This document shows positions 1 through 31,009 of a stretch of DNA of 31,009 nt, piece after piece. This DNA comes from Planococcus antarcticus DSM 14505. GTDB taxonomy: Bacteria > Bacillota > Bacilli > Bacillales_A > Planococcaceae. Every line of letters begins with the position of its first letter. Position 1 is the first letter of the stretch. Where the stretch lies: positions 1 to 31,009 of the forward strand of contig NZ_CP016535.2 of the NCBI RefSeq assembly GCF_001687565.2, given 5' to 3'. A program made the translations under genes and the position numbers. The notes beneath the pieces are model-generated. The model saw nothing but the letters and a program-made list of their open reading frames with translations. It did not search any database and had not been told where the DNA came from.

Positions 1-364
1 AATATCTTGTATTGAATGAAAAAGATGGCACAGTAATTATCGAAAGAGAAGTAGAATTGGAATCTCGAATTGGTAAAGAATATTTTAATGAGTTAGTACA
101 AACCTTAGAAAAACTTAATGAAGTTTTAGCAAGTCCAGAAGGTGAGGAGTACAAAAAAGAAATAAGAAGAAGCAAACTCGAATGTTGTGTCGATGGCCAG
201 AATAAGTGGCTGGGGCTGCAACCCTTGCTGGTTTTGCACATACTGGAGCCTTTACTGGGCTTATGACAGTTGCAGGTGTTAGTGGTCCAGCAGGATGGGC
301 CTTAGGTACTGCTGTTGGCGGGGTATGGCTAGCAGGGAGTGTGGCAGCTGGTTGTTTAAAATAA
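1..364 (+). CDS. Secreted Gly/Ala-rich bacteriocin-like protein, 3' part, copy 1
   Basis: The C-terminal two thirds of the protein described at 15363-15866, cut by the window edge. It enters in frame as YLVLNEKDG. Two small losses relative to the other copy (near 165-170 and near 210) break the frame, so the Gly/Ala-rich tail is read in another frame. The intact copy argues that these are sequencing errors. The stop is TAA at 362-364. Confidence 0.8.
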
Positions 365-394
365 TTTATAGATTAAATACTGAGACTTATAATC

Positions 395-422
395 AAAAGC
401 CCTCCAGCAATGGAGGGCTTTT
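395..422 (+). terminator. Rho-independent terminator of the secreted protein gene
   Basis: AAAAGCCCTCC, loop agcaa, then TGGAGGGCTTTT: a strong GC stem with a T run. The same terminator also ends two toxin-antitoxin operons (12786-12812 and 14042-14068). It directly abuts the 32-bp palindrome starting at 423. Confidence 0.9.
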
Positions 423-454
423 GAATGTAACTTACTTCACAAAAAGTTACATTC
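423..454. repeat. 32-bp palindromic site a (12-8-12)
   Basis: Left arm GAATGTAACTTA, centre CTTCACAA, right arm AAAGTTACATTC (one mismatch to the perfect arm). It is the most diverged centre of the nine sites. It begins on the base after the terminator T run. Confidence 0.9.
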
Positions 455-509
455 ACTTATAGATAAACCAACTGATGCTAAATAAGTCTTATTTTAATTC
501 TGAATTTGT

Positions 510-680
510 TTATGCTCTTTTTGATTTAGATCCTATGAATAATTTTCCAACAAATACAATCAGTATAATGCCAATAAGTGTAATCCATTTTATTTCTCCA
601 AAGAGAATAGGGAGCAAAATAACTGATACTAAAAATGTTACTAATGCCACTGTAAGTGCATCTTTTAAGCGCTTATCCAT
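510..680 (-). CDS. Small two-helix membrane protein (56 aa)
   Basis: I do not recognise a named family. The start is the ATG at 680, preceded by AAAGGGGA; in-frame codons upstream would run into the palindrome. Residues 1-7 are basic, about 8-28 and 33-52 are hydrophobic helices, and the tail is SKSKRA. The loop reads GEIKWI, which resembles DEITWP in the 57-aa protein at 15114 and LEIGYG in the 61-aa protein at 13008, so the three are likely paralogues. It is alone between palindromes a and b, downstream of and opposite in strand to the secreted Gly/Ala-rich protein. An immunity or accessory role for that protein is possible but only inferred from position and size. Confidence 0.75.
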   Translation of the reverse strand: MDKRLKDALTVALVTFLVSVILLPILFGEIKWITLIGIILIVFVGKLFIGSKSKRA

Positions 681-721
681 TAAGATTCCCCTTTCATTAA
701 TATCACAATATATTTGGAAGT

Positions 722-753
722 GAATGTAACTTAACTGCACATAAGTTACATTC
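722..753. repeat. 32-bp palindromic site b (12-8-12)
   Basis: GAATGTAACTTA, centre ACTGCACA, TAAGTTACATTC. Both 12-bp arms are perfect. It separates the two-helix protein cassette from the MerR-like gene, whose stop lies five bases beyond. Confidence 0.92.
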
Positions 754-758
754 AAAAC

Positions 759-1315
759 CTAGTCTTTGTCCCAAAACTTCCACTTGGATTTTGCCGGGAC
801 TTTTTTCAATTCGTCCAGATCGGTTTGCAGCTGTTGGACGATGGCCAACAATTGTTCTTCCCGTTCCTGGCTCTTTTTCAATTCGGTTTTCATGTCCTCA
901 AGCACTTCTGTGTGGTCTACCGGATCCGTTAATTGTTGTTTTGGCTGCTGTTCCATAAGTTGCTGCAGCTCGTTGATTTTTTGGTTCTGACCTATTAGTA
1001 ATTCAACAATTTGGTTGAGAGACTGTGGAGCAACCACTAAATCCGTGTCTAGACGCTTTACTTCTCCCCGAACCGTTCCAAGAGGTTGGTTTCCACTTCT
1101 TCAAAGTCCGTCCGCTTGATTCCTTTTGCTCGCTGAGCTTGAATCGTCTGGGCAATCAGCTGGATGCGCTCTACTTGTTCTTCCGTATAAACCCGTTGTT
1201 GATTCTGTCTAGGGTCTTTCACGACCTCTCCTAGCCAATCCCGTTTTTCCCATTCCCGGAGTTGATGGGCTTCAAGATTCAGTTCTTTTACGAGCCGACT
1301 AATCGTAATTCGCAT
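759..1315 (-). CDS. MerR-like / DUF3967-type plasmid protein, frameshifted copy 1
   Basis: Same gene as 16261-16818. Here a C run near 1066 has four Cs instead of five, which splits the reading frame after about residue 82 (ERFGEK). The downstream half resumes as VVAPQSLNQIV in the original frame of the intact copy. The second copy is whole, so this looks like a homopolymer error. The start ATG at 1315 follows AAGGGGTG. Confidence 0.8.
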
Positions 1316-1524
1316 TTTTTCACCCCTTAAATTTAGCTTAAATTGATTTTAAATGTAGCTTTATTTTATGCTTCTTTTAGGCTGAAAGATACCGGTTTAA
1401 AGAGATTTTCAGAACAAATAAAAGAAAACACTATTCTCTAGTATCTTTTTAGTTCTTCTAAAAATGGGAATTTAAGTTAAACTTTAGTTATTACCAAAAA
1501 AAAAAGAAAAAGGAGGAAACAATC
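1316..1524. promoter_or_regulatory. Divergent intergenic region with probable promoters
   Basis: AT-rich spacer between the MerR-like gene (leftward) and the 67-aa gene (rightward). It holds related motifs TTTAGCTTAAA (about 1331) and ATGTAGCTTTA (about 1354) close to the MerR-like start, which could be its own operator. No consensus promoter could be assigned with confidence. Confidence 0.35.
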
Positions 1525-1728
1525 GTGTCGAAAATAAACGGTAAAAATGGTTTGCTGATCGTTATGAGTATTTTGTTGCTGGCTTTTGTTCTAGTTATTA
1601 CTTCCAGCTATTTTAATACCAAACAAATTGATTCTTTAAGCACACAGTGTTCAGAAAATGGTGGGAACACCGAGTTAGAAATCCATAGCGCTCTTTTCGC
1701 TAGCTATTCGTTTGAATGCAAAAGATAG
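1525..1728 (+). CDS. Small membrane-anchored protein with two extracytoplasmic Cys (67 aa)
   Basis: GTG start, eight bases after a strong AGGAGG. Residues 9-28 form one hydrophobic segment (LLIVMSILLLAFVLVITSS). The rest (29-67) should lie outside the cell and contains Cys42 and Cys65 (QCSENGG ... FECKR), a pair that could form a disulfide. Similar short Cys-pair proteins occur in Bacillaceae chromosomes as hypothetical proteins, from memory and not checked. It is the first of three rightward small membrane genes and lies 43 bases before the next. Function unknown. Confidence 0.75.
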   Translation: MSKINGKNGLLIVMSILLLAFVLVITSSYFNTKQIDSLSTQCSENGGNTELEIHSALFASYSFECKR

Positions 1729-1771
1729 GAGCCAAAAAATTATGTGAAAATGAAAAAGAGCAAAAGGAAGG

Positions 1772-2014
1772 ATGAGTTTCTTGTTAACGATTTTACATAT
1801 CTTGCTTGCAGTACTTACGTTGGGGTTGGCTCTTTTTGCATTATTGACACAGAATTTTGATTACCAATACTATACGCTTCTCTCCCTGGGTTTGATGATA
1901 CTAGTAATGGGCATCAAAGAACTTCGGAAAGAGAAAAAAATATTCGCCTATCTTATAATTTTAGTAGCAGCTTATATCTTATTTGTTGCGGGTGAACTGC
2001 TCTTAACATCTTAA
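1772..2014 (+). CDS. Three-helix small membrane protein, DUF3953-like (80 aa)
   Basis: ATG at 1772, directly after AAGGAAGG. Hydrophobic segments lie at about 3-24, 33-48 and 58-77, with a basic loop KELRKEKK at 49-56. The layout (helix, NFDYQ-type loop, LGLMILVMG, short basic loop, helix) resembles the DUF3953 family of Bacillus membrane proteins. This is my recollection of the family, not a search. It probably shares a transcript with the 67-aa gene upstream. No function is known. Confidence 0.72.
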   Translation: MSFLLTILHILLAVLTLGLALFALLTQNFDYQYYTLLSLGLMILVMGIKELRKEKKIFAYLIILVAAYILFVAGELLLTS

Positions 2015-2236
2015 AGTCCAGAAGTCTTTTTAAAAATAAGTGAACAAGTTTACATATCACAGGTTATCGGAAGACGATCAACATCAAACGAACCTGTTCA
2101 TCAGCTTTAAAATGATTTGAACTTAGCGATAACCATTGGCCCGTCTCCCCTGATCCACAGACTGAGAAGAATAAAAAACAGGCAAAAAGACAAATGATAT
2201 ACTAAAGAAAATTCTTTAGCTTAAGGAGTTTTCAAA
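2015..2236 (+). promoter_or_regulatory. Intergenic region with candidate promoter and 8-bp inverted repeat
   Basis: A TATACT -10 box lies near 2198, without a convincing -35 box. Overlapping its end is CTAAAGAA-aa-TTCTTTAG (2202-2219), a perfect 8-bp inverted repeat sitting where a repressor would block transcription, or as a small 5' leader hairpin. The TTAAGGAG ribosome site of the next gene follows directly. Confidence 0.4.
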
Positions 2237-2494
2237 ATGGATTTAATTATCATAGGTACTATAATTAGTTTGTTTTTAGTCGTTTTTTCTTGGATTTTCT
2301 ATAAAAGAAACTCTCCGTTCCAATACATTATCCCCTTAGTTTTTGCCATTTTAAGTATCATCGTTATTATTTGGAGCTTGGATATCGGTGGCTGGGACGG
2401 AATGGGATTAGGTGTTATTGGTCTCGTATTCCTTGGAGCTTCTATTATCGTCTTGCTTATTATTTCTGTATTGAATTTTATAAAAGCAAATTAA
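2237..2494 (+). CDS. YesK-like small membrane protein (85 aa)
   Basis: ATG eight bases after AAGGAG. Three hydrophobic segments lie at about 2-21, 29-47 and 56-81, with a glycine motif IGGWDGMGLG at 50-59 between the second and third. That motif and the layout recall the YesK family of Bacillus membrane proteins; this is a pattern judgement without a search. Its own upstream inverted repeat suggests separate regulation from the two preceding genes. Function unknown. Confidence 0.7.
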   Translation: MDLIIIGTIISLFLVVFSWIFYKRNSPFQYIIPLVFAILSIIVIIWSLDIGGWDGMGLGVIGLVFLGASIIVLLIISVLNFIKAN

Positions 2495-2613
2495 ACTTTT
2501 CTCCACTCTCTGATCCGTTAGGGTCGGACATTTTTTATTTATTTTCAAATATTTTTGAGACAACTGATTTTTCTTTTTAAAGAAAATAAGCATTCAAAAG
2601 TAAGACATTGAAT

Positions 2614-2634
2614 GCGAGTGCCCATTTACACGCA
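2614..2634 (+). repeat. 21-bp inverted repeat, left end of the non-coding block
   Basis: Begins GCGAGTGCCC and ends CACGCA. Its reverse complement is found at 3665-3685 with one mismatch. No target-site duplication is visible outside the pair. Confidence 0.85.
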
Positions 2635-2811
2635 GTGATTTTTTTCAAAAATAACAGCGCCGTTTTGGTTTCCTGCAGGGGCTTAAATTAAACCGGAAAG
2701 TTCACGGACCAAGAAAAAAACAGCGAAAGAGCATAAGGAAAACGTGCTTGCAATTTCATTGCCAGACTAGGCAGAGCCTCGTGTTTGAGTGATACCACTA
2801 TTTTTTCGTTT

Positions 2812-2861
2812 TGGTACAGTTTTGTACCACATTTAAAAGTGTTTGGTACACTTCTGTACCA
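2812..2861. repeat. Two TGGTACA-N4-TGTACCA sites, 32 bp apart
   Basis: Perfect 18-bp dyads at 2812-2829 (centre gttt) and 2844-2861 (centre cttc). Their starts are 32 bp apart. A degenerate relative in the same phase (right arm GATACCA) lies at 2780-2797. The dyads look like binding sites of a dimeric DNA-binding protein. Confidence 0.85.
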
Positions 2862-3337
2862 CTTTTCACATGAAAACTGGCGTCATGTTGTGAACTATTT
2901 TTGCTTTTCGAAGACTCGGTTCGTACAAAAAAAGAAGAAGGACGAACTCTTTTATGTTCTGCAGCCAACATCAAAAAGGATAAAAAATTTCATCTCTTGA
3001 TGAGATCGGCGTAGCTGAAAATGAAAATACCTGACAGAAAAAGTTCATTTTTTAGGGATTCGATCCATCTTTTGTTTCTTTTTTTGATACAACATGCTCC
3101 CAAAAAGCGACTAGTTTTTGCCAAACCGCGAACAGAAAATGGAACAAAAGAAAGACGGAAATCGATTCTTTCGGAAGAGGTTTCCCGTTTTTTTTCATCG
3201 GAAAACAGCTCGTTTTTTTCATGCAGCAGCTTCTCTTTTTGTTTTTTTCGTTCAAGATCCAAGGATAAAACGGCGGAAGAACTTCCTTTCTTTTTCTTGA
3301 AACGGTTTCTTTTTCGGTGAAATTCCTTTTTTTTGTA

Positions 3338-3483
3338 TGCCTCAAACCTGAGGCATGATTGAAATAACGTGCCTCAACTCTGAGGCAAATAGCAAAAACC
3401 TCTCTAAAAGCGAAGGAATTTACCCGAATAACGTGCCTCAATTCTGAGGCATTTCCCAAATTGGCTGCCTCAAATCTGAGGCA
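3338..3483. repeat. Phased array of four TGCCTCA-N4-TGAGGCA dyads
   Basis: Perfect 18-bp dyads at 3338-3355, 3370-3387, 3434-3451 and 3466-3483, with centres AACC, ACTC, ATTC and AATC. Starts are spaced 32, 64 and 32 bp, about three helical turns per step with one slot empty. All sites therefore face the same side of the DNA. This is typical of cooperative binding by one protein, as in plasmid centromeres or operators. Confidence 0.92.
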
Positions 3484-3512
3484 AATAGACAAAAAGACGT
3501 CCCCATGAAAAC

Positions 3513-3548
3513 ACTAGGCTCCGCCTAGTACCCCAATGAAGTTGGGGT
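3513..3548. repeat. Twin adjacent hairpins
   Basis: ACTAGGC-tcc-GCCTAGT (3513-3529) is followed at once by ACCCCAA-tgaag-TTGGGGT (3530-3548). Both have 7-bp perfect stems. A short T-rich stretch follows. They could be a terminator pair or a folded replication signal; the sequence does not decide. Confidence 0.75.
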
Positions 3549-3664
3549 CAGTTTTCCCTTATGCTCTTCCTCCCTCTTTTGGTAATTCCGTTCCAAATCC
3601 CTTCCAATTTTACAATCCGATAGGAAACCCATGAGAGACGCGCTTTTTTCTGAAAGAAAATAGG

Positions 3665-3685
3665 TGCGTATAAATGGGCACTCGC
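3665..3685 (-). repeat. 21-bp inverted repeat, right end of the non-coding block
   Basis: Begins TGCGTATAAA and ends CACTCGC, matching the reverse complement of 2614-2634 except for one base. The pair encloses 1072 bp with no convincing gene. Confidence 0.85.
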
Positions 3686-3839
3686 CGTGAACTTGTCCGT
3701 GTTATTTTCTCAAACGGGATTCCAAAACGAGTGGCCAAAAAAAAAGAACAAACCATCCAAACACACAAAAAAAGAGAACGAAAAAATCCCAACCGGGCTT
3801 TCTGTTTCCAGAAAAAATCCGATTGGAATGTTGAATTTG

Positions 3840-4994
3840 TTATGAGGTGGGCAGATTTTTTTTTGTTTGCTTTCCTTTTTTTTCGGCCAATTTTTTCAGC
3901 ACTTGCTCTTTCTCTTTGGCGAGTTCGGGATTCGGTTCGGCAGCTTCTTGGGGTTCGTTTCTGGACGTGAACCAGTCCGGCAGTTTCTCTTGCCGTCCGG
4001 TTGGGCGTTCCTTCATCGGCTGCAAATCGGCGAACGTAATGTGTCCTCCAGTTTCATGGATCTCCCAGGCAGAAGTGATTTTGGATTTGATGAACCCTAA
4101 AGGGTTTTTGACGCTTTTTTCTTCGTTAACATAGCGAATTAGCATTTCCAATTCTAATTCCGCTTGATCGGAGAAAATAACTAACGCTCCCTGATACAAT
4201 TGACTGAAATAAATATTGTCGAATTGATAACCATTTGCCAACGCATTTAAACGATAACGAATTTCCTCGTTATCCGCTTGTTCAGATACCCGTTTTGATT
4301 CAGGTAATTTAATTTCTTTTTCGACTGAACGCTTTATCGAAAACTCTATTTTTTCAACTCTACGACCTTTTTTGATTTCCTTGTACTCCACAAAAAGATC
4401 AGTGTGCTCATTCAATTCATCAATCGAAGGTAATAAAATTTTATTTTTAAAATTACCGTAAAGTGAATATGCCTTGCTATTGGAACCCATTTTTTCTCTA
4501 AGAGAATCCACTGGACATTCCCATTTTCCAAGATGCTGCCATTTTTTCATCAGTTCATAGAGTCGTATAGTATAGCCACTTTTCAAAGATAATATATTGC
4601 TCAATCTGTAAGAAGTAAAGGCAGTTTTCAACTGTAATAAGTAAGGTTTAAGATACGGGGAAAATGATAATTCAATCGTTCCTTCTCCTTCTATATAACG
4701 CTGACTTGCTACCCAATTGGTTGTAACAAATCCTTTTTCATCAGGGATAAAAAGAGTTTTTTCTTGTAACCTCAAAGCGACCTCTTTAATTTCTTCATAT
4801 TTTGCATGACCTTTCAGACCCAGCATTTCGCTAAATTCATGAATTGAAATACTGTATTCTTTGAAATCTTTATCATCCGGCTGAATCATGGAGACCATAG
4901 TAAGAATAATTTTTTGTTCTCTTGCTGATAAAGTCTTTACATGCCTAGCTTCAATTAGTTTATTTGATTGAGTAACCATATGTTTTTCGTTCAT
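3840..4994 (-). CDS. rep: Replication initiator, Rep_3 family
   Basis: Initiator protein that binds the iterons upstream of its own gene and opens the origin for theta-type replication. The 384-residue reading starts at the ATG at 4994, nine bases after AAGGGAG; a TTG further up would overlap that ribosome site. The N-terminal part (about 6-240) has the Rep_3 layout: NKLIEARHVKTLSAREQK at the start of the first winged-helix domain, then LSFSPYLKPYLLQL and LKSGYTIRLYELMKKW leading into the second. Residues about 250-330 form a second conserved-looking block, and the tail is basic (KKLAEKKGKQTKKN). Five 21-22-bp iterons lie 145 bases upstream, as usual for this class. The stop is followed by the repeat-rich non-coding block. 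Confidence 0.93.
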   Translation of the reverse strand: MNEKHMVTQSNKLIEARHVKTLSAREQKIILTMVSMIQPDDKDFKEYSISIHEFSEMLGLKGHAKYEEIKEVALRLQEKTLFIPDEKGFVTTNWVASQRYIEGEGTIELSFSPYLKPYLLQLKTAFTSYRLSNILSLKSGYTIRLYELMKKWQHLGKWECPVDSLREKMGSNSKAYSLYGNFKNKILLPSIDELNEHTDLFVEYKEIKKGRRVEKIEFSIKRSVEKEIKLPESKRVSEQADNEEIRYRLNALANGYQFDNIYFSQLYQGALVIFSDQAELELEMLIRYVNEEKSVKNPLGFIKSKITSAWEIHETGGHITFADLQPMKERPTGRQEKLPDWFTSRNEPQEAAEPNPELAKEKEQVLKKLAEKKGKQTKKNLPTS

Positions 4995-5138
4995 TTCTCT
5001 CTCTCCCTTCAATTAAATATTACCTTTATTTTTTTTTTAATAAATTAAATATTACTTTTAAATTTAAAGTAATAGTAAATAATATAATATCAATAAAAAA
5101 CATTGTTGCAAAGCTATTATTATAAATTATATGATTAA

Positions 5139-5255
5139 GTAATAGTTAAACCCGAAAAGGTAATAGTTAAACCCGAAAAGGTAATAGTTAGAACCCGAAA
5201 AGGTAATAGTTAAACCCGAAAAGGTAATAGTTAAACCCGAAAAGGTAATAGTTAG
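5139..5255. repeat. Iteron array (probable origin of replication)
   Basis: Five direct repeats of GTAATAGTTAAACCCGAAAA plus a final G (21 bp; the third is 22 bp with an extra G), then a partial sixth. The repeats touch each other, so they recur every two helical turns. Related half motifs (GTAATAGT, GTAATATTTAAT) occur between here and the rep start and could let Rep repress its own gene. The flanking DNA is very AT-rich, as for an unwinding element. Confidence 0.93.
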
Positions 5256-5333
5256 AGTGAAAAAAACCAGTCATACCAAGGGCTCAGAGCCTCCCTAAAA
5301 CAGTTAAAACAATTAAAACAAAGTAATTAAAAA

Positions 5334-5372
5334 CACCAACAACACACGCGCAGGCGCGCAAGGAAGTTGGTG
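5334..5372. repeat. Inverted repeat beside the iterons
   Basis: CACCAAC (5334-5340) and GTTGGTG (5366-5372) enclose a GC-rich core with CGCGC and GGCGCGC. It is the only GC-rich stretch in the origin region and could be a structural border of the origin. Bases 5373-5609 beyond it hold no gene I can support; a degenerate iteron-like GTGATAGTTCAAA is at about 5399. Confidence 0.7.
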
Positions 5373-5609
5373 GTGGGGAATAAATGGGACCGAAAATGTG
5401 ATAGTTCAAAAAACAGAAGAAAAACCCTTTCTAGAAAAGGACAGGTCTTTCTCCGTGTTCAAGTATTCGTTAAACGCTCAAAAACCACTCTAGAAACGTT
5501 TGTAAGGGGAAAATCGAATATACCCAAACCTATCGAGCTAAAAGGCCTTAAAACCCCCTCAAATGGATTTTTTCACCAATCTTTTTTTGATTGTGATCCA
5601 ACTGCTGTT

Positions 5610-5777
5610 TTAACGTTTCTTTAATTTCCCTTTTAGTCTTAAACTGTAGTGGATTATCCAAAATACCAATGGAGTTAATAATGCATAAAATTTATGTTGC
5701 TCAGGTAACAAAAAAACTAAAACTAAAAATAGAATAACTGCTGATATAAGTAATATATAATCCCTTTTTTTATTCAT
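5610..5777 (-). CDS. Small two-helix membrane protein (55 aa)
   Basis: ATG at 5775-5777 overlaps the last codons of the 34-aa gene upstream (AATGAATAA), so translation is probably coupled. Residues 8-23 (LLISAVILFLVLVFLL) and 31-45 are hydrophobic. The N-terminus is MNKKRD and the tail LRLKGKLKKR is strongly basic. The general plan matches the two-helix proteins in the palindrome-flanked cassettes, though without the E-I-x-W loop. No family recognised and no function assigned. Confidence 0.65.
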   Translation of the reverse strand: MNKKRDYILLISAVILFLVLVFLLPEQHKFYALLTPLVFWIIHYSLRLKGKLKKR

Positions 5778-5874
5778 TTAGGTTCTCTTGTTTCCTTTTT
5801 CGAATTCGCTTAAAAACAAAGGTGCTGATTGCTAATACCAATAGATTGACTCTGTTTTTATTTTCGTTGTGCAT
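5770..5874 (-). CDS. Tiny single-helix protein, translationally coupled (34 aa)
   Basis: ATG at 5874 follows AAGGGAG by 11 bases. The peptide has a basic N-terminus (MHNENKNR), a hydrophobic stretch at 9-21 and a basic tail (FKRIRKRKQENLNE). Its stop overlaps the start of the 55-aa gene by eight bases, which suggests a leader or partner peptide. It follows the integrase in the same direction, 42 bases downstream. Very short, so the coding call rests on the ribosome site and the overlap. Confidence 0.5.
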   Translation of the reverse strand: MHNENKNRVNLLVLAISTFVFKRIRKRKQENLNE

Positions 5875-5916
5875 CTTTGATTTCTCCCTTCCCCATGCCT
5901 TAAAAAATACGTTCGT

Positions 5917-6483
5917 TTACAATCGAAATGTTTTCAAATTGCTTTCGATTTGCTCGTCCGTGATGCCAATGTAACGCAAGGTAATTTGCGGATGGGCATG
6001 ATTCAAGATATTCTGCAGCTCGGCAATGTCTTTAAACTGCTTGTAATGCCAATAGCCAAATGTTTTGCGCAATGTATGCGTACCGATGCCCATGGAGATA
6101 TCGACCATCTGTGCGGCTTTCTGAAGCTGTCTGTAGGCTTGAACGCGTGTAATCGGTCCAATTCCCTTCCGACTTGGAAAAAGCCACTGAGCGCCCTCTA
6201 ACGTGCGAATATAGGCATCTAGTTCGTCGTAGATGTTGCCGAGGTGAATGGTTCGGCGTTTGCCGGTTTTGCCTTCCCGTAACGACACCACGTGCTTGCC
6301 CTGAATCTCGCTGGTTTTGATGGCTAACAGATCCCCAACCCGCAGCCCGGAATTGATGCCGAGAAGAAACAGGATGTAGTCCCGTTCGCCGCACCACTTC
6401 TTCAGGCTCCATTTCATGTCTTCGATCCGGTCCAGTGACCGGATCGGCTGGACGTCTTTAATTTCACGCTGCTTATTTCGCAT
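5917..6483 (-). CDS. Tyrosine recombinase, catalytic domain only (188 aa)
   Basis: Site-specific DNA recombinase that would cut and rejoin DNA through a tyrosine-3'-phosphate. The start is the ATG at 6483, after AGAGGTG; the upstream TTG would overlap that site. All catalytic residues are visible: Arg48 (GLRVGD), Lys72 (REGKTGK), His136 and Arg139 (HTLRKT), His162 (LNHAHP) and Tyr171 (TLRYIG). At 188 residues it lacks most of the N-terminal core-binding domain of XerC/XerD-type enzymes (about 300 residues). It lies 24 bases after the 126-aa membrane protein and is probably co-transcribed. It could resolve plasmid multimers or act on the nine 32-bp palindromes whose 12-8-12 layout fits such enzymes; no direct evidence links them. 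Confidence 0.92.
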   Translation of the reverse strand: MRNKQREIKDVQPIRSLDRIEDMKWSLKKWCGERDYILFLLGINSGLRVGDLLAIKTSEIQGKHVVSLREGKTGKRRTIHLGNIYDELDAYIRTLEGAQWLFPSRKGIGPITRVQAYRQLQKAAQMVDISMGIGTHTLRKTFGYWHYKQFKDIAELQNILNHAHPQITLRYIGITDEQIESNLKTFRL

Positions 6484-6507
6484 GGTTCGCACCTCTTTCA
6501 AGACTTC

Positions 6508-6888
6508 TTATTGGTCAAAGGGCAGACGTGGATCTTCGTCTTTGTAAATGGAATACATGGTTCCAGCGCTTTTCATGGCAGAACAGTCCGTATCAGCACA
6601 AGCAAAAATATGGGTTTGTGTATCCGTGTAAACATTTACACCAAAGTAATAGGGAAATGCGCCACCTTTTGACGTGTCCATGCCTCTGTCGATTGCAATG
6701 ATTTTCTCCTTGCCGGCAATCGTTTGGTAATCCGTGCTTTCCACCGTTTTCAGGACCATTTCGCTTAACGCGATTTCTTCCTCCGCTGTCGGTTGGGTTC
6801 CTCGTTTAACGAGAAGCCAATCCCCGAACACAAATAAATTAACACCTAAACTAACAATCACTAATCCTACCAGCAACTTCTTTTTCAT
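6508..6888 (-). CDS. Membrane-anchored extracytoplasmic protein (126 aa), unknown
   Basis: ATG at 6888 after AAAGGGG. Residues 1-26 (MKKKLLVGLVIVSLGVNLFVFGDWLL) form a signal anchor. The rest is a soluble outside domain with Cys96 and Cys101 (ACADTDCSAM), close enough for a disulfide or metal site. No lipobox is seen. The sequence PYYFGVNVYTDTQTHIFACADTDC looks like a beta-rich fold, but I recognise no family. It lies directly upstream of the recombinase gene, so the two may be one operon. Confidence 0.78.
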   Translation of the reverse strand: MKKKLLVGLVIVSLGVNLFVFGDWLLVKRGTQPTAEEEIALSEMVLKTVESTDYQTIAGKEKIIAIDRGMDTSKGGAFPYYFGVNVYTDTQTHIFACADTDCSAMKSAGTMYSIYKDEDPRLPFDQ

Positions 6889-7124
6889 AAATGCTTTTCC
6901 CCTTTATGGTCGTTTCTGTTTTCTCACAATGAATTGTTGTAAAGTTTGTGTTTAATTGGGTAAATACCGTATGTAGCGAACTACTCAAGGCATTTCGATC
7001 AAAAGAAAAAGAGCGCCGTCAACTAAAAACGAGCCCAGTAGAATCAAGGATTTGAATGTATCTTTTTTTCTAGTAAAATCAGTTTCGCTGGTTTTTCTTA
7101 GGAAGTCAATGGAATCGGGGATTT
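6889..7124. other. Intergenic region with a duplicated half-site
   Basis: GAATCAAGGATTTGAATGTATC at 7041-7062 and a copy with three changes at 7112-7133 form a direct repeat 71 bp apart. The second copy runs into palindrome c; the first carries only the left half (GAATGTATCTTT). This may be the scar of a lost site. Confidence 0.6.
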
Positions 7125-7156
7125 GAATGTAACATAATTAGTATTAAGTTACATTC
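7125..7156. repeat. 32-bp palindromic site c (12-8-12)
   Basis: GAATGTAACATA, centre ATTAGTAT, TAAGTTACATTC. The left arm has A instead of T at position 10, giving one mismatch between arms. Confidence 0.92.
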
Positions 7157-7194
7157 AAATTTAACAAAAAGTCTCAAAAAATGATTCGTAAAAG

Positions 7195-7440
7195 TTAGTA
7201 ACTCGGAGAGTAGATCCTGCCGGTATCCGTATCCAAGACAAAATCAACTTCTATATCCGCTGAATACGGAATTTGATCAAAGTTATGAAGCCGGCAAAAC
7301 ACATTGGCAAAGTCACGAGTCTCAAAAGTTAATTGGTCTGCTTGTCGATACATCTGCCTCAATTGCTGCTTGGAACATTTTTTACCGGTCAATAAGGCTT
7401 GGTTGAAGTAACCGTCAATTTCAATAATCATCATGATCAC
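7195..7440 (-). CDS. 81-aa protein of unknown function in its own cassette
   Basis: Starts at GTG 7440 or, more likely, one of the two ATGs at 7434 and 7431; none has a good ribosome site, and a 7-bp inverted repeat (7442-7458) sits where one would be. The protein is cytoplasmic-looking, without signal or helix, and ends FVLDTDTGRIYSPSY. It contains ALLTGKKCSKQQLRQMYRQADQ, probably a helical pair. I believe similar proteins with the DTDTGRIYSP ending occur on Bacillales plasmids and phages, but I cannot name a family. It is the sole gene between palindromes c and d. Confidence 0.7.
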   Translation of the reverse strand: MIMMIIEIDGYFNQALLTGKKCSKQQLRQMYRQADQLTFETRDFANVFCRLHNFDQIPYSADIEVDFVLDTDTGRIYSPSY

Positions 7441-7441
7441 G

Positions 7442-7458
7442 GCTGGTTGCTAACCAGC
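7442..7458. promoter_or_regulatory. Inverted repeat at the start of the 81-aa gene
   Basis: GCTGGTT-gct-AACCAGC, 7-bp perfect arms, ending two bases before the GTG codon. It takes the place of the expected ribosome site, so it may be a translational hairpin or an operator. Confidence 0.5.
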
Positions 7459-7527
7459 TATATAGCTTAAATTTTCATTACTTTCCTTTTTCCTATGTTA
7501 CTAGAATTAAGATAAATCAAGTACTTC

Positions 7528-7559
7528 GAATGTAACTTAATTGCTATTAAGTTACATTC
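7528..7559. repeat. 32-bp palindromic site d (12-8-12)
   Basis: GAATGTAACTTA, centre ATTGCTAT, TAAGTTACATTC. Perfect arms; counting the complementary ends of the centre, the dyad is 14-4-14. Confidence 0.95.
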
Positions 7560-7714
7560 ATTTTCATAGTAAATAAGTTATTTTGAAAGTAGATATTTCA
7601 ATTTACAAAATAATACTTTTTTAGTCAAAAATGTATTATTTACAAAATTTTTTATTAGATATATTGTAAAAAAGTACTATATAAATCAGGGAATTAGAAG
7701 GGGGAAAGAGAAAG

Positions 7715-8689
7715 ATGAAGAAATTTTATTTAAATGCAATAGCTATAGTCTTTATGCTTAGTTTTTTAGGTGTAAACACTACTTTTGCCGAAGAACCTAT
7801 TACTGAGACAGAGGATGTTTTTTTCGAGGAGCTTGTTACACCGGTAAGTCTTAGTTTAACAAATAAAAATGAGTTAAGAGATTTAGGTTTTACTGAAGAA
7901 GAATTGACTACCATGACTAACGATGAATTCGGAAAATACAAAGAATTAGATGGAGAACTTACTCAAAAAACTAATCATTTTTATGAAGTTACTACAGATT
8001 TATACGAAAGAACCACGGTATTAGAAATCACTGAAAAAGAAGCATTAGATAGAGTTGGGCCACTTGTTAACACAACGCCAACTACTGTGATTCCACCAAG
8101 TCTTGGTGGAATCACAGTAGTTAAACCGCCAATCTCTACTATGTCTATTCAGCCTACTACATCCACCACGTCTACTTCTTCCACAAGTAGTACGGTCAAA
8201 ACTAGTTGGTTTAAAATGACTACTACGTCATCAAAGCTCTCTAATGGAAATGTACTATTAAAGAATTCATTTGTTTGGTTAAAGAGCCCTAATGCTCAAT
8301 TTACAGATGTAGTTGGAATCACTCATTCTGCAAGTGCTGTTAAGGTTCCTGGAACTGAAGGATTTTCTTACAAATATACTGACGGCAAAGGCGTTCATAC
8401 TTTAGGTTCTAAAAGTACAAGCAGAAATAGTTATGGGATAGCAAAAAAGTTTAATTTGAAAGCAATTGGTACAAATATTCCTCCATATAACCATAATGGA
8501 TATATATCTGTTCAAGTTAAAAAAGGTAATAAAAATGACATTAGAGCGAATGCTTATGGTCATTATACTCATTTAACTGCTGGATTTACTGGTACTGCTT
8601 CTATTGGTTTGACACCTGGTAGTATGTCAGTAGGCTGGGGAGCAAAAGAATCAAGAATGCCTAATACAATGATTTTATTTAACTACTAG
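7715..8689 (+). CDS. Large secreted protein with Thr/Ser-rich linker (324 aa)
   Basis: ATG after AAGGGGG, with a candidate promoter TTAGAT-N17-TATATA upstream. Residues 1-25 are a signal peptide, likely cut after TTFA. Residues 26-115 are acidic and helical (NELRDLGFTEEELTTMTNDEF), like a pro-region. Residues about 116-165 are a Pro, then Thr/Ser-rich linker (TTSTTSTSSTSST). The C-terminal domain (about 165-324) is Gly/Ser/Thr-rich with YKYTDGKGVHTLGSKSTSRNSYG and NAYGHYTHLTAGFTG, probably beta-rich, and ends SVGWGAKESRMPNTMILFNY. No family recognised. It converges on the membrane-anchored 185-aa gene in the same cassette (d to e), so the two may be partners. The linker coding region contains a 43-bp perfect palindrome. 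Confidence 0.85.
   Translation: MKKFYLNAIAIVFMLSFLGVNTTFAEEPITETEDVFFEELVTPVSLSLTNKNELRDLGFTEEELTTMTNDEFGKYKELDGELTQKTNHFYEVTTDLYERTTVLEITEKEALDRVGPLVNTTPTTVIPPSLGGITVVKPPISTMSIQPTTSTTSTSSTSSTVKTSWFKMTTTSSKLSNGNVLLKNSFVWLKSPNAQFTDVVGITHSASAVKVPGTEGFSYKYTDGKGVHTLGSKSTSRNSYGIAKKFNLKAIGTNIPPYNHNGYISVQVKKGNKNDIRANAYGHYTHLTAGFTGTASIGLTPGSMSVGWGAKESRMPNTMILFNY
8080..8122. repeat. 43-bp perfect palindrome inside a coding region
   Basis: Two 21-bp arms, AACTACTGTGATTCCACCAA plus G and its exact reverse complement, separated by one T at 8101. It encodes TTVIPPSLGGITVV at the border between the pro-like region and the Thr/Ser linker. Present identically in both plasmid copies. Confidence 0.93.
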
Positions 8690-8719
8690 AAAATCTGCTG
8701 TCTTTTTCTGCCTATTATG

Positions 8720-9277
8720 CTATTCACTTAATGGAGCAATTATATTTTGGCCTTCGTCATAAAGCGTTACATTAGGAAGAAAAGTTGACTTTAAATCACT
8801 TGGCAGTTTTTCATATACTAAAAAAGTTTCGTCTTTAGAAACAGTAGATGTAAAACTAAAATTTTCTTCTGCAGATTCAGCAATTATATGATCAATTTGT
8901 AAGTCTGGGTTTTTTCCAACTAGGATTCCATACATCCCTTTATTCGTTTTGAGATCCTGGTAAGAAGCAATGTTAGTCCCCCATCCAGATTGTTCAATTT
9001 TGTACTTCCCATTCCATCCTTTAAGCAAATGAGTATAACCAATATTTTTATCTGCTGTTTCAAATAATGCGATATAAGAATTGGTATCATCGATTTGAGT
9101 TACTTTTAAGATATCAAATTTTATTTCTTTTTCATTTCCTTTATTGTGCCATTCCATCAAATTAGCCTCGATGGATGCCCTTTCATCTTCAATAGAATAT
9201 TGATTAAAATAAAATAAAGTATAACCAAAACCAATAACCATAATGAATAAAATAACATACAACACTTTTTTTCTCAC
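8720..9277 (-). CDS. Membrane-anchored extracytoplasmic protein (185 aa), unknown
   Basis: GTG start at 9277, eight bases after GAAGGGG. Residues 1-25 (KKVLYVILFIMVIGFGYTLFYF) form a signal anchor with no lipobox. The rest is an extracytoplasmic domain with alternating hydrophobic strands (EIKFDILKVTQIDDTNSYIALFET; YTHLLKGWNGKYKIEQSGWGT). I do not recognise the family; such plans occur in small extracytoplasmic binding or immunity-type proteins, which is only analogy. It is convergent with the 324-aa secreted protein, 30 bases apart, in the same palindrome-bounded cassette. Confidence 0.8.
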   Translation of the reverse strand: MRKKVLYVILFIMVIGFGYTLFYFNQYSIEDERASIEANLMEWHNKGNEKEIKFDILKVTQIDDTNSYIALFETADKNIGYTHLLKGWNGKYKIEQSGWGTNIASYQDLKTNKGMYGILVGKNPDLQIDHIIAESAEENFSFTSTVSKDETFLVYEKLPSDLKSTFLPNVTLYDEGQNIIAPLSE

Positions 9278-9480
9278 TTTTTTCGCCCCTTCATCATAAA
9301 AAGTATCTTCAATTATCTGGTAATAGCTAATATTATATCAAGTATTATCAAGTAAAGTTCAGTTTTCAAAAATTTTCAATTTGGAATTTTACATATCCCC
9401 TTTTTGCTCATTGGAGCCTCCCAAATGCCTGAAAAATAAATAGAAACTTGCTGTATATTTTTACTGTGAAATCCAGTTAT
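9278..9480 (-). promoter_or_regulatory. Upstream region of the 185-aa gene
   Basis: On the minus strand, ACTTGATA occurs twice 11 bp apart, and the second copy runs into TATAAT (about 9331-9336). This gives a plausible -10 box with a weak GAACTT -35 box 17 bases upstream. The rest up to palindrome e shows nothing else I can name. Confidence 0.4.
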
Positions 9481-9512
9481 GAATGTAACTTAATTACTAT
9501 TAAGTTACATTC
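9481..9512. repeat. 32-bp palindromic site e (12-8-12)
   Basis: GAATGTAACTTA, centre ATTACTAT, TAAGTTACATTC; perfect arms. Confidence 0.95.
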
Positions 9513-9551
9513 AGTTGAAGTAGAAATTTTCTTAAAAGCCTGCTAACAACC

Positions 9552-9857
9552 TTAGAAACGTTCCCCTTTTTTTCCGAGCAAAACAGCTAATACCACAAAG
9601 ATATAAGGGTAAGAGAGAAGCGTCAATTCGAGAAATCCATACCCAAATAACATTGCTGTCGCCTGTTCATCCGAATAATAACCAGCGCCAACCATATAAG
9701 TTCCAAGCAACAAATAACTTCCGATTGATAAAATAGTGAAAAAAAGTCCAATTATATTTAATTTGAATTTGAAGAGCGTATAAAGCAAAACAGGTACATA
9801 GATCAGCCCTAATATAAGCAAAAATCCGAAAATATATAACGGTTCAAAGACATCCAT
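9552..9857 (-). CDS. Three-helix membrane protein (101 aa), sole gene of its cassette
   Basis: ATG at 9857 after AAAAGGAG. Hydrophobic segments lie at about 8-29, 34-55 and 69-94, with a short acidic loop YYSDEQAT (60-67) between the second and third. The C-terminus is GKKGERF. No family recognised. It is the only gene between palindromes e and f. The other copy is at 25053-25358 and is identical in length. Confidence 0.75.
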   Translation of the reverse strand: MDVFEPLYIFGFLLILGLIYVPVLLYTLFKFKLNIIGLFFTILSIGSYLLLGTYMVGAGYYSDEQATAMLFGYGFLELTLLSYPYIFVVLAVLLGKKGERF

Positions 9858-10010
9858 TTTCTTTTCTCCTTTTAGCAACCTAGTTTTCTCAGGTATTTTT
9901 AGCAGCTACAAAACCCTGCCATTGATATTAATAACAACGACTGGGGCTTACAAAAGTTTCCATTCAAAGAGAATTGATAGATAAAATGATTCTACTTTAC
10001 TGGCGGATGT

Positions 10011-10042
10011 GAATGTAACTTAATTAGCATTAAGTTACATTC
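10011..10042. repeat. 32-bp palindromic site f (12-8-12)
   Basis: GAATGTAACTTA, centre ATTAGCAT, TAAGTTACATTC; perfect arms. Confidence 0.95.
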
Positions 10043-10056
10043 AAAATCAATAAAAC

Positions 10057-10103
10057 GACTACCGTAGTCTATAAATTTATGTTTATTCAACTACCGGTAG
10101 TTG
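10057..10103. repeat. Pair of ACTACCGGTAGT palindromes (one damaged)
   Basis: CAACTACCGGTAGTTG at 10088-10103 is intact. The partner near 10057 reads GACTACCGTAGTC, one G short of the copy at 25561. The pair looks like a double operator, though no gene start is adjacent. Confidence 0.65.
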
Positions 10104-10134
10104 ATTATTTTCTTACGATTCTAGGAGAATAATG

Positions 10135-10172
10135 AAAAAGGGCAAGCAAGAGATTCCCTTGCCTCCTTTTTT
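10135..10172. terminator. Probable bidirectional terminator
   Basis: AAAAAGGGCAAG ... CTTGCCTCC then a T run; stem GGCAAG/CTTGCC flanked by A and T runs. It lies 78 bases downstream of the XRE-membrane regulator gene on its strand. Confidence 0.6.
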
Positions 10173-10249
10173 GAACCTAGTTCTATGCTTTCACCTTCAA
10201 TTTCTTCCTAAGTTCTTCCTAGCGTTCATGTGCCGCTAAGATTTAAGAA

Positions 10250-10810
10250 TTAATTGAAAAGAGACAAGCTCAAAAACGTTAATATCCCGGAAATCAACCA
10301 AACAAATGACGATCAAAGTTTTGAAGTAGAGATGGGTTTTTCTACTCTTGTCTCTTTCTTCGCCTGAAAGTTTTCGTCCTTCCTGGAAAGCCAAAATTTC
10401 TTATATGTTTTAAATCATGCTTCTTTTTAATCTTCTCGATTTTGATGGCTGCATACAGGCAGCATAAGAACAAAGCCAATGAAATAAGCAGTCCCTTTTT
10501 TCCGGCTAAACTAAGCATCGGGCCAACTGAAATTACGAGAGAAATGCGAATAGTAAATGGAGGTTGACCATTTGTTCATCTGAGCATTTTGAATTTCATT
10601 TTTCATGATCTCGACATCCCCTTTGACTAAATCGTCTAAGGATACGGCAAAAAGAACACTCATCAGCAGCAAATTGTGGATGTCCGGATAGCTTCGTTTC
10701 ATTTTCCCAATTGGAAATGGTTTGTCGTGAGATATAAAGTTTTTCCGCTAATTCTTCTTGGGAAAGCTGTTCTCTGGTTCGGTATTTTTTAATTTGTTTG
10801 CTGAGGTTAT
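10250..10810 (-). CDS. XRE-family regulator with membrane domain, copy 1 (broken by indels)
   Basis: Same gene as 25760-26324, described there. Here the start codon lacks its C (ttat instead of ttcat at 10807-10810), and there is an extra T near 10691 and other small changes. This copy keeps the CCCC run near 10617 and the CCC run near 10496 that the other copy lacks. Joining the two gives one 188-residue protein. Confidence 0.75.
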
Positions 10811-10884
10811 TTTACTCGCTCCTTCTAATTCGAGAGTAGTTAAAAATGATGGGGTGCTATCAAAACTTTTTATCATCAAGTGAT

Positions 10885-10897
10885 TTGACCGTGTCAA
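10885..10897. promoter_or_regulatory. TTGAC-cgt-GTCAA operator candidate
   Basis: A perfect 5-3-5 dyad between the XRE regulator (leftward) and the secreted protein gene (rightward). It is flanked by two TTTATCAT motifs. The spacing suits an XRE-type dimer. Confidence 0.45.
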
Positions 10898-11229
10898 AGA
10901 TCTTTATCATGCCTATCATCCTACTACACGAAGGGATCGGCACAACATCTGTAATTTTACTCCTTTTGTTATTTTTCTCTTATTCTTCCCTCGTTTAGCC
11001 CACAAGAAAGTCCGAATTACGATAAAATACAGCAATTTTAAAGGTTTTTTCAGAGTTAAGAAGGCAGAGAAAGTTAAAAGAAAAGTAGCTTTTTGTGTTT
11101 TTGTTTGATAATTCACTTAAATTCCCTGGTTCTTTTATTCCTTTTTAAGTAAAAATGTTATTTAAAGTGGAAGACGGGAACGTATTTCATAAGATCGAAA
11201 ATAACATTATTACAGGAAGGGGTTTTTTT

Positions 11230-11711
11230 ATGAAATCTATGAATGTAAATCAGGTACCTTTTTCGATTCAAAAACTTTTAGTGGTAACAGTGGCTTTCTT
11301 AATGGTTTTTAGCTTTGCTTTTTCCTCCGTTGGACAAGCCCAGGCGATTGAGAATGACAACGAACGAATTACGAATGCTCTTGAAGATACATTGGCATAT
11401 GAAAATGACGCATATATTTTTGACCGTGAACGAGCAATGACAATGGATTAACGGTAGAAGAAGCGAATATACTTGAAGAAAGTATAAGTGAAAATACAGA
11501 TCAGGTAGGTGTATTGATCCTTCCGGTTCTAGCGATTCCTCCTGCAGTTGCAGCCGTAGCGAAAGCAGCAGCAGCTGGTGGTGCAGCAGTTGTAGCAGGT
11601 GCCTTTATGCTTGATGTTTACAACACAAGTACGTATACAGCGTGTCAGAATTTTTATGGACAAAATGGCGTGATTGATAATTTCTGTGAAGCGACGGGAC
11701 ATATAGATTAG
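11230..11711 (+). CDS. Secreted bacteriocin-like precursor (160 aa after correction), copy 1
   Basis: ATG at 11230, seven bases after AGGAAGGGG. This copy has a single base loss near 11437 (GCAATGAC instead of GCAATTGAC). Restoring it from the other copy gives 160 residues: a signal peptide 1-39 (LLVVTVAFLMVFSFAFSSVGQAQA), an acidic segment 40-93 (ENDNERITNALEDTL ... EEANILEESISENTD), a hydrophobic Ala/Gly-rich stretch 94-128 (VLAIPPAVAAVAKAAAAGG) and a C-terminal part with Cys139 and Cys153. The plan matches the 167-aa protein at 15363. I infer a precursor whose hydrophobic C-terminal part is the active piece; the family is not recognised. It is followed 22 bases later by a 55-aa membrane protein and faces an XRE-membrane regulator. 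Confidence 0.7.
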
Positions 11712-11733
11712 AATGGAAAGTGGAGGTGTTACG

Positions 11734-11900
11734 ATGAACAACAGTCATTTTTCTGCAGTTGAACGAATAGAAACCATGCTTACCGAAGTTTCATTTCTGA
11801 AATTGATATTGGTTGTTGTCCCTGTCTCTATGGCGGAACGTTACTGTATGCGGTCTCCAGTGATTTCTTTGCTACACTGACGTACACTTTTTTTAGATAA
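11734..11900 (+). CDS. Small membrane protein downstream of the secreted precursor, copy 1 (one base lost)
   Basis: Same gene as 27250-27417. A C is missing near 11834 (ATGGCGGAACG instead of ATGGCCGGAACG), which breaks the frame after about residue 34. The start ATG and the GGAGG ribosome site are intact. Confidence 0.7.
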
Positions 11901-11964
11901 AGACTCTCAGCAACAAAATAAAAGAGTGGATCCCACCTTCTCGAAAGACAGGGTTCTACAGATT

Positions 11965-11999
11965 AAAAGCCGCATCCTGTAAAGGATACGGCTTTTTTT
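11965..11999 (+). terminator. Rho-independent terminator after the precursor operon
   Basis: AAAAGCCGcATCC, loop tgtaaa, GGATaCGGCTTTTTTT: a nine-pair stem with one internal mismatch and a long T run, 65 bases after the 55-aa gene. Confidence 0.9.
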
Positions 12000-12072
12000 C
12001 TTTCGATAAAGGAATTCATTAGTTTTTCGTTTGATCGTTGAAAAGTGAAGGGAGACATAGGCTACATTTTAA

Positions 12073-12101
12073 TTGAGTTAGAAAAGGAAAAAGTATATAT
12101 T
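12073..12101 (+). promoter_or_regulatory. Promoter of toxin-antitoxin pair 1
   Basis: TTGAGT, 17-bp spacer, TATATT. Just downstream is a direct repeat GAAAGTAC GAAAGTAC (12105-12120), a likely operator for the AbrB-type antitoxin. The matching promoter of pair 2 is at 13328-13356. Confidence 0.7.
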
Positions 12102-12162
12102 TAAGAAAGTACGAAAGTACGATTTTATCAAAGTGATACAAAAATGAAAGGTGGTTAATCGG

Positions 12163-12480
12163 ATGCCAAAACTTCAGGAACGTTTACCGGACAACGGCGT
12201 GGCCAAGCATGTCCGTTTGCGGAACAAAGGCCAGATAACGATTCCCAACGAAATACTGGAACAGTTAGAGTTAACCGCAAATACCAATCTCAAAGTGACC
12301 GTGGTAGACGGACGGATCGTCCTGATTCCGATGATTGAAATCGCGAAAGACCAGGCTTGGTATTGGACCGAAACGTGGCAGCAAGACGAAAAAGAAGCCC
12401 AGCAGGAGATCGACAAGGGGCAAACCAGTGGACCATTGGCCGTAGAAGATGCGCTTGCCTGGTTGGAGGAAGAGGAATGA
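12163..12480 (+). CDS. AbrB/MazE-type antitoxin, pair 1 (105 aa)
   Basis: DNA-binding antitoxin that would neutralise the toxin encoded next and repress the operon. The start is the ATG at 12163 after AAAGGTGG. Residues about 18-60 form a swapped-hairpin AbrB domain: VRLRNKGQITIPNEILEQLELTANTNLKVTVVDGRIVLIP, with the family hallmark KGQITIP. Residues 61-105 are acidic (WYWTETWQQDEKEAQQEIDKGQ ... EDALAWLEEEE), the part expected to wrap the toxin. The stop is 13 bases before the toxin start. Its twin at 13416-13733 is almost identical in protein sequence, so the operon was duplicated. Confidence 0.9.
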   Translation: MPKLQERLPDNGVAKHVRLRNKGQITIPNEILEQLELTANTNLKVTVVDGRIVLIPMIEIAKDQAWYWTETWQQDEKEAQQEIDKGQTSGPLAVEDALAWLEEEE

Positions 12481-12493
12481 AGGTGACCGTTGC

Positions 12494-12768
12494 TTGTTTG
12501 AACTAGAGATTACGAATAAATTCAAGAAATCCTATAAAAAGTTTCACAAAAATGAACAACGGGCCGTTAGCGAGACCATTAAGCTCTTGGCAGCTGCACC
12601 ACCTTTTCAACCTTCCCTGAGAACCAAGCGTATTGAAGGGACGAAAGCCATTTTTGAAGCAAGTGCCAATATGGATATCCGAATATCCTGGGAATACAGC
12701 CAGACAGCTGAACAAACATTGATTTTACGGAACTGTGGACACCACGATGATTTACTAAGAAACCTTAA
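12494..12768 (+). CDS. RelE/ParE-superfamily toxin, pair 1 (91 aa after correction)
   Basis: Probable mRNA-cleaving toxin. The start is TTG at 12494, nine bases after AAGGTGA. Hallmarks are ITNKFKKSYKKFHKNEQ (helix 1), LAAAPPFQPSLRTKRIEG (basic strand) and the closing ILRNCGHHDDLLRN, where the GHHDD histidines resemble the YafQ/RelE active-site end. In this copy one C is missing near 12764, so the frame runs past the natural stop; the copy at 28010 and pair 2 both end in RNP. The low-efficiency TTG start suits a toxin that must be made in less amount than its antitoxin. Confidence 0.85.
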
Positions 12769-12785
12769 AAGAATAACTCATGAAG

Positions 12786-12812
12786 AAAGCCCTCCAGCAA
12801 TGGAGGGCTTTT
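12786..12812 (+). terminator. Terminator of toxin-antitoxin pair 1
   Basis: AAAGCCCTCC-agcaa-TGGAGGGCTTTT, the same hairpin as after the 167-aa secreted protein. The T run is followed directly by palindrome g. Confidence 0.9.
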
Positions 12813-12844
12813 GAACGTAACTTATTTGCTATTAAGTTACATTC
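12813..12844. repeat. 32-bp palindromic site g (12-8-12)
   Basis: GAACGTAACTTA, centre TTTGCTAT, TAAGTTACATTC. The left arm has C at position 4, the only copy with this change. Confidence 0.92.
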
Positions 12845-13007
12845 AAACTGCTAGAAATTAATGAAATCTGAGTGCCAGATATTGCACCTATTAATATTAA
12901 TTAGTGTTTTTTCTAACTCAGACAAATACCGATCTACTGCTTTCAATAAAATATTGTTGGTGTCAAACTAGGTCACTTTGAGATTGAAATCAAAAGATAA
13001 AGGAGTA

Positions 13008-13193
13008 TCAAGATTTATTGTTCATTTTTACTTTTTTGACTGCATTGAAATTGAGATAAATAGTGTATCCAACAGCTATGAACAAAAGTATAATTCCATA
13101 ACCAATCTCTAGATTCAACCAATATACAGATACTATTAACGTTATGGCGACAATGAAGAGCAATTGTAGGCTTGATCGATGATACTTATTCAT
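13008..13193 (-). CDS. Small two-helix membrane protein (61 aa)
   Basis: ATG at 13193, six bases after GAGGTGG; an upstream GTG would lie inside that ribosome site. Helices lie at about 8-26 and 31-50, with a loop NLEIGYG and a basic tail VKKVKMNNKS. The plan and the E-I-x-aromatic loop match the 57-aa and 56-aa proteins of other cassettes. It is the only gene between palindromes g and h. Bases 12845-13007 show no gene, only short AT-rich dyads. Confidence 0.72.
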   Translation of the reverse strand: MNKYHRSSLQLLFIVAITLIVSVYWLNLEIGYGIILLFIAVGYTIYLNFNAVKKVKMNNKS

Positions 13194-13257
13194 TGTTTTC
13201 CACCTCACTTTTCTTTTGATTATTTATATACTGGAATGACCACTAAATCTCAGAACT

Positions 13258-13289
13258 GAATGTAACATAATTACCATTATGTTACATTC
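13258..13289. repeat. 32-bp palindromic site h (12-8-12), with compensatory change
   Basis: GAATGTAACATA, centre ATTACCAT, TATGTTACATTC. Both arms carry the T-to-A type change at the same paired position, so perfect symmetry is kept. Confidence 0.95.
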
Positions 13290-13327
13290 AAAATGGATAT
13301 AATCCCTCTCTATTTTAACCATTTTAA

Positions 13328-13356
13328 TTGAATTAAGAAGAAGGAAAGTATATATT
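13328..13356 (+). promoter_or_regulatory. Promoter of toxin-antitoxin pair 2
   Basis: TTGAAT, 17-bp spacer, TATATT, followed by GAAAGTAAGAAAGTT, a weaker version of the direct repeat in front of pair 1. Confidence 0.7.
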
Positions 13357-13415
13357 TAAGAAAGTAAGAAAGTTGGATTTTATTAAATTATACGAGATTG
13401 GAAGGGGTGTATCGA

Positions 13416-13733
13416 ATGCCAAAACTTCAAGAACGTCCAAAGGACAACGGCGTGGCCAAGCATGTCCGTTTGCGGAACAAAGGGCAGATTACGATTCCCA
13501 ACGAAATACTGGAACAGCTGGAGTTAACCGCGAATACCAATCTCAAAGTGACCGTGGTAGACGGACGGATCGTCCTGATTCCGATGATTGAAATCGCGAA
13601 AGACCAGGCTTGGTATTGGACCGAAACGTGGCAGCAAGACGAAAAAGAAGCCCAACAGGAGATCGACAAAGGGCAAACCAGTGGACCATTGGCGGTAGAA
13701 GATGCGCTTGCCTGGTTAGACGAAGAGGAATGA
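13416..13733 (+). CDS. AbrB/MazE-type antitoxin, pair 2 (105 aa)
   Basis: Paralogue of the antitoxin at 12163, differing at only a few residues (ERPKD for ERLPD near the start, DEEE for EEEE at the end). The ATG follows GGAAGGGG. The AbrB domain KGQITIPNEILEQLEL and the acidic toxin-binding tail are unchanged, so cross-binding between the two pairs is likely. Nucleotide identity is high over the whole operon, with many silent changes, which points to an older duplication rather than an assembly effect. Confidence 0.9.
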   Translation: MPKLQERPKDNGVAKHVRLRNKGQITIPNEILEQLELTANTNLKVTVVDGRIVLIPMIEIAKDQAWYWTETWQQDEKEAQQEIDKGQTSGPLAVEDALAWLDEEE

Positions 13734-13746
13734 AGGTGACCGTTGC

Positions 13747-14022
13747 TTGTTTGAACTAGAAATCACGAATAAATTTAAGAAATCCTATAAAAAGTTTCAC
13801 AAAAATGAGCAAAAGGCCGTCAGTGAGGCCCTTAAGCTCTTGGCAGCTGCACCACCTTTTCAACCTTCTCTGAGAACCAAGCGTATTGAGGGGACGAAAT
13901 CCATCTTTGAAGCCAGTGCTAATATGGATACTCGGATTTCGTGGGAATACAGCCAGACAGCTGAACAAACGCTAATTTTGCGCAATTGTGGTCACCACGA
14001 CGATTTACTAAGAAACCCTTAA
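13747..14022 (+). CDS. RelE/ParE-superfamily toxin, pair 2 (91 aa)
   Basis: Intact in this copy: TTG start after AAGGTGA, 91 residues ending LLRNP. Compared with pair 1 it has QKAVSEALKL for QRAVSETIKL and SIFEASANMDTR for AIFEASANMDIR. The basic centre (SLRTKRIEGTK) and the GHHDD end expected for RNase-type toxins are kept. It converges on the third toxin-antitoxin pair. Confidence 0.88.
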   Translation: MFELEITNKFKKSYKKFHKNEQKAVSEALKLLAAAPPFQPSLRTKRIEGTKSIFEASANMDTRISWEYSQTAEQTLILRNCGHHDDLLRNP

Positions 14023-14041
14023 AAAACAAGAAGTCATGAAG

Positions 14042-14068
14042 AAAGCCCTCCAGCAATGGAGGGCTTTT
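14042..14068 (+). terminator. Terminator of toxin-antitoxin pair 2
   Basis: Same hairpin as at 395 and 12786. Unlike those, it is followed by GAAGCTGG rather than GAATGTAAC, so the 32-bp palindrome is absent here and the match to pair 1 stops after GAA. Confidence 0.9.
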
Positions 14069-14088
14069 GAAGCTGGATAAAATCCAAC

Positions 14089-14119
14089 AAAAAGCCATCC
14101 TAAGCAAAGGATGGCTTTT
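14089..14119 (-). terminator. Terminator of toxin-antitoxin pair 3
   Basis: AAAAAGCCATCC-taagcaa-AGGATGGCTTTT; a symmetric stem with A and T runs on both sides, so it can stop transcripts from either side. It ends next to the stop of the pair 3 toxin. Confidence 0.88.
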
Positions 14120-14120
14120 A

Positions 14121-14435
14121 TCAGTTGCCTAGATACCGTTTTAATTCCATATAAAAATTTTCGCGTGTCCCCAGCAATACAACCAGAACCAGTTCGCCCT
14201 CTTCATTTTCTCGTAGGGCATAACACAGCTCATAATTGATGCCTCTGTGATGAAGGTCCAAGCAGGAATAGCCTTTTAAATCCCCTTTTTTCGCTTCGCC
14301 AATGGCCGGATCCTTACGGATGCTCGTAATGGCTTCGCCCATTTTCCGATAGAGGACTTGATCGGACTTCTTGATCTTTTTTAACTCTTTTCCAGCTCGT
14401 TTGCTGAGCTGAACCGGCAACAAGTCTTCACTCAT
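14121..14435 (-). CDS. RelE-type toxin, pair 3
   Basis: Toxin of the RelE/ParE superfamily. I choose the ATG at 14435, whose ATGAGTGA overlaps the antitoxin stop; in-frame ATGs at 14447 and 14444 are too close to the GGAGG. The protein opens EDLLPVQLSKRAGKELKKIKKSDQ, has the strand pair GDLKGYSCLDLHHRGINYELCYAL and ends VVLLGTRENFYMELKRYL, with the GTRENFY motif near the end typical of Bacillales RelE/YoeB-like proteins. The sequence is unrelated to the toxins of pairs 1 and 2 beyond the fold. Confidence 0.88.
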   Translation of the reverse strand: MSEDLLPVQLSKRAGKELKKIKKSDQVLYRKMGEAITSIRKDPAIGEAKKGDLKGYSCLDLHHRGINYELCYALRENEEGELVLVVLLGTRENFYMELKRYLGN

Positions 14436-14832
14436 CTTCTTCATCATCCTCCAGAGCGTCTAAATAGTCGTCTAAACTTCCCTGGATGACAGGCTGAGCC
14501 ATCGTTTCCTGTTCCAATGCTTGCAGGGCTGTTGGAATGTGGGCTTTGATTTTCTTAAATTCTTGCAACAACTCTTGTCCAGAAAGACCTTGAGCGATTA
14601 AGTCTTGTAAAATATCTGCAGAGAAATCGACTTCTTCGAATGTGGCAGGCCGGATGATGATCTCTGTCCCTGTAAATTCCATGACGGCTTCATCGGTGAG
14701 TCCAAGAGCCAGGTAAAAATCTTTGGGGATGCTCAGTTGTCGTTGCTGCGAAACACGTACCCGTCTTTTGGCTTTTTTTCCGGGCTTCAGTCCGTGTTCA
14801 GACGCTCTTTTTTTCGGCATAGTAGCACTCAT
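14428..14832 (-). CDS. AbrB-like antitoxin, pair 3 (134 aa)
   Basis: ATG at 14832 after TAGGAGTG. The N-terminus is basic (MPKKRASEHGLKPGKKAKRR), then VRVSQQRQLSIPKDFYLALGLTDEAVMEFTGTEIIIRP forms the AbrB-type hairpin (about 22-60), followed by a helical region and a very acidic end (LDDYLDALEDDEEDE) that should bind the basic toxin. The stop overlaps the toxin start. A 12-bp inverted repeat directly upstream (14848-14883) is a good autoregulation site. Confidence 0.87.
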   Translation of the reverse strand: MSATMPKKRASEHGLKPGKKAKRRVRVSQQRQLSIPKDFYLALGLTDEAVMEFTGTEIIIRPATFEEVDFSADILQDLIAQGLSGQELLQEFKKIKAHIPTALQALEQETMAQPVIQGSLDDYLDALEDDEEDE

Positions 14833-14847
14833 TAGTTTCACTCCTAA

Positions 14848-14888
14848 CTTTAAAATAAAATTATTTATTAATTTATTTTAAAGTATAT
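14848..14888 (-). promoter_or_regulatory. Promoter and operator of pair 3
   Basis: CTTTAAAATAAA (14848-14859) and TTTATTTTAAAG (14872-14883) are exact 12-bp inverted arms around 12 AT bases. On the minus strand an extended -10 box TG-a-TATACT overlaps the far arm (14883-14888), so a protein on the dyad would block transcription. Confidence 0.65.
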
Positions 14889-14972
14889 CACTTTCTTAGA
14901 AGGAATGAACGTTCAAAGTACTGTAAGATTCCGGCTTTTAACGACTTGCTGAAGACTGTAAAAAAGAAAAGT

Positions 14973-15004
14973 GAATGTAACTTAACTGCTATTAAGTTAC
15001 ATTC
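14973..15004. repeat. 32-bp palindromic site i (12-8-12)
   Basis: GAATGTAACTTA, centre ACTGCTAT, TAAGTTACATTC; perfect arms. Confidence 0.95.
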
Positions 15005-15047
15005 ACTCCAATGAATAAATGTAATTATTTACTTACTTTATTGTAAT

Positions 15048-15075
15048 TTGAATCTATATGTTATCGTAATATATA
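15048..15075 (+). promoter_or_regulatory. Promoter of the 57-aa membrane protein gene
   Basis: TTGAAT, 16-bp spacer, TATATA, 38 bases before the start codon. Confidence 0.55.
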
Positions 15076-15113
15076 AATAAGATTTTTATATATCAATATC
15101 GGAGGTGATCTCA

Positions 15114-15287
15114 ATGAAAATGAGCCACTTACTAATTACATTAATTAGTGTCGTTCTTGTTTTTATCCTGATAAGTAGTGTGCAAGACGAAATTACCTGG
15201 CCATTATTAATTCTATTATTAGTAGTGGGATTTGTAATAAACTTTTTTATCTCTTTATTATCACATAAGAAAAAAAATAGTAATTAA
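15114..15287 (+). CDS. Small two-helix membrane protein (57 aa)
   Basis: ATG at 15114, eight bases after GGAGG. Helix 1 covers about 5-23 (LLITLISVVLVFILISSV), then the loop QDEITWP, helix 2 about 30-50 and a basic tail SHKKKNSN. It lies just before, and in the same direction as, the 167-aa secreted Gly/Ala-rich protein, within the cassette i to a. Its loop and plan match the 56-aa protein on the other side of palindrome a. A dedicated immunity role is an attractive guess because small two-helix proteins often protect producers of membrane-active peptides; nothing in the sequence proves it. Confidence 0.75.
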   Translation: MKMSHLLITLISVVLVFILISSVQDEITWPLLILLLVVGFVINFFISLLSHKKKNSN

Positions 15288-15297
15288 TTTTACATTT

Positions 15298-15327
15298 TTG
15301 ACTTTTTTTATTTAAAAAAAGTATAAT
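15298..15327 (+). promoter_or_regulatory. Promoter of the 167-aa secreted protein gene
   Basis: TTGACT, 18-bp spacer, TATAAT: the best sigma-A type promoter in the window, 35 bases before the start codon. Confidence 0.8.
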
Positions 15328-15362
15328 TATGGTTATTACTTAGAAATAAGGAGATGATTTGG

Positions 15363-15866
15363 ATGTTATTTGAGAAAAATAAGTTCAGTATATTTACGAT
15401 TATTACTTGTTTAGTAATGATGGTTAGTATTTTATGGACACCACAGAATACTCAGGCTGCTAGTTTAAATGTGGATGAGGTAGCTAGGATTACTTCGGAA
15501 TATCTTGTATTGAATGAAAAAGATGGCACAGTAATTATCGAAAGAGAAGTAGAATTGGAATCTCGAATTGGTAAAGAATATTTTAATGAGTTAGTACAAA
15601 CCTTAGAAAAACTTAATGAAGTTTTAGCAAGTCCAGAAGGTGAGGAGTACAAAAAAGAAATAATAGAAGAAGCAAACTCGAATGTTGTGTCGATGGCCAG
15701 AATAAGTGGCTGTGGGGCTGCAACCCTTGCTGGTTTTGCACATACTGGAGCCTTTACTGGGCTTATGACAGTTGCAGGTGTTAGTGGTCCAGCAGGATGG
15801 GCCTTAGGTACTGCTGTTGGCGGGGTATGGCTAGCAGGGAGTGTGGCAGCTGGTTGTTTAAAATAA
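15363..15866 (+). CDS. Secreted Gly/Ala-rich bacteriocin-like precursor (167 aa)
   Basis: ATG at 15363, nine bases after AAGGAG; the in-frame ATG at 15354 abuts that site. Residues 1-32 are a signal peptide (FTIITCLVMMVSILWTPQNTQA, likely cut before ASLN). Residues 33-108 are charged and helical (VARITSEYLVLNEKDG ... EEANSN). Residues 112-167 are hydrophobic and Gly/Ala-rich without charge from about 115 until the final Lys, with Cys117 and Cys165 at its two ends (ISGCGAATLAGF ... VAAGCLK). A disulfide would close this segment into a loop. I infer a Sec-exported precursor that releases a membrane-active C-terminal peptide; known precedents for long precursors of this kind include halocin C8. 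No family is recognised. Confidence 0.82.
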   Translation: MLFEKNKFSIFTIITCLVMMVSILWTPQNTQAASLNVDEVARITSEYLVLNEKDGTVIIEREVELESRIGKEYFNELVQTLEKLNEVLASPEGEEYKKEIIEEANSNVVSMARISGCGAATLAGFAHTGAFTGLMTVAGVSGPAGWALGTAVGGVWLAGSVAAGCLK

Positions 15867-15896
15867 TTTATAGATTAAATACTGAGACTTATAATC

Positions 15897-15924
15897 AAAA
15901 GCCCTCCAGCAATGGAGGGCTTTT
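15897..15924 (+). terminator. Terminator of the secreted protein gene, copy 2
   Basis: Identical to 395-422, again abutting palindrome a. Confidence 0.9.
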
Positions 15925-15956
15925 GAATGTAACTTACTTCACAAAAAGTTACATTC
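15925..15956. repeat. 32-bp palindromic site a, copy 2
   Basis: Identical to 423-454. Confidence 0.9.
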
Positions 15957-16011
15957 ACTTATAGATAAACCAACTGATGCTAAATAAGTCTTATTTTAAT
16001 TCTGAATTTGT

Positions 16012-16182
16012 TTATGCTCTTTTTGATTTAGATCCTATGAATAATTTTCCAACAAATACAATCAGTATAATGCCAATAAGTGTAATCCATTTTATTTCTC
16101 CAAAGAGAATAGGGAGCAAAATAACTGATACTAAAAATGTTACTAATGCCACTGTAAGTGCATCTTTTAAGCGCTTATCCAT
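16012..16182 (-). CDS. Small two-helix membrane protein (56 aa), copy 2
   Basis: Identical to 510-680. In this copy the neighbouring secreted protein gene upstream is intact, so the natural order is clear: 57-aa protein, secreted precursor, terminator, palindrome a, then this gene in the opposite direction, then palindrome b. Confidence 0.75.
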   Translation of the reverse strand: MDKRLKDALTVALVTFLVSVILLPILFGEIKWITLIGIILIVFVGKLFIGSKSKRA

Positions 16183-16223
16183 TAAGATTCCCCTTTCATT
16201 AATATCACAATATATTTGGAAGT

Positions 16224-16255
16224 GAATGTAACTTAACTGCACATAAGTTACATTC
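16224..16255. repeat. 32-bp palindromic site b, copy 2
   Basis: Identical to 722-753. Confidence 0.92.
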
Positions 16256-16260
16256 AAAAC

Positions 16261-16818
16261 CTAGTCTTTGTCCCAAAACTTCCACTTGGATTTTGCCGGG
16301 ACTTTTTTCAATTCGTCCAGATCGGTTTGCAGCTGTTGGACGATGGCCAACAATTGTTCTTCCCGTTCCTGGCTCTTTTTCAATTCGGTTTTCATGTCCT
16401 CAAGCACTTCTGTGTGGTCTACCGGATCCGTTAATTGTTGTTTTGGCTGCTGTTCCATAAGTTGCTGCAGCTCGTTGATTTTTTGGTTCTGACCTATTAG
16501 TAATTCAACAATTTGGTTGAGAGACTGTGGAGCAACCACTAAATCCGTGTCTAGACGCTTTACTTCTCCCCCGAACCGTTCCAAGAGGTTGGTTTCCACT
16601 TCTTCAAAGTCCGTCCGCTTGATTCCTTTTGCTCGCTGAGCTTGAATCGTCTGGGCAATCAGCTGGATGCGCTCTACTTGTTCTTCCGTATAAACCCGTT
16701 GTTGATTCTGTCTAGGGTCTTTCACGACCTCTCCTAGCCAATCCCGTTTTTCCCATTCCCGGAGTTGATGGGCTTCAAGATTCAGTTCTTTTACGAGCCG
16801 ACTAATCGTAATTCGCAT
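16261..16818 (-). CDS. MerR-like / DUF3967-type plasmid protein (185 aa)
   Basis: Intact copy. The ATG at 16818 follows AAGGGGTG. Residues 1-70 form a MerR-type helix-turn-helix (ITISRLVKELNLEAHQLREWEKRDWL ... RVYTEEQVERIQLI). Residues about 105-170 are rich in Gln, Glu and Leu and should form a long coiled coil (NQKINELQQLMEQQ; LKKSQEREEQLLAIVQQLQTDLDEL). The end KSKWKFWDKD is the Trp/Lys tail of DUF3967 proteins on Bacillales plasmids. The plan (HTH, coiled coil, short end) is like the single-protein partition factor Par of staphylococcal pSK1, so a role in plasmid segregation is possible; a plain regulator is the alternative. The TGCCTCA or TGGTACA dyads in the non-coding block are candidate targets. 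Confidence 0.85.
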   Translation of the reverse strand: MRITISRLVKELNLEAHQLREWEKRDWLGEVVKDPRQNQQRVYTEEQVERIQLIAQTIQAQRAKGIKRTDFEEVETNLLERFGGEVKRLDTDLVVAPQSLNQIVELLIGQNQKINELQQLMEQQPKQQLTDPVDHTEVLEDMKTELKKSQEREEQLLAIVQQLQTDLDELKKVPAKSKWKFWDKD

Positions 16819-17026
16819 TTTTTCACCCCTTAAATTTAGCTTAAATTGATTTTAAATGTAGCTTTATTTTATGCTTCTTTTAGGCTGAAAGATACCGGTT
16901 TAAAGAGATTTTCAGAACAAATAAAAGAAAACACTATTCTCTAGTATCTTTTTAGTTCTTCTAAAAATGGGAATTTAAGTTAAACTTTAGTTATTACCAA
17001 AAAAAAAGAAAAAGGAGGAAACAATC

Positions 17027-17230
17027 GTGTCGAAAATAAACGGTAAAAATGGTTTGCTGATCGTTATGAGTATTTTGTTGCTGGCTTTTGTTCTAGTTAT
17101 TACTTCCAGCTATTTTAATACCAAACAAATTGATTCTTTAAGCACACAGTGTTCAGAAAATGGTGGGAACACCGAGTTAGAAATCCATAGCGCTCTTTTC
17201 GCTAGCTATTCGTTTGAATGCAAAAGATAG
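17027..17230 (+). CDS. Small membrane-anchored protein with two extracytoplasmic Cys, copy 2
   Basis: Same protein as at 1525-1728 with no change. The A run before its ribosome site is one base shorter here (nine instead of ten), outside the coding region. Confidence 0.75.
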   Translation: MSKINGKNGLLIVMSILLLAFVLVITSSYFNTKQIDSLSTQCSENGGNTELEIHSALFASYSFECKR

Positions 17231-17273
17231 GAGCCAAAAAATTATGTGAAAATGAAAAAGAGCAAAAGGAAGG

Positions 17274-17516
17274 ATGAGTTTCTTGTTAACGATTTTACAT
17301 ATCTTGCTTGCAGTACTTACGTTGGGGTTGGCTCTTTTTGCATTATTGACACAGAATTTTGATTACCAATACTATACGCTTCTCTCCCTGGGTTTGATGA
17401 TACTAGTAATGGGCATCAAAGAACTTCGGAAAGAGAAAAAAATATTCGCCTATCTTATAATTTTAGTAGCAGCTTATATCTTATTTGTTGCGGGTGAACT
17501 GCTCTTAACATCTTAA
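17274..17516 (+). CDS. DUF3953-like three-helix membrane protein, copy 2
   Basis: Same protein as at 1772-2014, with the same 43-base gap from the gene before it. Confidence 0.72.
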   Translation: MSFLLTILHILLAVLTLGLALFALLTQNFDYQYYTLLSLGLMILVMGIKELRKEKKIFAYLIILVAAYILFVAGELLLTS

Positions 17517-17738
17517 AGTCCAGAAGTCTTTTTAAAAATAAGTGAACAAGTTTACATATCACAGGTTATCGGAAGACGATCAACATCAAACGAACCTGTT
17601 CATCAGCTTTAAAATGATTTGAACTTAGCGATAACCATTGGCCCGTCTCCCCTGATCCACAGACTGAGAAGAATAAAAAACAGGCAAAAAGACAAATGAT
17701 ATACTAAAGAAAATTCTTTAGCTTAAGGAGTTTTCAAA
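17517..17738 (+). promoter_or_regulatory. Intergenic region with promoter and inverted repeat, copy 2
   Basis: Same as 2015-2236; the 8-bp inverted repeat is at 17704-17721. Confidence 0.4.
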
Positions 17739-17996
17739 ATGGATTTAATTATCATAGGTACTATAATTAGTTTGTTTTTAGTCGTTTTTTCTTGGATTTT
17801 CTATAAAAGAAACTCTCCGTTCCAATACATTATCCCCTTAGTTTTTGCCATTTTAAGTATCATCGTTATTATTTGGAGCTTGGATATCGGTGGCTGGGAC
17901 GGAATGGGATTAGGTGTTATTGGTCTCGTATTCCTTGGAGCTTCTATTATCGTCTTGCTTATTATTTCTGTATTGAATTTTATAAAAGCAAATTAA
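17739..17996 (+). CDS. YesK-like small membrane protein, copy 2
   Basis: Same protein as at 2237-2494, including the IGGWDGMGLG motif and the AAGGAG site. Confidence 0.7.
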   Translation: MDLIIIGTIISLFLVVFSWIFYKRNSPFQYIIPLVFAILSIIVIIWSLDIGGWDGMGLGVIGLVFLGASIIVLLIISVLNFIKAN

Positions 17997-18115
17997 ACTT
18001 TTCTCCACTCTCTGATCCGTTAGGGTCGGACATTTTTTATTTATTTTCAAATATTTTTGAGACAACTGATTTTTCTTTTTAAAGAAAATAAGCATTCAAA
18101 AGTAAGACATTGAAT

Positions 18116-18136
18116 GCGAGTGCCCATTTACACGCA
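18116..18136 (+). repeat. 21-bp inverted repeat, left, copy 2
   Basis: Identical to 2614-2634; partner at 19167-19187. Confidence 0.85.
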
Positions 18137-18313
18137 GTGATTTTTTTCAAAAATAACAGCGCCGTTTTGGTTTCCTGCAGGGGCTTAAATTAAACCGGAA
18201 AGTTCACGGACCAAGAAAAAAACAGCGAAAGAGCATAAGGAAAACGTGCTTGCAATTTCATTGCCAGACTAGGCAGAGCCTCGTGTTTGAGTGATACCAC
18301 TATTTTTTCGTTT

Positions 18314-18363
18314 TGGTACAGTTTTGTACCACATTTAAAAGTGTTTGGTACACTTCTGTACCA
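18314..18363. repeat. Two TGGTACA-N4-TGTACCA sites, copy 2
   Basis: Dyads at 18314-18331 and 18346-18363, again 32 bp apart. Confidence 0.85.
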
Positions 18364-18839
18364 CTTTTCACATGAAAACTGGCGTCATGTTGTGAACTAT
18401 TTTTGCTTTTCGAAGACTCGGTTCGTACAAAAAAAGAAGAAGGACGAACTCTTTTATGTTCTGCAGCCAACATCAAAAAGGATAAAAAATTTCATCTCTT
18501 GATGAGATCGGCGTAGCTGAAAATGAAAATACCTGACAGAAAAAGTTCATTTTTTAGGGATTCGATCCATCTTTTGTTTCTTTTTTTGATACAACATGCT
18601 CCCAAAAAGCGACTAGTTTTTGCCAAACCGCGAACAGAAAATGGAACAAAAGAAAGACGGAAATCGATTCTTTCGGAAGAGGTTTCCCGTTTTTTTTCAT
18701 CGGAAAACAGCTCGTTTTTTTCATGCAGCAGCTTCTCTTTTTGTTTTTTTCGTTCAAGATCCAAGGATAAAACGGCGGAAGAACTTCCTTTCTTTTTCTT
18801 GAAACGGTTTCTTTTTCGGTGAAATTCCTTTTTTTTGTA

Positions 18840-18985
18840 TGCCTCAAACCTGAGGCATGATTGAAATAACGTGCCTCAACTCTGAGGCAAATAGCAAAAA
18901 CCTCTCTAAAAGCGAAGGAATTTACCCGAATAACGTGCCTCAATTCTGAGGCATTTCCCAAATTGGCTGCCTCAAATCTGAGGCA
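18840..18985. repeat. Phased TGCCTCA-N4-TGAGGCA array, copy 2
   Basis: Four dyads starting at 18840, 18872, 18936 and 18968; spacing 32, 64, 32 as in copy 1. Confidence 0.92.
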
Positions 18986-19014
18986 AATAGACAAAAAGAC
19001 GTCCCCATGAAAAC

Positions 19015-19050
19015 ACTAGGCTCCGCCTAGTACCCCAATGAAGTTGGGGT
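19015..19050. repeat. Twin adjacent hairpins, copy 2
   Basis: Identical to 3513-3548. Confidence 0.75.
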
Positions 19051-19166
19051 CAGTTTTCCCTTATGCTCTTCCTCCCTCTTTTGGTAATTCCGTTCCAAAT
19101 CCCTTCCAATTTTACAATCCGATAGGAAACCCATGAGAGACGCGCTTTTTTCTGAAAGAAAATAGG

Positions 19167-19187
19167 TGCGTATAAATGGGCACTCGC
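19167..19187 (-). repeat. 21-bp inverted repeat, right, copy 2
   Basis: Identical to 3665-3685. Confidence 0.85.
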
Positions 19188-19341
19188 CGTGAACTTGTCC
19201 GTGTTATTTTCTCAAACGGGATTCCAAAACGAGTGGCCAAAAAAAAAGAACAAACCATCCAAACACACAAAAAAAGAGAACGAAAAAATCCCAACCGGGC
19301 TTTCTGTTTCCAGAAAAAATCCGATTGGAATGTTGAATTTG

Positions 19342-20496
19342 TTATGAGGTGGGCAGATTTTTTTTTGTTTGCTTTCCTTTTTTTTCGGCCAATTTTTTCA
19401 GCACTTGCTCTTTCTCTTTGGCGAGTTCGGGATTCGGTTCGGCAGCTTCTTGGGGTTCGTTTCTGGACGTGAACCAGTCCGGCAGTTTCTCTTGCCGTCC
19501 GGTTGGGCGTTCCTTCATCGGCTGCAAATCGGCGAACGTAATGTGTCCTCCAGTTTCATGGATCTCCCAGGCAGAAGTGATTTTGGATTTGATGAACCCT
19601 AAAGGGTTTTTGACGCTTTTTTCTTCGTTAACATAGCGAATTAGCATTTCCAATTCTAATTCCGCTTGATCGGAGAAAATAACTAACGCTCCCTGATACA
19701 ATTGACTGAAATAAATATTGTCGAATTGATAACCATTTGCCAACGCATTTAAACGATAACGAATTTCCTCGTTATCCGCTTGTTCAGATACCCGTTTTGA
19801 TTCAGGTAATTTAATTTCTTTTTCGACTGAACGCTTTATCGAAAACTCTATTTTTTCAACTCTACGACCTTTTTTGATTTCCTTGTACTCCACAAAAAGA
19901 TCAGTGTGCTCATTCAATTCATCAATCGAAGGTAATAAAATTTTATTTTTAAAATTACCGTAAAGTGAATATGCCTTGCTATTGGAACCCATTTTTTCTC
20001 TAAGAGAATCCACTGGACATTCCCATTTTCCAAGATGCTGCCATTTTTTCATCAGTTCATAGAGTCGTATAGTATAGCCACTTTTCAAAGATAATATATT
20101 GCTCAATCTGTAAGAAGTAAAGGCAGTTTTCAACTGTAATAAGTAAGGTTTAAGATACGGGGAAAATGATAATTCAATCGTTCCTTCTCCTTCTATATAA
20201 CGCTGACTTGCTACCCAATTGGTTGTAACAAATCCTTTTTCATCAGGGATAAAAAGAGTTTTTTCTTGTAACCTCAAAGCGACCTCTTTAATTTCTTCAT
20301 ATTTTGCATGACCTTTCAGACCCAGCATTTCGCTAAATTCATGAATTGAAATACTGTATTCTTTGAAATCTTTATCATCCGGCTGAATCATGGAGACCAT
20401 AGTAAGAATAATTTTTTGTTCTCTTGCTGATAAAGTCTTTACATGCCTAGCTTCAATTAGTTTATTTGATTGAGTAACCATATGTTTTTCGTTCAT
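19342..20496 (-). CDS. rep: Replication initiator, Rep_3 family, copy 2
   Basis: Same protein as at 3840-4994, identical over all 384 residues. A T run in the leader near 20530 is one base shorter than in copy 1, which shifts the copy offset from 15502 to 15501. Confidence 0.93.
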   Translation of the reverse strand: MNEKHMVTQSNKLIEARHVKTLSAREQKIILTMVSMIQPDDKDFKEYSISIHEFSEMLGLKGHAKYEEIKEVALRLQEKTLFIPDEKGFVTTNWVASQRYIEGEGTIELSFSPYLKPYLLQLKTAFTSYRLSNILSLKSGYTIRLYELMKKWQHLGKWECPVDSLREKMGSNSKAYSLYGNFKNKILLPSIDELNEHTDLFVEYKEIKKGRRVEKIEFSIKRSVEKEIKLPESKRVSEQADNEEIRYRLNALANGYQFDNIYFSQLYQGALVIFSDQAELELEMLIRYVNEEKSVKNPLGFIKSKITSAWEIHETGGHITFADLQPMKERPTGRQEKLPDWFTSRNEPQEAAEPNPELAKEKEQVLKKLAEKKGKQTKKNLPTS

Positions 20497-20639
20497 TTCT
20501 CTCTCTCCCTTCAATTAAATATTACCTTTATTTTTTTTTAATAAATTAAATATTACTTTTAAATTTAAAGTAATAGTAAATAATATAATATCAATAAAAA
20601 ACATTGTTGCAAAGCTATTATTATAAATTATATGATTAA

Positions 20640-20756
20640 GTAATAGTTAAACCCGAAAAGGTAATAGTTAAACCCGAAAAGGTAATAGTTAGAACCCGAA
20701 AAGGTAATAGTTAAACCCGAAAAGGTAATAGTTAAACCCGAAAAGGTAATAGTTAG
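20640..20756. repeat. Iteron array, copy 2
   Basis: Five full iterons and a partial one, identical to 5139-5255. Two complete origins in one contig would be redundant for a real single replicon. Confidence 0.93.
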
Positions 20757-20834
20757 AGTGAAAAAAACCAGTCATACCAAGGGCTCAGAGCCTCCCTAAA
20801 ACAGTTAAAACAATTAAAACAAAGTAATTAAAAA

Positions 20835-20873
20835 CACCAACAACACACGCGCAGGCGCGCAAGGAAGTTGGTG
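20835..20873. repeat. Inverted repeat beside the iterons, copy 2
   Basis: Identical to 5334-5372. Bases 20874-21110 hold no gene I can support. Confidence 0.7.
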
Positions 20874-21110
20874 GTGGGGAATAAATGGGACCGAAAATGT
20901 GATAGTTCAAAAAACAGAAGAAAAACCCTTTCTAGAAAAGGACAGGTCTTTCTCCGTGTTCAAGTATTCGTTAAACGCTCAAAAACCACTCTAGAAACGT
21001 TTGTAAGGGGAAAATCGAATATACCCAAACCTATCGAGCTAAAAGGCCTTAAAACCCCCTCAAATGGATTTTTTCACCAATCTTTTTTTGATTGTGATCC
21101 AACTGCTGTT

Positions 21111-21278
21111 TTAACGTTTCTTTAATTTCCCTTTTAGTCTTAAACTGTAGTGGATTATCCAAAATACCAATGGAGTTAATAATGCATAAAATTTATGTTG
21201 CTCAGGTAACAAAAAAACTAAAACTAAAAATAGAATAACTGCTGATATAAGTAATATATAATCCCTTTTTTTATTCAT
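21111..21278 (-). CDS. Small two-helix membrane protein (55 aa), copy 2
   Basis: Same protein as at 5610-5777, with the same overlap with the 34-aa gene. Confidence 0.65.
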   Translation of the reverse strand: MNKKRDYILLISAVILFLVLVFLLPEQHKFYALLTPLVFWIIHYSLRLKGKLKKR

Positions 21279-21375
21279 TTAGGTTCTCTTGTTTCCTTTT
21301 TCGAATTCGCTTAAAAACAAAGGTGCTGATTGCTAATACCAATAGATTGACTCTGTTTTTATTTTCGTTGTGCAT
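21271..21375 (-). CDS. Tiny coupled protein (34 aa), copy 2
   Basis: Same peptide as at 5770-5874, with the same AAGGGAG ribosome site. Confidence 0.5.
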   Translation of the reverse strand: MHNENKNRVNLLVLAISTFVFKRIRKRKQENLNE

Positions 21376-21417
21376 CTTTGATTTCTCCCTTCCCCATGCC
21401 TTAAAAAATACGTTCGT

Positions 21418-21984
21418 TTACAATCGAAATGTTTTCAAATTGCTTTCGATTTGCTCGTCCGTGATGCCAATGTAACGCAAGGTAATTTGCGGATGGGCAT
21501 GATTCAAGATATTCTGCAGCTCGGCAATGTCTTTAAACTGCTTGTAATGCCAATAGCCAAATGTTTTGCGCAATGTATGCGTACCGATGCCCATGGAGAT
21601 ATCGACCATCTGTGCGGCTTTCTGAAGCTGTCTGTAGGCTTGAACGCGTGTAATCGGTCCAATTCCCTTCCGACTTGGAAAAAGCCACTGAGCGCCCTCT
21701 AACGTGCGAATATAGGCATCTAGTTCGTCGTAGATGTTGCCGAGGTGAATGGTTCGGCGTTTGCCGGTTTTGCCTTCCCGTAACGACACCACGTGCTTGC
21801 CCTGAATCTCGCTGGTTTTGATGGCTAACAGATCCCCAACCCGCAGCCCGGAATTGATGCCGAGAAGAAACAGGATGTAGTCCCGTTCGCCGCACCACTT
21901 CTTCAGGCTCCATTTCATGTCTTCGATCCGGTCCAGTGACCGGATCGGCTGGACGTCTTTAATTTCACGCTGCTTATTTCGCAT
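21418..21984 (-). CDS. Tyrosine recombinase, catalytic domain only, copy 2
   Basis: Same 188-residue protein as at 5917-6483. All catalytic residues (Arg48, Lys72, His136, Arg139, His162, Tyr171) are present here too. Confidence 0.92.
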   Translation of the reverse strand: MRNKQREIKDVQPIRSLDRIEDMKWSLKKWCGERDYILFLLGINSGLRVGDLLAIKTSEIQGKHVVSLREGKTGKRRTIHLGNIYDELDAYIRTLEGAQWLFPSRKGIGPITRVQAYRQLQKAAQMVDISMGIGTHTLRKTFGYWHYKQFKDIAELQNILNHAHPQITLRYIGITDEQIESNLKTFRL

Positions 21985-22008
21985 GGTTCGCACCTCTTTC
22001 AAGACTTC

Positions 22009-22389
22009 TTATTGGTCAAAGGGCAGACGTGGATCTTCGTCTTTGTAAATGGAATACATGGTTCCAGCGCTTTTCATGGCAGAACAGTCCGTATCAGCAC
22101 AAGCAAAAATATGGGTTTGTGTATCCGTGTAAACATTTACACCAAAGTAATAGGGAAATGCGCCACCTTTTGACGTGTCCATGCCTCTGTCGATTGCAAT
22201 GATTTTCTCCTTGCCGGCAATCGTTTGGTAATCCGTGCTTTCCACCGTTTTCAGGACCATTTCGCTTAACGCGATTTCTTCCTCCGCTGTCGGTTGGGTT
22301 CCTCGTTTAACGAGAAGCCAATCCCCGAACACAAATAAATTAACACCTAAACTAACAATCACTAATCCTACCAGCAACTTCTTTTTCAT
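22009..22389 (-). CDS. Membrane-anchored extracytoplasmic protein (126 aa), copy 2
   Basis: Same protein as at 6508-6888, 24 bases ahead of the recombinase start. Confidence 0.78.
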   Translation of the reverse strand: MKKKLLVGLVIVSLGVNLFVFGDWLLVKRGTQPTAEEEIALSEMVLKTVESTDYQTIAGKEKIIAIDRGMDTSKGGAFPYYFGVNVYTDTQTHIFACADTDCSAMKSAGTMYSIYKDEDPRLPFDQ

Positions 22390-22625
22390 AAATGCTTTTC
22401 CCCTTTATGGTCGTTTCTGTTTTCTCACAATGAATTGTTGTAAAGTTTGTGTTTAATTGGGTAAATACCGTATGTAGCGAACTACTCAAGGCATTTCGAT
22501 CAAAAGAAAAAGAGCGCCGTCAACTAAAAACGAGCCCAGTAGAATCAAGGATTTGAATGTATCTTTTTTTCTAGTAAAATCAGTTTCGCTGGTTTTTCTT
22601 AGGAAGTCAATGGAATCGGGGATTT

Positions 22626-22657
22626 GAATGTAACATAATTAGTATTAAGTTACATTC
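22626..22657. repeat. 32-bp palindromic site c, copy 2
   Basis: Identical to 7125-7156. The duplicated half-site lies upstream at about 22542-22563. Confidence 0.92.
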
Positions 22658-22695
22658 AAATTTAACAAAAAGTCTCAAAAAATGATTCGTAAAAG

Positions 22696-22941
22696 TTAGT
22701 AACTCGGAGAGTAGATCCTGCCGGTATCCGTATCCAAGACAAAATCAACTTCTATATCCGCTGAATACGGAATTTGATCAAAGTTATGAAGCCGGCAAAA
22801 CACATTGGCAAAGTCACGAGTCTCAAAAGTTAATTGGTCTGCTTGTCGATACATCTGCCTCAATTGCTGCTTGGAACATTTTTTACCGGTCAATAAGGCT
22901 TGGTTGAAGTAACCGTCAATTTCAATAATCATCATGATCAC
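22696..22941 (-). CDS. 81-aa protein of unknown function, copy 2
   Basis: Same protein as at 7195-7440. Confidence 0.7.
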   Translation of the reverse strand: MIMMIIEIDGYFNQALLTGKKCSKQQLRQMYRQADQLTFETRDFANVFCRLHNFDQIPYSADIEVDFVLDTDTGRIYSPSY

Positions 22942-22942
22942 G

Positions 22943-22959
22943 GCTGGTTGCTAACCAGC
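22943..22959. promoter_or_regulatory. Inverted repeat at the start of the 81-aa gene, copy 2
   Basis: Identical to 7442-7458. Confidence 0.5.
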
Positions 22960-23028
22960 TATATAGCTTAAATTTTCATTACTTTCCTTTTTCCTATGTT
23001 ACTAGAATTAAGATAAATCAAGTACTTC

Positions 23029-23060
23029 GAATGTAACTTAATTGCTATTAAGTTACATTC
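23029..23060. repeat. 32-bp palindromic site d, copy 2
   Basis: Identical to 7528-7559. Confidence 0.95.
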
Positions 23061-23215
23061 ATTTTCATAGTAAATAAGTTATTTTGAAAGTAGATATTTC
23101 AATTTACAAAATAATACTTTTTTAGTCAAAAATGTATTATTTACAAAATTTTTTATTAGATATATTGTAAAAAAGTACTATATAAATCAGGGAATTAGAA
23201 GGGGGAAAGAGAAAG

Positions 23216-24190
23216 ATGAAGAAATTTTATTTAAATGCAATAGCTATAGTCTTTATGCTTAGTTTTTTAGGTGTAAACACTACTTTTGCCGAAGAACCTA
23301 TTACTGAGACAGAGGATGTTTTTTTCGAGGAGCTTGTTACACCGGTAAGTCTTAGTTTAACAAATAAAAATGAGTTAAGAGATTTAGGTTTTACTGAAGA
23401 AGAATTGACTACCATGACTAACGATGAATTCGGAAAATACAAAGAATTAGATGGAGAACTTACTCAAAAAACTAATCATTTTTATGAAGTTACTACAGAT
23501 TTATACGAAAGAACCACGGTATTAGAAATCACTGAAAAAGAAGCATTAGATAGAGTTGGGCCACTTGTTAACACAACGCCAACTACTGTGATTCCACCAA
23601 GTCTTGGTGGAATCACAGTAGTTAAACCGCCAATCTCTACTATGTCTATTCAGCCTACTACATCCACCACGTCTACTTCTTCCACAAGTAGTACGGTCAA
23701 AACTAGTTGGTTTAAAATGACTACTACGTCATCAAAGCTCTCTAATGGAAATGTACTATTAAAGAATTCATTTGTTTGGTTAAAGAGCCCTAATGCTCAA
23801 TTTACAGATGTAGTTGGAATCACTCATTCTGCAAGTGCTGTTAAGGTTCCTGGAACTGAAGGATTTTCTTACAAATATACTGACGGCAAAGGCGTTCATA
23901 CTTTAGGTTCTAAAAGTACAAGCAGAAATAGTTATGGGATAGCAAAAAAGTTTAATTTGAAAGCAATTGGTACAAATATTCCTCCATATAACCATAATGG
24001 ATATATATCTGTTCAAGTTAAAAAAGGTAATAAAAATGACATTAGAGCGAATGCTTATGGTCATTATACTCATTTAACTGCTGGATTTACTGGTACTGCT
24101 TCTATTGGTTTGACACCTGGTAGTATGTCAGTAGGCTGGGGAGCAAAAGAATCAAGAATGCCTAATACAATGATTTTATTTAACTACTAG
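23216..24190 (+). CDS. Large secreted protein with Thr/Ser-rich linker, copy 2
   Basis: Same 324-residue protein as at 7715-8689, with no difference in the signal peptide, linker or C-terminal domain. Confidence 0.85.
   Translation: MKKFYLNAIAIVFMLSFLGVNTTFAEEPITETEDVFFEELVTPVSLSLTNKNELRDLGFTEEELTTMTNDEFGKYKELDGELTQKTNHFYEVTTDLYERTTVLEITEKEALDRVGPLVNTTPTTVIPPSLGGITVVKPPISTMSIQPTTSTTSTSSTSSTVKTSWFKMTTTSSKLSNGNVLLKNSFVWLKSPNAQFTDVVGITHSASAVKVPGTEGFSYKYTDGKGVHTLGSKSTSRNSYGIAKKFNLKAIGTNIPPYNHNGYISVQVKKGNKNDIRANAYGHYTHLTAGFTGTASIGLTPGSMSVGWGAKESRMPNTMILFNY
23581..23623. repeat. 43-bp perfect palindrome, copy 2
   Basis: Identical to 8080-8122, so it is not a random error in one copy. Confidence 0.93.
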
Positions 24191-24220
24191 AAAATCTGCT
24201 GTCTTTTTCTGCCTATTATG

Positions 24221-24778
24221 CTATTCACTTAATGGAGCAATTATATTTTGGCCTTCGTCATAAAGCGTTACATTAGGAAGAAAAGTTGACTTTAAATCAC
24301 TTGGCAGTTTTTCATATACTAAAAAAGTTTCGTCTTTAGAAACAGTAGATGTAAAACTAAAATTTTCTTCTGCAGATTCAGCAATTATATGATCAATTTG
24401 TAAGTCTGGGTTTTTTCCAACTAGGATTCCATACATCCCTTTATTCGTTTTGAGATCCTGGTAAGAAGCAATGTTAGTCCCCCATCCAGATTGTTCAATT
24501 TTGTACTTCCCATTCCATCCTTTAAGCAAATGAGTATAACCAATATTTTTATCTGCTGTTTCAAATAATGCGATATAAGAATTGGTATCATCGATTTGAG
24601 TTACTTTTAAGATATCAAATTTTATTTCTTTTTCATTTCCTTTATTGTGCCATTCCATCAAATTAGCCTCGATGGATGCCCTTTCATCTTCAATAGAATA
24701 TTGATTAAAATAAAATAAAGTATAACCAAAACCAATAACCATAATGAATAAAATAACATACAACACTTTTTTTCTCAC
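24221..24778 (-). CDS. Membrane-anchored extracytoplasmic protein (185 aa), copy 2
   Basis: Same protein as at 8720-9277. Confidence 0.8.
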   Translation of the reverse strand: MRKKVLYVILFIMVIGFGYTLFYFNQYSIEDERASIEANLMEWHNKGNEKEIKFDILKVTQIDDTNSYIALFETADKNIGYTHLLKGWNGKYKIEQSGWGTNIASYQDLKTNKGMYGILVGKNPDLQIDHIIAESAEENFSFTSTVSKDETFLVYEKLPSDLKSTFLPNVTLYDEGQNIIAPLSE

Positions 24779-24981
24779 TTTTTTCGCCCCTTCATCATAA
24801 AAAGTATCTTCAATTATCTGGTAATAGCTAATATTATATCAAGTATTATCAAGTAAAGTTCAGTTTTCAAAAATTTTCAATTTGGAATTTTACATATCCC
24901 CTTTTTGCTCATTGGAGCCTCCCAAATGCCTGAAAAATAAATAGAAACTTGCTGTATATTTTTACTGTGAAATCCAGTTAT

Positions 24982-25013
24982 GAATGTAACTTAATTACTA
25001 TTAAGTTACATTC
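24982..25013. repeat. 32-bp palindromic site e, copy 2
   Basis: Identical to 9481-9512. Confidence 0.95.
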
Positions 25014-25052
25014 AGTTGAAGTAGAAATTTTCTTAAAAGCCTGCTAACAACC

Positions 25053-25358
25053 TTAGAAACGTTCCCCTTTTTTTCCGAGCAAAACAGCTAATACCACAAA
25101 GATATAAGGGTAAGAGAGAAGCGTCAATTCGAGAAATCCATACCCAAATAACATTGCTGTCGCCTGTTCATCCGAATAATAACCAGCGCCAACCATATAA
25201 GTTCCAAGCAACAAATAACTTCCGATTGATAAAATAGTGAAAAAAAGTCCAATTATATTTAATTTGAATTTGAAGAGCGTATAAAGCAAAACAGGTACAT
25301 AGATCAGCCCTAATATAAGCAAAAATCCGAAAATATATAACGGTTCAAAGACATCCAT
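25053..25358 (-). CDS. Three-helix membrane protein (101 aa), copy 2
   Basis: Same protein as at 9552-9857. Just upstream the copies begin to differ (TTTCTAGC here, TTTTAGC there), marking the start of the error-rich part. Confidence 0.75.
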   Translation of the reverse strand: MDVFEPLYIFGFLLILGLIYVPVLLYTLFKFKLNIIGLFFTILSIGSYLLLGTYMVGAGYYSDEQATAMLFGYGFLELTLLSYPYIFVVLAVLLGKKGERF

Positions 25359-25514
25359 TTTCTTTTCTCCTTTCTAGCAACCTAGTTTTCTCAGGTATTT
25401 TTAGCAGCTACAAAAACCCCTGCCATTGATATTAATAACAACGACTGGGGCTTACAAAAGTTTCCATTCAAAGAGAATTGATAGATAAAATGATTCTACT
25501 TTACTGGCGGATGT

Positions 25515-25546
25515 GAATGTAACTTAATTAGCATTAAGTTACATTC
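25515..25546. repeat. 32-bp palindromic site f, copy 2
   Basis: Identical to 10011-10042. Confidence 0.95.
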
Positions 25547-25560
25547 AAAATCAATAAAAC

Positions 25561-25610
25561 GACTACCGGTAGTCTAATAAAATTTATGTTTATTCAACTA
25601 CCGGTAGTTG
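25561..25610. repeat. Pair of ACTACCGGTAGT palindromes
   Basis: GACTACCGGTAGTC (25561-25574) and CAACTACCGGTAGTTG (25595-25610), both perfect, centres 35 bp apart. They lie between palindrome f and the terminator of the XRE-membrane regulator. They look like paired repressor sites, but no promoter is visible close by. Confidence 0.75.
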
Positions 25611-25642
25611 ATTATTTTCTTACCGATTCTAGGAGAATAATG

Positions 25643-25680
25643 AAAAAGGGCAAGCAAGAGATTCCCTTGCCTCCCTTTTT
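25643..25680. terminator. Probable bidirectional terminator, copy 2
   Basis: As at 10135-10172; here the flanking runs are AAAAAGGG and CTCCCTTTTT, giving a longer paired stem with a small bulge. Confidence 0.6.
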
Positions 25681-25759
25681 GAACCTAGGTTCCTATGCTT
25701 TCACCTTCAATTTCTTCCTAAGTTCTTCCTAGCGTTCATGTGCCGCTAAGATTTAAGAA

Positions 25760-26324
25760 TTAATTGAAAAGAGACAAGCTCAAAAACGTTAATATCCCGG
25801 AAATCACACCAAACAAAATGACGATCAAAGTTTTGAAGTAGAGATGGGTTTTTCTACTCTTGTCTCTTTCTTCGCCTGAAAGTTTTCGTCCTTCCTGGAA
25901 AGCCAAAATTTCTTTATATGTCTTTAAATCATGCTTCTTTTTAATCTTCTCGATTTTGATGGCTGCATACAGGCAGCATAAGAACAAAGCCAATGAAATA
26001 AGCAGTCCTTTTTTCCGGCTAAACTAAGCATCGGGCCAACTGAAATTACCGAGAGAAATGCGAATAGTAACATGGAGGTTGACCATTTGTTCATCTGAGC
26101 ATTTTGAATTTCATTTTTCATGATCTCGACATCCCTTTGACTAAATCGTCTAAGGATACGGCAAAAAGAACACTCATCAGCAGCAAATTGTGGATGTCCG
26201 GATAGCTTCGTTCATTTTCCCAATTGGAAATGGTTTGTCGTGAGATATAAAGTTTTTCCGCTAATTCTTCTTGGGAAAGCTGTTCTCTGGTTCGGTATTT
26301 TTTAATTTGTTTGCTGAGGTTCAT
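25760..26324 (-). CDS. XRE-family regulator with C-terminal membrane domain (188 aa after correction)
   Basis: ATG at 26324 after AGAAGGAG. Residues 1-64 are an XRE/Cro helix-turn-helix: MNLSKQIKKYRTREQLSQEELAEKLYISRQTISNWENERS. Residues about 81-101 and 106-123 are hydrophobic helices, then a basic stretch (KIEKIKKKHDLKTYKE) and a last helix at 164-186. In this copy two single-base losses (CCC for CCCC near 26133; CC for CCC near 26008) break the frame; the other copy has both bases, and the merged protein is continuous. DNA-binding proteins tied to the membrane in this way occur beside bacteriocin genes of Gram-positive bacteria. It is divergent from the secreted precursor at 26748 and is its likely regulator. 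Confidence 0.82.
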
Positions 26325-26350
26325 TTTACTCGCTCCTTCTAATTCGAGAG

Positions 26351-26379
26351 TAGTTAAAAAATGATGGGGGTGCTATCAA
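26351..26379 (-). promoter_or_regulatory. Promoter of the XRE-membrane regulator
   Basis: On the minus strand TTGATA, 17-bp spacer, TAACTA, 27 bases before the start codon. In copy 1 the spacer has lost two bases from its A and G runs. Confidence 0.55.
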
Positions 26380-26400
26380 AACTTTTTATCATCAAGTGAT

Positions 26401-26413
26401 TTGACCGTGTCAA
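26401..26413. promoter_or_regulatory. TTGAC-cgt-GTCAA operator candidate, copy 2
   Basis: Same dyad as at 10885-10897, 22 bases upstream of the regulator's -35 box. The remaining 330 bases to the secreted precursor hold no clear rightward promoter. Confidence 0.45.
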
Positions 26414-26747
26414 AGATCTTTATCATGCCTATCAATCCTACTACACGAAGGGATCGGCACAACATCTGTAATTTTACTCCTTTGTTATTTTCTCTTTATT
26501 CTTCCCTCGTTTAGCCCACAAGAAAGTCCGAATTACGATCAAAATACAGCAATTTTAAAGGTTTTTTCAGAGTTAAGAAGGCAGAGAAAGTTAAAAGAAA
26601 AGTAGCTTTTTGTGTTTTTGTTTGATAATTCACTTAAATTCCCTGGTTCTTTTATTCCTTTTTAAGTAAAAAATGTTATTTAAAGTGGAAGACGGGAACG
26701 TATTTCATAAGATCGAAAATAACATTATTACAGGAAGGGGTTTTTTT

Positions 26748-27227
26748 ATGAAATCTATGAATGTAAATCAGGTACCTTTTTCGATTCAAAAACTTTTAGT
26801 GGTAACAGTGGCTTTCTTAATGGTTTTTAGCTTTGCTTTTTCCTCCGTTGGACAAGCCCAGGCGATTGAGAATGACAACGAACGAATTACGAATGCTCTT
26901 GAAGATACATTGGCATATGAAAATGACGCATATATTTTTGACCGTGAACGAGCAATTGACAATGGATTAACGGTAGAAGAAGCGAATATACTTGAAGAAA
27001 GTATAAGTGAAAATACAGATCAGGTAGGTGTATTGATCTTCCGGTTCTAGCGATTCCTCCTGCAGTTGCAGCCGTAGCGAAAGCAGCAGCAGCTGGTGGT
27101 GCAGCAGTTGTAGCAGGTGCCTTTATGCTTGATGTTTACAACACAAGTACGTATACAGCGTGTCAGAATTTTTATGGACAAAATGGCGTGATGATAATTT
27201 CTGTGAAGCGACGGACATATAGATTAG
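26748..27227 (+). CDS. Secreted bacteriocin-like precursor (160 aa after correction), copy 2
   Basis: Same gene as 11230-11711. It is intact up to about residue 97 (SENTDQVGVLI), then frameshifted by a base loss near 27038, with further losses near 27193 and 27213. None of the three is shared with copy 1, and copy 1's single lesion is absent here. The merged protein has the signal peptide, acidic segment, Ala/Gly stretch and Cys139/Cys153 described for copy 1. Confidence 0.7.
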
Positions 27228-27249
27228 AATGGAAAGTGGAGGTGTTACG

Positions 27250-27417
27250 ATGAACAACAGTCATTTTTCTGCAGTTGAACGAATAGAAACCATGCTTACC
27301 GAAGTTTCATTTCTGAAATTGATATTGGTTGTTGTCCCTGTCTCTATGGCCGGAACGTTACTGTATGCGGTCTCCAGTGATTTCTTTGCTACACTGACGT
27401 ACACTTTTTTTAGATAA
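27250..27417 (+). CDS. Small membrane protein downstream of the secreted precursor (55 aa)
   Basis: ATG at 27250, seven bases after GGAGG. Residues 1-18 are polar and helical (MNNSHFSAVERIETMLTE), 20-42 hydrophobic (SFLKLILVVVPVSMAGTLLYAV), then a short amphipathic end SSDFFATLTYTFFR. It follows the secreted precursor by 22 bases and shares its terminator, so both come from one transcript. An immunity or export-helper role fits the position; a second small membrane-active peptide is also possible. No family recognised. Confidence 0.72.
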   Translation: MNNSHFSAVERIETMLTEVSFLKLILVVVPVSMAGTLLYAVSSDFFATLTYTFFR

Positions 27418-27482
27418 AGACCTCTCAGCAACAAAATAAAAGAGTGGATCCCACCTTCTCGAAAGACAGGGTTCTACAGATT

Positions 27483-27517
27483 AAAAGCCGCATCCTGTAA
27501 AGGATACGGCTTTTTTT
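27483..27517 (+). terminator. Terminator after the precursor operon, copy 2
   Basis: Identical to 11965-11999. Confidence 0.9.
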
Positions 27518-27679
27518 CTTTCGATAAAGGAATTCATTAGTTTTTCGTTTGATCGTTGAAAAGTGAAGGGAGACATAGGCTACATTTTAATTGAGTTAGA
27601 AAGGAAAAAGTATATATTTAAGAAAGTACGAAAGTACGATTTTATCAAAGTGATACAAAAATGAAAGGTGGTTAATCGG

Positions 27680-27996
27680 ATGCCAAAACTTCAGGAACGT
27701 TTACCGGACAACGGCGTGGCCAAGCATGTCCGTTTGCGGAACAAAGGCCAGATAACGATTCCCAACGAAATACTGGAACAGTTAGAGTTAACCGCAAATA
27801 CCAATCTCAAAGTGACCGTGGTAGACGGACGGATCGTCCTGATTCCGATGATTGAAATCGCGAAAGACCAGGCTTGGTATTGGACCGAAACGTGGCAGCA
27901 AGACGAAAAAGAAGCCCAGCAGGAGATCGACAAGGGGCAAACAGTGGACCATTGGCCGTAGAAGATGCGCTTGCCTGGTTGGAGGAAGAGGAATGA
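27680..27996 (+). CDS. AbrB/MazE-type antitoxin, pair 1, copy 2 (one base lost)
   Basis: Same gene as 12163-12480. A C is missing near 27943 (AAACAGTGG instead of AAACCAGTGG), so the frame breaks after GQT in the acidic tail. The AbrB domain is intact. Its promoter spacer near 27600 is also one A shorter. Confidence 0.82.
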
Positions 27997-28009
27997 AGGT
28001 GACCGTTGC

Positions 28010-28284
28010 TTGTTTGAACTAGAGATTACGAATAAATTCAAGAAATCCTATAAAAAGTTTCACAAAAATGAACAACGGGCGTTAGCGAGACCATTAAGCT
28101 CTTGGCAGCTGCACCACCTTTTCAACCTTCCCTGAGAACCAAGCGTATTGAAGGGACGAAAGCCATTTTTGAAGCAAGTGCCAATATGGATATCCGAATA
28201 TCCTGGGAATACAGCCAGACAGCTGAACAAACATTGATTTTACGGAACTGTGGACACCACGATGATTTACTAAGAAACCCTTAA
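28010..28284 (+). CDS. RelE/ParE-superfamily toxin, pair 1, copy 2 (one base lost)
   Basis: Same gene as 12494-12768. A C is missing near 28080 (CGGGCGTTAG instead of CGGGCCGTTAG). This copy keeps the correct end AACCCTTAA, giving LLRNP, which shows where the true stop lies. Confidence 0.8.
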
Positions 28285-28301
28285 AAGAATAACTCATGAA
28301 G

Positions 28302-28328
28302 AAAGCCCTCCAGCAATGGAGGGCTTTT
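28302..28328 (+). terminator. Terminator of toxin-antitoxin pair 1, copy 2
   Basis: Identical to 12786-12812, again directly followed by palindrome g. Confidence 0.9.
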
Positions 28329-28360
28329 GAACGTAACTTATTTGCTATTAAGTTACATTC
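28329..28360. repeat. 32-bp palindromic site g, copy 2
   Basis: Identical to 12813-12844, including the C at position 4 of the left arm. Confidence 0.92.
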
Positions 28361-28523
28361 AAACTGCTAGAAATTAATGAAATCTGAGTGCCAGATATTG
28401 CACCTATTAATATTAATTAGTGTTTTTTCTAACTCAGACAAATACCGATCTACTGCTTTCAATAAAATATTGTTGGTGTCAAACTAGGTCACTTTGAGAT
28501 TGAAATCAAAAGATAAAGGAGTA

Positions 28524-28709
28524 TCAAGATTTATTGTTCATTTTTACTTTTTTGACTGCATTGAAATTGAGATAAATAGTGTATCCAACAGCTATGAACA
28601 AAAGTATAATTCCATAACCAATCTCTAGATTCAACCAATATACAGATACTATTAACGTTATGGCGACAATGAAGAGCAATTGTAGGCTTGATCGATGATA
28701 CTTATTCAT
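28524..28709 (-). CDS. Small two-helix membrane protein (61 aa), copy 2
   Basis: Same protein as at 13008-13193. Confidence 0.72.
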   Translation of the reverse strand: MNKYHRSSLQLLFIVAITLIVSVYWLNLEIGYGIILLFIAVGYTIYLNFNAVKKVKMNNKS

Positions 28710-28773
28710 TGTTTTCCACCTCACTTTTCTTTTGATTATTTATATACTGGAATGACCACTAAATCTCAGAACT

Positions 28774-28805
28774 GAATGTAACATAATTACCATTATGTTA
28801 CATTC
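28774..28805. repeat. 32-bp palindromic site h, copy 2
   Basis: Identical to 13258-13289, so the paired change is real. Confidence 0.95.
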
Positions 28806-28930
28806 AAAATGGATATAATCCCTCTCTATTTTAACCATTTTAATTGAATTAAGAAGAAGGAAAGTATATATTTAAGAAAGTAAGAAAGTTGGATTTATTA
28901 AATTATACGAGATTGGAAGGGGTGTATCGA

Positions 28931-29246
28931 ATGCCAAAAACTTCAAGAACGTCCAAAGGACAACGGCGTGGCCAAGCATGTCCGTTTGCGGAACAAAGGG
29001 CAGATTACGATTCCCAACGAAATACTGAACAGCTGGAGTAACCGCGAATACCAATCTCAAAGTGACCGTGGTAGACGGACGGATCGTCCTGATTCCGATG
29101 ATTGAAATCGCGAAAGACCAGCTTGGTATTGGACCGAAACGTGGCAGCAAGACGAAAAAGAAGCCCAACAGGAGATCGACAAAGGGCAAACCAGTGGACC
29201 ATTGGCGGTAGAAGATGCGCTTGCCTGGTTAGACGAAGAGGAATGA
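28931..29246 (+). CDS. AbrB/MazE-type antitoxin, pair 2, copy 2 (several indels)
   Basis: Same gene as 13416-13733. It has an extra A near 28940 and losses near 29029, 29038 and 29121, so it is read only in fragments. Copy 1 and the paralogous pair 1 are intact at all these places. Confidence 0.8.
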
Positions 29247-29259
29247 AGGTGACCGTTGC

Positions 29260-29536
29260 TTGTTTGAACTAGAAATCACGAATAAATTTAAGAAATCCTA
29301 TAAAAAAGTTTCACAAAAATGAGCAAAAGGCCGTCAGTGAGGCCCTTAAGCTCTTGGCAGCTGCACCACCTTTTCAACCTTCTCTGAGAACCAAGCGTAT
29401 TGAGGGGACGAAATCCATCTTTGAAGCCAGTGCTAATATGGATACTCGGATTTCGTGGGAATACAGCCAGACAGCTGAACAAACGCTAATTTTGCGCAAT
29501 TGTGGTCACCACGACGATTTACTAAGAAACCCTTAA
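29260..29536 (+). CDS. RelE/ParE-superfamily toxin, pair 2, copy 2 (one base gained)
   Basis: Same gene as 13747-14022. A run has six As instead of five near 29302, which breaks the frame after about residue 15. The end GHHDDLLRNP is intact. Confidence 0.8.
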
Positions 29537-29554
29537 AAAACAAGAATCATGAAG

Positions 29555-29580
29555 AAAGCCCTCCAGCAATGGAGGCTTTT
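29555..29580 (+). terminator. Terminator of toxin-antitoxin pair 2, copy 2
   Basis: As at 14042-14068 with one G missing from the stem (GGAGGC for GGAGGGC), probably an error. Confidence 0.85.
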
Positions 29581-29600
29581 GAAGCTGGATAAAATCCAAC

Positions 29601-29631
29601 AAAAAGCCATCCTAAGCAAAGGATGGCTTTT
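29601..29631 (-). terminator. Terminator of toxin-antitoxin pair 3, copy 2
   Basis: Identical to 14089-14119. Confidence 0.88.
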
Positions 29632-29632
29632 A

Positions 29633-29947
29633 TCAGTTGCCTAGATACCGTTTTAATTCCATATAAAAATTTTCGCGTGTCCCCAGCAATACAACCAGAA
29701 CCAGTTCGCCCTCTTCATTTTCTCGTAGGGCATAACACAGCTCATAATTGATGCCTCTGTGATGAAGGTCCAAGCAGGAATAGCCTTTTAAATCCCCTTT
29801 TTTCGCTTCGCCAATGGCCGGATCCTTACGGATGCTCGTAATGGCTTCGCCCATTTTCCGATAGAGGACTTGATCGGACTTCTTGATCTTTTTTAACTCT
29901 TTTCCAGCTCGTTTGCTGAGCTGAACCGGCAACAAGTCTTCACTCAT
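29633..29947 (-). CDS. RelE-type toxin, pair 3, copy 2
   Basis: Same protein as at 14121-14435, intact. Confidence 0.88.
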   Translation of the reverse strand: MSEDLLPVQLSKRAGKELKKIKKSDQVLYRKMGEAITSIRKDPAIGEAKKGDLKGYSCLDLHHRGINYELCYALRENEEGELVLVVLLGTRENFYMELKRYLGN

Positions 29948-30344
29948 CTTCTTCATCATCCTCCAGAGCGTCTAAATAGTCGTCTAAACTTCCCTGGATG
30001 ACAGGCTGAGCCATCGTTTCCTGTTCCAATGCTTGCAGGGCTGTTGGAATGTGGGCTTTGATTTTCTTAAATTCTTGCAACAACTCTTGTCCAGAAAGAC
30101 CTTGAGCGATTAAGTCTTGTAAAATATCTGCAGAGAAATCGACTTCTTCGAATGTGGCAGGCCGGATGATGATCTCTGTCCCTGTAAATTCCATGACGGC
30201 TTCATCGGTGAGTCCAAGAGCCAGGTAAAAATCTTTGGGGATGCTCAGTTGTCGTTGCTGCGAAACACGTACCCGTCTTTTGGCTTTTTTTCCGGGCTTC
30301 AGTCCGTGTTCAGACGCTCTTTTTTTCGGCATAGTAGCACTCAT
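29940..30344 (-). CDS. AbrB-like antitoxin, pair 3, copy 2
   Basis: Same 134-residue protein as at 14428-14832, intact and overlapping the toxin start. Confidence 0.87.
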   Translation of the reverse strand: MSATMPKKRASEHGLKPGKKAKRRVRVSQQRQLSIPKDFYLALGLTDEAVMEFTGTEIIIRPATFEEVDFSADILQDLIAQGLSGQELLQEFKKIKAHIPTALQALEQETMAQPVIQGSLDDYLDALEDDEEDE

Positions 30345-30359
30345 TAGTTTCACTCCTAA

Positions 30360-30400
30360 CTTTAAAATAAAATTATTTATTAATTTATTTTAAAGTATAT
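30360..30400 (-). promoter_or_regulatory. Promoter and operator of pair 3, copy 2
   Basis: Same 12-bp inverted arms (30360-30371, 30384-30395) and TATACT box as at 14848-14888. Confidence 0.65.
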
Positions 30401-30484
30401 CACTTTCTTAGAAGGAATGAACGTTCAAAGTACTGTAAGATTCCGGCTTTTAACGACTTGCTGAAGACTGTAAAAAAGAAAAGT

Positions 30485-30516
30485 GAATGTAACTTAACTG
30501 CTATTAAGTTACATTC
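30485..30516. repeat. 32-bp palindromic site i, copy 2
   Basis: Identical to 14973-15004. Confidence 0.95.
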
Positions 30517-30559
30517 ACTCCAATGAATAAATGTAATTATTTACTTACTTTATTGTAAT

Positions 30560-30587
30560 TTGAATCTATATGTTATCGTAATATATA
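30560..30587 (+). promoter_or_regulatory. Promoter of the 57-aa gene, copy 2
   Basis: TTGAAT, 16-bp spacer, TATATA, as at 15048-15075. Confidence 0.55.
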
Positions 30588-30625
30588 AATAAGATTTTTA
30601 TATATCAATATCGGAGGTGATCTCA

Positions 30626-30799
30626 ATGAAAATGAGCCACTTACTAATTACATTAATTAGTGTCGTTCTTGTTTTTATCCTGATAAGTAGTGTGCAAGAC
30701 GAAATTACCTGGCCATTATTAATTCTATTATTAGTAGTGGGATTTGTAATAAACTTTTTTATCTCTTTATTATCACATAAGAAAAAAAATAGTAATTAA
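30626..30799 (+). CDS. Small two-helix membrane protein (57 aa), copy 2
   Basis: Same protein as at 15114-15287. Confidence 0.75.
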   Translation: MKMSHLLITLISVVLVFILISSVQDEITWPLLILLLVVGFVINFFISLLSHKKKNSN

Positions 30800-30809
30800 T
30801 TTTACATTT

Positions 30810-30839
30810 TTGACTTTTTTTATTTAAAAAAAGTATAAT
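30810..30839 (+). promoter_or_regulatory. Promoter of the 167-aa secreted protein gene, copy 2
   Basis: TTGACT, 18-bp spacer, TATAAT, as at 15298-15327. Confidence 0.8.
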
Positions 30840-30873
30840 TATGGTTATTACTTAGAAATAAGGAGATGATTGG

Positions 30874-31009
30874 ATGTTATTTGAGAAAAATAAGTTCAGT
30901 ATATTTACGATTATTACTTGTTTAGTAATGATGGTTAGTATTTATGGACACCACAGAATACTCAGGCTGCTAGTTTAAATGTGGATGAGGTAGCTAGGAT
31001 TACTTCGGA
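30874..31009 (+). CDS. Secreted Gly/Ala-rich bacteriocin-like precursor, 5' part, copy 2
   Basis: The first 45 codons of the gene at 15363, cut by the window end. It continues at base 1 when the contig is closed into a circle. A T is missing near 30941 (TATTTATGG for TATTTTATGG) and another just before the start codon, so the signal peptide is frameshifted here. Confidence 0.78.

Follow-up and report, generated by a model that had tools for sequence, protein, structure and literature searches.

The 32-bp palindromes that divide a plasmid of Planococcus antarcticus DSM 14505 into small cassettes are probably the core sites of a plasmid-borne, catalytic-domain-only recombinase, at which cassettes would be exchanged and sites with like centre labels would react best. 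We analysed a window of 31,009 nucleotides, the whole stretch of DNA under study. It holds 18 sites instead of nine because the ~15.5-kb plasmid was assembled twice in tandem on contig C2, with small indels and an offset of 15,498–15,518; at up to three mismatches, 18 matches were found in the window and none in 100 dinucleotide shuffles. The initial annotation had described nine elements of exactly 32 bp with nine different 8-bp centres, and all coordinates, lengths and centres were correct on recheck. Its conserved arms are perfect in five of the nine sites, but carry one mismatch at 423, 7125 and 12813 and two at 13258. Most sites lie between genes, as it had claimed of all; however, the final 2 bases of a listed open reading frame (12449–12814) fall inside site 12813, and site 722 overlaps a TTG-start extension of the small ORF 510–755. 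All nine centres in the window have the same polarity, and the sites are therefore direct repeats. One 6-mer label occurs twice, at sites 7528 and 12813. The features are as follows.

423..454, plus strand, C-type site, centre CTTCACAA, one arm mismatch; second-unit copy 15925–15956
454..721, cassette with small ORF (510–755, minus strand); found site-to-site in locus L203 (96.8%)
722..753, plus strand, D-type site, last of row, centre ACTGCACA; second-unit copy 16224–16255
3840..5012, minus strand, Rep_3 replication initiator, backbone
5917..6501, minus strand, small tyrosine recombinase, 194 aa, PF00589 only, the proposed enzyme; second-unit copy 21418–22002
6508..6888, minus strand, 126-aa ORF between recombinase gene and leader
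7054..7124, plus strand, conserved leader adjoining the first site on its left, with a lone half-site GAATGTATC at its start; second-unit copy about 22555–22625
7125..7156, plus strand, A-type site, first of row, centre ATTAGTAT; second-unit copy 22626–22657
7157..7527, cassette with 81-aa ORF (7195–7440, minus strand); site-to-site block also in locus L095 (95.7%)
7528..7559, plus strand, site, centre ATTGCTAT; second-unit copy 23029–23060
9481..9512, plus strand, site, centre ATTACTAT; second-unit copy 24982–25013
9513..10010, cassette with small membrane-protein-like ORF (9552–9878, minus strand); found site-to-site in locus L129 (86.5%)
10011..10042, plus strand, site, centre ATTAGCAT; second-unit copy 25515–25546
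12151..12814, plus strand, MazE/AbrB-type antitoxin and YafQ/ParE-like toxin pair, final genes of the 10011–12813 cassette
12813..12844, plus strand, site, centre TTTGCTAT, one arm mismatch; second-unit copy 28329–28360
13258..13289, plus strand, site, centre ATTACCAT, two arm mismatches; second-unit copy 28774–28805
14973..15004, plus strand, site, centre ACTGCTAT; second-unit copy 30485–30516
16261..16818, minus strand, MerR-type protein with coiled-coil-like tail, adjoining the D-type site; split into 759–1037 and 1058–1315 in the first unit, intact in the second

The pattern search that the initial annotation had suggested for plasmids found sites genus-wide and beyond plasmids: all 46 genus genomes searched carry them, on plasmids and chromosomes, arranged as rows of small cassettes. 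The collection comprises 482 distinct sites, including a few chance-like matches from other genera. Within the class, the motif GAATGTA-N18-TACATTC was matched in 26 of 398 genomes, 11 of them from the window's genus; the remaining 15 had a single match each, and one of these, in a genome of another family, is a perfect Planococcus-type site. Among the matches listed in the genome scan, 80 of 118 stretches with titles comprised 79 from Planococcus or Planomicrobium and one from Gracilibacillus. The exact site was absent from the viral contigs searched. Reading the elements as cassette sites is supported, but that reading had overlooked the chromosomal rows, the polar, ordered centres and the conserved leader.

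Comparison across loci shows rows of uniform polarity whose labels are ordered and rarely repeated. Polarity is single in 130 of 137 rows and mixed in seven, a count in which some loci appear twice, once from each of two collections (L112 and L019, for instance). Along the rows, TTAGAC-like labels come first, then TTGCTA and TTCACA, with CTGCAC last, and repeats within a row are rare. Because of the loci present twice, we made a subset of 53 rows that share no cassette family (families being defined by single linkage). In this subset, TTGCTA preceded TTCACA 17:0 and TTCACA preceded CTGCAC 24:1, and 6-mers were repeated in 2 of 212 cases, against 24.9 when shuffled. A short code at each border appears largely to fix the place in the row. 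A Peribacillus plasmid carries a parallel four-site row with other arms and similar labels in a similar order.

We consider it possible, although on balance unlikely, that exchange is site-specific while the order of labels was simply inherited from one ancestral row, the labels being irrelevant to partner choice. Such inheritance would fit the finding that the same cassette often lies between other labels, at least one label differing in 93 of 130 cassette pairs, and that even the youngest pairs fall short of full agreement (both labels agree in just 30% of 27 pairs at ≥95% identity). However, order and non-repetition persist in the 53 rows without a common cassette family, and similar labels stand on other arms in Peribacillus. 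Agreement of both labels is also more frequent among younger pairs, at 14%, 14%, 50% and 30% in the identity bins 80–85, 85–90, 90–95 and ≥95, compared with a baseline of 11%.

Many rows, by comparison of loci, are headed by a leader. It was found at 86 of 468 sites, 80 of these being first in their row, and at none of the 107 CTGCAC sites. A core together with one lone half-site is visible in the window and in the displayed relatives.

The plasmid's 194-aa tyrosine recombinase is likely to be the enzyme that acts at the sites, as we infer from the palindromes near its relatives' genes. Its PF00589 match lies above the cut-off, and the catalytic residues R54, K78, H142, R145, H168 and Y177 are invariant in 11 aligned relatives. 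We selected 18 relatives from other plasmids, out of 60 listed of 2173 records; in nine a palindrome lies 117–236 bp upstream of the gene, in two it is imperfect and in seven there is no such palindrome. The arms of these palindromes differ by recombinase lineage, and comparison of the relatives shows arms and lineage changing together. In the upstream scan, three relatives (from Bacillus glycinifermentans, Caldicellulosiruptor and Pseudalkalibacillus) had no GAATGTA-type site, and each had a 10-of-12 palindrome of other sequence. At locus L253, a second site copy is displayed far from the recombinase gene. Where a genome has a close homologue of the enzyme, 306 of 398 sites are intact, compared with 201 of 338 where it has none (genome-level p = 0.0016).

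That chromosomal XerC and XerD act at the sites instead of the plasmid recombinase, as at Acinetobacter dif modules, seems to us improbable. The distribution of the sites would suit them: sites occur in 46 of 46 genus genomes and a close homologue of the plasmid enzyme in 18, so that 28 have sites but no close homologue, some of them site-rich (32 sites in G007, 35 in G027). Each of eight genomes searched has two strong PF00589 matches of ~300 aa, taken as XerC and XerD, and one arm form, TATGTTAC, resembles a XerD half-site. Against this, the genome's dif candidate ACTTCCGATAATATATATTATGTAAACT has unlike, non-symmetric arms whereas the arms of the sites are symmetric, and it is with the small recombinase that the arms vary, a palindrome lying just upstream of its gene in 9 of 18 relatives.

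Comparison of loci also shows that the sites are borders at which the sequence changes partner. The initial annotation had proposed checking whether related plasmids break at the sites, and related rows tend to do so: 943 of 1735 HSP ends inside rows, doubly collected loci included, lie no more than 25 bp from a site midpoint, compared with 6.7% expected by area. Its proposal of multi-site cassette exchange likewise gains support, since cassettes recur beside other neighbours, with 105 full-length homologous cassette pairs having different flanks on both sides, and since two rows (L155 and L205) differ by exactly one cassette, gained or lost, with the breaks inside the site. At locus L103, a 381-bp block from A-site to C-site is 100% identical and its flanks are different. 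Because the L103 contig starts and ends on this repeated block, its two backbones may be an assembly join, which would change neither the block's identity nor the difference between its flanks. Within the site, arm base 23 clearly moves with the right-hand cassette and base 20 with neither; at 80% identity, centre bases 13 and 20 showed no link to the cassette. One apparent case of the same row on two different backbones (L191 and L158) was dropped, as both right flanks are of one kind and family f1 is chained by single linkage.

Ordinary homologous recombination, with sites or leaders serving as short homologies, is a very doubtful account of cassette movement. One contig (C4 of G001, locus L087) had at first seemed to prove that two plasmids in one cell had crossed over at the A-site; it was dropped as decisive because the shared stretch includes, besides the site, 293 identical leader bases, through which homologous exchange or assembly across a repeat could have occurred, and this junction speaks for homologous recombination. 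Most breaks, however, have no similarity past the 32-bp site, and recombination over so short a homology should be rare. Homologous recombination would also leave unexplained the label order and the tie between arms and recombinase lineage.

Operators or partition sites for the MerR-type protein beside the last site are very improbable: its gene adjoins the D-type site, several plasmids of relatives have annotated MerR genes and symmetric arms would fit a dimer, but a close homologue is present in 12 of 46 genomes compared with sites in all 46, and an operator role gives no reason to expect cassette borders, polarity, ordered centres or breakpoints. Transcription terminators are scarcely credible, for although the six sites folded form RNA hairpins of −12.4 to −19.6 kcal/mol and a simple loose scan calls two of nine terminator-like (7528 on the plus strand, 14973 on the minus strand), seven of nine lack a G+C-rich stem with a T-run, and fixed length, polar centres, label order and breakpoints would go unexplained; on the evidence here, ending transcripts does not appear to be the main role of the sites. 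The terminator, dif/XerCD, MerR-operator and integron readings were set aside after testing.

The reading that we prefer, exchange at core sites of the small recombinase, suggests the following mechanism. The recombinase gene, upstream palindrome, lone half-site and promoter-like hexamers would together represent an old plasmid resolution unit with a TnpI-irs-like layout, in which the leader and first site may retain a resolution role. Copies of the core alone would have come to bound rows of exchangeable small cassettes in Planococcus and, in parallel, in Peribacillus. The enzyme would bind at the arms, and strands would be exchanged in the polar 8-bp centre, whose identity would govern which sites react. 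If like-labelled sites recombine best, a cassette would therefore be exchangeable between replicons that share both flanking labels, perhaps by way of cointegrates, and unlike neighbouring labels would keep a row from deleting itself. There may be about an even chance that the rows are a natural address-coded platform of heterospecific sites to which a Bacillales plasmid resolution enzyme gave rise, with an ordered alphabet of centres kept despite diverged arms and enzyme (Planococcus compared with Peribacillus), slot-by-slot exchange as in a natural MultiSite assembly and a leader-bearing resolution site at the head. If true, this would account for the patchwork structure of Planococcus plasmids and for the chromosomal cassette rows, and would provide a small recombinase whose many natural sites may be orthogonal. 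Short synthetic sites would allow a direct test of whether gene order in nature can be set by the identity of the spacer alone.

We found no description of the 32-bp site in the open-access literature searched on Planococcus plasmids, palindromes and recombinase, pdif, TnpI, Firmicutes integron-like cassettes or natural cassette exchange. The system resembles Acinetobacter dif modules, integrons and TnpI-irs, yet appears to depart from each in a defining feature. With Acinetobacter dif modules it shares Rep_3 plasmids, small exchangeable modules that are often toxin–antitoxin pairs, short tyrosine-recombinase sites and variable spacers. Theirs are XerC/XerD-type sites related to chromosomal dif, with modules of C and D kinds in two orientations, whereas here 130 of 137 rows have one polarity, the symmetric arms are unlike the non-symmetric arms of the dif candidate, centres are ordered, a leader heads the row and the enzyme is likely plasmid-borne. 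A 2026 abstract calls the Acinetobacter modules unique to that genus (PMC13141974). Integrons are alike in having polar rows of small, promoter-poor cassettes after a distinct first site, but the match to the integron integrase model TIGR02249 reached 30.0 bits against a cut-off of 265. The uniform 32-bp palindromes with ordered centres also appear unlike attC sites, which react as folded single-stranded DNA.

TnpI-irs of Tn4430 and Tn5401 has core inverted repeats and accessory half-site motifs upstream of the gene for its tyrosine resolvase, and promoters lie within the site (PMC7157771). Compared with that layout, the present system has one lone half-site in place of two direct repeats, a 194-aa recombinase and core copies spread as cassette borders; no Tn3-family transposase was found among the ten window proteins scanned. 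FimB/FimE-type invertases are likewise tyrosine recombinases of ~200 aa without the usual N-terminal domain, but the NCBIfam matches are weak (38.3 and 30.8 bits against cut-offs of 222 and 221) and the sites here are direct, not inverted. Among engineered systems, heterospecific lox sites of Cre/loxP, recombinase-mediated cassette exchange and MultiSite Gateway keep parts in order through polar spacers or overlaps that differ from site to site while the arms around them are shared; the rows described here occur in nature, use many labels and would be served by a minimal enzyme. Cassette shuffling by tyrosine recombinases is already known from integrons and Acinetobacter dif modules, and the Planococcus rows, if our reading is true, would add a Gram-positive system of this kind, one that has a very small enzyme of its own and a code of ordered labels, and would be a further way in which cassette collections arise.

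The nine 32-bp palindromes of the window, read in the initial annotation as tyrosine-recombinase cassette-exchange sites, were recovered as 18 matches at up to three arm mismatches versus none in 100 shuffles; arms are perfect in five of the nine. The sites are direct repeats, since their nine centres all point the same way. Contig C2, one of three in a 3.8-Mb genome, makes up the window and holds a Rep_3 plasmid of ~15.5 kb as two tandem units differing by small indels; 14 of 15 near relatives found in plasmid records are from Planococcus. The doubling (window 1-31009) is either an assembly error or a real dimer; a MerR-type gene is broken in unit 1 and whole in unit 2, and other ORFs differ similarly.

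Further features of the window
3338-3494: repeated TGCCTCA...TGAGGCA palindromes close to the Rep_3 gene, possibly iterons
8078-8124: perfect hairpin with 20-bp arms, within ORF 7715-8689
377-425 and 12767-12815: identical strong hairpin GCCCTCCAGCAATGGAGGGC plus T-run, immediately before sites 423 and 12813
12065-12860 and 13320-14071: a pair of almost identical antitoxin-toxin units, each in one of two consecutive cassettes
15354-15866: small glycine-rich protein, secreted-looking and bacteriocin-like by eye, with no Pfam match

The second antitoxin-toxin unit (13320-14071) ends in the same terminator as the first with no site after it, and its cassette thus resembles a fusion.

At up to two mismatches, the site occurs in all 46 genus genomes, at 1-58 places in each. 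Family samples of 151 and 261 genomes, the latter again from that family only, yielded one genome outside the genus with more than two places (G074, five), and its plasmid coordinates match those of P. lenghuensis. In a collection scan, 79 of 80 titles among the matches listed were Planococcus/Planomicrobium and one was Gracilibacillus; a search of viral contigs for the exact site found none. The Gracilibacillus contig (L135, NZ_BAVS01000052.1) has sites of the Planococcus type, and one of its cassettes shares 97% identity with a cassette of locus L194, reflecting either intergenus transfer or contamination. A single perfect Planococcus-type site lies in a genome from another family (L281, G401:C1:1218187). 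Lysinibacillus capsici NZ_CP106866.1 (L250, 81 kb) has six site copies spaced ~13.5 kb, a pattern suggestive of a hexamer; the repeated unit also bears annotated cfr and lsa(B). A Bacillus velezensis plasmid (L249:60-2870) has five CATATGCTTTA-N7-TAAAGCATATG palindromes among small genes.

Across 482 distinct sites, arm positions are near-invariant and positions 13-20 variable, with T at position 15 in 476. Polarity is uniform in 130 of 137 groups with at least two sites, and along it the centres run from TTAnnn types through TTGCTA and TTCACA to CTGCAC last. TTGCTA preceded TTCACA 61:4, and TTCACA preceded CTGCAC 84:5, over all rows; in 53 rows with no common cassette family the ratios were 17:0 and 24:1, with TTAnnn ahead of TTGCTA 19:5. 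In those 53 rows, 2 of 212 same-row site pairs had identical 6-mer centres (labels), versus a mean of 24.9 and a minimum of 13 in 1000 shuffles. One label occurs twice in the window row, which counts against the exchange model. A leader of ~70 bp, starting with a lone half-site (window 7054-7124), adjoins 86 of 468 sites, in chromosomal and plasmid rows. Eighty of these 86 sites are first in their row, and the leader adjoins none of 107 CTGCAC sites.

Most cassettes in five chromosomal rows inspected hold one or two small ORFs, including membrane-protein-like ones and a toxin-antitoxin-like pair, and one cassette contains an IS. We compared 130 full-length homologous cassette pairs at ≥80% identity. 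Flanks were dissimilar on both sides in 105, and at least one label differed in 93; on these comparisons, label switching between homologous cassettes is common. Among pairs with both flanks different, both labels were kept in 14% (n = 22) at 80-85% identity, 14% (n = 28) at 85-90%, 50% (n = 28) at 90-95% and 30% (n = 27) at ≥95%. Against a baseline of 11%, the two high-identity values indicate that younger pairs keep labels above chance. Arm base 23 moves with the cassette to its right; base 20 follows neither cassette. Counted without full-length-pair selection, with some loci counted twice and with common arms sharpening the clustering, 943 of 1735 HSP ends inside rows lay ≤25 bp from the midpoint of a site, against an area-based expectation of 6.7%. 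One row (L155) equals another (L205) less a 571-bp cassette, with the break inside a site, and a 381-bp A-site-to-C-site block (L103) has 100% identical copies whose outer flanks diverge immediately beyond the sites. Window cassettes 423-753, 7125-7559 and 9481-10042 also occur elsewhere, each as a block running from site to site (96.8%, 95.7% and 86.5%). We conclude from sequence comparison that this system exchanges cassettes at heterospecific sites that are polar and ordered; the initial reading was correct, and the scope is bigger than it stated.

The system is probably run by the plasmid-borne mini tyrosine recombinase. The protein (5917..6501, minus strand) has 194 aa and PF00589 only, with scant space for the usual N-terminal domain; its nearest NCBIfam models, XerA, XerC and XerD and next small invertases, all fall far below cut-off. 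Catalytic residues are invariant across 11 relatives. Of 18 relatives inspected, 9 have a similarly laid-out palindrome 117-236 bp upstream of the recombinase gene (eight by palindrome scan, Rummeliibacillus by similarity with 8/12 arm pairs); two of the 18 have imperfect matches upstream, and in the other seven no such palindrome was seen. Arms vary by lineage: GAATGTAACTTA in Lysinibacillus (enzyme 89% identical), near forms at 72-74%, and GAATGTACGATA, GAATGTATGATT, GAATGTATGAAA, GAATGTATCAAA and GAATGCAACATA at 44-53%. Between site and gene, 7 of 8 relatives displayed carry another GAATGTA or TACATTC, standing alone and in varying orientation, and the eighth a lone half-site one base off; several also have TTGACT- and TATACT-like hexamers.

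Peribacillus psychrosaccharolyticus plasmid NZ_CP068052.1 carries four sites of one polarity, whose arms (GAATGTATGAT...) are those of the plasmid's own recombinase lineage; this ties arms to enzyme. Its centres, outward from the recombinase, are ATTAGACA, ATTACTAT, CTTACACT and CTTGCACA; three of the four are verbatim in the Planococcus set, and as in Planococcus the TTAGAC type is first and the TGCAC type last. This suggests that the label alphabet predates both the Planococcus and the Peribacillus arms. Of three other Peribacillus plasmids with sites, one carries three, all imperfect, and the others a single site each.

A close recombinase homologue was found in 18 of 46 genus genomes, and any match at E 1e-20 in 20. 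Many sites occur in genomes without a close homologue (G007, G027), which counts against this enzyme; these may be relics, reflect trans action of visiting plasmids or belong to another enzyme. Intact sites were commoner in genomes with a close homologue (306 of 398) than in those without (201 of 338; genome-level p = 0.0016).

In the proposed mechanism, leader and first site would form a resolution site, as in TnpI-irs (layout from PMC7157771). Recombination between replicons would occur at core-only sites, and crossover at one label and then at the next would swap a cassette. Identical labels in one row would lead to loss of the intervening DNA, a predicted deletion that fits the rarity of same-row repeats. 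An apparent cointegrate in genome G001 fits the exchange model and is not decisive.

A 28-bp chromosomal sequence near the middle of a 3.77-Mb contig (L271, G000:C1:1879280-1879307), with two mismatches to the Bacillus dif, is a candidate chromosomal dif. The exchange system failed a defining test for dif modules and one for integrons, yet it works like both.
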